From positions 1 through 64,000 of IMG/VR virus record IMGVR_UViG_3300008110_000023: 64,000 nt of DNA; one strand, given 5' to 3'. Below the pieces are notes generated by a model, which saw only the letters and a list, made by a program, of their open reading frames with translations, was not told the DNA's origin and made no database searches. The stretch comes from a virus. How positions within the stretch are numbered: position 1 is the first letter of the stretch; the number at the start of each line of letters is the position of its first letter. Below, one piece after another: positions 1 to 64,000 of the stretch. A program made the translations under genes and the position numbers.

Positions 1-1470
1 CCTTTAGAAATGAAAACAGGTATGGGAACATCTACTACAACAGGTTATTTAAGTCCTGTTTTAACTCATACAACTCTTTATTCTAAATATAGATTAAATG
101 TTACAGCAGGTAGTTCAGTTGGTTTCCCTATTTCTGTTTCACAATTTGAAATGGGAGAGTCTGTGGGTACTATTTATGGTACAGGAACAGGTGGCTCTTT
201 TACAGTACCTTCATCATTAGTAGGAACAAGGAATATTTCATTTTCTGGTGCAGGTATTATGGCTAATACAGCTGCTGCATCAACAGTAATTCAAACTTTT
301 CATAATAATGGTAATATAGTTAATTTTAACAAAACAGGTAGTGGTTATATTGTAGGACCAAATTGGTATTCAACAGCAGCTACTTATTATGCTATTGGAC
401 ATTATGGAACTGCAGGTGGAGTAATTAATTATAATGGAGATTTATGGGGAGGAACAGTTGCTTTGGCTAATCCAGGAGCTGCTTTAGCAGTATGGTCTTC
501 AGCAGGTGCAACTACAGTTACTATAACTGGTAGAATATATGGAGCAAGAGGAGGTACAGGTACAAACACATTATATTTACTAAATTCTGGATCTACTTTA
601 AATGTAACTGGAGATATAGTTCCTAATAATATAATAGCCTCTCCTGCTATTACAAATAATGGTACTAATACTATTAATATAACAGGCAGTTTAATTTCAG
701 ATATAGGTTCTTGTATAAGTTCTGCATCATACACTTGTTATTTAACAATAGTAGGAAATATTGGATATACTAATGCAAGTAGTACAAAAGCTATTACATT
801 AGGAGGTAGTTCTTCTTTAACTGTAACAGGAACTATTACTGCATCACCAAATGAAAATGCAATAGTAACTAGTGGTACAGGCGCAATTAATGTAACTGGT
901 GCAATAACTGGAAATACAAATGGAGCTGGTATAGCAAGTACAGGAACAGGAGCAATAAATGTTCCTACAGGAATAATAACAGCAGGAACAAATGCTTGTG
1001 GAATAACTGCAACAACTTCTTCTTTAGTAACAGTAGGTAATAGTCCAATAAATAATACTAATGGAATAATGGCTGTTTATGCACCAAGAATAAGATTTTA
1101 TACAGCAGCACAAATAGAATGGAAATTTCAAACATCTGATGGTGGTGTTAAAATTTTAAGAAATGCAGATAGTATTATAGGAATGCCTTCTTTTGTAGAT
1201 GTTAAAATTGGGCAAACATATGGACCTAATGATGATATTATAGGAGCATGTGTTATTCCACCTGCAAGTGCTGTAGGAGTTGGAATACCTGTATCAGCTA
1301 TAACTCCTGTGGATACGGCAGTTCCTATTATTGTAGGTACTTTACAATTAACAGGAGAAGATTTACTTAATGCAATCTCTACAAGTAGTAATGATGTTGC
1401 ACAAAGAATTAAAAATTTAGCTACAGTAGAAACTACTGGAGATCAATTAGCAGCTTTTAATAGAATATAA
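1..1470 (+). CDS. Tail-spike / receptor-binding-like protein, 5' truncated by window
   Basis: The reading frame is open from the first base of the window, so the first ATG at 10 is probably internal and the true N terminus lies upstream. About 489 residues are visible. The start of the visible part resembles the end of the discoidin-like domain of the next gene product (shared Y-x-x-YRLNVT and F-x-MxES patterns). The middle is Gly/Thr/Asn/Ser-rich with repeating V-x-G-x-I beta-strand units, as in parallel beta-helix or beta-prism spikes. The C-terminal ~110 residues (around PRIRFYTAAQIEWKFQ and the end, GDQLAAFNRI) match the C terminus of the next protein. The two are therefore paralogues. 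Likely a virion-surface adhesin binding host glycans; function is inferred from architecture and neighbours. Confidence 0.7.
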   Translation, partial: PLEMKTGMGTSTTTGYLSPVLTHTTLYSKYRLNVTAGSSVGFPISVSQFEMGESVGTIYGTGTGGSFTVPSSLVGTRNISFSGAGIMANTAAASTVIQTFHNNGNIVNFNKTGSGYIVGPNWYSTAATYYAIGHYGTAGGVINYNGDLWGGTVALANPGAALAVWSSAGATTVTITGRIYGARGGTGTNTLYLLNSGSTLNVTGDIVPNNIIASPAITNNGTNTINITGSLISDIGSCISSASYTCYLTIVGNIGYTNASSTKAITLGGSSSLTVTGTITASPNENAIVTSGTGAINVTGAITGNTNGAGIASTGTGAINVPTGIITAGTNACGITATTSSLVTVGNSPINNTNGIMAVYAPRIRFYTAAQIEWKFQTSDGGVKILRNADSIIGMPSFVDVKIGQTYGPNDDIIGACVIPPASAVGVGIPVSAITPVDTAVPIIVGTLQLTGEDLLNAISTSSNDVAQRIKNLATVETTGDQLAAFNRI

Positions 1471-1481
1471 AAATATAAAAT

Positions 1482-3230
1482 ATGGCAAATTATTTTGCAA
1501 TAGCAAACGGCAACTGGAGTGCTAACTCTACATGGGATTCTAATATTATTCCAACAAGTGCTGATGTGGTGTATACTAATGGTTATACAGTTACAATTGA
1601 CACTGATGTTGATGTAGACAGATTAATAAATGGAAGTAATGCAGGTCAACTTCCAAATATGTGTGTTCCTGCAATGACAAGTAATACTGCACCAAGCGGT
1701 GTTGCAAGTGCTTCATCAAATAATTCATTAGCATATTTAGCTTTTGATGGAAATCCAAATACATATTATGATGCTGGAGGAAGTACTGTATCTCCTGGAA
1801 CACCATTTACCTTAACTTATCAATTTGCTACACCAAAGATTATTAAAAGATTTAGAATAGTATCTGCTTATAATTCTACTCCAAATGCATTTACTATTCA
1901 AGCAAGTGATGATCCTACATTTGCAACATTTGCAACATTAGTAACTGGTAATATGCCTAATACAGGCTACAATATTTTTATTAGTGCTTCCTTAACTAAT
2001 ACAACAGCATATACCTATTATAGACTTAATGTTACTACATCTCTTCTTAATGTCTCAACACCCAAAGTATATGCTTTTGATATGACAGAAAGTTCAAGTG
2101 TTATTACAAATGGTTCTGGAACATCAGCTAATACATTAATACAAACAGGAGGATATTATAATATTGCTACTTTACCTACATTACCTGCTGAAAGAACAGT
2201 TGTTGTTAGAAATACAGTATCAGGAATAGTAAATCAAAGTTCTCAAGTTGTAATAAATGCTACTGCTCCTACAGGAATTTTAAATATTAATCATTTTACA
2301 AATGGAAATTTAATAGGAGGAGATAATGCTGGTTGGCAACCTTCATATTCATTTATACAATTAACTTCTGCTTTTACAGCAACTTTAAATGTAAGAGGAA
2401 ATATTATTGGACAAACAGCTGGCTGGAGCAATAGAGATAATGCAGGAATTTCAATTGCTGGAAGTTGTACATGTAATTATATAGGAAATATTACAGCTGG
2501 TTATGGAGATATAAATGCTATTGGTAATGTTGGTATTTTATTAACATCAACTGCTACATTAGCAATAGTTAATATTACAGGAAATTTATTAGGACAGCAA
2601 GTTCTTTTAAGTACAAATCCTGGTGGAGCTGCTATATGGAGTAACTCAACTGGTCTTTCAACTATTAATGTTACAGGAAATATAACAGGTTATTTATATC
2701 CTGCTATTCAAGTTGCTAGTACTAGTAATACTAGTGTAAATGTAATTACTGGAACAGTAACAGCTTCAAATACTAATGTTGGATTAAGAAATTTAGGTGG
2801 TGGTACAGTAACATTACTTTCCCCGGTTATGAATAGTAATAATGTTGTAGGAGTTTTATCTCCAAGAATAAAATTTTATCCTACAGGAATATCTCAATGG
2901 AGATTTCAAAATCAAACAGGAGCTAATGTAACTATATATAGCGGTGCTGGTGCTGGAGATGGTTATCCTGCTGAAGACACTGTAAGATATGGATCTCCTA
3001 CTTATGGTCCTACTAACAGTGAATATAATGGAACAATGAGAATTCCTGATGTAACCAATGTTAATAAAGGAGTAGAATATGGTTATGGTTTAGTAGGTAC
3101 TGGACAATTAACAGCAGAAGCATTTTTAGATGCTATAAGTACTTCTACAAACCCTATGGCTATTAGACTTAAAAATCTATCTACTACTCAAACAATGGGA
3201 GATCAATTATCTGGATTTAGCAATGCTTAA
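1482..3230 (+). CDS. Tail-spike-like protein with discoidin (F5/8C-like) domain
   Basis: 582 aa. Residues about 65-205 resemble a discoidin / F5/8 type C carbohydrate-binding fold: AFDGNPNTYYDA, then LTYQFATPKIIKRFRI and a TYYRLNVT strand. Then comes a long repetitive Thr/Asn/Gly-rich beta region with V-x-G-N-I units and a C-terminal ~110-residue domain shared with the upstream gene product (PRIKFYPTGISQWRFQ; end GDQLSGFSNA). Starts 11 bases after the previous stop in an A-rich leader. Known discoidin domains bind sugars or cell surfaces, so host-surface binding is a reasonable inference. No catalytic motif for a depolymerase was recognised. Confidence 0.7.
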   Translation: MANYFAIANGNWSANSTWDSNIIPTSADVVYTNGYTVTIDTDVDVDRLINGSNAGQLPNMCVPAMTSNTAPSGVASASSNNSLAYLAFDGNPNTYYDAGGSTVSPGTPFTLTYQFATPKIIKRFRIVSAYNSTPNAFTIQASDDPTFATFATLVTGNMPNTGYNIFISASLTNTTAYTYYRLNVTTSLLNVSTPKVYAFDMTESSSVITNGSGTSANTLIQTGGYYNIATLPTLPAERTVVVRNTVSGIVNQSSQVVINATAPTGILNINHFTNGNLIGGDNAGWQPSYSFIQLTSAFTATLNVRGNIIGQTAGWSNRDNAGISIAGSCTCNYIGNITAGYGDINAIGNVGILLTSTATLAIVNITGNLLGQQVLLSTNPGGAAIWSNSTGLSTINVTGNITGYLYPAIQVASTSNTSVNVITGTVTASNTNVGLRNLGGGTVTLLSPVMNSNNVVGVLSPRIKFYPTGISQWRFQNQTGANVTIYSGAGAGDGYPAEDTVRYGSPTYGPTNSEYNGTMRIPDVTNVNKGVEYGYGLVGTGQLTAEAFLDAISTSTNPMAIRLKNLSTTQTMGDQLSGFSNA

Positions 3231-3243
3231 TAAAATATAACTA

Positions 3244-5493
3244 ATGAGTTCTATAATAAGAAAAAAGTTATTTTCACAAAATGCAGGTACTGGTGGGGGT
3301 GGTTTTACTCCCACTACTCAAATTATTAGATATAATGTACTTAATTATTCTGCATTATCTACGCTAACTCCTAATACAGGTGAGTTTGCTTATGTACAAA
3401 ATGAACAAGGTACTAAATGGTTACCTGGAACTATAGGTGGAACTTACTATGCATCTGGTTTATATTACTACACAGGAACTACTTGGATAAATGACTTAAC
3501 TAGTATTGCTGCACAATTAGCTTTAAATGATACTGCAATATTAGATTTACAAACAAATAAAGTACCTTATACTGGAGCTACTACAGATCTTAACTTAGGT
3601 ACTTATAATTTAACAGCAGATCATATATCTTTAAATACAAATCCATCTGGTGCAGGTTTTGTTGAAGGTACTATGCAATGGAACAACACTGATGGTACTT
3701 CAGAGACTCTATTAAAAGGAGGATCAGTTATATTAAAAAATGGTGTAGACTTAGTTGCTAGAGTAGTTAATAAAGTAGTACCAAATACAGTTCTTACTAA
3801 AGCTCAATATCAAGTTGTTAAAGTTAGTGGAGCACAAGGTCAAAGACTTGCTATAGATTTAGCTCAAGGTGATGTTGATAATAATAGTGCGGATACTCTT
3901 GGTGTAGTTATTGAAACAATTACTACTAATCAAGAGGGTTTTATAATGACAGTTGGTCAATTAGAAGATGTTAATACATCAGGTTCTTTGCAAGGTGAAA
4001 CCTGGGCAGATGGTGATGTATTATATCTTTCTCCCACAGTTAGAGGGGCTATTACTAAAGTAAAACCAACTGGATTAACAGGACATATAGTAGTTATAGG
4101 TTATGTAGAATATGCACATCCTACTCAAGGTAAGATCTATGTAAAAATAATGAACGGTTGGGAACTTGATGAACTCCATAATGTTTATATAGATAATGGT
4201 ACTTTAGCAAATAATAACATACTAACTTACAACAGTGCAGACTCTCTTTGGAAAAATAAAACAGTTGCTACAGCTTTAGGTTATACTCCAGTAGGAGGTA
4301 GTGGTACTACTAATTATATTAGTAAATTTACTGCTTCTGGTACTATAGGTAATTCACTTATACAAGATGATAATGTTGGTATAGGAATTAACTCTGCTCC
4401 TAATTCTGGTTCTACTTTATATTCATTAACTGCAGTAGGACAATCTATTTCTGGTCATTTTATATCTACTGATACTAGTGGAAATTCTTATGGTACATAT
4501 GCATCTACAGTAGGTGCTAATAGTAATGTTAATGTTGGTACTTATGGAAGTGCAACTAACTCTACTTTAATGAATATAGGAGGTATGGGAGTTGCAATGT
4601 CTCCAACAGTTGGTGTTAATATTGGAGGTTCTTTTACCGCAACAAATGGAGCTAGTAACTATGCACTTAGATTAACAGATGGAACACAGGCAATAGGGAA
4701 ATACCTTAAATGTGTAGGCGCTAATGGAGAAGCCAATTGGGATACTTACTCTCCTTTTATACCAGAATTAAAACCACAAGAAATATATAGAGGTGTTATT
4801 ATTAATAATAATAGTACATCTATTGTTTCTGACGGAGGTATTACAGCTTTTCCTACAGGATCTACATTAGCACAATCAGTAGCTTCTACTAATTTTTCAA
4901 CTAAACAAATTAGATTAAGATATTATAATACTACTGTTTCTGCTGGAAGATATACTGGGCTAAGAGGAAGTGCATTACTTTGGTTTATACATGGTGGATT
5001 TAGATATATTTGTGATTTTAATATTTCAGATACAGCTTATTCTGCAGGATGTCAACAATTTTATGGATTAGCTTCTCAAACAGCAGATTTAAATTATGGA
5101 GGTGCTGGTGGTATATTAGTTAGTACTTTAATTAATATAATAGGAATAGGTTCTGAAACTGGAGATACTAACTTACAAGTTTTTCATAATGACGCTACTG
5201 GAACAGCAACAAAAATAGATTTAGGAGTAGATTTTCCAGCTAATAGAACTGCTGGTGCAATATCTACAACAGTTTATTCTGTTACATTATATAATGCTCC
5301 TACATCTACTGATGTATTATATAGAGTTGTTAACAATGAAACAGGTGCTATAGCTGAAGGAACTGTATCTACAAATTTACCAGCTACTTCATTAGGATTA
5401 AACTTTTTTGCAAGTAGATGCATGTCTGTTACTTCAGTTACTGGTACAGGACAATTTGATTTGTCTAAATTAGGGGTTTTCTCTTTATTATAA
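3244..5493 (+). CDS. Tail fibre protein
   Basis: 749 aa. The N-terminal ~70 residues would attach to the tail. Residues about 110-125 carry PYTGATTDLNLGTYNL, a unit seen in tail fibres of many Bacteroidota phages. A globular domain follows at about 170-310 (K-x-VPNTVLTKAQYQVVKV, then DGDVLYLSP and GHIVVIGYVEYAHPTQGKIYVK). The middle is a Gly/Ser/Thr-rich shaft and the last ~220 residues are beta-rich and may bind the receptor. It lies 13 bases after the discoidin-like spike and ends the adsorption cluster. No chaperone or peptidase domain was seen at the C terminus. Confidence 0.75.
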   Translation: MSSIIRKKLFSQNAGTGGGGFTPTTQIIRYNVLNYSALSTLTPNTGEFAYVQNEQGTKWLPGTIGGTYYASGLYYYTGTTWINDLTSIAAQLALNDTAILDLQTNKVPYTGATTDLNLGTYNLTADHISLNTNPSGAGFVEGTMQWNNTDGTSETLLKGGSVILKNGVDLVARVVNKVVPNTVLTKAQYQVVKVSGAQGQRLAIDLAQGDVDNNSADTLGVVIETITTNQEGFIMTVGQLEDVNTSGSLQGETWADGDVLYLSPTVRGAITKVKPTGLTGHIVVIGYVEYAHPTQGKIYVKIMNGWELDELHNVYIDNGTLANNNILTYNSADSLWKNKTVATALGYTPVGGSGTTNYISKFTASGTIGNSLIQDDNVGIGINSAPNSGSTLYSLTAVGQSISGHFISTDTSGNSYGTYASTVGANSNVNVGTYGSATNSTLMNIGGMGVAMSPTVGVNIGGSFTATNGASNYALRLTDGTQAIGKYLKCVGANGEANWDTYSPFIPELKPQEIYRGVIINNNSTSIVSDGGITAFPTGSTLAQSVASTNFSTKQIRLRYYNTTVSAGRYTGLRGSALLWFIHGGFRYICDFNISDTAYSAGCQQFYGLASQTADLNYGGAGGILVSTLINIIGIGSETGDTNLQVFHNDATGTATKIDLGVDFPANRTAGAISTTVYSVTLYNAPTSTDVLYRVVNNETGAIAEGTVSTNLPATSLGLNFFASRCMSVTSVTGTGQFDLSKLGVFSLL

Positions 5494-5496
5494 TTT

Positions 5497-5739
5497 ATGG
5501 AAAAGTTTACATTAATAGCAACAAAAATATTACTTGATGATTTTGAAATTCAAGTTAATTTGAAACCTTCAAGTGAGATTATTAAAAATTATATAGCAAC
5601 TGGTAGGTCTTATTTACATACAGAAGCTACAGATATTGCTATAAATGATTTTATTTTAGAGATGACTCCTTTACTATTTAATGATTTTCAGAATGCAGAA
5701 AATATACCTATAGAAATAAGACAACAGTTTGAATTATAA
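5497..5739 (+). CDS. Small hypothetical protein after tail fibre
   Basis: 80 aa, starting 3 bases after the tail-fibre stop, so probably co-translated with it. The sequence is mixed alpha/beta, soluble, without cysteines, membrane segments or known motifs. It is the last gene before the promoter at 5744-5775. Tail-fibre assembly chaperones often sit here, but nothing in the sequence shows that function. Confidence 0.6.
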   Translation: MEKFTLIATKILLDDFEIQVNLKPSSEIIKNYIATGRSYLHTEATDIAINDFILEMTPLLFNDFQNAENIPIEIRQQFEL

Positions 5740-5743
5740 CCCT

Positions 5744-5775
5744 ATTGTTTAATTAAAATATATATAGTATATTTG
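5744..5775 (+). promoter_or_regulatory. Bacteroidota-type promoter for the lysis cassette
   Basis: ATTG at 5744-5747, then exactly 20 bases, then TATATTTG at 5768-5775. This matches the Bacteroides sigma consensus TTTG-N19-21-TAnnTTTG with one mismatch in the upstream box. Predicted transcription start is about 5780, some 30 bases before the ATG at 5813. The element fills the only real gap in this part of the late operon. Confidence 0.75.
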
Positions 5776-5812
5776 TACTATTTACCTTACTCAAAATAAA
5801 TAACATAACAAA

Positions 5813-5998
5813 ATGAAGAAAGTTACATTAGTATTAAATGAGCAGGAAGCAGACACCTTAGTAAAATTATTAGACATTACTCTTAAATCATCAGGATATG
5901 CAGCTAAAGATGCTGTATATTTTATTGATAAGATTATTGCAGATTTTAATAAGAAGGAAGAAGTTATAGAAGAAGTTGAACATATTAATGGACTTTAA
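5813..5998 (+). CDS. Small acidic hypothetical protein
   Basis: 61 aa, first gene after the promoter at 5744-5775. Residues about 8-50 form predicted amphipathic helices (LNEQEADTLVKLLDITLKSS) and the C terminus is Glu-rich. No membrane segment or recognised domain. It leads the lysis cassette, where small regulators or holin modulators are sometimes found, but the function is unknown. Confidence 0.65.
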   Translation: MKKVTLVLNEQEADTLVKLLDITLKSSGYAAKDAVYFIDKIIADFNKKEEVIEEVEHINGL

Positions 5999-6017
5999 TC
6001 TATAATCTTTATACTTA

Positions 6018-6239
6018 ATGGATCCAATGCAAGAACAACTTAATAACATAGAACACAAAGTAAATCAAATTTGTGATGCTTTACTAGGTACTGATTTTAC
6101 TAATCATCAAGGACTTATAGATAAAGTAGAGAAGCATAATAAGTATATTGAAAGTGATAAAAAATTCAAATGGACTATTGCTGGGATTCTTATGGTATTA
6201 GCATTAGTTAGAGAAAAAATATTATCTTTAATATTCTAA
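6018..6239 (+). CDS. Small C-tail-anchored membrane protein, holin-like candidate
   Basis: 73 aa. The N-terminal ~50 residues are soluble and partly coiled-coil (EQLNNIEHKVNQICDALLG). One hydrophobic helix at about 52-72 (WTIAGILMVLALV) is followed by REKILSLIF. The layout is like XhlA/haemolysin-type small phage lysis proteins. Its TAA overlaps the ATG of the lysozyme gene (TAATG at 6237-6241), so the two are translationally coupled. Holin or holin-accessory role is inferred from position and topology. Confidence 0.6.
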   Translation: MDPMQEQLNNIEHKVNQICDALLGTDFTNHQGLIDKVEKHNKYIESDKKFKWTIAGILMVLALVREKILSLIF

Positions 6240-6736
6240 TGAAAACTGGACCACTAGGAATACAACTTATTAAGGTTTATGAAAGCCTGCATGATAATAA
6301 TCTAAAAAAGATTGGATTACAACCTAAAATGTGCCCTGCTGGTATCTGGACATCTGGATATGGCAGGGCTATTATAGATCCAAGAACAGGTAAATTCTTA
6401 AAAGGAATTGCAAATAAAGAATATGCAGAAGCTAACTTTACAGTTGCTGATGAAAAGACTGCAATGAATAATTTACTAGAAGATCTAGTAAAATATGAAA
6501 ATATAGTAAAGTCTAAAATAAAAATACAATTAACACAAAACCAATTTGATGCTTTAGTATCTCACACTTATAACACTGGTGGTTCAGATACATTATTTAA
6601 ATTAATAAATGATAAAGCAACTGATCAAGTAATATACAATTGGTTTACTACTAAATACACTACAGCTAATGGAGTAGTACTAAGAGGTTTAGTTAGTAGA
6701 AGAAAGTCTGAAGCAGACTTATACTTTAAAAAATAA
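6239..6736 (+). CDS. GH24-type endolysin (phage lysozyme)
   Basis: 165 aa. Hydrolyses the MurNAc-GlcNAc bond of peptidoglycan at lysis. The GH24 signature is visible: E15 in KVYES, then CPAGIWTSGYG with C32 and T38 at the Asp/Cys and Thr positions of the E-x8-D/C-x5-T triad, and the QNQFDALVSHTYNTG helix with GLVSRRKSEADLY at the end. The Glu-to-Cys spacing is 16 rather than 8 residues, so the catalytic hairpin carries an insertion. No signal peptide or SAR anchor is present, so release should depend on a holin. Start is fixed by the TAATG overlap with the preceding gene. Confidence 0.9.
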   Translation: MKTGPLGIQLIKVYESLHDNNLKKIGLQPKMCPAGIWTSGYGRAIIDPRTGKFLKGIANKEYAEANFTVADEKTAMNNLLEDLVKYENIVKSKIKIQLTQNQFDALVSHTYNTGGSDTLFKLINDKATDQVIYNWFTTKYTTANGVVLRGLVSRRKSEADLYFKK

Positions 6737-6740
6737 ACAT

Positions 6741-6986
6741 ATGAATTTAGTACAATTAATAAGACAGGTAACTAATGATACCATGAAGAAAGAAGGTAAA
6801 TGGAGTAGAACTTCACTTACTATGTTTTCTTCTTTTTGGATTGGAGTATTATACTCAGGTTATGGTATATATAAATATGGATTTGATCCTATTGTATTTG
6901 CAACTTATATGGCAGTTGCTACAGGTCTTAAAGTGATAGATGTAATAGATAAACATAAAAATAATACACCAAATGACCAAGTTTAA
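6741..6986 (+). CDS. Two-helix membrane protein, holin candidate
   Basis: 81 aa with two hydrophobic stretches, about residues 26-45 (LTMFSSFWIGVLYSGYGIY) and 50-66 (PIVFATYMAVATGL), a basic N terminus (MKKEGKWSR) and a polar C tail. Size, topology and position next to the lysozyme fit a small phage holin. It overlaps the next gene by 14 bases. Whether this or the 73-aa protein is the actual holin cannot be told from sequence. Confidence 0.6.
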   Translation: MNLVQLIRQVTNDTMKKEGKWSRTSLTMFSSFWIGVLYSGYGIYKYGFDPIVFATYMAVATGLKVIDVIDKHKNNTPNDQV

Positions 6987-7545
6987 AGCAGTGATGAGTA
7001 TTATAGGTATTACTTTTATAATAAGTATGTTTGCTAATATGTGCAATAAACCTATAGAACAAGAAGGGCCAGGAAGAATAGATACTGTAGTAGAATATAA
7101 AACACACATAGATACTGTATTCTTTGATAGAACTGTTACTAAAACTGTAGCTAAAATTATTAATACTAGAGACACTATTTACTTAGATAGTATTACACAG
7201 ACACCACATAGATTTAATGTTGTAGACACCCATATATGTGACTCTCTTATTGAGGGTACTATATCTACTGTAATGGATGGTACTATAGTAGCACAAGAAT
7301 TTACATATAAAGCATTGTTTCCTAAGTATATTATTAAATCAGATTCAGTAATTACTACTATATCTACAGAAGCTAAACTAAGAAATAGTTTGTATTTAGG
7401 TATGATGTTAGGTGGTAATAAAAAACAAATGGAATTAGGACCTACAATAGTATTAACTACAAAGAAACATTTATTAGTAGGATATAATTACGGTATAATA
7501 AACCGTACACATAATGTAAGTATAGGATATAAACTTTTTAAATAA
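6973..7545 (+). CDS. Membrane-anchored envelope protein, spanin-like candidate
   Basis: 190 aa. An N-terminal hydrophobic anchor (residues about 6-24, VMSIIGITFIISMFANMC) precedes a periplasmic region with repeated IDTV/RDTIYLDS beta motifs and a C-terminal ~60 residues of alternating beta strands (LYLGMMLGG, GPTIVLTTKKHLLVGYNYGI, VSIGYKLFK) resembling an outer-membrane beta-hairpin. Similar proteins follow lysozymes in many Bacteroidota phages. A spanin-like role linking the two membranes is inferred. No lipobox of standard form was found. Confidence 0.6.
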   Translation: MTKFKAVMSIIGITFIISMFANMCNKPIEQEGPGRIDTVVEYKTHIDTVFFDRTVTKTVAKIINTRDTIYLDSITQTPHRFNVVDTHICDSLIEGTISTVMDGTIVAQEFTYKALFPKYIIKSDSVITTISTEAKLRNSLYLGMMLGGNKKQMELGPTIVLTTKKHLLVGYNYGIINRTHNVSIGYKLFK

Positions 7546-7551
7546 AATAAT

Positions 7552-7851
7552 ATGCACGGAGAAGATAAAGAAAGATATAGTATATCTAAAGAAGAAAATG
7601 GTAATACTAAGAAAGTAACTGTTAAAGAAATTGAAAATGGTTACTTAGTTTGTATTACAGAATGTGGATACAAAGGAGAGGGAGATAAAAAAGAATGGTA
7701 TTCTGAAGAAAAAGAATTCTACTCTAAAACTAATCCTTTAATGGAAGGTAAAGAAGAAGAGAAAGAAGAAGAAAAAGCAGAATCTGTACTTTCTAAATTA
7801 CCAGATTTCATGAATTCTTTAGCATCTAGCTTAGGTAAACTTAATATATAA
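7552..7851 (+). CDS. Charged hypothetical virion-block protein
   Basis: 99 aa. The N-terminal half looks beta-rich (RYSISKEENGNTKKVTVKEI and ENGYLVCITE). Residues about 63-82 are a Glu/Lys-rich linker, followed by a short helix (LSKLPDFMNSLASSL). Comparable small proteins with the SI-x-K-x-ENG pattern and an acidic linker occur beside structural genes in Bacteroidota phages. Function unknown. Confidence 0.6.
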   Translation: MHGEDKERYSISKEENGNTKKVTVKEIENGYLVCITECGYKGEGDKKEWYSEEKEFYSKTNPLMEGKEEEKEEEKAESVLSKLPDFMNSLASSLGKLNI

Positions 7852-7859
7852 TAATTACA

Positions 7860-8567
7860 ATGGGTATTACTCTTAATGAAATAGCATATGACTTACTTAA
7901 TCTTATTAGAGCAGGACGTTCTGTAACTGGTGAGACTATAAGTATAGATCAAATTAAATTTTGGGTTGTTAATACAAGAGCCCAGTTAATAAGAAATGAA
8001 GCTAATAAACAAAGAACTATAGATCCTGAATTAATACAGGATTTAGGTTGTTTAGAAGTAGAAGCAGTTGATGCTGCATTATGTTGTAATGTATCTGTAG
8101 ATTGTAATGTAGTTAGAACTAAAAAGAAAATACCTGGCTTTATTGAAATAAATCAAAAGCCTCTTATTACTAGAGTAGGTCCTATTAATAGAACTCTGCC
8201 ACAGTATGATTTTATTCCTATTGAAAGATTGCCTTTTGAGTTTCAAAATAAGTTTACAAAAAATCAAATAAAATCTTATATTCACGGAGATTATATTTAT
8301 CTTGCAGGCCATAAAGATAACCAAGATTTATTTGGATTAGCTTATGTAAATGTAGCAGGAGTATTTGAAGATCCAAGGTCTATTGCAGATTTTGAATGTG
8401 ATAATGAAGCTTGTTATTCAGATGATGGAAGTTTTAAAATAAAAAGATGGATGATTGAATTAATGAAAGCTCAAATATTACAATTAGACCTACAAACTAT
8501 TGCTGGATCTATGACAGATAAAACTTCAGATTCTAAACTGGGTCTTCAAAACCAATCACAACCATAA
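7860..8567 (+). CDS. Putative tail ring / connector protein
   Basis: 235 aa, soluble, no membrane segments. Starts 8 bases after the previous gene. An N-terminal helical region (LNEIAYDLLNLIRAG, then IKFWVVNTRAQLIRNEANKQ) is followed by a Cys-containing beta region and a C-terminal helix (IKRWMIELMKAQILQLDLQT). Order and size match the small ring proteins that stack below the portal in the crAss-like virion, lying just upstream of the muzzle gene. Assignment rests on gene order and overall character, not on a catalytic motif. Confidence 0.6.
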   Translation: MGITLNEIAYDLLNLIRAGRSVTGETISIDQIKFWVVNTRAQLIRNEANKQRTIDPELIQDLGCLEVEAVDAALCCNVSVDCNVVRTKKKIPGFIEINQKPLITRVGPINRTLPQYDFIPIERLPFEFQNKFTKNQIKSYIHGDYIYLAGHKDNQDLFGLAYVNVAGVFEDPRSIADFECDNEACYSDDGSFKIKRWMIELMKAQILQLDLQTIAGSMTDKTSDSKLGLQNQSQP

Positions 8568-8570
8568 TAA

Positions 8571-9119
8571 ATGAAAAGAGGGGAAGGAAAAATAAAATCT
8601 GATTATACATTAAAAGATGCCTACAAAGTTTTCTGTTCTAAATTAGTTAAGTCAGAAAACTTAGATGGCTCTTTCACTGATATAAAAACTAAGTACAATT
8701 TAAACAAGACTTTATATAATCAAATATGTAAAGACTTTAATAACTTAGTAGTTACAGAGATTATTGAGAAGGCATATGAATTTAAAATACCTGCTAGATT
8801 AGGTACCTTTAGAGTTAGAGTAAGAAAAGAAAAACTTAAACTAACACCAGAAGGTAAAATAGATACAAGAAAACTGGTAGTAGACTGGAAGAGAACTAAA
8901 GAAGTTTGGAATGAAAGTCCTGAACTAAGAGAAAAAAAGAAAGTTGTTTTTGTAGAAAACAGTCACTCAGATAATTATAGAGCTTGGTGGTATTGGAGTA
9001 AGAACTATTGTAATGTACCAAACAAAACTGTATATCAGTTTATACCATCAAGAACTAATAAAAGGACTCTAGCAGCAGCTATTAAAAGAGAAGAAAATAA
9101 GCCAATATACCATTTATAA
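8571..9119 (+). CDS. Conserved crAss-like structural protein, ring candidate
   Basis: 182 aa, basic. Contains YNLNKTLYNQICKDFN and IPARLGTFRVRVRKEK, then a Trp/Tyr-rich segment (RAWWYWSKNYCNVPNKT). Starts 3 bases after the preceding ring-like gene and is followed by another. The basic, aromatic character suggests contact with DNA or neighbouring ring subunits, but the exact role is not visible. Confidence 0.55.
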   Translation: MKRGEGKIKSDYTLKDAYKVFCSKLVKSENLDGSFTDIKTKYNLNKTLYNQICKDFNNLVVTEIIEKAYEFKIPARLGTFRVRVRKEKLKLTPEGKIDTRKLVVDWKRTKEVWNESPELREKKKVVFVENSHSDNYRAWWYWSKNYCNVPNKTVYQFIPSRTNKRTLAAAIKREENKPIYHL

Positions 9120-9134
9120 TTAACCCCACATATA

Positions 9135-9944
9135 ATGCTTAATTCAAAATTAGTAAGTACTAAAGAACTTGTAGCAACTGTTTATAGAGACGGAGGATAT
9201 ACTACTGAAGTTAGTTATTCTGACTGTATAGAATGGACTGCAGAATGCTTAGATTTAATAGCAGCTCCACAAGGTTATGTAAGAAAAGTAACAGATGTAA
9301 ACAATCCTGTTATTATTGAAAATTATAGAGGTAAATTACCAGCTGATTTAGTACAAATAATACAAACAGCTAAGTTAGATAACTCTTATCCACAAACTAG
9401 TATGGTTGGTACTGTACTTGATTTTACACAAGGACATGTAATAAGTGCTCCTCAATATTCTATTGGTTGTAAAATTATACCAATGAGATATGCAACAGAT
9501 ACGTTTAATCTAGGATTACACTGCAATGACTGTATAGACACTCTTGTTGATTCTGATTATACCTATGAACTAAATAATGATTATATATTTGCCAACTTTA
9601 AAACAGGAAAAGTACTTTTTAGTTATTTGGGTTATCCAATAGACTGTGATGGTTTTCCTATGATACCTGATAATATTAAATTTAAACAAGCAGTAAAAGC
9701 TTATTTAATGGAAAGAATAGATTATAAACTATGGAGAAAAGGAGAAATCAATACCCAAGTATATAATAAATCAGAACAAGAAAGAATGTGGTATATTGGA
9801 GCAGCACAAACACAAGCACAAATACCAAGTATTGATCAAGCAGAAAGTTGGAAAAATAGAATGGTTAAATTGCTTCCTGAGTTTAATGCTCAAAGTAATT
9901 TCTTTAGAAGAGGTAGTAATCAAGAACAATTAAGAAATATATAA
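9135..9944 (+). CDS. Putative tail tubular / ring protein (P22 gp4-like position)
   Basis: 269 aa. N-terminal helices (VSTKELVATVYRDGGY, DCIEWTAECLDLI) lead to a beta core and a long C-terminal helical part (KFKQAVKAYLMERIDYKLW, then EQERMWYIGAAQTQAQIP). Helical N and C regions around a beta core and the place directly before the giant muzzle gene fit the tail tubular/head-completion-like proteins of podoviral crAss-like phages. Its last base overlaps the ATG of the 1352-aa protein (TAATG), so the two are coupled. Confidence 0.6.
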   Translation: MLNSKLVSTKELVATVYRDGGYTTEVSYSDCIEWTAECLDLIAAPQGYVRKVTDVNNPVIIENYRGKLPADLVQIIQTAKLDNSYPQTSMVGTVLDFTQGHVISAPQYSIGCKIIPMRYATDTFNLGLHCNDCIDTLVDSDYTYELNNDYIFANFKTGKVLFSYLGYPIDCDGFPMIPDNIKFKQAVKAYLMERIDYKLWRKGEINTQVYNKSEQERMWYIGAAQTQAQIPSIDQAESWKNRMVKLLPEFNAQSNFFRRGSNQEQLRNI

Positions 9945-12900
9945 TGGCTGAAGAGTTAATTCATGGTTTTACTGGTGGTTTAAACAAAGATTTAGCTACT
10001 AGTTTAGTACAAGCAGATAGTTATATAGATGCCAATAACATAAGGATTGTTACCCAAGAGGGACAATCCTCTGGCATTTTAATGAACATACTAGGAAATG
10101 CATTTAGTTTTAGTATTCCCAATGTAAAAGGAGGTTTTAGAACTACTTCTCCAGATGGTGAAGGTTATGGCAGATATGATCTTACTATTGGTACTACAGT
10201 AGTTTCTTTTGTTGTTGAGTATAATAATCCAATTAGACCTCAAATACAAAGTATATTAGAACCTTATATTACTTCTGGCCAAATATTTGTTTATGTAAAT
10301 GGATCTGAATTAATAATATTAGAAGGTACTAGTACAATAAATTTAACTTTATTTTCTGGAGTAGATATTGTTATATTTCCAGTAAGTCCTATTACTGATT
10401 TACAGATAATAGGATGGACAACTATAAGAGATACTATTGTTTTATTTACTTGCCCTGAAACAGCTAATGGTACTGGACAAATATGGACAGTAAATTACAA
10501 CAGTGTTACACAAACTACCACAGGCCCTGTATTAAAATATACACAAGCACTTAATTTTGATAGTAAACATCCTATACAAGCTATAGGCAGATATGAAACT
10601 ACAGATATACAAAGAGTATACTGGACTGATAATTATAATGCTCCTAGAAGTTTTAATATAACTGCTTTATATGCAGAAGATACTGATATAGACTTAATTA
10701 ATTTAAGTAGTTCTACTACTTTAAATATTCCTATTTTAGCTCAAATAACTACAGGAGGTAGTTTATTAGCAGGAAGTTACCAATATACTTATAGACTTAA
10801 AAAGACTAATGGTGCTTATTCTACTATAGCTCCTTTAAGTAACTTAGTTAATATAGTATCATCTGATGAGAATACTACTGCTTTTCAAAACTATGAAGGA
10901 AGTAGTATTAATACAGTTACTAGTAAATCAGTTACTTATAACATAAATAACTTAGATAACTCTTATAGTACTATTGAACATATCTTTTTATTTAAAGATA
11001 CTTTTAATACAATACCTAAAATATATATATTTAAAGAAGAAACTGCAGTAACAGGAAACATTGAAGTAGTGCATAGTAAAAATACAGATACTACTTTTAT
11101 TCCTCTTACTTTAGAAGAGTTACTAATATCATCACAAAATGAATTTTTAAAAGCAAAGACTATTGCTACTAAGGATAATATGTTATTCTTTGGTAATACT
11201 AAGTCTCAATCTTTTAAAGTAGATTATGACTCAAGAGCTTACAGGTTTGATAATACTAGAATAGCTAAGATAAAAGATAACTCTAGACAATTTACTCCTT
11301 ATGGAGATATTTATATTGATGGTACTGCTCCTGATTATACAGTAGTGCCAAAAGATCATGATGCTATAAATGTATTTAATGATTCTGATGCTATCTCAAC
11401 TGCATCTAAATATTATAAATATCAAGCAGATGGTGTAACTGTGGGAGGCCAAGGTGCTAATATTAAATACAGTTTTACATATATTGATGGTATAGTAGAT
11501 AATGATACTAATACTTTAAAAAGTGCGTCTCCTTTTTATACCAGTGATAGAACTGGAGATGTTAGTTATTATTTAGATGTACCTGGACAAACTTATCCAC
11601 AAAATAATTTCTTTAACAACATTAAATCTCCTTATTATTCTAGTATTTATACAGGATATGCAAGAGGAGAAATATATAGATTTGGTATTGTATTCTATGA
11701 TAAATCAGGAAGACAATCTTATGCTAATTGGATAGGAGATATTAGATTTCCAGAACATGGTGAAATTCCTATGGGAGGAGTACAAAGTCCTTTTGCTAAA
11801 TCATATGCATTACAATTAGGTATACAATTTGTTGTTACTATTCCAACAAGTCTTAGAAATACATGTTCTGGTTATAGTATTGTAAGAGTAGAAAGAAAAG
11901 AAGAAGATAAAACAAAATTAGGTACTGGTGTATTAGGAACAGTAGTAGAATCTAGAATAACTGATAATACTAATACATATTGGAATGCTACTAGGTATAC
12001 AGATTCTAATGATGAAACTTATCCTTTAGATAGAGTACACACTTTAGATGGCCCTGCATTTCATTTTAATACTTTTACTTATAAACCAAATGATTATTTA
12101 TATGTAATTGGACAAGGAGATACTACTAATATTGCTCTTTGGAAAGATTATGGTCAGTACCAATCTTATACAAAAGCATATAAAACTACAGCAAGTACTA
12201 TTTTAGCAGGTCCTTATAATATTAATAAATATGCACAAATACAACCTGCTGGTACTATAAGTGCTGATCCTAGTAATGGATTAAATAAAAAATATATTAA
12301 CATGGGAGACAGAGGAATAACAGATCCTTTGTTTAGTGGTCCTTACCATAATGATAATTATTCAGCAGCAGGTGGACTAACTTCTTTAGTAACTTTAGGA
12401 GGTTCTATTAGTACAAGTGACTCTTATGGTGGTAATGATTATAATCAAATGACTTTTGTTTCTTATAATAGAAATTTAAGTAATCAATATGGAGGTAATA
12501 CTTATAGTTCTAGAAGTGCTAATACTTATATAAACTGTAGTCATTTCTTTCCAATAAGTTCATCAAGTTCTTTAGGATATGATGTATTTACTGTTTTTGG
12601 TGGAGATACTTATGTAAACTACTATGATCATACTAAGTATGATAAAAACTATCCAGATCAAACAGGGTATGCATTAAATGATAGTGATGAAGTACCTAGA
12701 GAAAGAAGTAGATTTGCTAGAGTATATTTAGCAGAATCTCCTGTAAATACTGATTTAAGACAAGGAAATCATTTTAATAAAAATCAAGATAATACTCCTA
12801 CTTGGTTATACGGAGACTTTAAATATAATCAAGTATACTCTCAACAAAATAATACTAGAGTATATATACCAGAACCATTTATAGATACTACACAAGAAGA

Positions 12901-14002
12901 ATTTGATAGTAGAATATGGTATAGTAAAACTAAGATTAATGGAGAACAAACAGATAACTGGACTTTTATAGACGGTTATAAAGATATAGAGTCTGTATAT
13001 GGTCCTATTAATAGATTAGAAGTACTTAATGATAACTTATTTGCATTTCAAGATAGAGCATTAGCTAATATTTTAGTTAATCCATTAAGTGTTATACAAG
13101 ATAATAATGCATCTAACTTAGTATTAGGTAAAGCAACTGGTGTAATACAAAAACATATATACTTATCTACAGAGATAGGTTGTAAACATCAATGGTCTGT
13201 AGTTAAATCTGATCAAGGTATATACTGGTTTGATATACTAGGTAAAAGACTATGTAAATTAGAAGGCCCTCAAACATTAGAATTATCTGATGCAAAAGGA
13301 TTGTTTAGTTATTTCCAAGAGAATTTAAAAGGAGCTATTAACAATGTAACACATAATGACAATTATTTAGTAGGTGATAGTCCTACTTACCAGTATGGTA
13401 TTACTGCAGGTTATGATTATAGAAATAAAGAAGTAGTATTTACTTTTTTAGATAGTAATAAACAATTTACACTTGCTTTTAGTGAAGTATTAGGTAAGTT
13501 TACTAGTTTTTATAGTTTTAAACCAAACTTATATATTTATACTAAAGACAAGTTTATTAGTCCAGACCCTGACAATTTAAATCAATTATACTTACATAAT
13601 ATAGATAATACTTATGGTACATTCTATACTAATAACTATGATAGTGATTTTAGCGTAATAACTAATAAGTTTCCAGCTAATACTAAAGTATATGATAACT
13701 TAGAGTTGTTTAGTGAAGTTACTATTAATAATGTAGATCAAGGTTCTTCATTTAATAAAGTACAATGTAATACTAAATATCAAGACAGTGGTTTACTTAA
13801 TTTAACTCCTGGAGTATCTATTAAACGTAGAGAAAGAAGCTGGAGATTGTTTGTACCAAGAGATACAGGTACTACAGGATCTTCTTTCCAAGCTAGGTTA
13901 AGAGATAAGTATTTAACAACTAAATTAGTATTTACTAACACAGGAGATAAGAAGTTATTATTACACTGGTTAAAAGTATTGTTCAGAGCGTCAATATCTT
14001 AG
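9944..14002 (+). CDS. Tail muzzle / stabilisation protein
   Basis: 1352 aa. N terminus FTGGLNKDLATSLVQADSYI with DANNIRIVTQEGQ is the pattern used to recognise crAss-like and other Bacteroidota-phage tail stabilisation proteins. The rest is Asn/Tyr/Thr-rich, beta-dominated and repetitive, consistent with the large beta-propeller-like muzzle that closes the crAss tail. The C terminus (VSIKRRERSWRLFVPRD, then LRDKYLTTKLVFTN) is basic. It ends in TAG at 14000-14002 just before a new promoter. No enzymatic motif was noticed. Structural role is inferred from homology of the N terminus and gene order. Confidence 0.75.
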   Translation: MAEELIHGFTGGLNKDLATSLVQADSYIDANNIRIVTQEGQSSGILMNILGNAFSFSIPNVKGGFRTTSPDGEGYGRYDLTIGTTVVSFVVEYNNPIRPQIQSILEPYITSGQIFVYVNGSELIILEGTSTINLTLFSGVDIVIFPVSPITDLQIIGWTTIRDTIVLFTCPETANGTGQIWTVNYNSVTQTTTGPVLKYTQALNFDSKHPIQAIGRYETTDIQRVYWTDNYNAPRSFNITALYAEDTDIDLINLSSSTTLNIPILAQITTGGSLLAGSYQYTYRLKKTNGAYSTIAPLSNLVNIVSSDENTTAFQNYEGSSINTVTSKSVTYNINNLDNSYSTIEHIFLFKDTFNTIPKIYIFKEETAVTGNIEVVHSKNTDTTFIPLTLEELLISSQNEFLKAKTIATKDNMLFFGNTKSQSFKVDYDSRAYRFDNTRIAKIKDNSRQFTPYGDIYIDGTAPDYTVVPKDHDAINVFNDSDAISTASKYYKYQADGVTVGGQGANIKYSFTYIDGIVDNDTNTLKSASPFYTSDRTGDVSYYLDVPGQTYPQNNFFNNIKSPYYSSIYTGYARGEIYRFGIVFYDKSGRQSYANWIGDIRFPEHGEIPMGGVQSPFAKSYALQLGIQFVVTIPTSLRNTCSGYSIVRVERKEEDKTKLGTGVLGTVVESRITDNTNTYWNATRYTDSNDETYPLDRVHTLDGPAFHFNTFTYKPNDYLYVIGQGDTTNIALWKDYGQYQSYTKAYKTTASTILAGPYNINKYAQIQPAGTISADPSNGLNKKYINMGDRGITDPLFSGPYHNDNYSAAGGLTSLVTLGGSISTSDSYGGNDYNQMTFVSYNRNLSNQYGGNTYSSRSANTYINCSHFFPISSSSSLGYDVFTVFGGDTYVNYYDHTKYDKNYPDQTGYALNDSDEVPRERSRFARVYLAESPVNTDLRQGNHFNKNQDNTPTWLYGDFKYNQVYSQQNNTRVYIPEPFIDTTQEEFDSRIWYSKTKINGEQTDNWTFIDGYKDIESVYGPINRLEVLNDNLFAFQDRALANILVNPLSVIQDNNASNLVLGKATGVIQKHIYLSTEIGCKHQWSVVKSDQGIYWFDILGKRLCKLEGPQTLELSDAKGLFSYFQENLKGAINNVTHNDNYLVGDSPTYQYGITAGYDYRNKEVVFTFLDSNKQFTLAFSEVLGKFTSFYSFKPNLYIYTKDKFISPDPDNLNQLYLHNIDNTYGTFYTNNYDSDFSVITNKFPANTKVYDNLELFSEVTINNVDQGSSFNKVQCNTKYQDSGLLNLTPGVSIKRRERSWRLFVPRDTGTTGSSFQARLRDKYLTTKLVFTNTGDKKLLLHWLKVLFRASIS

Positions 14003-14004
14003 CT

Positions 14005-14036
14005 ATTGTTTTAGTACTCATAATTCATTATATTTG
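14005..14036 (+). promoter_or_regulatory. Bacteroidota-type promoter for the cargo/RNAP block
   Basis: ATTG at 14005-14008, exactly 20 bases, TATATTTG at 14029-14036. It shares TATTGTTT and TATATTTGTA with the promoter at 5744. The ATG of the next gene is at 14043, only 6 bases beyond the box, so the transcript would be leaderless or nearly so. Confidence 0.75.
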
Positions 14037-14042
14037 TAGATT

Positions 14043-16940
14043 ATGGCAAAGAAATACCAAAAAGATATAAAAGTAGTATTACCTAAATCAGATCCATTTA
14101 GAGACATTGCTGTCTATGGAGCTGGTGAAGAAATGATTAAAGCACTAGGAGGACAATTAGCTGATAAAGGTAAACAACCTGATATAGTACCTACTAAAAA
14201 TAACCCACATTTTATGAAAAAATCAAATAAAAAAGGACAAAGTCCTAGAAGTATATTATCCCCAGAACAAAAAATGGCTATGGAATTTGGGTGGGGAGGA
14301 GCACTTGGTAGTGTATTAGGTGCTGCAGCTGGTTCTTTTATCCCAGTTGTTGGTACTGGTTTAGGTGCTAGTATTGGAGGTGCTTTAGGTAGTGCTGTAG
14401 AAGGTACTATAGAAAACAAAAAAGCAAATCAAAATATAAATCCACAATATCCACAACAACAAATGGCACCTTTACCACAAATGCAATTTGCTAAAGGAGG
14501 TATGTTAAATAAAAGAGGTATTCCACATAGAGGTACTTCAGAACAAATGCCTTATCAAACACAAATGCAATCTTATCCAGATTTAGAATTTGGTAATGGA
14601 GAACAAATGCTTGCTGCTGGAGGAATGATTAAAAGAGCTGATGGTAGTTATTCTCAAAGAGGTCTTTGGGATAATATCCGTGATAACAAAGGTTCTGGTA
14701 AAAAACCAACTAAAGAAATGCTTGAACAAGAAGCTAAAATAAAAGCTGAATATGCTAATGGAGGTAAACTACCTAAAGAAATATTAAAAGCTAGAGTAGA
14801 AGCACATATGTCCCCAGAAAAAGCAGATTCTTATATAGAACAATATGCTAAAGGTGGAATACATATTAAACCTTCTAAGAGAGGTACTTTTACTGCAGCT
14901 GCTACTAAACATGGTAAATCAGTACAAGCATTTGCTAGTCAAGTATTAGCTAATAAAGAAAACTATTCTCCTGCAATGGTTAAGAAAGCTAACTTTGCAC
15001 GTAATGCTGCTAAGTGGAAACATGTTGATGGTGGTTTCTTACAAGAACCTGCAGAAGGAGTTATAGAAAGAAGAAATAAAAATAGAAGTAGAGAACCTCA
15101 AGAGTATGCTACTTTTGAAGAAAACTTTAAACATATGTATGCACAAGGTGGACGTATGGGAGCAATGGGACCTATGGATGTAGGTAATATATACTATGCA
15201 GATGGTGGTAGATTAATACCAGATGTAAGAGTACTAGGTAAATATAAAAATCAAACATCTGAAAAAGATGGTAAAACAAAAGAATTTACTGAAGATTTTG
15301 GAAGACAAATGGGATCACAAGATAATACTTATAACTACCAAAGAGAAGGTACTGATAAACCTTATTTAGGTTATTTTTCTTATAATGACGTTGATGGAAA
15401 AGGAGAGCAACTTCAAACTGGACGTGAGACTTATATTCATAAAGTAGATCCATTTGTATCTAGATACTTAAGAACTAAAATAGACTCACAAACTAATAAT
15501 TTAAATAACCCAATGAATTATGCTAATGGTGGTATTAATGTTTTAGGTAAAACTAAAAGTAATATAATTAATGACAATCAAAGTTTTGAAAGTTATGGAA
15601 AAACTATTGGTAATAATAATGATACATACAGCTACAAAAGATTAAGTGATAATAAACCTGAATTAGATTACTTTTCAGGAAAATCAGGAGAAGAATTTCA
15701 AATAGATGGTGTTATCCATGATAAAGTAGATCCTTTTATGTCTAGATACTTAAAAACAAAAATTAATGCAGAGACTAATAATGTATATGCAAATGGTGGT
15801 ATGCTAAATGAGTACAATGGAGAAAAACATGAAAATGGTGGTATTCCAATGGGGCCAAATGCAGAAGTAGAAGGTGGAGAAACTAGTATGAAAATGGGTA
15901 TGGGTGGAGAACAAGATTCTACTTATATTTATTCAGATAGATTAAAAGTTCCAGGAAAAAACCATACATTTGCAGAAGCTTCTAAAAGAATAGATAACAA
16001 ATACAATAGAAGAACTAATGATAAGTTATCTAATGAATCTAAAAGAAGAGAACTTAACAAGTTAATGGAAAGTCAAGAACAAGAAAGAGCAGGATTAGTT
16101 AATAGTGCTTATGAAACTATTGCAGCTTATGGAGGTCCTATACATAGATATACTGATGGTGGAATAAGAAAACCAGGAGATAATTGGAATAACCCACCAA
16201 TAGATAATTCAGGAATAGAAACTGGAAGACTTGCAGAGGAAATGTGGGCAGCAGGAAGAAACCCAAGAGCAATGCGTTCTTTGCCATTAGAAGATAATAG
16301 TTATAAAAGTCCTGATAAATTAGCAAATATACCAGCATATGATTTTAATGAACAACCTAAAGGTTTTAATTTAGGTACAGGAGAACAATGGGCTACAGGA
16401 TTAGGTTATGGCTTACAAGGCGCTAGTTTATTAGCTAGACAATTACAGTTAAGTAAAGCTAAACTACCTAATATTACTCCTTATACTATGCAAAGACAAG
16501 TATTAAATGCAGAACCTCAATTAAGAGAAGCAGATATACAAGGTGGTATTACTAGAAGAAATATAAGAGACTTAGGTGCTAGTACTTCTTCTGGAGGAGC
16601 AATGCAAGGTTACTTAGCTTCACAAGCTGCTACTACTAGAAGTAAAGCAGATATTATGTCTGATTTACAAAATAGACAAGCTATGGCAGACATGAATATA
16701 GATCAATTTAATGCTGCTGCAAGAGAAAGAGCTGCAGGTTATGAAGCACAAAGAAGAGCTGCACAACAAACTGAACAAGCACAATTATTTGCTGATTTAG
16801 GTAATTTAGGGGCTGGTATTACTAGGGATTATTTAACTGGTCAAACACAAGAAGGAATATTAGGCACTATGGAAACTTCTGATTACGGTTATAAAAAAGT
16901 AAAAGGAAGAAATAGAGCTACAAAATATTATAAATCATAA
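14043..16940 (+). CDS. Virion cargo protein with Gly-Gly repeat motifs
   Basis: 965 aa. Residues about 85-120 form a Gly/Ala-rich hydrophobic stretch (GALGSVLGAAAGSFIPVVG) that could insert in a membrane. Around 275-330 is KPSKRGTFTAAATKHGKSVQ, a basic segment recurrent in Bacteroidota phage virion proteins. At least ten Gly-Gly motifs of the form A-x-GG or x-DGG recur. Residues about 390-585 contain two tandem ~100-residue repeats (VDPFVSRYLRTKID, then VDPFMSRYLKTKIN). The C terminus is helical and Gln/Ala-rich. Position between muzzle and RNA polymerase matches the ejected cargo proteins of crAss-like virions. The function inside the host is unknown. Confidence 0.65.
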   Translation: MAKKYQKDIKVVLPKSDPFRDIAVYGAGEEMIKALGGQLADKGKQPDIVPTKNNPHFMKKSNKKGQSPRSILSPEQKMAMEFGWGGALGSVLGAAAGSFIPVVGTGLGASIGGALGSAVEGTIENKKANQNINPQYPQQQMAPLPQMQFAKGGMLNKRGIPHRGTSEQMPYQTQMQSYPDLEFGNGEQMLAAGGMIKRADGSYSQRGLWDNIRDNKGSGKKPTKEMLEQEAKIKAEYANGGKLPKEILKARVEAHMSPEKADSYIEQYAKGGIHIKPSKRGTFTAAATKHGKSVQAFASQVLANKENYSPAMVKKANFARNAAKWKHVDGGFLQEPAEGVIERRNKNRSREPQEYATFEENFKHMYAQGGRMGAMGPMDVGNIYYADGGRLIPDVRVLGKYKNQTSEKDGKTKEFTEDFGRQMGSQDNTYNYQREGTDKPYLGYFSYNDVDGKGEQLQTGRETYIHKVDPFVSRYLRTKIDSQTNNLNNPMNYANGGINVLGKTKSNIINDNQSFESYGKTIGNNNDTYSYKRLSDNKPELDYFSGKSGEEFQIDGVIHDKVDPFMSRYLKTKINAETNNVYANGGMLNEYNGEKHENGGIPMGPNAEVEGGETSMKMGMGGEQDSTYIYSDRLKVPGKNHTFAEASKRIDNKYNRRTNDKLSNESKRRELNKLMESQEQERAGLVNSAYETIAAYGGPIHRYTDGGIRKPGDNWNNPPIDNSGIETGRLAEEMWAAGRNPRAMRSLPLEDNSYKSPDKLANIPAYDFNEQPKGFNLGTGEQWATGLGYGLQGASLLARQLQLSKAKLPNITPYTMQRQVLNAEPQLREADIQGGITRRNIRDLGASTSSGGAMQGYLASQAATTRSKADIMSDLQNRQAMADMNIDQFNAAARERAAGYEAQRRAAQQTEQAQLFADLGNLGAGITRDYLTGQTQEGILGTMETSDYGYKKVKGRNRATKYYKS

Positions 16941-16958
16941 TATATAGAATAAGAAGTT

Positions 16959-18785
16959 ATGGCAGTAGAAAGAGGTTTTCAAGGACCAAAGTTTGAATTT
17001 CAAAGTCAATTTGTACCCCTACCACTTGACTTTATGCAAAAGCAATTAGAAAGTGCACAGAAAAGACAAGATGAGGGAAGAGCTTTACAAATAGACCTAT
17101 TAGGCAAAAAGATACCAGTAAATGAATTAGATGTTCAGGGTATTGAGTATGCTAAACAATTAAAATCAGGAGTAGATAATACTTTAAATGAATTATCTAA
17201 TGTTGATTTTAATGTTCCAGGTAATGTACAAAAACTATTAAAAGCTAGGCAAGATGTTGCTGCTATACATGGACAATTTGGACCTGCAGAACATTTAGCA
17301 CAAAGAGATGCTACAATAAACGCAGGTTTAAAATCATTAGAAGATAAAGATTTAGCATTACCTTCTTATGTTAAAGAACGTAAAAGAAATTTAATTAAAG
17401 AAGCAGCTGGTACTACTCCAGTAGGACAAAATATAGGAACTCCTGGAGTTACTAGACATTTAGATGCTAATAAAACAGTAGATGATTATGTTAAAGCAAC
17501 TGCTGCAGAAATGTATAATTCTCAAACTGGTTTAAAAGTAGATCCTAATGATCCAGAACTTTGGCAAACAGTTACTACTAAAACAAAAGGAATTACTGCA
17601 GATAAAATACTAAAAGCAGCTTGGAATAAATTACAAGCAGATCATGAATTTCAAGCTTCTATATTACAAGAGTCTGATGCTTTATCAAGAGGAGATAAAG
17701 AATCTTTTGATAAATATGCTGGTAATCCTTTAATATTTGATGATGCAGGTAATATAAAAGGAGTAACTAGTTCTATATTAGGAAATGCATTTTCAGGTGT
17801 ACTTAATAGAGCTTATAAAGATATAGATATTTCTAAAGATTGGAAAGTTAGTGATGCTACAAGAAGAGCTGCTAAAAGAGATGAAGAAGATAGAAATGCT
17901 GGTTTAATTCCATTAGAGGCTACTCCAACAGAAATACTTAGACAAAAAAATGCTTCTTTGGCAAAGAAAATGGAAAAACAAACTATTACTACTGGTACTA
18001 CTGCTTTTGCAAGTCCAACTGGATTAACTAGTAGAGTAGGTGAAACTAAATATGATTACCCTGAATTAACTCCTGAAGAACAAATAACTTATAATTCTAT
18101 TGCTAAGAATTTTCCAGGAATAACTAATAAAGATGAGCTAAACAAAAAAGTTAAAACAGTTATTGAAGGAATTTCAAATGTACCTGTAAGTTCTTATACA
18201 ACTGGTTATAATGAAAAACAAAAAGATGCTGCTACTAATTATTTATTTGGAGGCAATACAGTAGGAGCAGATGGTACTGGACTTACTGGTAATTATCTTA
18301 ATAGATATATTTATGATCCAGAAACAGGAAAACCTATACAAGGTAAAGATTTCCAAGCAATATTAGCAGAACAGCCTAAAGGAACTAAAGTACAAGTTGT
18401 GGGTAACTTTAATAGTAAAAATCCGTATACATTATTAGCTGACAATGATGCTTTTGCAACAGGGGAACAAGTAACTGTAGGAAATAAAATTTATGTTATT
18501 TCTGGACCAGCTCAAATGATAGACCCAAAAACAGGATTTGATGTAAGTATTACAAATAAAAGTGTTAATAAAATAAATAAAAGTTATTATGGTCCAAATG
18601 TAACACATCAAATAACTTTACCTGGAATGCAATCTGGAGACTATGCTGATATTACTTATAGTAATGGTGCCTATAGTTTAAAAGTTCCTGAATATGGAAT
18701 TACAGAAATAAAAGAATCTACTCCAGAAAAAGTTTATGACAGTTATATTACTGCAATAAAAAAATTAAATCAGACTAAACCTTAA
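16959..18785 (+). CDS. Putative cargo / ejection protein
   Basis: 608 aa. The first ~330 residues are largely helical (DFMQKQLESAQKRQDEGRAL, NVQKLLKARQDVAAIHGQFG), with a Lys/Glu-rich middle. The C-terminal ~150 residues look beta-rich (KGTKVQVVGNF, VGNKIYVISGPAQM). No catalytic motif recognised. It starts 18 bases after the Gly-Gly protein and ends 6 bases before the giant RNAP gene. Helical proteins in this position are packaged with or beside the RNAP in related virions, so the cargo assignment is positional. Confidence 0.6.
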   Translation: MAVERGFQGPKFEFQSQFVPLPLDFMQKQLESAQKRQDEGRALQIDLLGKKIPVNELDVQGIEYAKQLKSGVDNTLNELSNVDFNVPGNVQKLLKARQDVAAIHGQFGPAEHLAQRDATINAGLKSLEDKDLALPSYVKERKRNLIKEAAGTTPVGQNIGTPGVTRHLDANKTVDDYVKATAAEMYNSQTGLKVDPNDPELWQTVTTKTKGITADKILKAAWNKLQADHEFQASILQESDALSRGDKESFDKYAGNPLIFDDAGNIKGVTSSILGNAFSGVLNRAYKDIDISKDWKVSDATRRAAKRDEEDRNAGLIPLEATPTEILRQKNASLAKKMEKQTITTGTTAFASPTGLTSRVGETKYDYPELTPEEQITYNSIAKNFPGITNKDELNKKVKTVIEGISNVPVSSYTTGYNEKQKDAATNYLFGGNTVGADGTGLTGNYLNRYIYDPETGKPIQGKDFQAILAEQPKGTKVQVVGNFNSKNPYTLLADNDAFATGEQVTVGNKIYVISGPAQMIDPKTGFDVSITNKSVNKINKSYYGPNVTHQITLPGMQSGDYADITYSNGAYSLKVPEYGITEIKESTPEKVYDSYITAIKKLNQTKP

Positions 18786-18791
18786 AATATT

Positions 18792-21700
18792 ATGCCAGAA
18801 AAAAAGTTTAATTTAGAAGATAGTTCTTTACAATCTGCTTTTGCTATTCAACAAACTCAAGGTACTCCAATAGAGGCAGAACAAACACAAATATTACCTG
18901 GAGAAGGAGTTGATTTAGAACAAGGTTATTTACCAATACAAACAGATTTTTTAGGAGAACAATATAGAAATATTAATATCTATAAAGGAAAACAACAATC
19001 TTGGGCATCACAAGCAGCTAATGCAGTAGGAAGAGTGGCATTAAATACTATTCCTACTGTAATAGGAAATACTGCTAGTATTTTAGATTTTGAAGATTAT
19101 TTAAATCAAGATAAAGAAGTTGGTAACTCTATTACCAATGCAATGGAAGAATTAAAAGCTTCTGTTAATAAAACATTGCCTATATATAGAACTTCTGATG
19201 AACATTTAGATTTAGGAGACAGTGGTTGGTGGTTTGAAAATGGATCTAGTTTAGCAGAATCTATAGGAGCTTTTGCAATAACAGGTGCAGGTTTAGGAAG
19301 TACTATGTCTTGGTTAACTAGTCTTGCTAAAGTAGGTAAAGCTGGACAAGCCGCTGCAACTGGTTTAACTGCTTTAGGATTAAACCAAGCAGAAGCTATT
19401 ACTACTGCAGGTCAAGTATACAAAGATACTTATGATTTTCATTTAGCTAAAGGATTAAATGAGGATGAAGCACAACAAAAAGCTGCAGATGCTGCTTCTT
19501 ATTCTATTAACTTAAATAGAGCAAATATAGCACTTAACTTAACTAGTGCTAATATGTTTGTAAGAGCTCCTAAATTAACTAGACAAATAATTAAAAATAC
19601 TTCTAAAGCTAATACTTTAAGACAAGGTGGTTTAGAAGCATTACAAGAAATTGGTGAAGAAGAAATAAACTTAGTTGCTGAGAAAGCAGGTAAAGCAAAA
19701 GGTGAAGGAAGAGACTATAGTATATCTCAAGCAATTGATAATGTATTAAGTGCAGAAGGTGTAGAAACTGGTTTACTTGGAGCACTTGGTGGTTTTGGAC
19801 AAACAGTTGGTACTGCTGCTATTAATCAATTAACTGGCAAAACAAAAGAACAACAAGAAAGATTTAAAACACAACAAGATGCTATTAAAGAAATAGAAAC
19901 TATTAGCAAAGCTAATAAAGTAAATGATGCTGCTAGTACCTTTAAAACAGCAAATGAATTAGGAAAATTATACAAACAAATACAAATAATAGATAATATT
20001 GAAAATCCTTCTAAAGAACTATTAGCAGAAAGAAAAAAACTAACAGATTCTATATTAGAAGTACAATCTTATAATGCTTTTAACAATGGTGTTACTGATA
20101 ATTTAGTAGATGAATATACTAAAATAAAAAGTATGCCAAAAGAAGAAGCTATTAAAAAAGGATTATATGATGGTAAAATGGATTTAAGTAATCCAGACCA
20201 TTATATTAATAAAGCTAATAAAGCTATTGAAAAAATAAATGAATTAGAAAATATTTATATAAAATCACAAAAGTATATAAATTCACAACAAGTTTATTTT
20301 AACAGAGCTGATGATATTGCTTTAAAAGAAAATAGAACCCAAAGACTTGCTATTTTAAATAATAATAAATTAAAAGCAGAGGCTGATATTTTAGGTAAAA
20401 TACAATCAGGACAAATAAGTCTTAGTAAAGGAGACAACACTGTATTTTATAATTTAGATAATTTAGATGAAAATCCTTTTACTACTCCAGCAGAAAAACA
20501 ATTGTATGAAGAAGTAAAAGAAAAAATAAGACAAATACCTTCTGTACAAGAATTTGAAGAAAGTAAAAAAGACTATGATTTTATAGAAGCAGAAATTAAC
20601 AAGAATGATAATGCCTATACAAAAGCAACTTCTGAAGAAACACAAAAGAAAGCAAAACAAGCATCAGAAGAGACTTTAAATGCTGTTAAAAAAGCACAAG
20701 AAGAAGCTGTTAAAAAAGAAGCAAAAGCAAAAGCTGATGCAGAAAGAGCAACAGAACAAGAAAGAATTAAACAAGAACAACTTAAAAAACAACAAACTGC
20801 TGCAGATGCCAAAGTAGCTGCAGAAGAAAAAGCAAAACAAGAAGCAGAAGCCAAGAAAAATGCAGAAGAAACTACTAAGGTAGAAACTCCTCCTACTTCT
20901 GTACAAAAACCTGTTGTAACTCCAACAACTACAGAACCTACATTAAGTGCAACACATCCTTTTGTTGTAGAAGGTTATTTAGATGCTATTATAGAAGACA
21001 GTAAAGGAAAAGATAAAAAATACTTTATTCAATCATTATCAGCGCTTAATTCAGCAGCTGAAGAAAACTTAGAAGGAGATGAGTTAATTGAATGGAATAA
21101 CTATTATAATAGTATTACATCAGGAACTACTACTGAAGAAACAACTACTCCAAGTTCAGAAGATACTGCAACAAAAACTTTAAAAGATAACTTTAAAGCT
21201 GCTTTTGAAGAGTTTGATATTAATGTACAACAACAAACTCCTAAAGTTGAAAGAACTGATGATGAAAAATTAAGTGATAGAATACAAGCAGTTCTTGATT
21301 TACTTAAAGCTACTAAATTAAATACAGCTACAGTTACTTTAGGACAAATAGTAGAAGAAGTAAACAAATTATTTGATAATGATATTGAGTATACTAAAAA
21401 GATATTCAATGACTTAAAGGATATTGTAACTTTACTACAAAAAATGAGAAATAATCCTGAGTATACTTTAACTCCTAATTATACTTTATCTGATGCTGGT
21501 ATTGTTGAAACAGGTATTACAATAGAACCTACTATACTCTCTGAAAAAACAAGTAGAGAAGCTAACGTAGAATTAATGTCTAGAGTAAGAGAAAATGATC
21601 CTACTCTTAACTTTATTATAGACGGTAAAAAAATTGAAAGTATAGCATCTGTAGCCTCTAAAGCAATATCAGATGAAGGTACTGAAGTAGATGAAACCTT

Positions 21701-24700
21701 AGGAGTTTTTAGAACTATTTATAATGAAGCTGGTGAATTAATATTTAATCCAAACCAGGACGCTATAGTAGATTCTAATTTTATTACTGAAGGAACTGTT
21801 ATTACTATTAAAGTAGAAAAAGCTACAGGTAATATAGAAGAAGATGTTGATACTGCTGAAATAGCAATGTATGTTACTACTCCAGAAGGAGAAAGAAAAA
21901 TAGGATATATACATTTACCTAGTTATGCAGGTGTACAAACATTAGCACAAGGAGAGTTATTACCATCTATACAAGAACAACTTACACTTATACAACAACT
22001 TAGAAGACAAGTATTAGAAAACCAAGATTCTATTCTTACAACTACTGTAACTAAAAGAGGTTTTGGTAATGTAAATAAAAAAGGAAAAGATGCTAATGGT
22101 AATATACCAACATCTATCTTAAGTAATGCTTTTGCTGGTGACACAAGAGTACATTTAGGTGTAGTAGGGCTTGTTGGTGAAAACAAGAAGATAAATAGAA
22201 ATGATGAAAGTATTCCTTTATATCAAGCAACTGATTTAAAAGCAGGGGCATTAGTTATACTTTTACCACATCCAAGTGGAACTGTAGTACCTTACTATGC
22301 AATAAGCAATCCAATAGGAGCAGATACTGGAGTTACTACTAAAGTAGTAAATACTTTAAAAGACTTCTTAGCACGTAAAATAGATAGAAAACAAACTACT
22401 ATGGCTATTGAAAGATATGTCTATACAGTTCCTGAAGGTAACATAGGCCGTAAAGGTATTGTTATAAAAGAACAAGATGGACAAAGATCTATTATAGTAG
22501 ATGGTAAAGAAGTTAAAAATGATAAGAACTTTGCAGAGGTTATAGGTAGTGTATACTTTAACATGAATAAAAGTATCTTAAACTCTAAAGATGGACCTGC
22601 TTATGAGAAAGAGATAATGAATTCTAACTTAGTGCGTACAGATGTACAAGCTAATCCTGTAACTTATACTAATGAAAGTGGTGAACAAGTAACTGAGAAC
22701 TCTTATTTCCATCAAGTAACTACAGAGTTTAGTACTAACTTAAATAAAAGTGCTAAACCAAAAGTACAAACAGAAAGTACTGTATCTGATATAGAAAGAA
22801 GAAGACAAGGATTAAAAACTATAAACGGCACTTTAAGAGTTGATTTAGGTGGATTTAGTATAGATAATGTATCTAAAGAATTTTATGACAATATACTTCA
22901 TGCCACAGCAGATCCTTTTTATATAAATTTAAAAAAATGGATTAATGAATTTAGAAAAACACAAAAACCATTTGCTGTTATAGATAGTTCTGAAATTATT
23001 AATAAATATAATGCAGAATTAGTTGCATTAGAAGGTAAACCAGAAGAAACTGGTACTACTACTAAAGAAGAAGCAGAAAGACTTAAAGCTATAGAAGATG
23101 CTAAAGCATTTGGTTTTGAAGTAGATGATGAATTAGAAGCAGATATTCCTACTATATTTGATACTCAGAATGATTTATCTGCAGAGCAAATAAGTATGAT
23201 GAAGAATAATCCTACTACTCTATTAGTACATCCTGAGTTAAATGCAAGTACACAAAATGAAGCTGTATTAAGTATAGCTTATAAAGCATTAACTATAGAA
23301 CCAGAGACTGAAGAAGTAGAAGGAAAAGAAGTATTAAAATCTACTAATAAAGAACTAGTTAAAGCTAACTTTATAGAAGGAGCAAGAGTACTTAACAACC
23401 TAGCAAAAACTAATCCTACTAATGCTACTTATGCTAAAGCAGCTAAGACTATGTCTATAGTAGCAGGAGATGAAGTATTTGAAAAACTCTATGCAAAAGC
23501 AACTGAATTTATTAAAGAGATAGGATTCTCTACTGAAGAAAGTGGTTTCTATAACCAAATGGAAGCTTTAGATGAAGTAGATGGAGAAGAAGAAAAGATA
23601 AATCAATTTATAGATGAAGCAGCTTCCTATGAAGATAGAAAGACTGGTGCATCTAAAAGATTTAAAAAATTCTTAGCTTTTATTCCAGCAATGGAACTAA
23701 TAAAAGGAAAAGCAAAGGTATCTAGAAACTCTTTATTAATGCCTACTTTTAATAACTATGATAGTACTTTTACTATGATAGCTAATATACTTAGTGAGTA
23801 TAACTACCCTAGTACTGCAGATGGTTTACAAATGATGATAAACAGACTGACTGCTACAGATATAAAGAATCCAGTTATAAAAGAAGTTGCTGCTAAGTTA
23901 GAAAAAGCCCCTCAAAAGATTAAAGTAGAGTTCTTTAACATCTTTAATCAACAACATGCTAAGTTTAAAACATTAAGACTATACTGGCAAAAAGCTAGAA
24001 CTTTTAAATATTTCCACCAAGGAATAGGAGGAGAAGTAAAAACTAAATACGCTGAAAGATTAAAACCTACTTTAATTAACTCTGATAGAAATAAAGCACA
24101 AGAATTAGTAAGAGAAGAAATGCTTACTAATTTTAAACAAAAAGGAGTTATTTTAAAAGCTGTTACTAATAAACTAGATAGAAAAACTAATAATACTACT
24201 TTAGAAGTTAACACTGAACACAATAAAGCTATTTATGATGCATTTGTTACTGCACTAAAAGATGATAGTAACTACCAAGTAGATAGTAGAGGTAAAGTAA
24301 ATACATTATTTTTTACTGAGACTGGTTTTAAAACTATGTATGACTTACTTAGTAATACAGGTATTAGTATTTCAGAAAATGCATTTGAAGACTTTTTAAA
24401 TAATCATATAACACAAGATGGTACAAGAGGTCATAAAGCTATTGCAGGTGAAGTTTTAGGAGTTATCCTAAAAAGTCTTGCTGGAGAAGGTACAGTTATT
24501 GATAGTGAAACTGTAGAAAATCCTTTTGAACTTAATAATCCTTTTTATACAGAAGGAAGTAGTATTAATATCTTAGCTAAGTATGAATACAATACAAGAA
24601 CAGATGTATTTAGTTCTTCATTTAGACATGCTGGTAAAAGTTTCTATACTTTTGTAAGACATACTCCTTTATCTGAATTAGTACTAAAGCTTAAAAATCC

Positions 24701-27700
24701 TTGGAGAGCTAATAAAAAAGAAAACAGTTTTATTAGAGGACTTATAACTAGAGATCCATTGTCTAAACATAGTCTGTGGTTAAACAAAATGGTTAATCCT
24801 ACTAAAAAAGGAGATTCTGTTTTTGCAGATACATTTAATTTGTTCTATGAAAAAGGATATAGAGATAGTTCTGAAAAAGGATCTACTCCAAAAGACCTTA
24901 AGGATTCTATTGAAAAAGAACATGAATTAAACAAAATAATTTCTTTCCAAGCACAAGGAAAAGACACTGTTGTATTCCATGCAGATACCCACTCAGATAA
25001 AACTACTAAAGCTTTTATACAAGCTATTAAACAATCTGTTGATGGTTATACAGGAAATATAGAAGAAGGTATTCAATTATCTGATGATAGTTTAACTGAT
25101 TTATATAGTTATTTCTTAGCAGAATATGATAGGATATTACAAGTAAATGAACAAAATGAAGATCCTAATTTTCCTGCACATAAGAAATTAAAAGGATATC
25201 ACGGTACTAAAGCAAAACCAGGTTTAGGAAGTGTATTTAATATGTACCATTTCTTAAACTATGCTGTATTAAAAGACACTAATGCAGATTTAGCAACAAT
25301 GTTATTTGACTCTGAAGGTAATTTAAGAAATATACCTAAAGAAGATATGGCAGTAGTCTCTGGAATGGTTAAAGAAGAAATTAACAATAACTTTAATAGA
25401 CTATTTAAAAAAGTAAAAGAAGACTGGAGTACTTTAGGTATATTCTTTACAGAAACTAACAAATTAGGGTATACTAGATTGAATATTAACTCCTACATGG
25501 ATGCTAAATATTATGATAAAGTAGTAAACACACTTGGTATAGAAAATAAAGCTGTTAAGAAAGTAACAGAGAATTTTAATCAACCAGCAATAGATGCAGA
25601 AGTAGCAAAAATACTTGACTATGCTATAGTTGATTATGTAGTTAACTACGCTATAGCTACTAATGAAATGCTTATTATAACAGGAGACCCTGCATTACAT
25701 GGTAAACCTTCTAAAGATAAAGGTAGTATTAGTAGTAAAAATTGGGTATTAAAGTCTATTGCAGATACATTTATTAACGTAGGTAAACGTAATGCAAGAT
25801 TACTGGCTTCTGGTAACAAAGGTATGTTTAGTAAACAAAAGTATAATGTTGCTTTTGTAAATGACATTGAAGAAGTTTCTGAACATGTAAGTGATTATGT
25901 ATCATGGTTAAAAGAATTTGAACCTGATTATATTAAAAAGAAATTTACTTCTAATATGACAGATGCCCAAGAGTTAACTACTGTTGAAGAGCATTTAGAA
26001 GTTATGCGTGCTTTTGGTAAAATAACTGATAATCAATTTAAAACATTACTAGGTTTATATGATCCAGCTGCTTACAGAGATTTATACAAAGAAGAAGCTC
26101 CTGCATATACACAAAAGGAAGTATTAGAGAATTTAAAAACTGTAATGCAACCTATGAAACCTGTACAAGTACAAAGTGTATTGGACACTGATATTAAAGC
26201 TAATGTACAGTATTATATTAAAACATCTTCATTCCCTATTATTCCTGCTTTAGTAAAAGGAAAACCTATGGAGTCTGTATTAAAACAAATGAAAGAAGCT
26301 AAAGTAGATAGACTTTCATTTGTATCTGCAGTTAAATTAGGAGAACATGGAGCTAAAAACTTATTTATAGAAGATAAACTTAATACAGAGTTATTTAAAG
26401 ACAATGTAATTGAATTAGATAGAGATGGTTTTAGTATACAGTTAGAAGTACCTTACAAAGAAAACAAAAAAGAAGTAAGAGAAGGTACCCAAAATATGAA
26501 ACTATTGTTTATGGATTTACCTGATTCTTTAGAATTAGAATTATCTGAAGGAAACAAAACAGTAGAAGAAGCTAAAAGAGAATATAATAGAATTCATAAA
26601 GAAATCATAGATAGCGCTTTAACTAAGTTATTAGGAGACATAGGAGCAACTGTTACTGAAGATGAAGCAGGATTTAAATCTTATAAAATAAATGATTTTA
26701 CTAATTTAAGTAAGATACTTAAAGAAGAAGGAGAATCTAGAGGATATTCAATTAACTCATTACTTGGTCTTGATTTAAATAAAGATGGTCAGTTTAAAAT
26801 ACCATTGACTTTTAACCCAAACTCTGCACAAATAGAACCTGTTATTACTGCATTATTAAGTAATAGATTAGTTAAACTTAAAATGCCAGGTAAATCCTAT
26901 GTATTAGGATCTGAAGTTTTAACCTTAGAACCTTCAATAAATAAAGAAGGAAAACAGACTCAAGCAGATATTAATGTTATTAAAGATATTATATGGGTAT
27001 CTGATAAATATAAAACACAAGGTAAACTTAAATACTACAGAGAAGAAAACGGTAAACCAGCAATGGCACAAATTATCATGCCTGCTTATTTCTTAGATAA
27101 AGAAGGAAAGCAAATAGACATGACTAAGTTTGTAAAAAATGGTTTTTTAGATACTAGTAAAATAGATAAAGAACTATTACAAATAATGGGCTTTAGGATT
27201 CCTACACAAGGACATAACTCCATGATGATGTTTGAAGTAGTAGGATTCTTACCTAAAACTAGTGGTGATTTAGTTATAGTTCCTGCAGAAATTGCTGCTC
27301 AAATGGGATCTGACTATGACGTAGATAAATTATATACTTATCATTATAACTATTATGTAGGTTCAAAATCTGGTAAACTAAAAAAATACAGTAAACCAGG
27401 AAATATTAAAACAAAACAAAATAGATTGCTTGAAATTCAATCAGCTATTATAATGAATAAAGAAGTAGCGCCTTATATTATGAATCCATTATCTATGGAT
27501 GATTTAGCAGACGCTATTGTAGAATTAAATAAAGATAAAAAAGAAGAATGGATAGGTAACTATTCTACTTTATACCAAAGAAATACTTACTTTGATAATG
27601 CTGCTGGTAAAATTGGTGTAGGTATATCTGCAAATGCTAATACTAATCACGCTGCTTTTCAACAGGCAGGTGTTTATGTTAAAGGAGGAGGCGTTGTATT

Positions 27701-30700
27701 CTTAAAACCTGACGGTACTCCATATAGTGATATTGAAAATAATGCTTATGAAAGTAATAGTGTTAGTAAATATAAAGAAGATAAATATACTTATCCTGAT
27801 CCTTTTAGTGATGATATAATAGACAATAAAAAAGATAACAATACTGCTTGGAGATTAGATAAAATATTTACTTTTGATGGTAAACGTATTTCTGATATTA
27901 TATCTCAATGGCTAGGAGCTTCTGTGGATAATGCCAAAGAAAAACTACTAGGAGAAGGAGGTATTAATAAGTATAACTTTAATGTGTCTTTGTTAATAGC
28001 TAGAACTGGATTTGGTAATAATTGGATTATACCTTTTATCAACCAACCTATCTTAAAAGAATATTATGCTATACTACAAAAACTAGAGGATAGTACTGAA
28101 AAGTCTTTTGAGGCAGGTAAAAAAGAAAAAGCAATAGAACAATTATTTAAAAAGTATACAGATTTATATAAAGTTGCAAATCCTAATGAAACTCCTGGAA
28201 TACAAGGAGTAACATTACTTGAATTAAAAAGTTCTCTGAATAAGGAAATAAATGCAGATAATGCAGCAGCACAGTTAAATATATTAAAAGCTTTCTTACA
28301 TTATGAAACTATTAGCTTAGAAGTAGGTACTGTACAAAAAGCATTAAATACTGATGTTAAGGGATTACCTAAAAATATAGCAGAAACTGCAGAAAAAAGA
28401 GATTTTATTAGTGAGCATGGGTATAACTCTTCTGTATTAGGAAATGTAGGTAAAATAAGAGAAAAAGTAATATCAGGTGCTTTTATGGAAATACCTAGAA
28501 TTGCTAGTCAATTATTTAATAGAAAAACAGACGGTTCTTATGTATATGCTTATGATAGTTCTGCCTACAAATGGGTTAAAACAGGATTAGCACAAATAGC
28601 TAATAAAGAATTTAATACTGAACAAATTAATTTAATACATAATAGTTTACAACAGTTTATTTATACTCACCCAGAATTAGGTTTATATGGGGATAATTAT
28701 GAGGCAGAAAAACAAAGGTTATTATACAATGAAAACCTAGCTGATAGATTATTGCAATTACAAGAGAAATACCCAAAAAACTATTTCTTAAGTAAAATAA
28801 GTGCTGTAATTGATACTAATGTTAATAATCCTAAAAAGATTAAGATAATAAATACTACTGCAGAACAAAAGATCTTTATAGAGAGAATGCAACAAGAATG
28901 GGAATCTGCTTTTTATGCAGAACCAGAACTTGCCAGATTTGCAGAAGATATGGCTAAGTACACAATGATGTTTAATGCTAATCAATTTGGAGCTTCTAAC
29001 TTAATAAAATACTTACCTTTTAACTATCTTAACATTATAGGTGCAGGTAAAGTATTAAATGGTTTAGAATTAGAAGATTCTTTAAGTCTTATAAACTTTA
29101 TACCACAATTCTTACAGCACAATCCAGAGTTTGCTCCTTTTGCTAAAGAAAGTAATTTCCTTGAAAATAGCGCAGTTTATAAAAAAGATGCTGATGGTAA
29201 AGATACTGATATTATAGAAGGATTTAAATTACCTAGTTTAGCTTTAGAATTTGATAAAAATGATGCACGTAATTTAATACAAATTATTAAAGTAGAAGGA
29301 GAAGAAATACCTGTATATCCAAGTTTCTTATCTGTATATGGAGGAGCTGAATTAGGAAGATTACTTTTTATAAAAGTAAATGAAGATTTTTATAGAAGAG
29401 TAGACACATTAGGAAATACTGATTTTACTGAATATAACTTTAGTAAAAATGGTTTAGCTTCTACAATACTAGAAGAGCAAAAAGGTGTTGTAGATATTAA
29501 CAAAAAAACAAATACTATAGAATCTACTACAACTGATTTAGATCAACTTTATTTTACAACTTCAAGTGTTCATTCTTTACTAGAAAATATTGTTATTAGA
29601 AATACTTTTGCTACAGATCCTTTAGCAGAAGCTTATGGTGCCTTAGCAGAAAAACTACTAGAACAACCAGAAAATGGATATAGAGTAGTAGTTGATAATA
29701 GTATACCAGCAGTAGGAGCTCATAATAGAGTAGAAAAATTAATTAAACTAAATAAAGAAGCTTTATTAAAAAATAATGAATTAGAAATACAACGTGTTAT
29801 ATTACATGAACTTATACACAAAGAAACTGTAGCTAAATTAGTAGATAATAAATTCTTAGAAACAAAAGAAGGTCAAGCTATTACTAAAGTATTTAATAGT
29901 TTTAAAGAACAACTACAAAATAAAGCATTATCTGATACTGAAAAAACTAGGGGTATTCCAAATGAATTCCTAGAAGCAGAAGTATTTAAGTTATTAACTG
30001 AGGCTAGTTTTGGAGAAAATAAAAAAGATTTAAATATACTATCTTTAAATAGAATTACTAATAGTGATATAAATAGTCCTGCTTTTAAAGAACTTATGAA
30101 GTCTTTATCTACTAATCTTGCTAAAGTAGATAAATTTAAAGCTAGTAGTAAATTAGAACCAGGTACTGAAAGATATGAAGCAGTTGCTAATTATATTAAA
30201 GATACTTTTACAGCAAATAATATTAAGGAATTAAAACCTAAATATTACATGTACACTAGTATTTTAGAGTTTGCTACTGAAGCTTTAACTAATACAAAGA
30301 CTCAAGAGTATTTAAAAACATTTACTACTATTAATCAAAAAGGAGAAAAAGTAAGTTTATGGAAACAGTTTATAGATGCTTTAACTACTTTACTTAAGTT
30401 TAATAATGTAAATAGAACATTAGCAGAAGATGCTATTGAAAGTATTATAGATGTAATTGATTATGGTAAACCAGCTGAGATAATTACTCCACCATCTATT
30501 AGTGTTAAAACTTTTGATAAAAAAAATCTATTTAAAGTAACACCTATACAAACTGCTGACAAAAAAGCAACTATCAAAGCCAGTATAGCTACTCAATATA
30601 TTGGTTTTGGTGAAGGCATTGCAGGAAGTTCTACAGAACTATATAGACAACAAGCTGGAGCTTTAGCTAATACAGGTAACTATTCTGTTAATGATGTAAT

Positions 30701-33089
30701 ATTTGTATCTGTTCCTGGTAGAAGAGGTACTGAAATACAACAAAAAACACAACAAGATAAAACTATTAAAGAAGCTATTAAAGCTGTAGAAGCTGGAGCT
30801 ACAATCCTTACAGATAATAAAGCTTATATTGATTCTAATTCTTATAACACAGGAGAAAAAAGACTTTATAATGCTATGAAAGAACAAGGTTATGACTATT
30901 CTGAAATTATAATTGACGGTCAACTTATTGGTACTTGGAGTAAACCTACTCAACCAGTTACTGAAGTAGTAGAAACTAAAGAAGTTATAAATAAAATATC
31001 AACTCCTATATTAAGTAAAAAATTAGTATATACTGTATATAATCCTATTAGTGGAAAAAATCAAACTAAAAATGGTTATAAATTAACTATTCCTGAATTT
31101 CCAAATTTTGAAGGTTATATTACACAAGAAGAAATAACACAAGAAAGTAAAGAAGGAAAACCAGAACTTAATAAAAAAACAAAAGAATGGACTATAGAAA
31201 TAGTACATCCAACTAAAGGAGTACTGAATTTTCCTGTAGGCTGGGCAAAAACTAAAAAAGAAGTTATAGATACTTTTGTTAATGATATTAATGAAAAACA
31301 TTCTAAATCAGAAGAAGGTAAAAAAATATTGCAAGAAATTGGTATTGATTTTATTGGCATACAACCACAAGTTGAAGTAAAAACAACAGAAGTTATATTA
31401 AAATACTATGGTGCTTATTACAAATACAATATTGATAAAGATGGTAACCAAGTAGGAGCTTCTTTATATTCTCAAAATGGAGTAGATTATATAAGTACTT
31501 CTAGAGATTATGCTTCTATAATAGCAAGTAATAACTACACTAATGCAACTACTGGTGAAGTATTTGGTAAACCAAAAGAACCTGTAATAATACCTGAAGA
31601 AGAAGGAGATAATGCTAAATATGAATTGTTTCCTGGAGTATTTGCCAATGAAGGACAGAAAGAAGCTTTAGATAAACTAGATTCTTTTATGGCATCTACA
31701 GGTAAAGATAATGAAGCCTTTGTATTAGTTGGAAGAGGAGGTACTGGTAAGACTACTATTATTAAAAAGATGATAGGTAAATTTCCAAATTTAAGAATAG
31801 GAGGAGCAACTGTATCACATGCAGCTAAAGATATCTTAGGAAATTCTATTGGAAAAGGAAATGCATTTACTTTAGCTAGTTTATTAGGAATAAAATTAGA
31901 TGAAACTACAGGTAAATTTGAAATTGATGGTTTTAGTAGAAGAACAAAAGGAATTCCTATTGAAAAATTAGACATTATTATAATTGATGAATGTTCTATG
32001 GTTTCTGATTTATTGTTTGAAGAATTATTTAAATATAAAAAACCTAGTGCTAAAATTATCTTTATGGGAGATAATGTCCAATTAGCTCCTGTAGAACAAG
32101 AAACAGATTCTATTACTTTTAAAGCTAATAAAAACCCAAATAATTTTGCTAAGTTAACAGAACCTATGAGATTTAGTGCTGAAAATCCTATTTTTGCATT
32201 GTCTTATATAGTAGCAGATAACGTAGAAGCTCCTGAAAGTAAAGTATATACTATCCCACAATCAAGTAGAGTAACTACTTTAAAAGAAGATACTGGTATT
32301 ATATTTACTAATAGTGAAGAAACTGCTTTATCTATGTTGGTAGAAGACATTAAACAAGAACTTGAAAAAGAAGTTCCTAATACAAAAGCAGTAAAAGCAG
32401 TTACTTTTAATAATGAATTAAATAATGCTACACAATCTGTTAAAAATCTTAATCTTAAAATAAGACAAAAATTATGGGGAGAAGAAGCTAAAAATCAATT
32501 TAATATAAATGAACTTTTAACTGCTTATTCTACTTTTGGAGGAGAAAATCCTGCCTTTTATAACTCAGAAAACCTTATAGTAAAAGAAGTGTCTGAAGTA
32601 AAAGATGTTGAATACAACATAGGTGTGTTTGATTTTAAATTTAAAACTGTTTATTTAACTTTACAAAAAAGTGATGGTACAATAGTAAGTAATATACCAA
32701 CAGTTGCCAAAGAAGATTTAGAAAGATACAATAAAGAAGTAAAGGCTTTAAAATCAAATCCTGATGGAAGAATAAAATCAATAGGTTTTAAATTATCTGA
32801 AGAATTAGCTAATTTACAATATGGCTATGCTGTTACTTCTCATAAAGCACAAGGTAGTACTTATACTAATGTATATGTTTTTGAAGACAATATCTTAGGC
32901 AATAGTAATTTAAGTGCCCCAAAAGATAAAAACAGAGCTTTATATACAGCTATTACTAGAGCTAGTAAAAAACTAGTATTAATGGGTAAGTTTAATATAA
33001 ACAATGAGATGAATAATCTTAATGATATTGATATTTTCAGTACCTTTGATGATGAAACACTTGATAAACAAATAAAAGCTTGTGAATAA
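18792..33089 (+). CDS. Giant polyvalent virion RNA polymerase protein with SF1 helicase
   Basis: 4765 aa (about 540 kDa) in one unbroken frame. An N-terminal hydrophobic, Gly-rich segment spans about 150-200. A Lys/Glu/Ala coiled-coil linker lies at about 610-720. The RNA polymerase core carries GSDYDVDKLY with D2841, D2843 and D2845, the DxDxD metal site of crAss-like (phi14:2 gp66-type) polymerases. HELIH at 3672-3676 is a zinc-metallopeptidase-type HExxH. Residues about 3931-4050 (GEGIAGSSTELY, VIFVSVPGRRG) resemble a nucleotide-binding domain found in phage polyvalent proteins. The C-terminal ~475 residues are an SF1/RecD-like helicase: GRGGTGKTT with K4320, IIDECSM with D4399/E4400, SHKAQGST and ALYTAITRA. 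Probably ejected with the DNA to transcribe early genes. Confidence 0.85.
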   Translation: MPEKKFNLEDSSLQSAFAIQQTQGTPIEAEQTQILPGEGVDLEQGYLPIQTDFLGEQYRNINIYKGKQQSWASQAANAVGRVALNTIPTVIGNTASILDFEDYLNQDKEVGNSITNAMEELKASVNKTLPIYRTSDEHLDLGDSGWWFENGSSLAESIGAFAITGAGLGSTMSWLTSLAKVGKAGQAAATGLTALGLNQAEAITTAGQVYKDTYDFHLAKGLNEDEAQQKAADAASYSINLNRANIALNLTSANMFVRAPKLTRQIIKNTSKANTLRQGGLEALQEIGEEEINLVAEKAGKAKGEGRDYSISQAIDNVLSAEGVETGLLGALGGFGQTVGTAAINQLTGKTKEQQERFKTQQDAIKEIETISKANKVNDAASTFKTANELGKLYKQIQIIDNIENPSKELLAERKKLTDSILEVQSYNAFNNGVTDNLVDEYTKIKSMPKEEAIKKGLYDGKMDLSNPDHYINKANKAIEKINELENIYIKSQKYINSQQVYFNRADDIALKENRTQRLAILNNNKLKAEADILGKIQSGQISLSKGDNTVFYNLDNLDENPFTTPAEKQLYEEVKEKIRQIPSVQEFEESKKDYDFIEAEINKNDNAYTKATSEETQKKAKQASEETLNAVKKAQEEAVKKEAKAKADAERATEQERIKQEQLKKQQTAADAKVAAEEKAKQEAEAKKNAEETTKVETPPTSVQKPVVTPTTTEPTLSATHPFVVEGYLDAIIEDSKGKDKKYFIQSLSALNSAAEENLEGDELIEWNNYYNSITSGTTTEETTTPSSEDTATKTLKDNFKAAFEEFDINVQQQTPKVERTDDEKLSDRIQAVLDLLKATKLNTATVTLGQIVEEVNKLFDNDIEYTKKIFNDLKDIVTLLQKMRNNPEYTLTPNYTLSDAGIVETGITIEPTILSEKTSREANVELMSRVRENDPTLNFIIDGKKIESIASVASKAISDEGTEVDETLGVFRTIYNEAGELIFNPNQDAIVDSNFITEGTVITIKVEKATGNIEEDVDTAEIAMYVTTPEGERKIGYIHLPSYAGVQTLAQGELLPSIQEQLTLIQQLRRQVLENQDSILTTTVTKRGFGNVNKKGKDANGNIPTSILSNAFAGDTRVHLGVVGLVGENKKINRNDESIPLYQATDLKAGALVILLPHPSGTVVPYYAISNPIGADTGVTTKVVNTLKDFLARKIDRKQTTMAIERYVYTVPEGNIGRKGIVIKEQDGQRSIIVDGKEVKNDKNFAEVIGSVYFNMNKSILNSKDGPAYEKEIMNSNLVRTDVQANPVTYTNESGEQVTENSYFHQVTTEFSTNLNKSAKPKVQTESTVSDIERRRQGLKTINGTLRVDLGGFSIDNVSKEFYDNILHATADPFYINLKKWINEFRKTQKPFAVIDSSEIINKYNAELVALEGKPEETGTTTKEEAERLKAIEDAKAFGFEVDDELEADIPTIFDTQNDLSAEQISMMKNNPTTLLVHPELNASTQNEAVLSIAYKALTIEPETEEVEGKEVLKSTNKELVKANFIEGARVLNNLAKTNPTNATYAKAAKTMSIVAGDEVFEKLYAKATEFIKEIGFSTEESGFYNQMEALDEVDGEEEKINQFIDEAASYEDRKTGASKRFKKFLAFIPAMELIKGKAKVSRNSLLMPTFNNYDSTFTMIANILSEYNYPSTADGLQMMINRLTATDIKNPVIKEVAAKLEKAPQKIKVEFFNIFNQQHAKFKTLRLYWQKARTFKYFHQGIGGEVKTKYAERLKPTLINSDRNKAQELVREEMLTNFKQKGVILKAVTNKLDRKTNNTTLEVNTEHNKAIYDAFVTALKDDSNYQVDSRGKVNTLFFTETGFKTMYDLLSNTGISISENAFEDFLNNHITQDGTRGHKAIAGEVLGVILKSLAGEGTVIDSETVENPFELNNPFYTEGSSINILAKYEYNTRTDVFSSSFRHAGKSFYTFVRHTPLSELVLKLKNPWRANKKENSFIRGLITRDPLSKHSLWLNKMVNPTKKGDSVFADTFNLFYEKGYRDSSEKGSTPKDLKDSIEKEHELNKIISFQAQGKDTVVFHADTHSDKTTKAFIQAIKQSVDGYTGNIEEGIQLSDDSLTDLYSYFLAEYDRILQVNEQNEDPNFPAHKKLKGYHGTKAKPGLGSVFNMYHFLNYAVLKDTNADLATMLFDSEGNLRNIPKEDMAVVSGMVKEEINNNFNRLFKKVKEDWSTLGIFFTETNKLGYTRLNINSYMDAKYYDKVVNTLGIENKAVKKVTENFNQPAIDAEVAKILDYAIVDYVVNYAIATNEMLIITGDPALHGKPSKDKGSISSKNWVLKSIADTFINVGKRNARLLASGNKGMFSKQKYNVAFVNDIEEVSEHVSDYVSWLKEFEPDYIKKKFTSNMTDAQELTTVEEHLEVMRAFGKITDNQFKTLLGLYDPAAYRDLYKEEAPAYTQKEVLENLKTVMQPMKPVQVQSVLDTDIKANVQYYIKTSSFPIIPALVKGKPMESVLKQMKEAKVDRLSFVSAVKLGEHGAKNLFIEDKLNTELFKDNVIELDRDGFSIQLEVPYKENKKEVREGTQNMKLLFMDLPDSLELELSEGNKTVEEAKREYNRIHKEIIDSALTKLLGDIGATVTEDEAGFKSYKINDFTNLSKILKEEGESRGYSINSLLGLDLNKDGQFKIPLTFNPNSAQIEPVITALLSNRLVKLKMPGKSYVLGSEVLTLEPSINKEGKQTQADINVIKDIIWVSDKYKTQGKLKYYREENGKPAMAQIIMPAYFLDKEGKQIDMTKFVKNGFLDTSKIDKELLQIMGFRIPTQGHNSMMMFEVVGFLPKTSGDLVIVPAEIAAQMGSDYDVDKLYTYHYNYYVGSKSGKLKKYSKPGNIKTKQNRLLEIQSAIIMNKEVAPYIMNPLSMDDLADAIVELNKDKKEEWIGNYSTLYQRNTYFDNAAGKIGVGISANANTNHAAFQQAGVYVKGGGVVFLKPDGTPYSDIENNAYESNSVSKYKEDKYTYPDPFSDDIIDNKKDNNTAWRLDKIFTFDGKRISDIISQWLGASVDNAKEKLLGEGGINKYNFNVSLLIARTGFGNNWIIPFINQPILKEYYAILQKLEDSTEKSFEAGKKEKAIEQLFKKYTDLYKVANPNETPGIQGVTLLELKSSLNKEINADNAAAQLNILKAFLHYETISLEVGTVQKALNTDVKGLPKNIAETAEKRDFISEHGYNSSVLGNVGKIREKVISGAFMEIPRIASQLFNRKTDGSYVYAYDSSAYKWVKTGLAQIANKEFNTEQINLIHNSLQQFIYTHPELGLYGDNYEAEKQRLLYNENLADRLLQLQEKYPKNYFLSKISAVIDTNVNNPKKIKIINTTAEQKIFIERMQQEWESAFYAEPELARFAEDMAKYTMMFNANQFGASNLIKYLPFNYLNIIGAGKVLNGLELEDSLSLINFIPQFLQHNPEFAPFAKESNFLENSAVYKKDADGKDTDIIEGFKLPSLALEFDKNDARNLIQIIKVEGEEIPVYPSFLSVYGGAELGRLLFIKVNEDFYRRVDTLGNTDFTEYNFSKNGLASTILEEQKGVVDINKKTNTIESTTTDLDQLYFTTSSVHSLLENIVIRNTFATDPLAEAYGALAEKLLEQPENGYRVVVDNSIPAVGAHNRVEKLIKLNKEALLKNNELEIQRVILHELIHKETVAKLVDNKFLETKEGQAITKVFNSFKEQLQNKALSDTEKTRGIPNEFLEAEVFKLLTEASFGENKKDLNILSLNRITNSDINSPAFKELMKSLSTNLAKVDKFKASSKLEPGTERYEAVANYIKDTFTANNIKELKPKYYMYTSILEFATEALTNTKTQEYLKTFTTINQKGEKVSLWKQFIDALTTLLKFNNVNRTLAEDAIESIIDVIDYGKPAEIITPPSISVKTFDKKNLFKVTPIQTADKKATIKASIATQYIGFGEGIAGSSTELYRQQAGALANTGNYSVNDVIFVSVPGRRGTEIQQKTQQDKTIKEAIKAVEAGATILTDNKAYIDSNSYNTGEKRLYNAMKEQGYDYSEIIIDGQLIGTWSKPTQPVTEVVETKEVINKISTPILSKKLVYTVYNPISGKNQTKNGYKLTIPEFPNFEGYITQEEITQESKEGKPELNKKTKEWTIEIVHPTKGVLNFPVGWAKTKKEVIDTFVNDINEKHSKSEEGKKILQEIGIDFIGIQPQVEVKTTEVILKYYGAYYKYNIDKDGNQVGASLYSQNGVDYISTSRDYASIIASNNYTNATTGEVFGKPKEPVIIPEEEGDNAKYELFPGVFANEGQKEALDKLDSFMASTGKDNEAFVLVGRGGTGKTTIIKKMIGKFPNLRIGGATVSHAAKDILGNSIGKGNAFTLASLLGIKLDETTGKFEIDGFSRRTKGIPIEKLDIIIIDECSMVSDLLFEELFKYKKPSAKIIFMGDNVQLAPVEQETDSITFKANKNPNNFAKLTEPMRFSAENPIFALSYIVADNVEAPESKVYTIPQSSRVTTLKEDTGIIFTNSEETALSMLVEDIKQELEKEVPNTKAVKAVTFNNELNNATQSVKNLNLKIRQKLWGEEAKNQFNINELLTAYSTFGGENPAFYNSENLIVKEVSEVKDVEYNIGVFDFKFKTVYLTLQKSDGTIVSNIPTVAKEDLERYNKEVKALKSNPDGRIKSIGFKLSEELANLQYGYAVTSHKAQGSTYTNVYVFEDNILGNSNLSAPKDKNRALYTAITRASKKLVLMGKFNINNEMNNLNDIDIFSTFDDETLDKQIKACE

Positions 33090-33090
33090 T

Positions 33091-36000
33091 ATGGATTGTC
33101 CCAATTTAAATTTAAAATTCTATAAGAAGTTAACTTCTCAGTTTGGTAAGAAAACTGCCTATCAATGGCATAATATTATAAAAACTGAGAGGTTTATAAC
33201 CTGGTTTGGTTTTGGCAAAGTAGATAGTGAAGGTATGCCTAATATTGACAGGTTTGGTAACATTACTAATGGTAAAAGCCAAACTTATAGGGTATTAGGT
33301 AAAAGTAACTTTAACAGTGTTAAGGACTTAACTAACTTCTTATCTAGTAATTATACTGAAGGTATTAGATTATATAAAGGTAGTTACTACTTAGCTAAAA
33401 CTATGGATAGTAGAGAGTATGGTAGAGCTACTTTAGAAAGTCTAAATAAGCATTATCCAGGACTAATAACTCAATTACCAGTAAGTGATAATGTTTTAAA
33501 AGCAGATTATACACACAGACTAGAGATCAATAAAAACTATTTTAATAAGCCTAACTTAGAAGAACAATTTGATATAGATGTAGATGCATTACCAGACATG
33601 CCAATGCAACTTACTAATATACCTAGATTAGAATCTGGAGAAAAAACTATAAGTATAAGACCTACTAATTATAGAACAGGTATATATAAGTATGGAGATA
33701 AAGCTTATAAAATAAGTAATAAAGATACATGGAACGTTGATGAATACCTTGATTTTCATAATATTACTTTAGAAGAACTTATAGAAAGATTTTCAGGAGA
33801 TGATCAAATTAAATATGAACATATACAAGATTGGTTACAAGGTAAAGGACCTAAAATGTATGTATATGAAATTAATAGGAATATTGATGAAAATGATGTT
33901 AATACATTTACTGATGATCCAAGATACACATCTGAGATTAAAAGATTAGAATTATTAGTAATTAAATTAGAAAGAAGAAAAAAACTATCTACTTTATCAG
34001 CTAATGAAAAAGAGTCTTTAAGACTACAAATTAAAGATTTAAAAGACACAATTAAAGAACTTAAAGATGATGCTAGTAGGAGTTTATCTTTAATAATAAG
34101 TAATGCAGAAACACATATAGCACAAGTAAGAAATATATTAGCTAAAGAAGTTAACTATCATAATGTAACAAGTTCTTTAGAGTTAGTAATGCCCTATATA
34201 CAACTATTTAATGAATTTACTGAATTAACAGCAGTAGAACAAAAAAAGGTAGATGCTCTTATTGCTGCTATTAGTAAATTAGAAGCAGAAGCTAAGAAAG
34301 CAATGGCTATAAAAGCTAATAGTGTAGTAAGAAATGTAGTAGGAAAAGAAATTCTAATTAATGGAGTTGCTATTCCAGTTAAAGATGATAATACTATATC
34401 AGCATATTCTTTAGGATCTTCTAATTCTACTAATGCTATAGCTCAGACTATAACTAAAAAGATAAAAGATGTAGAAAATACAGTTGATTCTGAAAACAGA
34501 TTCTTTTTAGAAGAACATGAAAGACTTGTACAAGAATTAAAAGAATACCAAAAAGCAAAAGGTATTAAAGAAGAAGACATGTATAGATATATGATACAAG
34601 AAGATCATGAAGGAAATCCAAATGGTCTTTTTGTAGGAGCTTTAAACTCTGGATACTATGAAGCACAAAAAGAAGCTAAAAGTAAAAGTCTTGTTGATTT
34701 CTTAAAATTCTTAGGTAAAGAACACACTCTTTCTGTAAATGAAGAAAAGTTTGATGCTTATAAAGAAAGTATAAAAAAATGGGCAGATGATCAAACATGG
34801 ATAGCATCTCCTAAATCAGGAAAAACTAATGAAGAATATAAACAAAGTGTAATAACTAAGAAAATAAACCAAGCTAATCCTCAGACTTTAATAAATATTG
34901 TTAACAAATTACAAGAGGGAAAAACTATTACTTATGGAGAAACAAAGTTTGTAGATCAGTTTTTGAAAAACAATAACATGCGTCTATTAAACAAACAAGC
35001 TCATAGTAAATGGAAAGATGGTAAGTATGATACTATTATGGAGTTAGATGAAGACAATCCTCTTAAAAAGTTTTATACGCATTTTACTACTAATATAAAC
35101 AAAGGTAGAAGAGAACTTGGTGAGTTCTTTGATGAAAGGTATTTACATTACAATTATATTCCAGAAGTAAGTAAAAATAGCAGTTTCTTTAGAGAGATTG
35201 GTAATAAACTTAAGAATTCATTCACAGAGTTTCCTAACCATAGTAGTGTTACTGATACTGATATTATAACAGGAAGAGCAATGCATCAAATACCTGTATG
35301 GTCTTTATCTGGTAAAATGGATGCCTCTCAAAAATCATATGATTTAGGTAATGTACTAAAAGTATTTACAGCTCAGAAGTTTAATAAGATATACAAAGAA
35401 CAAATACAAGATGATGTTAATTTACTACTTACAGTATTAAATGAACAAGAAATGTATGAAACTGATAGTAAAGGTAATATTATTGAACAAATAGTTGGAG
35501 GTAAAAAAGTACCTGTAATTAAAAAGAATCCTAATAGTAATACTTATAAAGCTGCTCAATATTTAGTAGATTCTAATATCTATGAACAAAGACAGAATAA
35601 AGATGGTGTATTAATGACTATCTATGATAAGGATACTAAAGAAAGATTAGCAGAGTATGTTAAAATACAAAAAGAAAGAGGTTATTCAGATGCTGATATA
35701 AATAAAAACAAATATGTTGGTTTAAAAGAAACTGAAATTAATGAGTATCAAATAATAGAAAAACAATATAAAGAAGTTACTGGTAAAAAGATAGCTAATA
35801 ACCTTATATATTTAACTACTTTAAAAGGATTAGCTTTAAATCCATTCTCAGGTATATCAGAGTTTATTCAAGGGTTAACATCTGTATTTACTGAAGCAGC
35901 TGGTAATGAATTTTATAGTGATGCTAATGCTAAAAGAGCTTTAGGTTTAATACTTCATTCTACTAATCCTAAAATCAATAGAAAGAAAATACAACAACTA

Positions 36001-37035
36001 TTAGGAGTATTTGGCTTAGATGAAGCTGTGCATACAGAAGTAGAAACAGACTCTTTATTAGATAAATCTTTTTACTTTTTAAAAGAAGCCAACTACAGAA
36101 CAAGGGGTTTGAATTTATTAGCTATGCTAGACGCTGAAATAGTTAAAGATAAAAATGGAGTGGAACATAAACTACTAGATGTAATAGATGTAGAAAAAGG
36201 ACATGTTGTTTTAAACAGTAATTTTGATGAATTGTTTACTACATTTGACGCTGATGGTAAACCTAAGTTAACTGCAGAGTTTAATAAACTACAACAAAAG
36301 ATAGCTTTTATGACTAAGTCTTTATTATCTAGAGATAGTAGTAAAGACCCTATTTTAACAAATAAAAGTGCTATTGGTAGACTACTAGGACAGTTTAGAC
36401 AGTCTTGGATGTTTGAAGGTATTAACAGAAGATTTGGTAAAGAAAAAGATATACCATTATTAGGTAGAAAAACTAAAGGTTACTATGTAAGTGTACTTAT
36501 TAACAAAGATGGTAAAGTAGACTTTGGTAGAGCTTTAAGATTACTATGGAGTTATAAGTTTGATAAAGATACTTTAGCCAAAGAAAATCTATCAGATTTA
36601 GATGAAGCCAATATTAGAAAAGTACTAAGAGAGGCCAGTATAGTTGCTTCTACATTAGCTGCTTATGCAATAGCTACTTTAGCATTAATGGGAGATGATG
36701 ATGATGAAGAAGAGGAAGGTATATTATACAGATCAGTATTTACTTATATACTAAACCAATCTTATAGAGTAAATAGAGATTTAACTTTCTACTTAAACCC
36801 TGACTCTGCTGCAGAGCTTACTAAAAATATAATGCCTGCATTAAAAACAGTTACAGATCTTAAGGATATCTTTGATGCATTTACAAGAACTCTTTTATTT
36901 GATCCTTATATATATGAAGGTACTAAAAAAGAAAGACTAAGATTACTTAAAGAGTTTGAAGAGGCATTTCCTTTTATTAATCAACCAAGGAGAATGTATA
37001 AAAAAATATCAGAATCTGATAAGTTTTTACAATAA
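33091..37035 (+). CDS. Large RNAP-block cargo protein with C-terminal membrane segment
   Basis: 1314 aa from the ATG at 33091. An upstream in-frame GTG at 33082 would overlap the RNAP stop and is less likely. Residues about 120-240 hold a compact domain (EKTISIRPTNYRTGIYKYGD, then DTWNVDEYLDF), followed by a long helical, partly coiled-coil body (ERRKKLSTLSANEKESLRLQ). A hydrophobic helix near residue 1190 (ASIVASTLAAYAIATLALMG) is followed by the acidic run DDDDEEEE. Always-late position after the RNAP gene and the C-terminal membrane helix suggest an ejected protein helping DNA or RNAP cross the inner membrane. This is inference; no enzyme motif was recognised. Confidence 0.65.
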   Translation: MDCPNLNLKFYKKLTSQFGKKTAYQWHNIIKTERFITWFGFGKVDSEGMPNIDRFGNITNGKSQTYRVLGKSNFNSVKDLTNFLSSNYTEGIRLYKGSYYLAKTMDSREYGRATLESLNKHYPGLITQLPVSDNVLKADYTHRLEINKNYFNKPNLEEQFDIDVDALPDMPMQLTNIPRLESGEKTISIRPTNYRTGIYKYGDKAYKISNKDTWNVDEYLDFHNITLEELIERFSGDDQIKYEHIQDWLQGKGPKMYVYEINRNIDENDVNTFTDDPRYTSEIKRLELLVIKLERRKKLSTLSANEKESLRLQIKDLKDTIKELKDDASRSLSLIISNAETHIAQVRNILAKEVNYHNVTSSLELVMPYIQLFNEFTELTAVEQKKVDALIAAISKLEAEAKKAMAIKANSVVRNVVGKEILINGVAIPVKDDNTISAYSLGSSNSTNAIAQTITKKIKDVENTVDSENRFFLEEHERLVQELKEYQKAKGIKEEDMYRYMIQEDHEGNPNGLFVGALNSGYYEAQKEAKSKSLVDFLKFLGKEHTLSVNEEKFDAYKESIKKWADDQTWIASPKSGKTNEEYKQSVITKKINQANPQTLINIVNKLQEGKTITYGETKFVDQFLKNNNMRLLNKQAHSKWKDGKYDTIMELDEDNPLKKFYTHFTTNINKGRRELGEFFDERYLHYNYIPEVSKNSSFFREIGNKLKNSFTEFPNHSSVTDTDIITGRAMHQIPVWSLSGKMDASQKSYDLGNVLKVFTAQKFNKIYKEQIQDDVNLLLTVLNEQEMYETDSKGNIIEQIVGGKKVPVIKKNPNSNTYKAAQYLVDSNIYEQRQNKDGVLMTIYDKDTKERLAEYVKIQKERGYSDADINKNKYVGLKETEINEYQIIEKQYKEVTGKKIANNLIYLTTLKGLALNPFSGISEFIQGLTSVFTEAAGNEFYSDANAKRALGLILHSTNPKINRKKIQQLLGVFGLDEAVHTEVETDSLLDKSFYFLKEANYRTRGLNLLAMLDAEIVKDKNGVEHKLLDVIDVEKGHVVLNSNFDELFTTFDADGKPKLTAEFNKLQQKIAFMTKSLLSRDSSKDPILTNKSAIGRLLGQFRQSWMFEGINRRFGKEKDIPLLGRKTKGYYVSVLINKDGKVDFGRALRLLWSYKFDKDTLAKENLSDLDEANIRKVLREASIVASTLAAYAIATLALMGDDDDEEEEGILYRSVFTYILNQSYRVNRDLTFYLNPDSAAELTKNIMPALKTVTDLKDIFDAFTRTLLFDPYIYEGTKKERLRLLKEFEEAFPFINQPRRMYKKISESDKFLQ

Positions 37036-37048
37036 TTGAAGGCGTAGT

Positions 37049-37090
37049 AAAAAAAATCCCCTTAGGAAAACCTAGGGGGATTATTTTATT
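37049..37090. terminator. Bidirectional intrinsic terminator between converging operons
   Basis: A 12-bp stem (37055-37066 with 37071-37082, one T-G wobble) around an AAAA loop, with an A-tract on the left and TTATTTTATTT on the right. It can stop both the plus-strand virion unit and the minus-strand unit, whose last gene ends at 37086. Confidence 0.9.
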
Positions 37091-37316
37091 TGTTTGTAAT
37101 TTCATTAAAATACAGTTTTCTTATACTATCATAAGATTCTTCATTGAAATTGTCTATTATTTTACCTTCCTTATCTTGTTTAATAAGTCCTAGTACAAAT
37201 AATGCTTGACAAAATCTAAGATCCTTATTTTTCTCATCTTCAAAAAACTGTCTTAATTTATTGCAAATTTGGACATTAGCTGCTTGTCTTGACATTTCTT
37301 CTATATTTAAGTTCAT
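37086..37316 (-). CDS. Small conserved phage protein
   Basis: 76 aa from the ATG at 37316. Longer in-frame starts up to 37346 exist but overlap the upstream gene further. The C-terminal half (DLRFCQALFVLGLI, DNFNEES) fits small Bacteroidota-phage proteins with an R-F-x-Q-x-L core and a D-x-F-x-EES tail. It is the last gene of the leftward unit and overlaps the 150-aa gene by about 40 bases. Function unknown. Confidence 0.6.
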   Translation of the reverse strand: MNLNIEEMSRQAANVQICNKLRQFFEDEKNKDLRFCQALFVLGLIKQDKEGKIIDNFNEESYDSIRKLYFNEITNK

Positions 37317-37728
37317 CTCTAAATACTTCATCATAAAAAGGTACATGTCTTACATAATTACCTTCTATGATATTTTCTATATGGTCAGTATCTAGGTCTT
37401 TAATATGTTTCCATATAGTACCTTCTTCTATCCATTTACCTTCTTTGGTATAATTAATTCCCCAGAATAAACATTCTCTTCTAGTCTCATGATTTTCATC
37501 ATCCATTACAGATAAATCTTCATAGTCAAAAACATCTGCTGTTCTTCTTAAGTAATTAAGACCTCCATCTACACAATATCTTCTACCATTAGCATCTATA
37601 TGGCATACATAATCATGCCTATATTTACTTACAATAACAGTACCATCTGGAGTTCTAATTGCATTATATAAAATTCTAACTTTATTAGATTCTATTTTTA
37701 CTTCATAATTTTTTTCACTAGCATCCAT
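37276..37728 (-). CDS. Conserved phage hypothetical protein
   Basis: 150 aa. The core RILYNAIRTPDGTVIVSKYR, followed by HDYVCHIDANGRRYCVDGG and a C-terminal LDTDHIENIIEG segment, recurs in phages of many hosts. Mostly beta in the first 70 residues, helical later. No catalytic motif is obvious. It overlaps the dUTPase stop by about 11 bases, so it is translationally coupled to nucleotide-metabolism genes. Function unknown. Confidence 0.7.
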   Translation of the reverse strand: MDASEKNYEVKIESNKVRILYNAIRTPDGTVIVSKYRHDYVCHIDANGRRYCVDGGLNYLRRTADVFDYEDLSVMDDENHETRRECLFWGINYTKEGKWIEEGTIWKHIKDLDTDHIENIIEGNYVRHVPFYDEVFRDELKYRRNVKTSS

Positions 37729-38185
37729 GTTCAGGTATATTATTTATTCCAGTACTACCAAAGCCACCATTACCTCTAATAGTGTTATCTAGATCATCTA
37801 CTTCTTTAAGTACACAACCACTTAATTTATTAAAAACTCCTTGTGCTATCCTATCTCCATGGTTTACTACAAATTTGTATTGTCCATGGTTAATTAAGAT
37901 AATACCAATAGGTCCTCTATAATCACAATCTATAGTACCTGGACTATTAAGTACAGTTACTTGATTATTTAATGCTAAACCACTTCTTGGTCTTATTTGT
38001 AATTCAGTACCTATTGGTAATTGCATAGCTAATCCAGTTGGTATTAACATACTATGGCCAGGTTCTAATACTACAAAGTCTTTTTCTGCATCTAAGCATG
38101 CATATAAGTCAAACCCAGCTGCGCCAGGAGTGGCATATTCTGGGATTTGTGCAAACTTACTTAACTTCTTTACTTTTATTCTCAT
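37718..38185 (-). CDS. dut: dUTPase (trimeric type)
   Basis: 155 aa. Converts dUTP to dUMP and PPi, keeping uracil out of phage DNA. All trimeric dUTPase motifs are readable: PGAAGFDLYA (1), IRPRSGLALNNQ (2), GTIDCDYRGPIGIILINHG (3), NHGDRIAQGVF (4) and the Gly-rich flap RGNGGFGSTG (5). Length is normal for the family. It lies between the DNA ligase and a conserved unknown gene, in the DNA-metabolism part of the leftward operon. Confidence 0.95.
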   Translation of the reverse strand: MRIKVKKLSKFAQIPEYATPGAAGFDLYACLDAEKDFVVLEPGHSMLIPTGLAMQLPIGTELQIRPRSGLALNNQVTVLNSPGTIDCDYRGPIGIILINHGQYKFVVNHGDRIAQGVFNKLSGCVLKEVDDLDNTIRGNGGFGSTGINNIPEHGC

Positions 38186-38203
38186 GTGTTTTAGTTTTAA
38201 ATG

Positions 38204-39283
38204 TTATTTATCTAGCCTTATACCTACCATTACTGGAAATCTTGGTAATCCATCATCTGTATACTCAAAGAATCTTATCTCTGCAGTTTTACCAATATAG
38301 TCTTGTTTATTAATTAATAGATCTTTTCTTTCATCATGTGACAACTTAGTTCCTGCTCTAAATGTACCTTGAGGTATATTTAATACAGGAATACCCCATT
38401 CTGGTCTAGCTTCTGCAGGTATAATATCTATAACTTCAGCTGTAATATCTTGAAAGTCTTTGTACTTTAATAAATTACTAGATCTAGCATCTACTTTATA
38501 GTTTGTATTACCATGTCTAAGAATAGTACCTTCATAACCTTCTTTAATAAACTGCATATGATATTGCTTTAATTCTTTCTCTGAGTTAATCTTGTAAGTT
38601 GTTACCAATAACAAAGAATTACTATTAATAGTCTCTACTATCTTGTTTAACTTAGACAATCTTTCTATGTATGGTAGTTGTTCAACTAAGTCATACACAT
38701 GTAGAACAACTGTCTCACTTTTGGCGGGATTATACTTTTTAATGAGACTCATGTTCTCCTGGAAAGTATTACCATGTGCGTATAACTCACCGTCTAAGAT
38801 AACATCATCTGCTAAGTTACTTAAGATAGCTTTAATATGATCCATGTTCTTTATCTGCTCTCCTTGTCTAGAAATAAGCTGTACTTCTCCATTAACTTTA
38901 TAAGCAAGACATCTCATACCATCTAACTTAGGTTGTACACAAACAAATGCATTCCAATCTACTTTTTTAGCCTCTTTATTATAATCTTTAGCTAACATAG
39001 GTAAGATAACCTCTTTAGTTTGTGCTTCTTGTTCTGTGTAGAAATAACCCTCTGTTAATTTTTCAGCTAACTTAGAACTCATTTCTAACAGTGCTTGTTC
39101 TTGTGGTGTAGTAACATTACTTTTACCTACATTCTTACTTGTACAAACTTTCCTATGGAAAATGGGATTTTCTGTATTTACAACACCAGATTCTTGTATA
39201 AAACAATCTCCTTCAGCGCTAAGTACTACATATCTTATTTTACCTTTAGTATCTTTCTTATAAAGTGTTACTGTTGATTCCAT
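38204..39283 (-). CDS. ATP-dependent DNA ligase
   Basis: 359 aa. Seals nicks after replication or repair through a ligase-AMP intermediate. Motif I is QPKLDGMRC with K119 as the nucleophile. DGELYAHG (III), VLHVYDLV (IIIa), EGYEGTILRHG (IV) and LLKYKDF (V) follow. The C-terminal ~60 residues form the OB-fold part. The first ~85 residues (TLYKKDTKGKIRYVVLSAEG) form an extra WGR-like beta domain seen in Bacteroidota-phage ligases. Start ATG gives a short overlap with the upstream small gene. Confidence 0.93.
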   Translation of the reverse strand: MESTVTLYKKDTKGKIRYVVLSAEGDCFIQESGVVNTENPIFHRKVCTSKNVGKSNVTTPQEQALLEMSSKLAEKLTEGYFYTEQEAQTKEVILPMLAKDYNKEAKKVDWNAFVCVQPKLDGMRCLAYKVNGEVQLISRQGEQIKNMDHIKAILSNLADDVILDGELYAHGNTFQENMSLIKKYNPAKSETVVLHVYDLVEQLPYIERLSKLNKIVETINSNSLLLVTTYKINSEKELKQYHMQFIKEGYEGTILRHGNTNYKVDARSSNLLKYKDFQDITAEVIDIIPAEARPEWGIPVLNIPQGTFRAGTKLSHDERKDLLINKQDYIGKTAEIRFFEYTDDGLPRFPVMVGIRLDK

Positions 39284-39455
39284 CTTTAATAATTTTAATT
39301 AAATTTATATCTAAAAAATAATCACAATGATTAATAGCATAATCAAATGGTTGATTATTAAAGAATAATTTTTTTTCTAAGTTTTCAACATCAGTGTACC
39401 TAAGACATTTTAACTTCTTAGGACACTCATGATCATTGCATAATGTATACTTCAT
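39258..39455 (-). CDS. Small Cys-rich (zinc-binding-like) protein
   Basis: 65 aa from the ATG at 39455, which follows the sigma-like gene's stop directly (TAATATG); a longer in-frame start at 39500 would add an N terminus out of character. The Cys pattern C-x4-C-x5-C with a distal HCDYF (CNDHECPKKLKCLRY) recurs in very short phage proteins that probably bind zinc. It overlaps the ligase start by 26 bases. Function unknown. Confidence 0.6.
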   Translation of the reverse strand: MKYTLCNDHECPKKLKCLRYTDVENLEKKLFFNNQPFDYAINHCDYFLDINLIKIIKDGINSNTL

Positions 39456-39456
39456 A

Positions 39457-40221
39457 TTAAATATGTTTCCATAAATCTTTTCTAACAATCTTATGTACAT
39501 GGCCTTTAGTTATTCCATACTTAGCTACTAACTCAGGAATTGTATATCCTTGTTCTCTAAGTTTTCTTAATTCAAGTACTTGTTCTTCATTGATTTTAGA
39601 AAATCTGTTTTTACTGCCTGTTAATTGTGCTCTCTTTTGAACTATCCTATTTATTACAACAGCCTTTCTATCTTCTTCAAAGTCTTTTCTAATATCTTTT
39701 CTAATTCTTGTTAGCCATTCTCTGATAGTCTTTTCTTTACCACTTGTTATTTCAACAACTTCAAGAGTATTATAACCTTGTATATACAATTTCAAAATTG
39801 TAGATTGATTTTTATTTTTATGGTTATCAATATACTCTGTTAAGTCTTTTGCAAATAATCTACTTTCTGGAGTATCCAATGAAGGTATTTGGTAAAAGAT
39901 ATTATTAACTTCAGTATCATCATTCTCATGTTCTTCTGTAATAAAATCAGAAAATGGTAATTCTACTCCTCTTATTCTTGCTATGGAAGCCACTCTATGT
40001 TTTAATCTAAAAGCTCTATGTTTAGCTATTTTAACTAAAAAGGCTTTTAGTGCTTGTACGGATAAAAATTCATTAGTTGTGTTCTTAACATACTTATGAA
40101 ATTCAATATAAGCTTCTTGAATGGCATCTTCACATAAATTAAATTCATATTTACTATTAAGTAGACAAGTCATTAAATATGTCCTGTACTTATTAAAATC
40201 ATAAATGTTAGCTTCTATCAT
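39457..40221 (-). CDS. Sigma-70-like factor with extra C-terminal HTH
   Basis: 254 aa. Residues about 15-95 resemble sigma region 2 (NLCEDAIQEAYIEFHKYV, then LKAFLVKIAKHRAFRLKHRV). Residues about 130-185 are region-4-like (STILKLYIQGYNTLEVVEI, KTIREWLTRIRKDI). A further helix-turn-helix sits at the C terminus, about 220-250 (LRKLREQGYTIPELVAKYGI, TKGHVHKIV). This is an ECF-like layout plus a third DNA-binding module. It could steer host RNA polymerase to phage promoters or act with the phage polymerase. It lies in a coupled operon (2 bases after the upstream stop). Confidence 0.75.
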   Translation of the reverse strand: MIEANIYDFNKYRTYLMTCLLNSKYEFNLCEDAIQEAYIEFHKYVKNTTNEFLSVQALKAFLVKIAKHRAFRLKHRVASIARIRGVELPFSDFITEEHENDDTEVNNIFYQIPSLDTPESRLFAKDLTEYIDNHKNKNQSTILKLYIQGYNTLEVVEITSGKEKTIREWLTRIRKDIRKDFEEDRKAVVINRIVQKRAQLTGSKNRFSKINEEQVLELRKLREQGYTIPELVAKYGITKGHVHKIVRKDLWKHI

Positions 40222-40222
40222 A

Positions 40223-40468
40223 TTATTGCATTATTTCATCAATGTTAATATTATTTTCATCATATAAATTCATTATCTTTTGAAATACAATATCTAATAC
40301 TTCATATGGATTAGTTATAGTAGATGTTTCTATTTCACTTTCAAGAGTTCTTTTAAGGTTATATTGTACTTGAAATAGTACACAAGCCATATCTAATGCT
40401 TTTAAGCATCTTAAATGTTCCATTCTCTCTTCTGGTTCATTTAAATCAAATTCTATTTTTGCTATCAT
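40223..40468 (-). CDS. Small conserved phage protein
   Basis: 81 aa, acidic. The pattern F-D-L-x-EPEE, then helices LKALDMACVLFQVQYNLKRT and VLDIVFQKIMNLYDENNINI, is found in many small tailed-phage proteins that sit in replication operons. No catalytic residues are evident. Starts in a 4-base ATGA overlap with the upstream gene. Confidence 0.6.
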   Translation of the reverse strand: MIAKIEFDLNEPEERMEHLRCLKALDMACVLFQVQYNLKRTLESEIETSTITNPYEVLDIVFQKIMNLYDENNINIDEIMQ

Positions 40469-40773
40469 TTGTCTAGTTCTTTATAAATTAATCTTAAAAT
40501 ATCTTTAGCTAAATCACCTGCAGATTTGCCACCATGTTCTTGGTTATGCATTATATACTTAGCTACCTGATCATCTAAAGACATTATCTTTATTAAATTA
40601 GGTAACTTAATATATGATACATTTAAATCACCTAACCAATAAGGTATACTAGTTCCTCTTTCACCATGAGGTACTTTTTGTGTGTACCATAAGCCATAAG
40701 GGATATCTTTGGGCACACTTGTTCCAACGGCTATATACCTACCGTTTGGTTTTCTTCTGTATAAAGTTTCCAT
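40465..40773 (-). CDS. Hypothetical protein
   Basis: 102 aa. N terminus LYRRKPNGRYIAVG is beta-rich and followed by YGLWYTQKVPHGERG; the C terminus is helical (SAGDLAKDILRLIYKEL). No membrane segment, cysteine cluster or known motif. Tightly packed between two small genes (ATGA overlap downstream). Function not recognised. Confidence 0.65.
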   Translation of the reverse strand: METLYRRKPNGRYIAVGTSVPKDIPYGLWYTQKVPHGERGTSIPYWLGDLNVSYIKLPNLIKIMSLDDQVAKYIMHNQEHGGKSAGDLAKDILRLIYKELDK

Positions 40774-40980
40774 TTACTGAGTTATGTAGTGATTAATAAC
40801 TATATCCAAAGCCATGTTGTAGAGTTGTAGTCTTAATAAATCTTGTATAGTATGATTAAGATGTACTTCTACATCTTTTTGTTCTTTAATATACTGAGCT
40901 ATAAGACCACAACCTACAGGTATTGGAATATCCATTACCCCATCTTTAGTATAACTTTCAATGATTTCTTTAGGAGTCAT
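40774..40980 (-). CDS. Small hypothetical protein
   Basis: 68 aa, mixed helix and strand (TPKEIIESYTKDGVMDIPIP, GCGLIAQYIKEQKDVEVHL). Overlaps the stop of the upstream 89-aa gene by about 10 bases and directly abuts the next start. Part of the coupled recombination/metabolism operon; function unknown. Confidence 0.6.
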   Translation of the reverse strand: MTPKEIIESYTKDGVMDIPIPVGCGLIAQYIKEQKDVEVHLNHTIQDLLRLQLYNMALDIVINHYITQ

Positions 40981-41239
40981 GTTTTAAATGTAAATTATTA
41001 AACCTTTCTAAAGCTCTATCATAATCCATTATACACCATGCATATTTACCAAATGCAGTACTTTTAGGATAAGACTCACAATCATATCTTTTATTGATTT
41101 TCTTTTTAAATACTTCATAGTGAGTTATTCCTTCATGTTCTACTTTGTAAATAAAACCATGTTCATTCTTGTCTAATTGTGTAAAGAGAAAGCCTTTAAC
41201 TTCCCCTCTACCAACAAACTCTTTCTCTAATAGTTTCAT
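40970..41239 (-). CDS. Small hypothetical protein
   Basis: 89 aa. Beta-rich first half (VGRGEVKGFLFTQLDKNEHG, HYEVFKKKINKRYDCESYPK), Trp-containing C-terminal helix (AWCIMDYDRALERFNNL). Translation starts in an ATGA overlap with the exonuclease gene, so expression is linked. The pattern of a short beta sheet ending in a Y-x-x-A-x-x-R-F helix is common in phage accessory proteins of unknown role. Confidence 0.6.
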   Translation of the reverse strand: MKLLEKEFVGRGEVKGFLFTQLDKNEHGFIYKVEHEGITHYEVFKKKINKRYDCESYPKSTAFGKYAWCIMDYDRALERFNNLHLKHDS

Positions 41240-41991
41240 TGTCTACTTTTTTTATACGCAGTTACACTTACACTGAAATATTTAGTACAATCAAGACATT
41301 TCATTTTCTTCTTAATAGTACCTAATGCAGCTACTATATTACCATTAGAAATTGTATTATCTGATGCACAATAAGGACAACTACAAGCATCTTTACCTTT
41401 TAATACACCAACATGAGTTTTAGGTTTACCATAACCTTGTAGTTTTTGAAATACTTGTTCAAGTAGTAATACATCTTGTTTACAGTAAGTAACCATTTTA
41501 TGCATTGCTTCTGCATTATTAAAGATACAAATATCTTTCCATAAGCCAAAGCCACCAGTCTCTAATTTTTGTCCAAGTCCTAAGAATTTACCAATGTAGT
41601 CAAGTTTATTAGAGTTAAATCTAAATCCTTTTCTTGCCAGTTTTAGAGTATCTATTGATTTTATATCTGGTAAGCTAGGAACCCCATGAAATAGGGCCCT
41701 AGTCTTAAACCATTTAATATCATAGTTATCTCCATTATGACCAATAACTTCATCAGCTTTTAATATAACTTTTAAAAACTTAGTAATAAGAGATTTATCA
41801 TCACCTCTTTTCCACTCTAATGAGTGTACTGTATCTTCACCTTCCCACTTATAACATATACAAATAACAGCTCTTTCTTTTAAGATGTTGTCATGTCCTA
41901 TTTGTAATTTATACCCAACATTCCATGAAAATACTATGTTTGGAGATGTTTCTATATCAAAAAATAATCTCTTAATTTTTACTGGTTTCAT
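41236..41991 (-). CDS. DEDDy 3'-5' exonuclease with C-terminal zinc ribbon
   Basis: 251 aa. Exo I FFDIETSPN supplies D12 and E14, Exo II is GHNGDNYDIKWF, and Exo III is YCKQDVLLLEQVF (the Tyr-x3-Asp form). These are the DnaQ/RNase-T-like acidic residues for metal-dependent removal of 3' nucleotides. The C-terminal ~60 residues hold two Cys pairs (CSCPYC and CLDC), a zinc ribbon. As the PolA polymerase in this phage has its own proofreading domain, this stand-alone enzyme more likely serves repair or recombination. Overlaps the downstream start by ATGA. Confidence 0.85.
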   Translation of the reverse strand: MKPVKIKRLFFDIETSPNIVFSWNVGYKLQIGHDNILKERAVICICYKWEGEDTVHSLEWKRGDDKSLITKFLKVILKADEVIGHNGDNYDIKWFKTRALFHGVPSLPDIKSIDTLKLARKGFRFNSNKLDYIGKFLGLGQKLETGGFGLWKDICIFNNAEAMHKMVTYCKQDVLLLEQVFQKLQGYGKPKTHVGVLKGKDACSCPYCASDNTISNGNIVAALGTIKKKMKCLDCTKYFSVSVTAYKKSRQ

Positions 41992-41993
41992 AA

Positions 41994-42566
41994 CTAAAAT
42001 TCTTCACTTGGTTTTATAGCTTCTTTCTTTACTTCTTTGAAAGATTCCTGATATGTTTCTAATGCCATATCTGGAGGTGAACTCACCTCTGCTTTTCTGT
42101 CTATTTTAACATTCAATTCCTTTTCCCAATATTGATATCTCTCTTCTGCTCTTGTTAAAGTTTGCATTACAGGATGATTTTCACCAATACTATGAAATCT
42201 CATTAAATGTAATTTATATTCATTGTTAAATTTACTATACCTACCCATCTTATAGTTATCAAAATCTACTTTATGTTCCATAGGAATACTAAATACAAAC
42301 ATTGTATGCATGTAATCAGGTTCATAGGACTCTATAAAATATGGATTTAGTTTTAATCTTTCCTCAAACATCAAAAAAGTAGTGTCTGCAGAAAATTCAT
42401 ATAACAAAAACAAATGTTCTGTAAATTCTGGTTTATCAGAAGATGCAATATATGCATTTCTAAATTGCTTTGGCCCACCTGATTTACCCATAAATTCTGT
42501 TATATGATTACCAATCATTGGTAATATATAAGAAGTAGATTTATTAAATTTCTTTGGTCTTTCCAT
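41994..42566 (-). CDS. Conserved hypothetical protein
   Basis: 190 aa from the ATG at 42566; the codon before it, at 42569, is GTG. Beta-rich core (SDKPEFTEHLFLLYEFSADT, DYMHTMFVFSIPM) and a helical region with RAEERYQYWEKELNV, ending in a charged tail. No catalytic pattern seen. It overlaps the FEN-type nuclease gene by about 23 bases and precedes the exonuclease, so an accessory role in DNA processing is possible but unproven. Confidence 0.6.
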   Translation of the reverse strand: MERPKKFNKSTSYILPMIGNHITEFMGKSGGPKQFRNAYIASSDKPEFTEHLFLLYEFSADTTFLMFEERLKLNPYFIESYEPDYMHTMFVFSIPMEHKVDFDNYKMGRYSKFNNEYKLHLMRFHSIGENHPVMQTLTRAEERYQYWEKELNVKIDRKAEVSSPPDMALETYQESFKEVKKEAIKPSEEF

Positions 42567-43293
42567 CACTTATCTCCCCTACTAAGTTTAATATTGGATA
42601 TTCAAATCCAAATTCTAATTCATCAATCAATTTAACTAGCCTATAATTAAGACAGAATTCTATAATACCTTTATGTACACCTAGAGTTTCTACATATGCA
42701 TTAAATACTATATCATATAACTTACTATCTTCAGTTATATTCTCAAATAGTCCTTCTACATATTTAGGTCCTTTACGTGGAATACCTTTGATATTATCAG
42801 TACTATCACCAGTAATTACTTGTTTCCACAATAACAAATCAGCTTCAGATTTTGTAACATCTTTAACTTGTTTTGTTTTTGGATTAAAATGTAATCCTGG
42901 TATTTGCTGTAAATCTTTATCCATACTGCAAATCATTGCTTCTGGATGTTTGCGTGCAATAATACTAATAATATCATCAGCTTCCAAGCCAGGATGATGT
43001 ACAAAAAGCCATTTATTTATAAGATAATCCCTTAATTCATTAAAGAATGCAGGTTTCTCTAGTCCTTTTCTATTAGCTTTATAAGCAGGATATATATCAT
43101 ATCTAAAACATTTTCCTATAGTAAGTGCTCCTATATAAGATTGAGCTCCTGTACTATCTAAAATGTCTAAAATCATATTATCTGCAAATTCACATACTTC
43201 TTCAAAAGTTTTTATTTCTTCATCTTTCTTGTTGTGTGTGGCTACAAATAATAGAAAATCTGCATCTATTAATGTTATGTTATTTTGTTCCAT
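42544..43293 (-). CDS. 5'-3' exonuclease / FEN-type flap nuclease
   Basis: 249 aa. Acidic active-site positions of the FEN family are visible: LIDADFLLF (D10, D12), GLEADDIISIIAR, CSMDKDLQQIPG, and GDSTDNIKGIPRKGPK, which also carries the helix-3-turn-helix DNA-binding motif. Homologous to the 5'-3' nuclease domain of bacterial Pol I and T7 gp6-like enzymes. Here it is a separate gene, fitting the polymerase in this phage, which lacks a 5' nuclease domain. Likely removes RNA primers and flaps before ligation. Confidence 0.9.
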   Translation of the reverse strand: MEQNNITLIDADFLLFVATHNKKDEEIKTFEEVCEFADNMILDILDSTGAQSYIGALTIGKCFRYDIYPAYKANRKGLEKPAFFNELRDYLINKWLFVHHPGLEADDIISIIARKHPEAMICSMDKDLQQIPGLHFNPKTKQVKDVTKSEADLLLWKQVITGDSTDNIKGIPRKGPKYVEGLFENITEDSKLYDIVFNAYVETLGVHKGIIEFCLNYRLVKLIDELEFGFEYPILNLVGEISDGKTKEI

Positions 43294-43702
43294 GTAGTAA
43301 TTTTATAAATTCATAAAAAGTATCTTTTGTCATAATTACCAATTCACCTTCTCCCTTCTTTTTATGAAATATAACATTAGGAAATGGCAATCTTTCTGGC
43401 ATATTCTTTCCTAATAATTCTACCATACTGTCAAAGATCTCTTTATACTTTACACCTGATTGTACATTCTTTGCTTGTACATTATAAGGAATACCATATA
43501 AATCTACTTTACAGTCATCTAATAATTTACTAGCTTGCCTACTTGTTTTGCAATAAGGATAGCCTAAGTCTCTGAACTCTTTTGCTAGTTGTCTCTCATA
43601 ATTTTGACCAGCAGTTCTATTCCTTTTTCCAGTATTTTTATACTTAGGCTTTGCAGCAGGTAATTCATTTTTATTCTTCACAGATCTTCCCCTCTTTCTC
43701 AC
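43280..43702 (-). CDS. Holliday-junction-resolvase-like PD-(D/E)xK nuclease
   Basis: 140 aa, strongly basic. N-terminal ~30 residues are a Lys/Arg-rich tail. NYERQLAKEFRDLGYPYCKT gives the conserved Glu helix, DDCKVDLYGIPYNVQAKN gives the D-x-n-Q-x-K centre. The order matches Hjc-like resolvases and related small PD-(D/E)xK nucleases. It could resolve branched replication intermediates before packaging. A simple nicking role cannot be excluded. Confidence 0.75.
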   Translation of the reverse strand: MRKRGRSVKNKNELPAAKPKYKNTGKRNRTAGQNYERQLAKEFRDLGYPYCKTSRQASKLLDDCKVDLYGIPYNVQAKNVQSGVKYKEIFDSMVELLGKNMPERLPFPNVIFHKKKGEGELVIMTKDTFYEFIKLLHGTK

Positions 43703-43710
43703 TATTTATG

Positions 43711-43932
43711 TTATTTTACAAGTGTAAATGCTTCTGCTGGCCACCAGGCTGACTTATCATTTTCTTGTGTAATCTTTACAGTATAATCTGCATCATTAAT
43801 ATCTTCTACATAATAGAATTTATCTTTAACTAACTCATTTCTAAGAGTTTGGCCAATAAATTTAATTTTACTATCTAGATTAAATGGTACAAATTCTACT
43901 TTTGTTTTAGATTTTCTTACTGTCTTATTCAT
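43711..43932 (-). CDS. Small hypothetical protein, first gene of its unit
   Basis: 73 aa from the ATG at 43932. An upstream TTG at 43956 lies inside the -7 box of the promoter at 43954-43984 and so cannot be transcribed. Beta-rich (SKTKVEFVPFNLDSKIKFIG, ADYTVKITQENDKSAWWPAE), without cysteines or membrane segments. It heads the leftward unit that contains the resolvase, flap nuclease, exonuclease, sigma-like factor, ligase and dUTPase. Confidence 0.65.
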   Translation of the reverse strand: MNKTVRKSKTKVEFVPFNLDSKIKFIGQTLRNELVKDKFYYVEDINDADYTVKITQENDKSAWWPAEAFTLVK

Positions 43933-43953
43933 AAAATAGTTTTTTTGGTTATG

Positions 43954-43984
43954 CAAATATATAAAAAAGAGAGGAATTTTTCAA
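43954..43984 (-). promoter_or_regulatory. Bacteroidota-type promoter, recombination/metabolism unit
   Basis: Read on the minus strand: TTG at 43984-43982, exactly 20 bases, TATATTTG at 43961-43954. The TTG lies in the loop of the terminator hairpin at 43968-43993, so the previous unit ends where the next begins. Confidence 0.75.
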
Positions 43985-43993
43985 CCCCTCTCT
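43968..43993 (-). terminator. Intrinsic terminator after the HTH gene
   Basis: 7-bp stem AGAGAGG/CCTCTCT (43987-43993 with 43968-43974), 12-base loop, followed on the minus strand by TTTTTT. It lies 11 bases beyond the stop of the 90-aa gene. Confidence 0.8.
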
Positions 43994-44004
43994 AATTTAT
44001 GTTA

Positions 44005-44277
44005 TTATGCGTTAAATGTATAATCATTTTCTGGCCTTACTTCAGGAGTTTCCTCTACAGAAGGTACTGTATTAATCTCAGCAACGTCATCCATTAATCT
44101 GATAGTATACTTTGCAGTACTTGCGCCATTTCTTTTCTTGATTAAACCAAAAGTTTCTAAAGCTTCAATAGCTTCTTTCTTACTAATGTTATACTTTAAG
44201 GCAATATCTTCATTTGATTTACCTAAACCATATTTCATAGTCAACAATTCACTTTTTTTAATTACAATCTCATTCAT
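44005..44277 (-). CDS. Small HTH-like protein
   Basis: 90 aa. Residues about 10-50 look like a helix-turn-helix (MKYGLGKSNEDIALKYNISK, then KEAIEALETFGLIKKRNG), followed by a short beta part and an acidic C tail. An A-rich leader precedes ATG. It ends just before a terminator, so it closes the unit with the AAA+ and VWA genes; a local transcription regulator is plausible. Confidence 0.65.
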   Translation of the reverse strand: MNEIVIKKSELLTMKYGLGKSNEDIALKYNISKKEAIEALETFGLIKKRNGASTAKYTIRLMDDVAEINTVPSVEETPEVRPENDYTFNA

Positions 44278-44308
44278 AGTTTTAAATTTTTAAGGTTAGT
44301 TATTATTA

Positions 44309-45343
44309 TTAAGAATTAATTATTTCTTCTGTTTCTTCTTTTTGTTCAACAATTTGTGGTTTTCTTATAATCTGATCTTCATTAATATTTAATTTAAACT
44401 TAAAATCAGTTAACACATAACCATCTTTTCCCATTGTAAAAGTAGATTTGATTTCTTCAGATACTAAAGCATTAATATAATTAAAATCATCTTCTAATAT
44501 TAAAGCTTTTGGATTAGTTAAAAACTCACTTACAATAGCATTTACACCATGATTTTGAAAATTCTCAAAATAATTATGAGTAATTTGTCTAAATTTATCC
44601 CTAAAAGATTTAAAATTAGTAGAAGACCAATAGTTATTAAATCTCATATTATTTGCACAATCATTTGCAATCAATAGAAGATGTAATAAACTTGCTTCTA
44701 AATCATAATTAGTAATCATTTCCATACCTAACTTAACAGTTTCCTGATCATTAGACTTAAGCAATGGAGTTAATTGTTGTACTATATCAGCAGTTAATGG
44801 ACCATTTTGATTGTTAATTACACTATTTAAATCAAATACATTAATTATCTTAGTTCCTGCAAACTCATTATAAGCTTGTACTATAGTTTCTAAAATAGTT
44901 TTAGTATTACCATAACAGTGAACATAAACATATCTATTTAAATTAGGCGCAGAATTTAAATCAGTTTCATTTGAAAACTGTATATATTCATTCTTTTCAT
45001 CTACAGTAACACCAATATGTTGTAAAACTCTAGTATGAAGTCTTCCATTTAAAAAACTTATCCATTCTTTTACATCAATTACTACTGCATCTGCATAAGC
45101 TGTTGTTCTAGTAGTTTGTACAATATTATTATTGTTTCTACCATAATCAGTAAACTTATATCTAGGAAAAGTAACATCTTTCATAAAGAATACTTTGCCT
45201 GCAAAGCCATTAAAAGAAGTTTGATTACTTTCTAACCATTTAATAATAGTATTTTTTTCAGCCTCTGTTATACCAGAATATATTTGAGTACTATCTCCCC
45301 AATTATTTTTTGTTTTTACCTGAAATTCTTGTATCTGTATCAT
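44309..45343 (-). CDS. Unknown protein linked to MoxR ATPase and VWA genes
   Basis: 344 aa, acidic at the end (VEQKEETEEIINS). N-terminal ~110 residues look beta-rich (QEFQVKTKNNWGDSTQIYSG; YADAVVIDVKEWISFLNG). The middle contains a helical stretch (QQLTPLLKSNDQETVKLGME, then DLEASLLHLLLIANDCANNM) with HEAT/ARM-like helix pairs. The gene starts on the stop of the AAA+ gene, so the products are probably made together. Third components of variable sequence accompany MoxR/VWA pairs in bacteria, which is the basis for calling this a partner. No catalytic motif recognised. Confidence 0.65.
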   Translation of the reverse strand: MIQIQEFQVKTKNNWGDSTQIYSGITEAEKNTIIKWLESNQTSFNGFAGKVFFMKDVTFPRYKFTDYGRNNNNIVQTTRTTAYADAVVIDVKEWISFLNGRLHTRVLQHIGVTVDEKNEYIQFSNETDLNSAPNLNRYVYVHCYGNTKTILETIVQAYNEFAGTKIINVFDLNSVINNQNGPLTADIVQQLTPLLKSNDQETVKLGMEMITNYDLEASLLHLLLIANDCANNMRFNNYWSSTNFKSFRDKFRQITHNYFENFQNHGVNAIVSEFLTNPKALILEDDFNYINALVSEEIKSTFTMGKDGYVLTDFKFKLNINEDQIIRKPQIVEQKEETEEIINS

Positions 45344-46527
45344 TATGCTATAATGTATTTAGTTAAAGTTTGTCTTAATGTTAACATTTTAAATTTTTGA
45401 CCACATGCAAATAGTGATTTAACCATATGATAGTTAAGATCTGCTCCAAAATAATCTTCCATAATAAGCATTTCTATTCTATCTAAATAGTCTTTCTCTA
45501 TTTTGTTTTTCTCTGAGAAAGTTACAGAGTAGTTTATTGCTCTAGTACATAATACAGATGCAATATCTGCTCTATAAGTACCTAGATTAGTACTACCTAC
45601 TAATTCTCTTAGTTTAGTTCTTAAAGTATCCTCTGCTGCAGAAAACATTTCTTTTGGTGTGATTAGTTTATCTAATCTATTATTGATAAAACTAACAAAC
45701 ATACCAGAAGTTGCACTTCCAACACAGCCTTCACCTATCATTTGTATAAGAGGTAAATTGTTTTCAAAGTCTTTAATAGAACTAATTGCATTAAAGAAAG
45801 TAACTATACTTCTAGGATTTACTTTGCTATTTACAACTTCAGGATTAAGTAGTAAGAAGTTAATACATCTACCATCAATACCTTCTGCCTCAGCCCATTT
45901 AGCCCACTCTTGTACATCAAAAGTTAACTCTACACTGATATACCTAGTTTGAACTGCCTCATCTATTTCAGTAACAGTATATTTACCGTTAGCAGGATTA
46001 GCACTTAGTACTATATGCCAGTTCTTAGGTAGTTTCCAAGAGATATATTCTTGTCTATCTATTAATTCCATACATGCTTGGATAAAACGCTGATCTGCTC
46101 TAGTCCAGTCATCTAATAATAGAATACCTCCTTCAGTCTTATCTGCAATCCATTCTGGTGCTGCATAAGACATTCTTTTCTTACCTGTTAGTCTATATCC
46201 TTCTTTCTCATAAGAAGCAATAGCTACTTCATCTACCCAGTTAACTTCAGGTATAACATCTTCTGTTACTTTAGCCATTTGGAATTGCTTAACTGGAAAA
46301 CCAACTAAGTCACCTAATTCCTCTATTTGTGCTAAGTTTAATTTAACAAAGTCAAGTTGTAGTTCTTTAGCTAATTGTTGTATACTACTAGTTTTACCTA
46401 AACCAGCTTCACCAATAACTTCTACAGCTACTGTTTTCTTACCTTCTTTTTGAAGGTCTTGGTTATTGCTTATAATATGTTTTAAGAAATCTTTTACTTC
46501 AGTTGATTTTAACTTAATATGACTCAT
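45343..46527 (-). CDS. MoxR-type AAA+ ATPase
   Basis: 394 aa. Walker A GEAGLGKT at 39-46, Walker B ILLLDDWTRADQRF, sensor 1 VLSANPANG followed by DEAVQTRYISVELTFD with the arginine near the subunit interface. The ~120-residue C-terminal lid is helical. This is the MoxR/RavA/NorQ branch, whose members remodel or activate partner proteins together with VWA-domain proteins. Here the VWA gene is immediately upstream (22 bases) and an unknown partner immediately downstream. Target in the phage cycle is unknown. Confidence 0.85.
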   Translation of the reverse strand: MSHIKLKSTEVKDFLKHIISNNQDLQKEGKKTVAVEVIGEAGLGKTSSIQQLAKELQLDFVKLNLAQIEELGDLVGFPVKQFQMAKVTEDVIPEVNWVDEVAIASYEKEGYRLTGKKRMSYAAPEWIADKTEGGILLLDDWTRADQRFIQACMELIDRQEYISWKLPKNWHIVLSANPANGKYTVTEIDEAVQTRYISVELTFDVQEWAKWAEAEGIDGRCINFLLLNPEVVNSKVNPRSIVTFFNAISSIKDFENNLPLIQMIGEGCVGSATSGMFVSFINNRLDKLITPKEMFSAAEDTLRTKLRELVGSTNLGTYRADIASVLCTRAINYSVTFSEKNKIEKDYLDRIEMLIMEDYFGADLNYHMVKSLFACGQKFKMLTLRQTLTKYIIA

Positions 46528-46548
46528 TGTTAAGGTTTTTTAAATGTT

Positions 46549-47694
46549 TTAGTTTAATTGAATTTTATAACCAGGAAGACTTTCATTTATAGGTGAAACT
46601 GTACTGTGTACCCAAAGCATTTTACCTCTAGGTTGTATACTACAATTACATTCACCATCTGTTAAATAAATAAGACTGCAATACTTGCCATAGTTATCAT
46701 TATAATACTCTATAACAGGATCAAATTCAGTCCCACCTCTTCCTTTTATTTCTATTTGAGGATTTCCCTTGTATTCCTCTACCCCACGTATTTTGGCATC
46801 ACATTGAATGATTGTAACTTTTGTATCTGTTTTATAAATATGATGAATTTCATTCATAAATTCACTTAATTCACCATCACTTACAGATCCACTAGTATCT
46901 ATTGCTACTAAGATATGCCGTTTACTTTTAATCTTTAGCGCAGGATTGCCTGGATATCTCCTAGAATCTTTTTTACGTGTTTTGATAGTATATATCTTAT
47001 TACTACCACCTGCAAATCTTCTAAGATAACTTCTCCAATTAAACTTAGCTGGTTCTGGATTTAATAGTCTATCTAAAAATCCTTTTAATTCTCCTGGTAC
47101 ATTACCTTTGTTTTTAACAGCTTCATAAGTAGCTTTCATTTGATATTCTACTTGTCTATCTATTAATTGTCTTTCTGCATCACTTAATTTACTAAACTGG
47201 TCCCAAGTTGCATGTTCTTTTGCAAACTCTGGATCTGCTAGCATATTCTTAAGTGTTTCACTCTTGTCTTTATCCTTCAATAATTTCTTATAGTAATAAT
47301 CTGTATCCTTTAAAGGCTCTAGAACTATTTCAGGAAAACTTTGTATATGCAAAAAGTCAGAGGTTTTATACTTAGGATCTATTAACTGATTGATTGCAAT
47401 ATCTGCAGCTATATTAAACAATAGTTTATCACTATACTTATCTCTCAATGTTAAATGAAAGAAACATATATGCAATAACTCATGCTTAAGAACTCCATAC
47501 TTTGTATTCTCAGTTAAACCTTCCCAAAATGTAGGATTAACTACTAATTCTGTATTAATACCTTGCTTTCCTACTCCAGCAGTTGGTACTCTAGGATCTA
47601 CTTTTTTATTTAAGGTGCTCATAAATACACCATAAAAAGGCTCATTAATCATTAATGCCCTACTTATCTTGCTTACGCTCTGTAATACATCCAT
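46549..47694 (-). CDS. Metallopeptidase-like / VWA domain protein
   Basis: 381 aa. Residues 71-75 are HELLH in VLKHELLHICFFHL, a zinc-type HExxH helix, followed by NIAADIAINQLI, the pattern of DUF2201-type metallopeptidase-like domains. The C-terminal ~120 residues are a von Willebrand factor A fold with the MIDAS motif DTSGSVS and YLTDGEC. The linker (about 170-250) is helical and basic. In bacteria such proteins pair with MoxR ATPases, as here. The start overlaps the 89-aa gene by about 35 bases. Catalytic activity is not guaranteed, as some members only bind metal. Confidence 0.82.
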   Translation of the reverse strand: MDVLQSVSKISRALMINEPFYGVFMSTLNKKVDPRVPTAGVGKQGINTELVVNPTFWEGLTENTKYGVLKHELLHICFFHLTLRDKYSDKLLFNIAADIAINQLIDPKYKTSDFLHIQSFPEIVLEPLKDTDYYYKKLLKDKDKSETLKNMLADPEFAKEHATWDQFSKLSDAERQLIDRQVEYQMKATYEAVKNKGNVPGELKGFLDRLLNPEPAKFNWRSYLRRFAGGSNKIYTIKTRKKDSRRYPGNPALKIKSKRHILVAIDTSGSVSDGELSEFMNEIHHIYKTDTKVTIIQCDAKIRGVEEYKGNPQIEIKGRGGTEFDPVIEYYNDNYGKYCSLIYLTDGECNCSIQPRGKMLWVHSTVSPINESLPGYKIQLN

Positions 47695-47929
47695 TTGTTT
47701 TTAATATTTCATAAGCTAATTGTCTGTCTATTATATTATCACTATACATCATATGTAAAATAGTATCTTTATTCTCTAATAAGTCTAAATCTACATAATG
47801 TAGAGTAGTTATATTTGTATAAAATACATACTCTCTTTTTATACTATCTTTATAAAAATAACGTAATTCATTATCATCAACAGAAGTTTTTGCATAGTGA
47901 TATATTGCATATTTATCTTCTACATACAT
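47660..47929 (-). CDS. Small hypothetical protein between primase and VWA genes
   Basis: 89 aa. Tyr/Asp-rich, beta-like first half (EDKYAIYHYAKTSVDDNELR, YVFYTNITTLHYVDLDLL) and a helical, basic end. Overlaps the primase stop by 10 bases and the VWA start by 35 bases, and ends with TAG. Function unknown. Confidence 0.6.
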   Translation of the reverse strand: MYVEDKYAIYHYAKTSVDDNELRYFYKDSIKREYVFYTNITTLHYVDLDLLENKDTILHMMYSDNIIDRQLAYEILKTNGCITERKQDK

Positions 47930-48885
47930 TGTATCAATTTATTAATAGTGTTTATTACTACTTCTCTTCCTTGATTTTTATACAAATCACTTGGATCTTT
48001 ATCTTTAAAACAAATAGGATGATAGATATAAGGTAGTTGATATTGTTCACTTGCTACTTTAGCTAAATTTAAACCTGGATTATCATTGTCATAGTATATA
48101 TAGATCTTTTCAAATCTTATCTTTAACTCTTTAATAATCTTATCTGGTATTAATGTAGATTCTGAGGCAGGAGCAACAGCTAGATAACCTAACTCTTTAA
48201 GAGTCATTACATCTTTTAAACTTGATGTTATAAATAATAATTCACCATCAAAAGGCAATTGTTTATATCCTTGTACTACATCTGCTTTGATATTACCAAT
48301 CCATTTCCACTCTGTGTTATATGGTTGATATATCTTATACAAATAGTTACCATAAGAATAAGCATAAACATATTCATCTTTAACATGAAATCTATTTCCT
48401 TCTACCCAATAGTATTCTAATGACTTAACATTATATAAGTCTAATGTGGCTTTTGTAATACCAAACTTATTCCAGAATGCTATGTCTTTAGTAGTATGTT
48501 CTTTAGATTTAACTTTGATGTCTACATTCTTCTTTCTTATTCTTTTGATTACATTATCAGGATCTAATAACTTACCTTTCTTGTCTGTACTAAAGTCAAG
48601 ATTAAAGTCAGAAGCTACTTTATTTAAACATTCTCCAAAGTTGTATGAATACTTTTTCATTACATACTGAAAACAACCATAGAATTCTCCTGTAGCAAAA
48701 TCTTTATAATAAACACCTCTGTCTAGTTCTGTAACTCTACAAGTTGGTTTTTCATCATTTCTTAATTCACTACAAAAAGCTTCATCTAAGTTCTTTAAAC
48801 TTGGAATATAATATCTAAATATGTCTTCTTCTGACACTCTTAATAGAATGTCTTCTATTGTTATTACCCGTCTTACCTCAATCAT
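47920..48885 (-). CDS. DNA primase, DnaG/Toprim type
   Basis: 321 aa. The N-terminal ~95 residues look like a CHC2-like domain with reduced zinc ligands (CSELRNDEKPTCRV, KDFATGEFYGCFQYV). The Toprim core is at about 205-290: LFITSSLKDVMTLKELGYLA replaces the usual V-x-EG-x-x-D motif, and IYIYYDNDNPGLNLA gives the DxD metal pair. The missing canonical Glu is a feature of this phage subfamily, where S-x-KD takes its place. Short for a DnaG; no helicase domain is attached, and the DnaB-like helicase is separate (51193-52269). Confidence 0.82.
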   Translation of the reverse strand: MIEVRRVITIEDILLRVSEEDIFRYYIPSLKNLDEAFCSELRNDEKPTCRVTELDRGVYYKDFATGEFYGCFQYVMKKYSYNFGECLNKVASDFNLDFSTDKKGKLLDPDNVIKRIRKKNVDIKVKSKEHTTKDIAFWNKFGITKATLDLYNVKSLEYYWVEGNRFHVKDEYVYAYSYGNYLYKIYQPYNTEWKWIGNIKADVVQGYKQLPFDGELLFITSSLKDVMTLKELGYLAVAPASESTLIPDKIIKELKIRFEKIYIYYDNDNPGLNLAKVASEQYQLPYIYHPICFKDKDPSDLYKNQGREVVINTINKLIQCM

Positions 48886-48916
48886 ACTACACTTTATTAA
48901 GAGTTAAAGCTAAAAA

Positions 48917-48945
48917 AAGTGGATAAAGATTAACTCTATCCACTT
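48917..48945 (-). terminator. Intrinsic terminator after the ssDNA-binding candidate
   Basis: Perfect 9-bp stem AAGTGGATA/TATCCACTT (48937-48945 with 48917-48925), then a T-run on the minus strand. It separates the ssDNA-binding candidate from the primase gene. No promoter of the TAnnTTTG type was seen between it and the primase, so partial readthrough is likely. Confidence 0.8.
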
Positions 48946-48971
48946 ATTAGCTTGGCCTATACTACTAAATA

Positions 48972-49751
48972 CTAACCAAAGATAGCAGTTATAGGATCAA
49001 CACCACCAATAGCATCTTTCTCAGGTGCTACAATAGTTCCAGTATATTCAGCTAAATCCAAATCAGAATTAAACTCAGATTTAAATTGACCATACTCATC
49101 ATTTAATGCTTTGATAAATGCATTATTAGATTTCTGATAAGTTCTCTCAATATGTCTAGTATAAACATCTTGATATTTACCATCTTTAACACCTAATAAA
49201 ACTCTTACTCCATTGTGTGGAATAGCTTTTAAGATGTTTTTAAGCTCAGAGAAATCTCCTTTAAAGAACTTAGCAGTATCAGGCAATATAGTAGAATACT
49301 TTTTAGCAGCAGTATTATACTCTGCATTTACCCAGTTACGGATAAAAGTATCAACTATACCTTCCTCACCATCATAAGCTTTTCTAGTACCTTCATTAAC
49401 ATAATACTCATTAGCATCTAATGCTTCTGCATCAACAGCCCAAGCAGTTTTACCATATTTGTTAATATACTGAGTTTTACCAGATTTAGAAACTCTTTGT
49501 TTATCTTTTAACCAATAAACAATTTTAGTGTTAATATTCTTCTCTGGGTTTCTTAAATGGAATTCAATCCTTGCAGATGTAGTTCCATCTTGTTCAGTTA
49601 CATAAATAGGTTCTTGTTGCATTCTTATACCTAATCCTGCAGCTTCTTCCATAGTTGGATTAACTGCTACTACTAGCATATTAGTAATACCTGAATACAA
49701 TTTTTTAACTGCAATTACTTCTTTCTCACTTGTGTTAAATTCAATAGCCAT
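48972..49751 (-). CDS. Putative single-stranded DNA-binding protein
   Basis: 259 aa. Beta-rich N-terminal half with an OB-like pattern (TTSARIEFHLRNPEKNINTK, KIVYWLKDKQRVSKSGKTQY), then helices (EGIVDTFIRNWVNAEYNTAA). The C terminus has acidic residues and ends in DPITAIFG, similar to the acidic/aromatic tips of phage SSBs that contact the replisome. It lies between the Sak4-like ATPase and the primase, where a phage SSB would be expected. No definitive motif; the function is inferred. Confidence 0.6.
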   Translation of the reverse strand: MAIEFNTSEKEVIAVKKLYSGITNMLVVAVNPTMEEAAGLGIRMQQEPIYVTEQDGTTSARIEFHLRNPEKNINTKIVYWLKDKQRVSKSGKTQYINKYGKTAWAVDAEALDANEYYVNEGTRKAYDGEEGIVDTFIRNWVNAEYNTAAKKYSTILPDTAKFFKGDFSELKNILKAIPHNGVRVLLGVKDGKYQDVYTRHIERTYQKSNNAFIKALNDEYGQFKSEFNSDLDLAEYTGTIVAPEKDAIGGVDPITAIFG

Positions 49752-49793
49752 AATTTGTTTTTTTTTAAGTTGTTTTTAATGTTGTTTTATTAA

Positions 49794-50486
49794 TTAATCA
49801 ATATAAATTTTTTCCCATGCAAACTCAAATGTTTGACCTTTTAAGTGCTCACATCTAGAGCCACATGTAATCTCTTCTTTAGACTCAAAAGTAATTTTCA
49901 TACCTTCTGCTTCTCTATAAAGATAGCCAATTGCATCTGCATTTTGACAGATAATATTTTTAATTTTACCTGTAAAATCTAAATCCTTAGCACTTACTTC
50001 TTTACCTTTTAGTTCAGTAAATTTATCTTTAAGATGTGCTACAAGAATAATGTTATCAGCAAGAGTATAGATTTTATCAATCCAATCTTTCATTGCCAAT
50101 CTTAAATGCAGATAACCAGCACCATTAGGTAATTCTAGTACAGAGTTACCTTGAAAGTTTTTACCAATTGCACTTGCTTTATACTTAACAGTTGCTTCTG
50201 CTTCTGCCCATTCCTCTAATTTAGTAGCAGTATCTATTGCTACATATTTATAAGGTCTTTTAGCAGCATGAATAGCTTTACCAATTTCTGTTAACTCAGC
50301 AAGATTATTAGCTTTAACTTTTAATGCATCTAAATACTTACTACCATCTTCTAAATCAATAATTAAACAATTATCTAATTTAGATAATAATGTAGTCTTC
50401 CCAGTTTTGGGAAGAGAATACATTATAAACACTTTAGGACTTAGTCTCTCTGCAGCCACTTTAGCAGTAGGTAGTGTAATTGCCAT
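49794..50486 (-). CDS. Sak4-like RecA-fold ATPase (annealing/recombination)
   Basis: 230 aa. Walker A SLPKTGKTT at 24-32, Walker B KYVAIDTATKLEEW around 78-90, then DNIILVAHLKDKFT, and a late Cys pair. Size and motif order match Sak4-type single-domain RecA-fold proteins that work with a phage SSB in single-strand annealing. The neighbouring ssDNA-binding candidate (48972-49751) fits that pairing. A role as a replisome accessory ATPase is the alternative. Confidence 0.78.
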   Translation of the reverse strand: MAITLPTAKVAAERLSPKVFIMYSLPKTGKTTLLSKLDNCLIIDLEDGSKYLDALKVKANNLAELTEIGKAIHAAKRPYKYVAIDTATKLEEWAEAEATVKYKASAIGKNFQGNSVLELPNGAGYLHLRLAMKDWIDKIYTLADNIILVAHLKDKFTELKGKEVSAKDLDFTGKIKNIICQNADAIGYLYREAEGMKITFESKEEITCGSRCEHLKGQTFEFAWEKIYID

Positions 50487-50488
50487 AA

Positions 50489-50758
50489 TTAAGCTAATGT
50501 TTGAATGTACTTTTTAGAAATCTCTTTTATTGCTCCTAGTTCTTCTTGACTAAATAAACTTAGTTCAGTAGAACCAATAATATAAGGTTGTTTACTTCCA
50601 TGATTCTGAGACCATTTAGGTAATGTAAACTTACTATTAGCAATATTAGCCAATGCAGTTAATGCAGCAATTGCTTCTGCTCTTTCTTCTACAGAATAAA
50701 TTCTAGTAACCTCTTCCGTCTGTCCAATTTGTTCCTGGTTGTTCTCTTCTTTCTTCAT
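50489..50758 (-). CDS. Small hypothetical protein
   Basis: 89 aa, acidic N-terminal tail (KKEENNQEQIGQTEEVTRIY) followed by helices (ERAEAIAALTALANIANSKF) and EELGAIKEISKKYIQTL at the end. It overlaps the upstream 162-aa gene by about 56 bases in another frame and precedes the Sak4-like gene by 2 bases. Function unknown; the placement suggests an accessory to the ATPase. Confidence 0.6.
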   Translation of the reverse strand: MKKEENNQEQIGQTEEVTRIYSVEERAEAIAALTALANIANSKFTLPKWSQNHGSKQPYIIGSTELSLFSQEELGAIKEISKKYIQTLA

Positions 50759-51191
50759 CTTTTTGTTTGTTTAATTGTTGTTTAAAATAAAAATCTGATT
50801 GTATTCCTTCCTTTTGTTCATTTAACATGCATAATTGAGCGCCAAATATGATAGCTGATAAATGGTCTTCTGATCTATCTCCTTCCATAAATGCAGCTAG
50901 ATGTCTATCTAAAGACTCTAATGCTACTTCTGTTGGAATTCCTTTTAAGAAGTTACCATCACCGTATTTTGCACTGCCTAAGTTAGTATGATAACCATAT
51001 CTCTGTCTAGTGTATCCTTTTAAGTTATGGATAAATGGTTTATTACTATTACTATCTCTCTTAGCACCAGTTTCAAATACACGTGATATACTTTCATCAC
51101 TACATAATTGTTCTAATTTATCTGCATAAGTTACATTTGTATTAGAAGGATTAATTATAATCACATTGTCTAATTCTTTTCTCTTTACCAT
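50703..51191 (-). CDS. dATP/dGTP diphosphohydrolase-like (DUF5664-type) protein
   Basis: 162 aa. The segment ETGAKRDSNSNKPFIHNL, then YGDGNFLKGIPTEVALESLD, RHLAAFMEGDRSEDHLSAII fits the phage DUF5664 family (G-A-x-R-D, K-Y-G-x-x-N-W/F-x-K-G, R-H-x-x-A-x-x-x-G-x-x-x-EDH). The His and acidic residues could bind metal as in all-alpha NTP pyrophosphatases. It would control the deoxynucleotide pool or exclude certain dNTPs. No modified-base synthesis gene was recognised in this window, so the physiological substrate is open. Confidence 0.72.
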   Translation of the reverse strand: MVKRKELDNVIIINPSNTNVTYADKLEQLCSDESISRVFETGAKRDSNSNKPFIHNLKGYTRQRYGYHTNLGSAKYGDGNFLKGIPTEVALESLDRHLAAFMEGDRSEDHLSAIIFGAQLCMLNEQKEGIQSDFYFKQQLNKQKDEERREQPGTNWTDGRGY

Positions 51192-51192
51192 A

Positions 51193-52269
51193 CTATTTAC
51201 CTAATTTAATTAAACCATCATAATGTAAGTCTGTCATTTGATCTGCTCTTGGTAATTCTTTAAATACACCTGATTCACCTAAATAACCTAAGCCTACTCT
51301 TGTACCTATACCACCATCTCTGCCTTTAAGTATTTCTAATGATCTAAACCTATCTTTCAATTTCTCTACATTATAACCTGCAAAGTTTTGAATATCAAAA
51401 GTCATAGGACTAAATAAACTTAATACATAATTGGCATCTCTAGTAGTATACTTAGAATCACCAAAATCAGATAACATAGGAGTTAATCTGTTAGTTTTAG
51501 CTCTCATAGGATCATTGATATCATAGTTTAACTGCTGAACAACTACTGGTATAATGTTAAAGTTATTTCTTAGTAGTACAAGATATTGAGACATCTTATC
51601 TATTAATTGCTTTGTATTATATCCACGTTCTTCTGGTAATAAACTAATATGGTCAATGATTACTATATGATACCTATTTTTATCAAAAGGCTCATACCTA
51701 TCAAATACATCAAACTTTACAGTATGTCCATTCTCATCTAATTTCTCTACTTGTTTTCTATATACTTTACCAAACTTCTCAGCTTTACGGTATAAGTATT
51801 TATTAATACCTGTAGGATTTTCTGGCATATCAAAGACTGTAAGACTGCTTTCTAATTTCTCAAAGTAATCTCTACATTCCATTACTTTGTCATAGATTTC
51901 TTGACTTACTCTATGTTCACCTCTTGATAAAATATAATTAACATCAGCTACTATTTTATATTTATTAAATAGTTGTCTACTAACACCCTTAGTTATCTTA
52001 GTTATCTTATCAATCTCAAATGAGAAATAATCTATATCTAAAGTAAACTCACAATCAGGTGTGTTATTTATATACTCAAAAGGTTCATACATAAACATTT
52101 GATCTACTAAAGTTGTTTTACCACAACCAGTAGATGCGCCTACAAGATAATAAGTTTTTTGTTGTACGTTAGGTAAAAATTGGGAGAGCTTTGTTAGTCC
52201 ATGAGGCAATCCTTTGTTTAATCCCTCTTGACCTCTTTTGATTTCTTCTAATACATTGTCAAATATCAT
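51193..52269 (-). CDS. Replicative DNA helicase, DnaB-like RecA fold
   Basis: 358 aa. N-terminal linker, then Walker A GASTGCGKT at 44-52 and TLVDQMF; Walker B VIIDHISLLPEERG near 205-220; NFNIIPVVVQQLN near 240; and YTTRDANYVLSLF near 270. These are the H1-H4-like motifs of DnaB/gp4-type hexameric helicases. It lacks the DnaB N-terminal domain and any primase part, consistent with the separate primase. The gene directly follows the putative loader with an overlap of 11 bases. Confidence 0.85.
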   Translation of the reverse strand: MIFDNVLEEIKRGQEGLNKGLPHGLTKLSQFLPNVQQKTYYLVGASTGCGKTTLVDQMFMYEPFEYINNTPDCEFTLDIDYFSFEIDKITKITKGVSRQLFNKYKIVADVNYILSRGEHRVSQEIYDKVMECRDYFEKLESSLTVFDMPENPTGINKYLYRKAEKFGKVYRKQVEKLDENGHTVKFDVFDRYEPFDKNRYHIVIIDHISLLPEERGYNTKQLIDKMSQYLVLLRNNFNIIPVVVQQLNYDINDPMRAKTNRLTPMLSDFGDSKYTTRDANYVLSLFSPMTFDIQNFAGYNVEKLKDRFRSLEILKGRDGGIGTRVGLGYLGESGVFKELPRADQMTDLHYDGLIKLGK

Positions 52270-52816
52270 TGCTAAAACCTTCCATCTCTACGTCTCTTAC
52301 TCCTATGTATTTCTCCCAAGTTGCTTGGTTTAAAAATACTTCCACACCCTGAAGGTATTGCATTTTTGATCTATACTCTGTTAAATAACTATTCAAACCT
52401 TCTATAATTTGTTTATGTTTACCAGGTTTTTTAATTATTCTTAGATACTTTTCTTTTACTTTTTCTGCTGATTGAGAATTAGGATCCTTAGCTCTTAATA
52501 TTCTATATCCACCTGCTCCATTAGGAACTTTCATTGGATATGTACTCCAGAATTCATAAAATAGTTTATGTTCTGGTGTTTCTTTGAATAAATTATTAGC
52601 TGGTTCTCTTAATACAAAATCAAGTAAAGAACCATTAGTAATCTTAATAAGCCCAAGACCTTCTAATTTAATTAGATCATTCTTATTAATATTAAGTGCT
52701 GTTACTAATGTGTGATCAAGTATATTACTGTTGTGATACTTTAAATATAAAAGAAGATATTGAGTAGGATTTATTTTCAAACCCAATATCTCTTCTAAAT
52801 TTATTTTAATTTCCAT
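52259..52816 (-). CDS. Putative helicase loader / replisome organiser
   Basis: 185 aa. N-terminal ~75 residues look like a winged-helix domain (TQYLLLYLKYHNSNILDH, INKNDLIKLEGLGLIKIT). The C-terminal half (EFWSTYPMKVPNG, EKVKEKYLRIIKKPGKHKQI, NSYLTEYRSKMQYLQGVEVF, LNQATWEKYI) follows the pattern of DnaA-independent phage initiation/helicase loader proteins with the Y-P-x-K and W-L-N-x-x-x-W-E motif. Its overlap with the helicase gene supports the assignment. Confidence 0.68.
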   Translation of the reverse strand: MEIKINLEEILGLKINPTQYLLLYLKYHNSNILDHTLVTALNINKNDLIKLEGLGLIKITNGSLLDFVLREPANNLFKETPEHKLFYEFWSTYPMKVPNGAGGYRILRAKDPNSQSAEKVKEKYLRIIKKPGKHKQIIEGLNSYLTEYRSKMQYLQGVEVFLNQATWEKYIGVRDVEMEGFSNDI

Positions 52817-52827
52817 ATGTTTTATTA

Positions 52828-53010
52828 TTAGGTAAACAAGTTATTACTATCTTCAAACTCTTCATCTTCTATAACTATCAGATTTCCATGTCCATCACAT
52901 TCAGGGCACTTAATGTAATCTGCTTTGTTTTCATCCTCACCTTCAAAAATATAACCACTACCTAAACAAGTAAAACATTCTACTTCCTTAAAACTAAAAT
53001 TCTTTTTCAT
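52828..53010 (-). CDS. Small DnaJ-type zinc-finger protein
   Basis: 60 aa. Two C-x-x-C-x-G-x-G units, CFTCLGSGY and CPECDGHGN, as in the Cys-rich domain of DnaJ, expected to bind one zinc. No J domain. The acidic tail (IEDEEFEDSNNLF) completes the protein. It is translationally coupled (4-base overlap) with the upstream 70-aa gene. Probably a replisome-associated accessory, function unknown. Confidence 0.7.
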   Translation of the reverse strand: MKKNFSFKEVECFTCLGSGYIFEGEDENKADYIKCPECDGHGNLIVIEDEEFEDSNNLFT

Positions 53011-53219
53011 AAAATATGTTTGTAAATCAATCTATAATCTTCTTCATCCATAGATAATTCTCTAGTATACTGTATGATATCTTTTAATTCTAATTCCCAC
53101 TCATATTCTGAGTTTAAAATATCCAATAACATACTAGGATCTGTAAATATTACAGAATCATATGCTATTCTAGTTAAATTGATAGCCAATTCTATCTCTT
53201 GTTTTGAAGGCTTGTTCAT
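53007..53219 (-). CDS. Small hypothetical protein
   Basis: 70 aa, acidic, helical (KQEIELAINLTRIAYDSVIF; LKDIIQYTRELSMDEEDYRL). No recognised motif. Lies between the SF2 helicase and the zinc-finger gene with a 4-base overlap. Confidence 0.6.
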   Translation of the reverse strand: MNKPSKQEIELAINLTRIAYDSVIFTDPSMLLDILNSEYEWELELKDIIQYTRELSMDEEDYRLIYKHIL

Positions 53220-53223
53220 AAGT

Positions 53224-54474
53224 TTAGGATTTTTTAATTAATGATATACAATCTTGTACACTATAACAATGTTTAACAGTACTTAAATCCATACCAGACA
53301 TCATGTCTAAATACCATTTCTCTTCTTGTGTACCTTGAGTACAAAAGATAATGATATTACCTACAAAATTTTCCCTAAACCTTAATCTTCCTGTTCTTTG
53401 TACAATATCTTTTTCTTTAGAATAATAAGACATTAATACAACACAATCAAGATCAGGTAAATTAGCACCTTGTTTTAACTTTTTAAAAGAACCTACAGTA
53501 TTTATCTTACCAGTTGTAAAGTTATTCTTGATAACTTCATTGTCTACGTCTGTTTGTGCACTGCCAGTATCATCTTTACTAGCTACTACATTAGAAGTAA
53601 CTTGATGTAATGCATTTAGACTGTTTCCAAAGATAATATTACGTAAATTTAATGCTTCTAATTCTCTTATCAAAGTTTTTGTACTATTTATTTTACTAGG
53701 TAATTCATAGAGTAATTTAGCTCTACTGGCACTAGCTGCTCTGATTTTAATCTCTCTTAATTTGAGATCTCTTACAAACATTGCTTGCTGAAATAACTTA
53801 CTTTTATAAGCATATGCAGCTGCTTCTGTTTGCATAAATGGTTTAAGTTTACTACCTGCTTTAATAGTAGCATTTGAACTATCTAGTTTATTATGTATAA
53901 CATAGATATTAACTGGTGGTAATACTCCTTCTGTTCTTGCTTGTTCAGCTGTATAAGTAAAACATACAGGAAAATGTTGATTTAATAAATCTCCTTTAAG
54001 TACACTACCGTCTTCATTTACTTTAGCTTTTATGTCTACTGTAGCACTTAATCCTACTATGTAGTCATAAGTATTGTTTTCATAGAAAGTACTGTATTTA
54101 AGACTTAAGGAATCATGTACTTCATCAGCACCTACTATTTTCCAATTCTTGTTTTGCCATTTATAAGCTGATTGATAACAAGCAAATTCAAAGTTAAAAT
54201 CTGATAAAACATCTAACTTAAATAACTGTTTAAACTTAGCAGCATCATCCCTAATAGTTTGTTCTCTGTCTGTTACTTCAGCTAAGAACAATACACTATC
54301 TTTTTTCTTAATCCATTTCTTCTCTTTTGCTTTGTACAAACACTTAAAGAATGTCATTGTTTTACCAGTACCAGTTGCTAATTCTAATGTACCTCTACCA
54401 CCAGAATTAATCCAGGCAGTAGAAGCATCATCTTGCATTTTATTGAGCTTTACTGCTCTGGTTAAATCTGTCAT
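53224..54474 (-). CDS. Superfamily 2 DNA/RNA helicase
   Basis: 416 aa. Motif I LATGTGKTMTFF (K38 in ATGTGKT), motif II GADEVHD near 127, GLSATVDIKA (motif III region), a second RecA lobe with LIRELEALNLRNIIFG, LDCVVLMSY and motif VI QRTGRLRFRENF. The DEVH box and R-x-GR-x-R are typical SF2 of the UvsW/restriction-helicase branch. Likely remodels forks or R-loops during replication. It follows the PolA and lipoprotein genes on the same strand. Confidence 0.88.
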   Translation of the reverse strand: MTDLTRAVKLNKMQDDASTAWINSGGRGTLELATGTGKTMTFFKCLYKAKEKKWIKKKDSVLFLAEVTDREQTIRDDAAKFKQLFKLDVLSDFNFEFACYQSAYKWQNKNWKIVGADEVHDSLSLKYSTFYENNTYDYIVGLSATVDIKAKVNEDGSVLKGDLLNQHFPVCFTYTAEQARTEGVLPPVNIYVIHNKLDSSNATIKAGSKLKPFMQTEAAAYAYKSKLFQQAMFVRDLKLREIKIRAASASRAKLLYELPSKINSTKTLIRELEALNLRNIIFGNSLNALHQVTSNVVASKDDTGSAQTDVDNEVIKNNFTTGKINTVGSFKKLKQGANLPDLDCVVLMSYYSKEKDIVQRTGRLRFRENFVGNIIIFCTQGTQEEKWYLDMMSGMDLSTVKHCYSVQDCISLIKKS

Positions 54475-54476
54475 AA

Positions 54477-54641
54477 TTACTTAATAGAATCAATGATTAC
54501 TGTATCTTTAACTATACTATCTACTACTGTAGAATCATTAGATACTGCTTTTTCTTCATGTGATACATTACCACAACTAGACAATACTGCTAGTGTAAAT
54601 AAAATTGATGCTCCTAAGAATACTGTTACTTTTGTTTTCAT
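54477..54641 (-). CDS. Small lipoprotein
   Basis: 54 aa. MKTKVTVFLGASILFTLAVL is a signal peptide, followed by the lipobox LSSC with the lipidated Cys at residue 23, then an acidic, Ser/Thr/Val-rich tail with two VDSIVKDTVIIDS-like repeats. Expected to be processed by signal peptidase II and exported. Cell-surface or periplasmic phage lipoproteins often block superinfection. The location inside the replication operon, right before the SF2 helicase, is unusual for a lysis protein. Confidence 0.75.
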   Translation of the reverse strand: MKTKVTVFLGASILFTLAVLSSCGNVSHEEKAVSNDSTVVDSIVKDTVIIDSIK

Positions 54642-54664
54642 TTGTTTTTGTTTTTAGTTATTAA

Positions 54665-56638
54665 TTATTTGGACCAATTGTTGGCTATTACGGGCTCTGC
54701 AATCATAGGAACAGTACTACAAAATAGTTTACCTGCTTCTACCATTAGTTCAGAACATTTCTTAGCAACTTCTTCAGCAACAGATTCCTCTGCCACTATA
54801 TTTACCTCATCATGCACACAATTAACTAGTTGTGCATCTACTTTACTATCAATAAAATACTGTCTAATAAGACATAAAGCTTTCTTAGTCATTAATGCTG
54901 CAGTACCTTGAATAGGGTAATTCTGTGCATTTCTACTAATACTACCTTTAGCTTTATAATAGACTCTTCTTTCCTCTGCAGAAGCACTTTCATAATCAAA
55001 GTCTTTCATAATATCATAATCATTAATAAAAGTCTTAGATCTTAATACAGGATCTATTAGTATATAACCTGTGTTTAAGCTCTCTTTAATCTTTTGTTGA
55101 AAGTATTGTTCTTTCTTAGGAAATCTTTCTTTAATAGCATCTATAAATGCTTGTGCTTCTTCTTGTGATACACCTAAATCATCTTTAACTGTGAATGCTG
55201 TTTTACCATAATCTAAGCCTAGATTTATCATTTTACCTACATCTCTATAAGTCATTTTAAATCTGTCAGAATATGGATTATTCTTCTTAGTTACTACTAT
55301 CTCTTTACCTTCTATTTTAGAAAAGATTGCAGACGCAATTAAACTATGAGAATCACCATCACCATTAAGTACAAAGTCCATTAACTTAGGATCTTGACAA
55401 TAATGTGCTGTTAATCTTGGCTCTTGTTGAGAATAATCTAGTGTAATATACTTATAACCTTTTGGCGCTACAAAATACTTACGTAGATCTTGTGGTATAT
55501 TCTGAGTATTAGGATAACCTTGTTTGGTATCACCACTACTAACTCTACCTGTGTCTCTTATTTGCCAGAAACTAGTTCTTACTTTACCATCTGCTTGTTG
55601 ATATTGGTCTATAAAACCTTTACCATAAGTAGATATAGCCTTAGCTAGTTCTCTATGTTCAATTAATAATGTAACTAATTTAGGTTTGTTCTTTACTTTC
55701 AATAGATAATTAGAATTAGTAGTTTCTTTACCTTCTTTATCTACTACAACTAGATTTAATACTTCTTTGAATATCTTTTTAACTTGTGTGTCACTAGTCC
55801 ATAGTACATTGGTAAGTCTTTCTGGTTCCTTATCTGGCTCAAATAAATCATAATTGAAGCTCACTAATTTAGTTTTCCCTTTACTTTGGATAGTAGAACA
55901 ATTATACTTATAACTCTTATCCAAATTAAGTAACTCATTATCAAGACTCTTTTCTAGTTCATTAAGTTTATCTTCATTCTCAAAAGTATTCTTAACCCAA
56001 CCTTTTGCATCTACTAGCATACCATTATACTCTATATCAGCTAATGGTTTTATTGCCTCAAACTCAAATACAATATATTCTACTAAACCTTTTGCTATAG
56101 CATCTTTGTATTGCAATTCTGCTATTTGATGAAGGTATGCAACATCTAATGCTGCGTATTCTATTTGATCATCTGTAAATGGTTGTGAATCTAGTTTAAA
56201 GAATTCTCCTCTTGTTGTTTTGTTTAAATCTACATTAAGATATCTTTTAGCAATATCAAGTAAACCATAACCATGATGTTCATAACCTCTATATAGACAA
56301 CATTCTGCTATCATAGTATCCCAGACCTTTTCTATATTAATACCTGCATGTTTAAAGAATTTATAATCAAATTTAAAGTTCTGAAATAAACATACTTTAG
56401 ATTCTAATAAGTTCTTAAACAACTTAATATTAATACATCTGACATCTATTACATATTGTCTGTCTTTATCTCCTATTTGGATACATATAATAGGTTTATC
56501 ATGAGGATCTCTACCTTTAGTTTCTGTATCTACTGCTATAGATTTGTGTGCTTTAAAATATTCTAAGCATTCTTCTACTGTACTGTATTGAAATAGCGTA
56601 CTATCAATCAGTCTCTTCTCCCCAATAAAATAAATCAT
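54665..56638 (-). CDS. polA: Family A DNA polymerase with 3'-5' exonuclease
   Basis: 657 aa. Exonuclease domain: VDTETKG (D37, E39), NFKFDYKFF, YAALDVAYL. Polymerase domain: motif A DYSQQEPRLTAHYCQD, motif B RDVGKMINLGLDYGKTAF, motif C VHDEVNIVAEE. No 5' nuclease domain, in line with the separate FEN gene. Length is close to other short phage PolA proteins. This is the likely replicative polymerase. It is preceded by a terminator and promoter at 56744-56813, so it begins its transcription unit. Confidence 0.95.
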   Translation of the reverse strand: MIYFIGEKRLIDSTLFQYSTVEECLEYFKAHKSIAVDTETKGRDPHDKPIICIQIGDKDRQYVIDVRCINIKLFKNLLESKVCLFQNFKFDYKFFKHAGINIEKVWDTMIAECCLYRGYEHHGYGLLDIAKRYLNVDLNKTTRGEFFKLDSQPFTDDQIEYAALDVAYLHQIAELQYKDAIAKGLVEYIVFEFEAIKPLADIEYNGMLVDAKGWVKNTFENEDKLNELEKSLDNELLNLDKSYKYNCSTIQSKGKTKLVSFNYDLFEPDKEPERLTNVLWTSDTQVKKIFKEVLNLVVVDKEGKETTNSNYLLKVKNKPKLVTLLIEHRELAKAISTYGKGFIDQYQQADGKVRTSFWQIRDTGRVSSGDTKQGYPNTQNIPQDLRKYFVAPKGYKYITLDYSQQEPRLTAHYCQDPKLMDFVLNGDGDSHSLIASAIFSKIEGKEIVVTKKNNPYSDRFKMTYRDVGKMINLGLDYGKTAFTVKDDLGVSQEEAQAFIDAIKERFPKKEQYFQQKIKESLNTGYILIDPVLRSKTFINDYDIMKDFDYESASAEERRVYYKAKGSISRNAQNYPIQGTAALMTKKALCLIRQYFIDSKVDAQLVNCVHDEVNIVAEESVAEEVAKKCSELMVEAGKLFCSTVPMIAEPVIANNWSK

Positions 56639-56717
56639 CTGTGTCTATTGTTAAGTCTGGAGTCTTTATAAACTCTTGGAATTCTCTGCTAGATTGTATT
56701 AGTTTGTCTAAATACAC
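56604..56717 (-). CDS. Possible short leader ORF upstream of DNA polymerase
   Basis: An open frame of 37 codons from GTG at 56717 (VYLDKLIQSSREFQEFIKTP) to TGA, overlapping the polymerase start by about 35 bases. No ATG is available, and an earlier GTG at 56744 coincides with the promoter box and cannot be used. It may encode a leader peptide, or this is just a 100-base 5' untranslated region. Low certainty. Confidence 0.25.
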   Translation of the reverse strand: MYLDKLIQSSREFQEFIKTPDLTIDTDDLFYWGEETD

Positions 56718-56743
56718 ATCTAATTCTGTGGCTACATTAATCA

Positions 56744-56775
56744 CAAATATACAAATTTAAAGTTAATAAATCAAT
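56744..56775 (-). promoter_or_regulatory. Bacteroidota-type promoter for the replication unit
   Basis: On the minus strand: ATTG at 56775-56772, exactly 20 bases, TATATTTG at 56751-56744. Lies directly downstream of the terminator at 56786-56813 and about 105 bases before the polymerase ATG. Confidence 0.75.
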
Positions 56776-56785
56776 GATAAAAATA

Positions 56786-56813
56786 AAGAGAGGGCTTCCC
56801 AGTTCCCTCTCTT
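56786..56813 (-). terminator. Intrinsic terminator before the replication promoter
   Basis: Perfect 9-bp stem AAGAGAGGG/CCCTCTCTT (56805-56813 with 56786-56794) with a 10-base loop, followed on the minus strand by TATTTTTA. Ends the upstream small-gene unit. Confidence 0.85.
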
Positions 56814-56899
56814 ATAACCTTGCCTTGTCTTATTTTTTGTTGAATATCAGTAAATTAAACTAAGTTTTTTACTACTTTGTTATTAAATTTGGTTAATAA

Positions 56900-57127
56900 T
56901 TAGTTTAATGTTACTCCATTTTTACCAATTTTTACAGTATACTTACCGTATTTAATGGTAGTTGGTTTGTCTAATACAAGAACATTACTTCTTGATTTAA
57001 CTTTAGCTACTGATTTATCAGTTACTTTAGTTGCTACAACTTTCTTTTTAGTAGAATTAGACTTAGTTGTAGGCTTTACTGCAGTCTTTGCTGCTCTCTT
57101 AATCATTTTTTGAAATTGGTTTTTCAT
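56900..57127 (-). CDS. Small Lys-rich basic protein, DNA-binding candidate
   Basis: 75 aa, with about a quarter of residues Lys or Arg. The first ~45 residues are low-complexity (KMIKRAAKTAVKPTTKSNST), the rest a small beta part (IKYGKYTVKIGKNGVTL). The composition resembles histone-H1-like or nucleoid proteins. Located before the terminator at 56786. Could coat phage or host DNA; this is inference from composition only. Confidence 0.6.
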   Translation of the reverse strand: MKNQFQKMIKRAAKTAVKPTTKSNSTKKKVVATKVTDKSVAKVKSRSNVLVLDKPTTIKYGKYTVKIGKNGVTLN

Positions 57128-57181
57128 TTTTATTTATTTATTTAATTGGTTACAAATTATTGTTATGTGTATATAAAAAAT

Positions 57182-57207
57182 AAAGGCAGGCTATGAACCC
57201 TGCCCTT
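57182..57207 (-). terminator. Intrinsic terminator in early region
   Basis: 6-bp GC-rich stem GGCAGG/CCTGCC (57199-57204 with 57185-57190) with flanking A-T pairs and a T-rich run on the minus strand. Confidence 0.7.
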
Positions 57208-57256
57208 ATAAAACACACAAATCTCTGTTATTAGCCCCACAGAGAAGGGTAATTTC

Positions 57257-57364
57257 TTAATTATTTTCTTCTATTTCATCAGCTTCCCTGAACATCTTGT
57301 TCATTGAATGTCCCATGTATAGAACTACTATTATCAGTATTACTATTATTGTCAAAATCATCAT
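57257..57364 (-). CDS. Tiny membrane protein (35 aa)
   Basis: MMILTIIVILIIVVLYMGHS gives a single membrane helix, followed by a charged tail (NKMFREADEIEENN). It overlaps the 42-aa frame at 57279-57407 in a different frame. The helix composition and an in-frame TAA make it a real candidate, as tiny membrane proteins are typical of early phage regions. Confidence 0.5.
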   Translation of the reverse strand: MMILTIIVILIIVVLYMGHSMNKMFREADEIEENN

Positions 57365-57407
57365 CTGGATTATTAAATAAGTAAATAAATTTAGTTAATT
57401 CATACAT
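57279..57407 (-). CDS. Small Asn/Asp/Ser-rich protein (42 aa), overlapping frame
   Basis: ATG at 57407 within an A-rich leader, sequence MYELTKFIYLFNNPDDDFDN then an Asn/Ser-rich tail, TGA stop. It shares most of its DNA with the 35-aa membrane frame. Either or both may be expressed; the N terminus and spacing after the 67-aa gene favour this one as the coupled start. Confidence 0.4.
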   Translation of the reverse strand: MYELTKFIYLFNNPDDDFDNNSNTDNSSSIHGTFNEQDVQGS

Positions 57408-57418
57408 ACTAGGTGCTC

Positions 57419-57622
57419 CTATATCTTCCATTTTCTTATTAGTTTTAATATGTTATCCATTATAAGACCAACAAGATAAGATATCCACATAGGAGAGAAT
57501 ACTTTTATCCAAGACCATTGACCAATAATTCCTGTATCTGTCATTTTAAGTACAAAGAATATTAATGTTATTGCTACTGGTAAACTTACTTTGTATGGTC
57601 TGCTTTCATAATCTGGTTCCAT
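57419..57622 (-). CDS. Small membrane protein
   Basis: 67 aa with two hydrophobic segments, about 13-30 (LPVAITLIFFVLKMTDTG) and 42-58 (PMWISYLVGLIMDNIL), and a basic C terminus (KLIRKWKI). No lysis gene is near, so host-membrane modification or superinfection control is as likely as a holin role. Function unknown. Confidence 0.6.
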   Translation of the reverse strand: MEPDYESRPYKVSLPVAITLIFFVLKMTDTGIIGQWSWIKVFSPMWISYLVGLIMDNILKLIRKWKI

Positions 57623-57625
57623 ATA

Positions 57626-57847
57626 CTATTGATTAAATGTGTGACCACATGAAGGACATACTAAATATTGTTCTTCATCTTCTTCTAATATACTATAATA
57701 GTCTTCTGTAGTACAATTACCACAATTTTGACATACTATTTGGTCATCTTCATATTCATTATCATCATAATCTAATGAATCCAAATATTTATCTAATTCT
57801 TTTTCCCAGTATTGATCCATTGGGTCATTGCCATATATACCTGCCAT
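57626..57847 (-). CDS. Small zinc-ribbon protein
   Basis: 73 aa from the ATG at 57847, preceded by the leader CTTAAAACT typical of this region; a longer in-frame start at 57871 would overlap the upstream gene. Very acidic middle (LDSLDYDDNEYEDDQIVCQN). C-terminal zinc ribbon CQNCGNC plus CPSCGHTF. May bind nucleic acid or a protein partner. Confidence 0.65.
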   Translation of the reverse strand: MAGIYGNDPMDQYWEKELDKYLDSLDYDDNEYEDDQIVCQNCGNCTTEDYYSILEEDEEQYLVCPSCGHTFNQ

Positions 57848-57858
57848 AGTTTTAAGTT

Positions 57859-58041
57859 TTATGAACCACAATTAAGACAGCCTTCATCATTATCTTCTTC
57901 AGGATGCTCTGCAATTCTAGGGTTAAGTATTTTCTTTAATTCATATATCTCTTGTTGGATTTCTCCATCTTGAAATAAATTACCTGTCAATTGAGATTTT
58001 AAATCTCCAATCTTTTTTCTTATTTGATCTTCTAAATCCAT
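57859..58041 (-). CDS. Small protein with C-terminal Cys pair
   Basis: 60 aa: helical N terminus (MDLEDQIRKKIGDLKSQLTG) and tail EEDNDEGCLNCGS. The tail C-x-x-C could bind metal together with a partner. Starts 1 base after the 116-aa gene's stop region. Function unknown. Confidence 0.55.
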   Translation of the reverse strand: MDLEDQIRKKIGDLKSQLTGNLFQDGEIQQEIYELKKILNPRIAEHPEEDNDEGCLNCGS

Positions 58042-58042
58042 G

Positions 58043-58393
58043 TTATTTGTTTTTAATAAGTTCTATTAGTTTATTTATACAAGCAGATTCTGCTTCTTCA
58101 TAAGTTGTGAACATACCACTAAGTTCACAATCTCCACTTTCCTCTGAATCACATATATGAGTCCCACCTCTTTCTTTATTATAGTGTAATTCCCAAATGT
58201 AACCACTTGCATTTGAGTATACAGTATGCACTATATTGTGCCCATCTCTAAACCATCTAAATGCTTGTTGGAATAGTGGTATTTGTATAAGACTTTCTCC
58301 ATTGTTCATATCTCTAGAAGACATACAAGGTTCATCAAACCCTAATTTTTTAAGAGCTAAAGCTTGTTGGTATGTTACAAACTCTTTTTCCAT
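58043..58393 (-). CDS. Conserved phage hypothetical protein
   Basis: 116 aa. The N-terminal YQQALALKKLGFDEPC, the IPLFQQAFRWFRDGHNIVH core and C-terminal YEEAESACINKLIEL recur in many small proteins of Bacteroidota phages and prophages. Presumably a compact alpha/beta domain. No catalytic pattern. Function unknown. Confidence 0.7.
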   Translation of the reverse strand: MEKEFVTYQQALALKKLGFDEPCMSSRDMNNGESLIQIPLFQQAFRWFRDGHNIVHTVYSNASGYIWELHYNKERGGTHICDSEESGDCELSGMFTTYEEAESACINKLIELIKNK

Positions 58394-58394
58394 T

Positions 58395-58565
58395 TTAATG
58401 TATTGTTAGTTTAAGTTCATCTATTACCATATAAGTACAAGAGTTAGGATTATGTCCTTTAGATTTAATAAAGTTTTCCATTTCCTTTTCTCTTAAATAA
58501 AATTTATAGATATGTACTTCTTCAGTAAGCATATCTAATACTGCTACATATCCTTTTTCTATCAT
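58395..58565 (-). CDS. Small hypothetical protein (56 aa)
   Basis: Open frame from ATG at 58565 to TAA at 58395, giving MIEKGYVAVLDMLTEEVHIY then a charged helix (LREKEMENFIKSKGHNPNSC) and TYMVIDELKLTIH. It fills the gap between the radical-SAM gene and the 116-aa gene exactly, ending 1 base before the next ATG, which supports it being real. Confidence 0.6.
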   Translation of the reverse strand: MIEKGYVAVLDMLTEEVHIYKFYLREKEMENFIKSKGHNPNSCTYMVIDELKLTIH

Positions 58566-58574
58566 AATTTTGTA

Positions 58575-59432
58575 TTAAAAAATGTATCTTATTGTATTCC
58601 ATGGAATGATTTCATCATGCAATTTAGTAAAAGAATTAATAAAATCATTCTTTAAATTGTATTTATATCTTATATTCTTACCACCATACTGAGATATTTT
58701 AGCCTCTTGTATTGTAGGAACCCATAGATATTCTTGTTCTCCTGGAATATTATTGTCTAAATTATACTTGTGTTTATTTTCATTGTGAGTTAAGAATATA
58801 ACTTCTGCTTTTACCACATCTTTATAATCTACATAATCATTAACCATTTGAAATAGATATTTATAGTCTTTTAACCAGTCTCCATAAACTAATACTGGAC
58901 TGAAATTAATATGTACATCATATCCTGCATCTATAAATGCATCAATAGCTTTTATCCTATCTATTATCTTAGATGTATTAGGCTCTAATTTATCAGATAC
59001 ATTCTGTGGCATTAGACTAAATCTTATTCTTATTTTACCTTCAGGATCATAGTTTATTAGATTTACATTAACATATTTAGTTGCAAAACTACCCATAGCT
59101 ATAGGATGTTGTTTAAAGAAATCAAATATCTTTTCCCACTGATGGTATTTAGCATGAAGTGCAAAGTCTTCATTACAAGATATATCATAAGTAATATATT
59201 CTTTATGTGTCTGATTTGGTTTATCTACATGAGTAAAGAATACATGGTTATTAATTGCAGTTAAGATATCTCCTGTATTAACAGCAATATCTAAACCTTC
59301 TGGTTTATGTCTTTTCATATAACAATAACCACAATTATATAAACAGCCATGACCAAAACTAGGACTAATAAAGTCTGTAGATCTTCCACTTGGTCTAATG
59401 ACCATTGATTTTCTATTTACTTTTTCTATCAT
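58575..59432 (-). CDS. Radical SAM protein of the spore-photoproduct-lyase family
   Basis: 285 aa from the ATG at 59432, which follows the typical leader AAAACACATT. An in-frame ATG at 59483 would add 17 atypical residues. GHGCLYNCGYCYMKRHKPEG gives the C-x3-C-x2-C cluster (Cys 30, 34, 37) for a 4Fe-4S centre. YITYDISCNEDFALHA and YDVHINFSPVLVYGDW follow, as in SPL-type enzymes. The family uses S-adenosylmethionine to generate a radical. The founding member reverses thymine-dimer photoproducts; whether this member repairs DNA or modifies something else is unknown. Confidence 0.78.
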   Translation of the reverse strand: MIEKVNRKSMVIRPSGRSTDFISPSFGHGCLYNCGYCYMKRHKPEGLDIAVNTGDILTAINNHVFFTHVDKPNQTHKEYITYDISCNEDFALHAKYHQWEKIFDFFKQHPIAMGSFATKYVNVNLINYDPEGKIRIRFSLMPQNVSDKLEPNTSKIIDRIKAIDAFIDAGYDVHINFSPVLVYGDWLKDYKYLFQMVNDYVDYKDVVKAEVIFLTHNENKHKYNLDNNIPGEQEYLWVPTIQEAKISQYGGKNIRYKYNLKNDFINSFTKLHDEIIPWNTIRYIF

Positions 59433-59484
59433 AATGTGTTTTAAAAGTATCAAAAATGCATGTTTTTGTACATTATATGACAAG

Positions 59485-59679
59485 TTATTTAACTATATCA
59501 AAAGTACCATTTTCATGTATTTTTATTTGATCAGTCCTGTAATGTCTTACTATACCTGTATTACAATGAACAATACACCATATATCATTTTCAAAAGTAC
59601 CACTATTTGAAACATATATGGCGTATCCTTCTTTGTTTTCTTCTACAATAACTGGTATTGGAGTCTTAAATTGCATCAT
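59485..59679 (-). CDS. Small beta-rich hypothetical protein
   Basis: 64 aa (FKTPIPVIVEENKEGYAIYV, then NDIWCIVHCNTGIVRHYRTD). A small beta-sheet protein of a type common in Bacteroidota phages. Starts in an ATGA overlap with the preceding 77-aa gene. Function unknown. Confidence 0.6.
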   Translation of the reverse strand: MMQFKTPIPVIVEENKEGYAIYVSNSGTFENDIWCIVHCNTGIVRHYRTDQIKIHENGTFDIVK

Positions 59680-59909
59680 AGATTATCCAATTCTTGTTTA
59701 ACATCTTCATAATACTTCTTTAAAGTAAGTATGTTGTTATCTGTATGTAATAACATGATAGTTTCTATACTATCTAAAATATCATTAACAGATATCAATG
59801 CACATTCCTTTGCTGTAGGATACTCTATTACAGAGTAATCAGATAACTTAAGTACCTTAATATGTAAATACTTATTAATGAATTGTTTTGCTTTGTCTTT
59901 TGCTGTCAT
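59676..59909 (-). CDS. Small hypothetical protein
   Basis: 77 aa. N-terminal TAKDKAKQFINKYLHI, AKECALISVNDILDSI and C-terminal KKYYEDVKQELDNL follow a pattern seen in many short phage proteins (helix, A-K-x-C-A core, final V-K-Q-E-L). Function unknown. Confidence 0.65.
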   Translation of the reverse strand: MTAKDKAKQFINKYLHIKVLKLSDYSVIEYPTAKECALISVNDILDSIETIMLLHTDNNILTLKKYYEDVKQELDNL

Positions 59910-59914
59910 AGTTT

Positions 59915-60037
59915 CTATTTTATTATGTTTGCGATTAAACTTATAATTGATATTATTAAAGAAAAATATGCTATTATTAAAGCATGTGTACTTCTTTTAC
60001 TATACATTCTCATATTATTTCTTTTTAAATTTGACAT
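59915..60037 (-). CDS. Tiny basic membrane protein (40 aa)
   Basis: ATG at 60037 to TAG at 59915. A basic N terminus (MSNLKRNNMRMYSKRSTHAL) precedes one membrane helix (IIAYFSLIISIISLIANII). Positive-inside rule predicts the N terminus in the cytoplasm. Lies between the repeats at 60038 and the 77-aa gene. Confidence 0.5.
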   Translation of the reverse strand: MSNLKRNNMRMYSKRSTHALIIAYFSLIISIISLIANIIK

Positions 60038-60067
60038 TGTATTAACACTGTATTGACACTGTATTTT
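60038..60067. repeat. 11-bp tandem direct repeats
   Basis: TGTATTaACAC (60038-60048), TGTATTgACAC (60049-60059) and a partial third unit TGTATT (60060-60065), directly 3' of the tRNA-like element on the minus strand. Could be a protein-binding site or a slip-generated duplication. Confidence 0.6.
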
Positions 60068-60070
60068 AGC

Positions 60071-60145
60071 AGTCAGGGCAGGATTTGAACCTGCATATTA
60101 GAGCGACCTGTTAAGGCAACTTGTATTCCAATCTACCACCTGACT
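60071..60145 (-). tRNA. tRNA-like element, anticodon arm irregular
   Basis: 75 bases. Perfect 7-bp acceptor stem (AGTCAGG with CCTGACT), a perfect 5-bp T-arm (GCAGG, loop TTCAAAT, CCTGC) and a D-arm with GTA/TAC and GG in the loop. The anticodon region does not form a clean 5-bp stem with a 7-base loop; the best fold is a longer imperfect arm with a 6-base loop TTAACA. It is either a degraded tRNA, one with a small insertion, or a tRNA-like RNA. The anticodon cannot be assigned. Confidence 0.55.
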
Positions 60146-60152
60146 ATTGTTA

Positions 60153-60335
60153 TTAAATAAAGAATATCCAGAATATACCTTTAACTTCAGATATAATAGG
60201 TCCAAATATTGCTATTTGTAACATACTATCTGTTTCTTTAGCATATTCAATCCAGAATTTTATAGTCATTATTTGACTTACTATGAAGTATATTAGTAAT
60301 ATCCAATATAATACTCCTTTAGAACTTGTTTCCAT
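60153..60335 (-). CDS. Small two-helix membrane protein
   Basis: 60 aa with hydrophobic segments at about 6-25 (GVLYWILLIYFIVSQIMTIK) and 42-60 (AIFGPIISEVKGIFWIFFI). Starts 2 bases after the 75-aa gene. Function unknown; one of several tiny membrane proteins in this early region. Confidence 0.6.
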   Translation of the reverse strand: METSSKGVLYWILLIYFIVSQIMTIKFWIEYAKETDSMLQIAIFGPIISEVKGIFWIFFI

Positions 60336-60337
60336 AA

Positions 60338-60565
60338 TTAATCTTGTTTGTTTAGTGAGTTAAATTCTTTTACCCAATCAATACCACTATTAATTGGTCT
60401 ATGGTTATTTCTTAATTGATAACCATATTCAATGGCTTTTTTTAAATCTTCTTCACTATACATTCTTTCAGCTTGCCAGTTAGCACCTTCAATAAATGCT
60501 AATTTTTCTCTTCTATCCCAATCATCTGGATATAATTTTAATGCAGCTTCTTCTATTGTTTTCAT
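60338..60565 (-). CDS. Small conserved phage protein
   Basis: 75 aa. EKLAFIEGANWQAERMYSEE matches a pattern common in small Bacteroidota-phage proteins (A-F-x-E-G-A-x-W-Q-A-x-R-M-Y-S-E-E-D/E). All-helical, charged. Function unknown. Confidence 0.65.
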   Translation of the reverse strand: MKTIEEAALKLYPDDWDRREKLAFIEGANWQAERMYSEEDLKKAIEYGYQLRNNHRPINSGIDWVKEFNSLNKQD

Positions 60566-60566
60566 A

Positions 60567-60683
60567 TTAATCTTTTTTAAATGGATGAATAATAAATGAC
60601 AATATTATTACAGGTACACACAATAACACTAATATAACTGCTATTGTATGTACCCATATATTTCTTAATAATTGTTTAATCAT
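60567..60683 (-). CDS. Tiny membrane protein (38 aa)
   Basis: ATG at 60683 to TAA at 60567: MIKQLLRNIWVHTIAVILVL then LLCVPVIILSFIIHPFKKD. One long hydrophobic helix with basic ends. Fits the gap between two genes exactly. Confidence 0.55.
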   Translation of the reverse strand: MIKQLLRNIWVHTIAVILVLLCVPVIILSFIIHPFKKD

Positions 60684-60684
60684 T

Positions 60685-60807
60685 TTAATTAACATAATAA
60701 GTGAATGTATTACCAGTCTCTGAATTAAATATTACAGCTGCAAATCTAAATTCAGGATTTAATTTCCCATATTCAAAGAAATCAAACTCTAAGAAACAAC
60801 CTATCAT
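60685..60807 (-). CDS. Small hypothetical protein (40 aa)
   Basis: ATG at 60807, in an ATGA overlap with the 51-aa gene, to TAA at 60685. Aromatic, beta-rich (MIGCFLEFDFFEYGKLNPEF). The overlap and exact fit before the next gene support it. Confidence 0.55.
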   Translation of the reverse strand: MIGCFLEFDFFEYGKLNPEFRFAAVIFNSETGNTFTYYVN

Positions 60808-60959
60808 AATCTAGCTCCTTTAATGAATAAATTAAACGGGCCCCATTCTATTATTAATCTATTCATAAACATATCTATTTTAACATTAGGCAAAAAAGCA
60901 AATGTTCTTAAGTTAGTTTCTAGATTAAACATAATATATATTGTTTTAGATGTTTTCAT
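60804..60959 (-). CDS. Small hypothetical protein (51 aa)
   Basis: ATG at 60959 after the leader AAAACACACATT; TGA at 60804. Sequence MKTSKTIYIMFNLETNLRTF, then KIDMFMNRLIIEWGPFN. Mixed hydrophobic, possibly beta. Function unknown. Confidence 0.55.
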   Translation of the reverse strand: MKTSKTIYIMFNLETNLRTFAFLPNVKIDMFMNRLIIEWGPFNLFIKGARL

Positions 60960-60978
60960 AATGTGTGTTTTTAAGTTA

Positions 60979-61080
60979 TTATTTGTTTTTAATTAGTCTA
61001 ACTTGTTCTTTGATATATTGTTGCCAAGATACAAAATTTAATGGCTTAGATGGAGTTACTGTTTTTAGTGTAGCTTTCAT
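60979..61080 (-). CDS. Tiny basic protein (33 aa)
   Basis: ATG at 61080 to TAA at 60979: MKATLKTVTPSKPLNFVSWQ then a basic helix (QYIKEQVRLIKNK). Overlaps the 62-aa gene end by 35 bases. Moderate support from leader and position. Confidence 0.45.
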   Translation of the reverse strand: MKATLKTVTPSKPLNFVSWQQYIKEQVRLIKNK

Positions 61081-61234
61081 AGTCTTTAATTATTGCGTTT
61101 AATTCATCATTATATCTTTGTAATTCATCTGTATATTCTAACAGTTGATTTACTAAATTAATATACTTATACCTAGCATTGTCCATATCACATTCTAGAT
61201 CATCTAGATTAAATCTTATTGAGTCTATATCCAT
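61046..61234 (-). CDS. Small coiled-coil protein
   Basis: 62 aa, almost wholly helical with heptad-like Leu/Ile spacing (DLECDMDNARYKYINLVNQL, LEYTDELQRYNDELNAI). Acidic. Starts 1 base after the lipoprotein gene. Probably oligomeric; function unknown. Confidence 0.6.
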   Translation of the reverse strand: MDIDSIRFNLDDLECDMDNARYKYINLVNQLLEYTDELQRYNDELNAIIKDYESYTKNSNSI

Positions 61235-61235
61235 C

Positions 61236-61430
61236 TTATTTGTTTTTTAAGATTAATGTATTGTTTTGTTGTATTAAGATATACTTAGTTGTATCATATA
61301 CAATATGAAAGTTATTATCTTTTGTTGTAGTAATAAAACAAACAAAGTTATGTTTGTCATATACCTTGTCTGTATTAACTGGAGCCTTACTACAACTAAG
61401 TAATAAGACTCCTATTATTAACCATTTCAT
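61236..61430 (-). CDS. Small lipoprotein
   Basis: 64 aa. Signal peptide MKWLIIGVLLLSC with lipobox LLSC (lipid Cys at 13), followed by SKAPVNTDKVYDKHNF and a beta-rich tail. Expected in the periplasm or on the outer membrane. Early-region lipoproteins are candidates for superinfection exclusion. The second lipoprotein of the window after 54477-54641. Confidence 0.72.
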   Translation of the reverse strand: MKWLIIGVLLLSCSKAPVNTDKVYDKHNFVCFITTTKDNNFHIVYDTTKYILIQQNNTLILKNK

Positions 61431-61633
61431 TACTCAAAGTATTCAATAGTTCCTGGTTTACCAGTAATCTTCTTGTATGCTATTTGTTTAGCAAAGATAT
61501 TAGTAATTGCTGACGCACCTTTGATACAAAGATTTACCTCTGTCTTATCAGCTTTCTTGTTCTTTAAATCTACTAATGTTTGAGCTAGCATATCTGCCAC
61601 TCCTGAACATGTTTTTAAGTCTTGTTTTTTCAT
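61430..61633 (-). CDS. Small hypothetical protein
   Basis: 67 aa, basic, helical (SGVADMLAQTLVDLKNKKAD, LCIKGASAITNIFAKQIAYK). Overlaps the lipoprotein start by 1 base (stop/start TAATG) and the 232-aa stop by 4. Function unknown. Confidence 0.6.
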   Translation of the reverse strand: MKKQDLKTCSGVADMLAQTLVDLKNKKADKTEVNLCIKGASAITNIFAKQIAYKKITGKPGTIEYFE

Positions 61634-62328
61634 AATTTATTAAGTTTAGGATAAAGTTCTCTTTTTAATTTAACTTGTTCTCTTTTTAATTGTATTAATT
61701 CTTGTGGTAAATGTACTTCTCTAGATTTTAATTTATGACTTTTACTAAACAAAAATTTAATATACCCATCTGTTAAATAATCACATTTAAATTTATCTTT
61801 TTCATAAAGACGTTGTTTATTTTTATCTGCATAATCTAAACTATATTGTCTTCTATACTTTACAAAATTAGGATCTGTGATGTTTTTAGTATAATGTAAT
61901 TTAGATGTTATAATTCTTAACATTTTTTTTGAAAGAGCTTGTAATTCAGAAGATTCATAATTATAATTACAAGAATTAGAATTACTATGACAAGCTTTAC
62001 ATTTAGATAAAATATATGCTATTTTATCTTTAAAATAATTTAACACCCAATTTTTATTACATATTATAACACCACATTGTACACAAGGCCTTCCTTCTAA
62101 TCTTGCTTTTCTTTTTCCTCTTCCAGTTTTTTTAAAATTTCTTAATCTAGTATTTATATTACGTGACATTCTATTTGCAAATAGATTTAATTCTAAAGAA
62201 TTATAATTATAATCACAAGATTTTGTTTTTGTTGAACAAGATTTACATTTTTTTACTATATATTTTCCACATATAAACCAATTCTTTTCACATAATATTA
62301 CTCCACATTGTATACAAGTTTTTTCCAT
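61630..62328 (-). CDS. Duplicated Cys-cluster protein, HNH/homing-like
   Basis: 232 aa, very basic. Two tandem ~100-residue modules share C-x-x-CGVIxCxKNW, KCK-x-C and SCxYNYxSxEL (CIQCGVILCEKNW at about 4; CVQCGVIICNKNW at about 83), so each probably binds zinc. The C-terminal ~60 residues (LTDGYIKFLFSK, then LPQELIQLKREQVKLKREL) match the tail found on many phage HNH-like or zinc-binding proteins. No HNH motif is evident, so it may be a degenerate or non-catalytic relative of mobile endonucleases. AT content and Lys/Asn bias are stronger than in neighbours. Confidence 0.65.
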   Translation of the reverse strand: MEKTCIQCGVILCEKNWFICGKYIVKKCKSCSTKTKSCDYNYNSLELNLFANRMSRNINTRLRNFKKTGRGKRKARLEGRPCVQCGVIICNKNWVLNYFKDKIAYILSKCKACHSNSNSCNYNYESSELQALSKKMLRIITSKLHYTKNITDPNFVKYRRQYSLDYADKNKQRLYEKDKFKCDYLTDGYIKFLFSKSHKLKSREVHLPQELIQLKREQVKLKRELYPKLNKL

Positions 62329-62342
62329 AAGAATAGTATTAA

Positions 62343-62364
62343 AAGAGAGTATTTCTACTCTCTT
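62343..62364 (-). terminator. Intrinsic terminator overlapping the 70-aa gene end
   Basis: Perfect 9-bp stem AAGAGAGTA/TACTCTCTT (62356-62364 with 62343-62351) with a short loop and TTTTAATAC beyond it on the minus strand. The TAG stop of the gene lies in the hairpin. Confidence 0.85.
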
Positions 62365-62567
62365 AAATTGTTTCTATAATTATCTAACCAAGTTGCATCT
62401 TCCTCATGCTTGAATGTAAGCTGAGGTTTCTTGATTTCTTCTTTAATACCTAATTCTGTTTTGATTAAATTAAGTCTGGCATTAATAGACTTAACATAAA
62501 TTGGTAAACTATTGTGTTTATTAATCATAGGTTTACCACTCTTAGTTGTTTTTTGAAATGAGTTCAT
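62355..62567 (-). CDS. Small basic hypothetical protein
   Basis: 70 aa: basic N terminus (NSFQKTTKSGKPMINKHNSL), then KSINARLNLIKTELGIKEEI and an acidic-aromatic end (HEEDATWLDNYRNNLRE). ATG is preceded by AATTAAAAACACACAAAACT. Function unknown. Confidence 0.6.
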   Translation of the reverse strand: MNSFQKTTKSGKPMINKHNSLPIYVKSINARLNLIKTELGIKEEIKKPQLTFKHEEDATWLDNYRNNLRE

Positions 62568-62588
62568 AGTTTTGTGTGTTTTTAATTA

Positions 62589-62930
62589 TTAATGATAAAT
62601 ATGTGGATTAGACATTTCTAAGATAAAAGAATACTTCTTATCTAATTTATCCATAGCAACTTCTCTTAATACTCTATAGATATTAAGTGCTTCTTGTGTA
62701 AAGAAACTATAATCTGTAGATAAAAGATTGATTTCTAAATAATTTTGAACTATTTTGTTTTCAGTATGTTTATATTTTTTTAAAGCTGTTACTTTAATAG
62801 GATTTAAATCATACTTATTACATATATTTAAATTAGTTTCATTATCCAATACTCTAACTCTAAAGTAATGAATATGGATACCATTAAAAACAATAGTACC
62901 TCTTCCAAATTTGCTTATTACACTTTGCAT
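62589..62930 (-). CDS. Hypothetical early protein
   Basis: 113 aa, mixed alpha/beta (GRGTIVFNGIHIHYFRVRVL; YSFFTQEALNIYRVLREVAM). No cysteine cluster or membrane helix. Leader AACACACAACT before ATG. Function unknown. Confidence 0.6.
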   Translation of the reverse strand: MQSVISKFGRGTIVFNGIHIHYFRVRVLDNETNLNICNKYDLNPIKVTALKKYKHTENKIVQNYLEINLLSTDYSFFTQEALNIYRVLREVAMDKLDKKYSFILEMSNPHIYH

Positions 62931-62948
62931 AGTTGTGTGTTTAATTGT

Positions 62949-63047
62949 TTATAATATGTTATACAATGTAGAAGCAAGTAATACACTAGCTCCTACTACT
63001 AAAAATGCTATTGTTGCAATAGCTGCAATGTTAAATATCTTTTCCAT
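62949..63047 (-). CDS. Tiny membrane protein (32 aa)
   Basis: ATG at 63047, TAA at 62949: MEKIFNIAAIATIAFLVVGA then SVLLASTLYNIL. One membrane helix. Preceded by AAACACACATAAAACT, the repeated leader of this region, which strongly supports the start. Confidence 0.65.
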   Translation of the reverse strand: MEKIFNIAAIATIAFLVVGASVLLASTLYNIL

Positions 63048-63078
63048 AGTTTTATGTGTGTTTAATTAGTTAAATAAA

Positions 63079-63103
63079 AAGAGAGTGCTAGTGCATCTCT
63101 CTT
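63079..63103 (-). terminator. Intrinsic terminator overlapping the 58-aa gene end
   Basis: Stem AAGAGAG/CTCTCTT (63097-63103 with 63079-63085) extended by a TGC/GCA pair, then TTTTTATTTAA on the minus strand. Confidence 0.85.
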
Positions 63104-63264
63104 AATTCATTAGCTCTTGACATATGAGCAAGTTTAATTTCTGTCAAGATTTTATTCATTGCTATACCAAGTACAGCATAAGACTCTTCTATGTTTTCAA
63201 CATTATCATTGTTGTCAACAATAGCGTTAGCTAATTGTATAGCTAGCATTTCTATTTTTCCCAT
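63088..63264 (-). CDS. Small hypothetical protein (58 aa)
   Basis: ATG at 63264 to TAG at 63088. All-helical, amphipathic: MGKIEMLAIQLANAIVDNND, ESYAVLGIAMNKILTEIKLA, ending RANELREMH. Starts after AAACACATAAAACT. Its 3' end encodes one arm of the terminator hairpin. Function unknown. Confidence 0.65.
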   Translation of the reverse strand: MGKIEMLAIQLANAIVDNNDNVENIEESYAVLGIAMNKILTEIKLAHMSRANELREMH

Positions 63265-63302
63265 AGTTTTATGTGTTTTAAGTTAGTTATTAATTATCAC
63301 TC

Positions 63303-63446
63303 TGCATTCAGTTGTAATAAAAAAGCTACTTCAAACAGGTCCTTACATGAATACTATCAAAGCCTATTATTATGCCTACTTTTATTTTTTTTTGTTACCT
63401 ATTCAGGTATTACAACTGCTAGTCCTTGTGAAACTAGATTGATGCA
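63303..63446 (-). ncRNA. Candidate structured RNA element
   Basis: The 63273-63465 gap has no ORF but strong self-complementarity: TGCAT 63303-63307 with ATGCA 63442-63446; CAGTTGTAATA 63309-63319 with TATTACAACTG 63408-63418, perfect over 11 bp; and hairpin CTAGT/ACTAG 63419-63437. Together they make a branched fold that encloses an 88-base domain. Strand is assumed from neighbouring genes. Confidence 0.45.
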
Positions 63447-63454
63447 TTAATAAA

Positions 63455-63483
63455 AAAAGAGAGTACTATTGTTCCTCTCTTTT
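63455..63483 (-). terminator. Intrinsic terminator overlapping the 68-aa gene end
   Basis: Perfect 9-bp stem AAAAGAGAG/CTCTCTTTT (63475-63483 with 63455-63463), followed by TTTTTTT-like run on the minus strand. The TAG stop of the gene (63466-63468) lies in the loop. Confidence 0.85.
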
Positions 63484-63672
63484 AAAGTAGGTTATCTCCA
63501 CAAGAAGTCTTGCAACTCTTGCATGTCCCATAGCAAAGGCTAACTTTGCATGAGGATGCATTTGTTTAAGTAACTTCTCAAATGGACCAACTCTTTTGAA
63601 TCCCATATATTCTGCTATTGTACAGAATCTTATGGAAAACCTCTCATTGGTAATCTTTTTGTGCGTATACAT
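63466..63672 (-). CDS. Small hypothetical early protein
   Basis: 68 aa, basic: MYTHKKITNERFSIRFCTIA, EYMGFKRVGPFEKLLKQMHP, AMGHARVARLLVEITYFKRE. Most upstream (first transcribed) protein gene of the visible leftward unit. Helical C-terminal half. Function unknown; first early genes often encode host-takeover proteins. Confidence 0.6.
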   Translation of the reverse strand: MYTHKKITNERFSIRFCTIAEYMGFKRVGPFEKLLKQMHPHAKLAFAMGHARVARLLVEITYFKREEQ

Positions 63673-63708
63673 AGTTTGTATTTTAATTAATTAATAATAA
63701 GAAAAAAT

Positions 63709-63817
63709 AACAAGCAGGTGTATGTCCATCCAATACATACACTCTCTACAACCCGTTGGCATTCAAGGTAATTACTCCTCAAACGTAGATTAGTTAGTAC
63801 AATGTACTCTGCTTGTT
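63709..63817 (-). ncRNA. Candidate structured RNA element A
   Basis: Non-coding. Closing helix AACAAGCAG (63709-63717) with CTGCTTGTT (63809-63817), perfect over 9 bp. Inside are GTGTATGT/ACATACAC (63718-63725 with 63735-63742, perfect 8 bp) and GTAC/GTAC (63797-63807). Two hairpins within one closing stem. Confidence 0.5.
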
Positions 63818-63853
63818 ATAATAAGATAATAATTTAAAAAGAATGGAAAGGGT

Positions 63854-64000
63854 AGAACATTTCTGATACATCAGACAATATGAATGTTGACTATTATTCC
63901 CTAACTCACCCTAGTGTACTCTTACAAGGTTGCAACCCTTGATTTCCCTATTGGAAGATGAATAATACATCAATCTTCTGGTGTTAATACCTGCTTGGAT
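63854..64000 (-). ncRNA. Candidate structured RNA element B, cut by window edge
   Basis: Non-coding. Serial hairpins: AACATT/AATGTT enclosing TCTGA/TCAGA (63856-63888), CAAGG/CCTTG with a 7-base loop (63925-63941), GAAGAT/ATCTTC (63954-63978). Ends with ACCTGCTTG (63989-63997), which is the exact complement of CAAGCAGGT at 63711-63719. May continue beyond the window. Confidence 0.4.

Follow-up and report, generated by a model that had tools for sequence, protein, structure and literature searches.

Gly-Gly motifs at the module joints of a divergent crassvirus cargo protein are more likely hinges than cutting sites

The phage phicrAss001 belongs to the most abundant phages of the gut. Its cargo protein C1 (gp45), believed to be the first to exit the virion, is resolved in the maps at two stretches only, with 12 copies of residues 425-552 at the portal and 12 copies of residues 214-245 in the tail barrel; according to the main text of the structural study, the 179 residues between these stretches could span ~420 Å (Bayfield et al. 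2023, PMC10172136). Here we describe a relative of this protein that is punctuated by recurrent Gly-Gly motifs, and we weigh what these motifs may do. The protein is known from sequence alone, being encoded in an IMG/VR virus record of 85,026 bases of metagenomic origin, the first 64,000 nucleotides of which (the window) were analysed.

Crassviruses are phages of gut-type bacteria, and the ORF at 14043-16940 encodes a divergent member of their C1 cargo proteins. A preliminary description had already called it a cargo protein, and this label is borne out by a match to PF25725 (crAss_CARG1) over aa 581-683 that exceeds the Pfam cut-off (29.6 bits, or 28.7 in a second search, against 27) together with the gene order, in which the muzzle gene (9944-14002) lies directly upstream of the C1 start at 14043. 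Ring proteins 1 and 2 (PF24228, PF25702) are encoded near C1, and the crassvirus major capsid protein (PF23898, E 8.2e-120) lies beyond the window in the same neighbourhood. The Pfam scans covered 34 of the window's 42 ORFs that reach 100 aa, and five of the 24 ORFs of locus L028. A phmmer search of the PDB gave no match to the window C1, and a search for related loci returned none with this protein alone and four with the muzzle protein alone. The N-terminal part, where a C1 protein would have a membrane-type segment, gives a weak glycine-zipper match (PF13488, E 0.0029, below the cut-off). Elsewhere in the window, a 4765-aa protein (18792-33089) contains HELIH at aa 3672, where SprT is matched weakly (E 0.031), and carries a RecD-like helicase region at its C-terminal end, and 58575-59483 encodes a Spore photoproduct lyase family protein (PF20903, E 7.1e-24) in what is a phage. 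The features of C1 and its upstream neighbour are as follows.

9944..14002, + strand: muzzle protein gene, upstream neighbour of C1 (PF25731 E 2.5e-176, PF25729 E 1.1e-12)
14043..16940, + strand: C1 cargo protein gene (ORF, 965 aa; PF25725 crAss_CARG1 match; adjoins the muzzle gene)
14295..14399, + strand: glycine-zipper-like stretch, aa 85-119, with GG 85 and 112 (PF13488 E 0.0029, below cut-off)
14487..14501, + strand: FAKGG, aa 149-153 (motif count)
14751..14765, + strand: YANGG, aa 237-241 (motif count)
14844..14858, + strand: YAKGG, aa 268-272, joint before the basic module (motif count; homologue flank counts)
14859..15026, + strand: basic module, aa 273-328 (74-row alignment A4; HMM aa 268-327 E 1.4e-36; predicted three helices)
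15021..15035, + strand: HVDGG, aa 327-331, joint after the basic module (G330 and G331 invariant in the 11-row alignment A1)
15138..15152, + strand: YAQGG, aa 366-370 (motif count)
15195..15209, + strand: YADGG, aa 385-389 (motif count)
15207..15533, + strand: internal repeat copy 1, aa 389-497, YANGG at its end (self-alignment score 183.5)
15531..15800, + strand: internal repeat copy 2, aa 497-586, YANGG at its end (self-alignment)
15783..16109, + strand: portal-binding domain, aa 581-689, containing HENGG at 15828-15842 (PF25725 aa 581-683; HMM from alignment A3 aa 585-689 E 2.4e-26)
16122..16163, + strand: AAYGG, aa 694-698, and YTDGG, aa 703-707, joint after the portal domain (G697 and G698 invariant in A1)
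16260..16937, + strand: C-terminal region, aa 740-965, common to other C1 proteins (T837, R839, N872, G920 and G923 conserved in A1)

All of the motifs that had been named from the sequence are present (FAKGG at aa 149-153; YANGG from 237, 493 and 582; YAKGG from 268; YAQGG from 366; YADGG from 385; HENGG from 596), and their recurrence is real, lying far above what is seen in 20,000 shuffles of the protein. Thus [FYH][AEDT]xGG occurs nine times (shuffled mean 0.26, maximum 4) and YAxGG six times (mean 0.05, maximum 2), and the narrow motif [FYH][AEDT]xGG was found once in the 36 other ORFs counted. The surplus is one of the aromatic-x-x-GG form, the plain GG count being mildly high (19 against a mean of 11.8, p 0.017). 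The original estimate of at least ten motifs holds for the broader pattern [FYWHILVM]xxGG, which occurs 13 times (mean 3.0, maximum 11), and falls short for the narrow one. Their placing between different segments also holds, though not for every GG: by our reading, about 11 of the 19 GG in the window C1 lie between segments (152, 193, 240, 271, 330, 369, 388, 496, 585, 697 and 706), whereas GG 85 and 112 fall within the weakly matched glycine-zipper-like stretch and GG 599, 611 and 621 inside the portal-binding domain. GG 599 is that of HENGG (aa 596-600), whose HE aligns with an HE invariant in eight sequences of the portal-binding domain; being inside this domain, HENGG is not a linker.

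The motif extends to C1-type proteins at large. From 111 candidates, picked by an HMM of the basic module or of the portal domain, 18 redundant ones were dropped to give 93 ORFs at 92 loci; 13 of the 93 run off the end of their locus, and all were called with table 11 from the first ATG, so that C1 genes with an in-frame TAG are cut. The motif [FYHM]AxGG is found 216 times in the 80,743 aa of these ORFs and 15 times in the 180,704 aa of 317 other ORFs at the same loci, a density 32 times higher, and the looser [FYHM]xxGG occurs 504 times where 87 are expected (200 shuffles of each protein), with a significant excess (p 0.01 or less) in 59 of the 93 and none in the other 34. Residue preferences surround the 1055 isolated GG sites: 173 have Y at P5, 107 have F there and 90 have M, while Ala stands at P4 of 346 sites and L, I, M or V at P2' of 513. 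The number of motifs rises weakly with length (Spearman 0.27 over the 80 complete ORFs, range 1-17). In the literature searched, which included few subscription papers, no description of the motif was found. In-frame stop codons occur in annotated C1 genes at five loci (L009, L011, L022, L026 and L027); stop-codon reassignment is known in crass-like phages, and the stops fit it. C1 also appears split into two adjacent genes in phi14:2 and cr273 (L008:11804-14962; L011:12317-14387).

Comparison of homologues, which the preliminary description had proposed as a check, places the motifs at the borders of shared segments and on the flanks of the portal domain and the basic module. Among 3641 ends of BLAST segments, which are not independent of one another, 673 lie within about six residues of the start of an [FYHM]xxGG, where circular shifts predict 273 (z 22.7). 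Thirteen of the 17 control dipeptides had ratios of 0.64-1.12; those enriched at borders were FA (1.30), NG (1.31), DG (1.52) and KW (2.48), the last of which sits near the end of the basic module. GG outside the motif is likewise enriched (1.33). For the portal domain, 59 hits were reduced to 49 scorable proteins by dropping six without the anchor pattern (the window C1 included) and four too near the N-terminus; all 49 carry GG 6-32 residues upstream (13.9 expected), with a weaker trend downstream (32 of 48 against 19.9). For the ~55-aa basic module, GG directly precedes 50 of 61 non-redundant fused copies (3.7 expected) and follows 64 of 68 (12.9 expected). We regard the GG as part of the joint and not of the module, because modules at a protein N-terminus lose the upstream GG (absent in nine of nine) and keep the downstream one (present in eight of nine), and because only four of 12 free-standing copies preceded by 10 aa or more have GG there (redundant contigs included in these counts).

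The modules between the joints vary in order and number. By HMM positions, the window order is reversed in cr108, whose portal domain (157-286) comes ahead of its basic module (300-356), and DAC15 has two basic modules in tandem; in a bajarodcaudo virus a match to a phage tail lysozyme (PF18013) lies between joints; and the window C1 carries two repeat units in tandem (aa 389-497 and aa 497-586), both running from a GG to a YANGG, with a score of 183.5 against a best of 33.5 in 300 shuffles. These comparisons show that the joints are the places where modules have been doubled, moved, gained or lost from one phage to another. The motif at module joints would thereby offer a parsing rule for the fast-diverging C1 proteins and indicate which of their modules are interchangeable, and it makes the hinge, docking and cleavage readings separately testable.

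The basic module is widespread, with 165 encoding stretches in IMG/VR, the best 80 of which were used here, and the scans run with Pfam and NCBIfam gave it (window 14859-15026) no name. A muzzle match was present in each of 26 contigs tested, which had been chosen among the 80 loci with a basic module (25 of the matches being above the cut-off), so that module and joints appear to be characteristic of crassviruses; they extend to an ORF of 2,342 aa. Free-standing copies near the portal gene (L016:1965-2192; L019:1941-2192) are annotated 'transcriptional regulator'. The module is possibly a DNA-binding fold; a more specific assignment as a ribbon-helix-helix DNA binder was set aside and is kept as a lead, since most of its 18 Foldseek matches are named as ribbon-helix-helix proteins and none is under E 1, and VIA-align returned a single row, VapB12 (Z 2.0, rmsd 3.6, 36 aligned).

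Structure prediction with AF2 puts the joints outside the cores with pLDDT of 90 or more. The basic module is predicted as three helices with a core over 90, and both flanking GG lie outside this core in ten-residue blocks averaging 47-71. Over aa 256-735 the mean is 54.6, the confident parts being the basic module and the portal domain; of the eight joint GG in this region, five are in segments below 50, and the other three belong to blocks with averages of 54-71. The low confidence of aa 375-587 is not evidence of disorder, because the alignment holds almost no relatives there, and the full-length alignment A5, which misplaced the portal domain, was left out of folding. The idea that [Y/F]AxGG marks a helix end was rejected: around 188 motifs helix propensity is lower on both sides (0.635 and 0.686, higher values being less helical) than at random positions (0.591 and 0.594), though predicted helices do end at aa 269 and 695, inside YAKGG and AAYGG.

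We consider it probable that C1 is a threaded, module-shuffling ejection protein in which the GG motifs serve as hinges between modules and are not needed as cut sites. According to this model, C1 consists of a glycine zipper, a basic module, a duplicated unit, a portal-binding domain and a C-terminal region, all of them small modules, and of short joints between them whose loose consensus is [Y/F/M]-A-x-G-G-x-[L/I/M/V]. By analogy with phicrAss001, the CARG1 domain would anchor the chain at the portal of the virion, with the N-terminal part reaching into the tail barrel. Thanks to the joints, one module after another could turn and unfold and move through the portal and the tail channel in succession, and the same joints are the seams for duplication, reordering, gain or loss of modules between phages. 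Several observations weigh against a hinge. The flank counts fit cleavage sites between modules equally; GG outside the motif and the dipeptides FA, NG, DG and KW are also enriched at borders, and 34 of the 93 proteins have no significant excess. Furthermore, a plain flexible linker needs no preferred aromatic at P5, Ala at P4 or hydrophobic residue at P2', so that something may read the joint sequence.

Because a plain hinge leaves these preferences unexplained, we keep open a docking role, in which the interior of the portal or of a tail ring would grip the aromatic-Ala-x-GG-x-hydrophobic peptide and so set the register of the threaded chain. The ring-bound helix 214-245 of gp45 is indeed flanked by AYGG (207-210) and FAEGG (260-264), but the published model of this stretch excludes both motifs, and the weak rise of motif number with length is unlike the prediction of a fixed register. 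Overall we judge docking unlikely.

The preliminary description had offered proteolytic sites or hinges; hinges, as inferred above, are the better supported and the more likely of the two, and cleavage is not supported. Papain-like enzymes that cut after GG (coronavirus PLpro, adenain, the ASFV protease and the C39 double-glycine peptidases) share x-GG specificity and a hydrophobic P4. The GG sites of C1 lack this hydrophobic preference: P4 is L, I, M or V in 146 of 1045 (14.0%), below the background of 18.7%, with Ala favoured instead, and in 3 of 19 in the window C1. Among 12 crassvirus records, our own included and some of them fragments, Peptidase_C1 (PF00112) and C39 (PF03412) were found in none, with positive controls detected, and Peptidase_C48 (PF02902) in none, its positive control being silent too. 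CHAP was also found in none of the 12, its control being detected; this search missed gp26 of phicrAss001, annotated as CHAP, which together with the fragmentary records limits the sensitivity of the protease search. Pfam scans of the 34 window ORFs showed no papain-like peptidase and one putative metallopeptidase (DUF2201_N, 46549-47694), and the window C1 has no HExxH.

The published structural data on gp45 point the same way. The protein has 842 aa, identical to the PDB sequence, and in our own numbering its portal-bound model starts at residue 425 with A-F-G-G-W, upstream of the bond in question; the residues on both sides of the putative cut are therefore modelled, which speaks against cleavage at the joint before the portal domain. 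The stretch modelled from 425 also holds GG 434 and 447, while FAEGG (260-264) and FAYGG (559-563) lie outside the modelled stretches. The peptides named by Bayfield et al. (79-101, 181-190, 275-300 and 307-320) do not decide on cleavage, because none spans a GG. The main text of that paper (PMC10172136) contains no words in cleav-, proteoly- or proteas-, and the main text of the 2018 phicrAss001 paper does not mention gp45.

Cleavage of C1 as a polyprotein behind its GG, whether inside the virion or once ejected, with release of modules such as basic protein, lysozymes or zincins, would nevertheless account for sites between modules, for the basic module also being a free-standing gene, and for C1 being split into two genes in phi14:2 and cr273. 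Zincin-like HExxH motifs occur in nine of the 93 C1-type ORFs (L008, L032, L039, L041, L042, L043, L048, L055 and L056; ten motifs against 0.66 expected), so that a peptidase can be on board, and these motifs may mark peptidases that the ejected protein carries as payload; both Peptidase_C1 and C39 are present in a Bacteroides genome that served as one of the controls. Against the P4 residues, the record searches and the gp45 model, we find such processing improbable. A version in which the injected C1 is a polyprotein that stays whole in the virion and is cut after [Y/F]AxGG joints during or after ejection is very doubtful; if true, a host periplasmic or co-injected protease would cut at these joints, and lysozyme, zincin and basic protein modules would be released into successive cell compartments. 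That the joints act at the DNA level, the linker DNA being a micro-homology seam for module recombination and the peptide a by-product, seems barely credible: in six of 12 proteins the linker copies resemble one another in DNA more closely than expected from codon usage (p 0.05 or less; mean z 1.48), and duplications are bounded by GG, but the effect is small, the window C1 gives p 0.069, and common descent of duplicated modules yields the same signal.

Set against known systems, C1 resembles the GG-cutting papain-like systems (PLpro, adenain, the ASFV protease and C39) in having x-GG between segments, and differs from them in its Ala at P4 and aromatic P5 and in that Peptidase_C1 and C39 were not found in the 12 records. 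Like T7 gp14 and related proteins and P22 gp7, gp16 and gp20, it would be a packed protein expelled before the DNA, a comparison drawn in the main text of Bayfield et al. (PMC10172136); unlike the T7 and P22 ejection proteins, C1 of phicrAss001 lies partly in the tail barrel, and the likeness drawn is one of mode of action. The closest described system is phicrAss001 gp45 itself (PDB 7qog, 7qoi, 7qoj, 7qol and 8ckb; PF25725), with which the window C1 shares the portal-binding domain, the basic module, the position of its gene after that of the muzzle and the GG-rich joints. The two are 23% identical in alignment A1, and the window C1 is set apart by a duplicated unit, not seen in gp45, and by more YAxGG joints.
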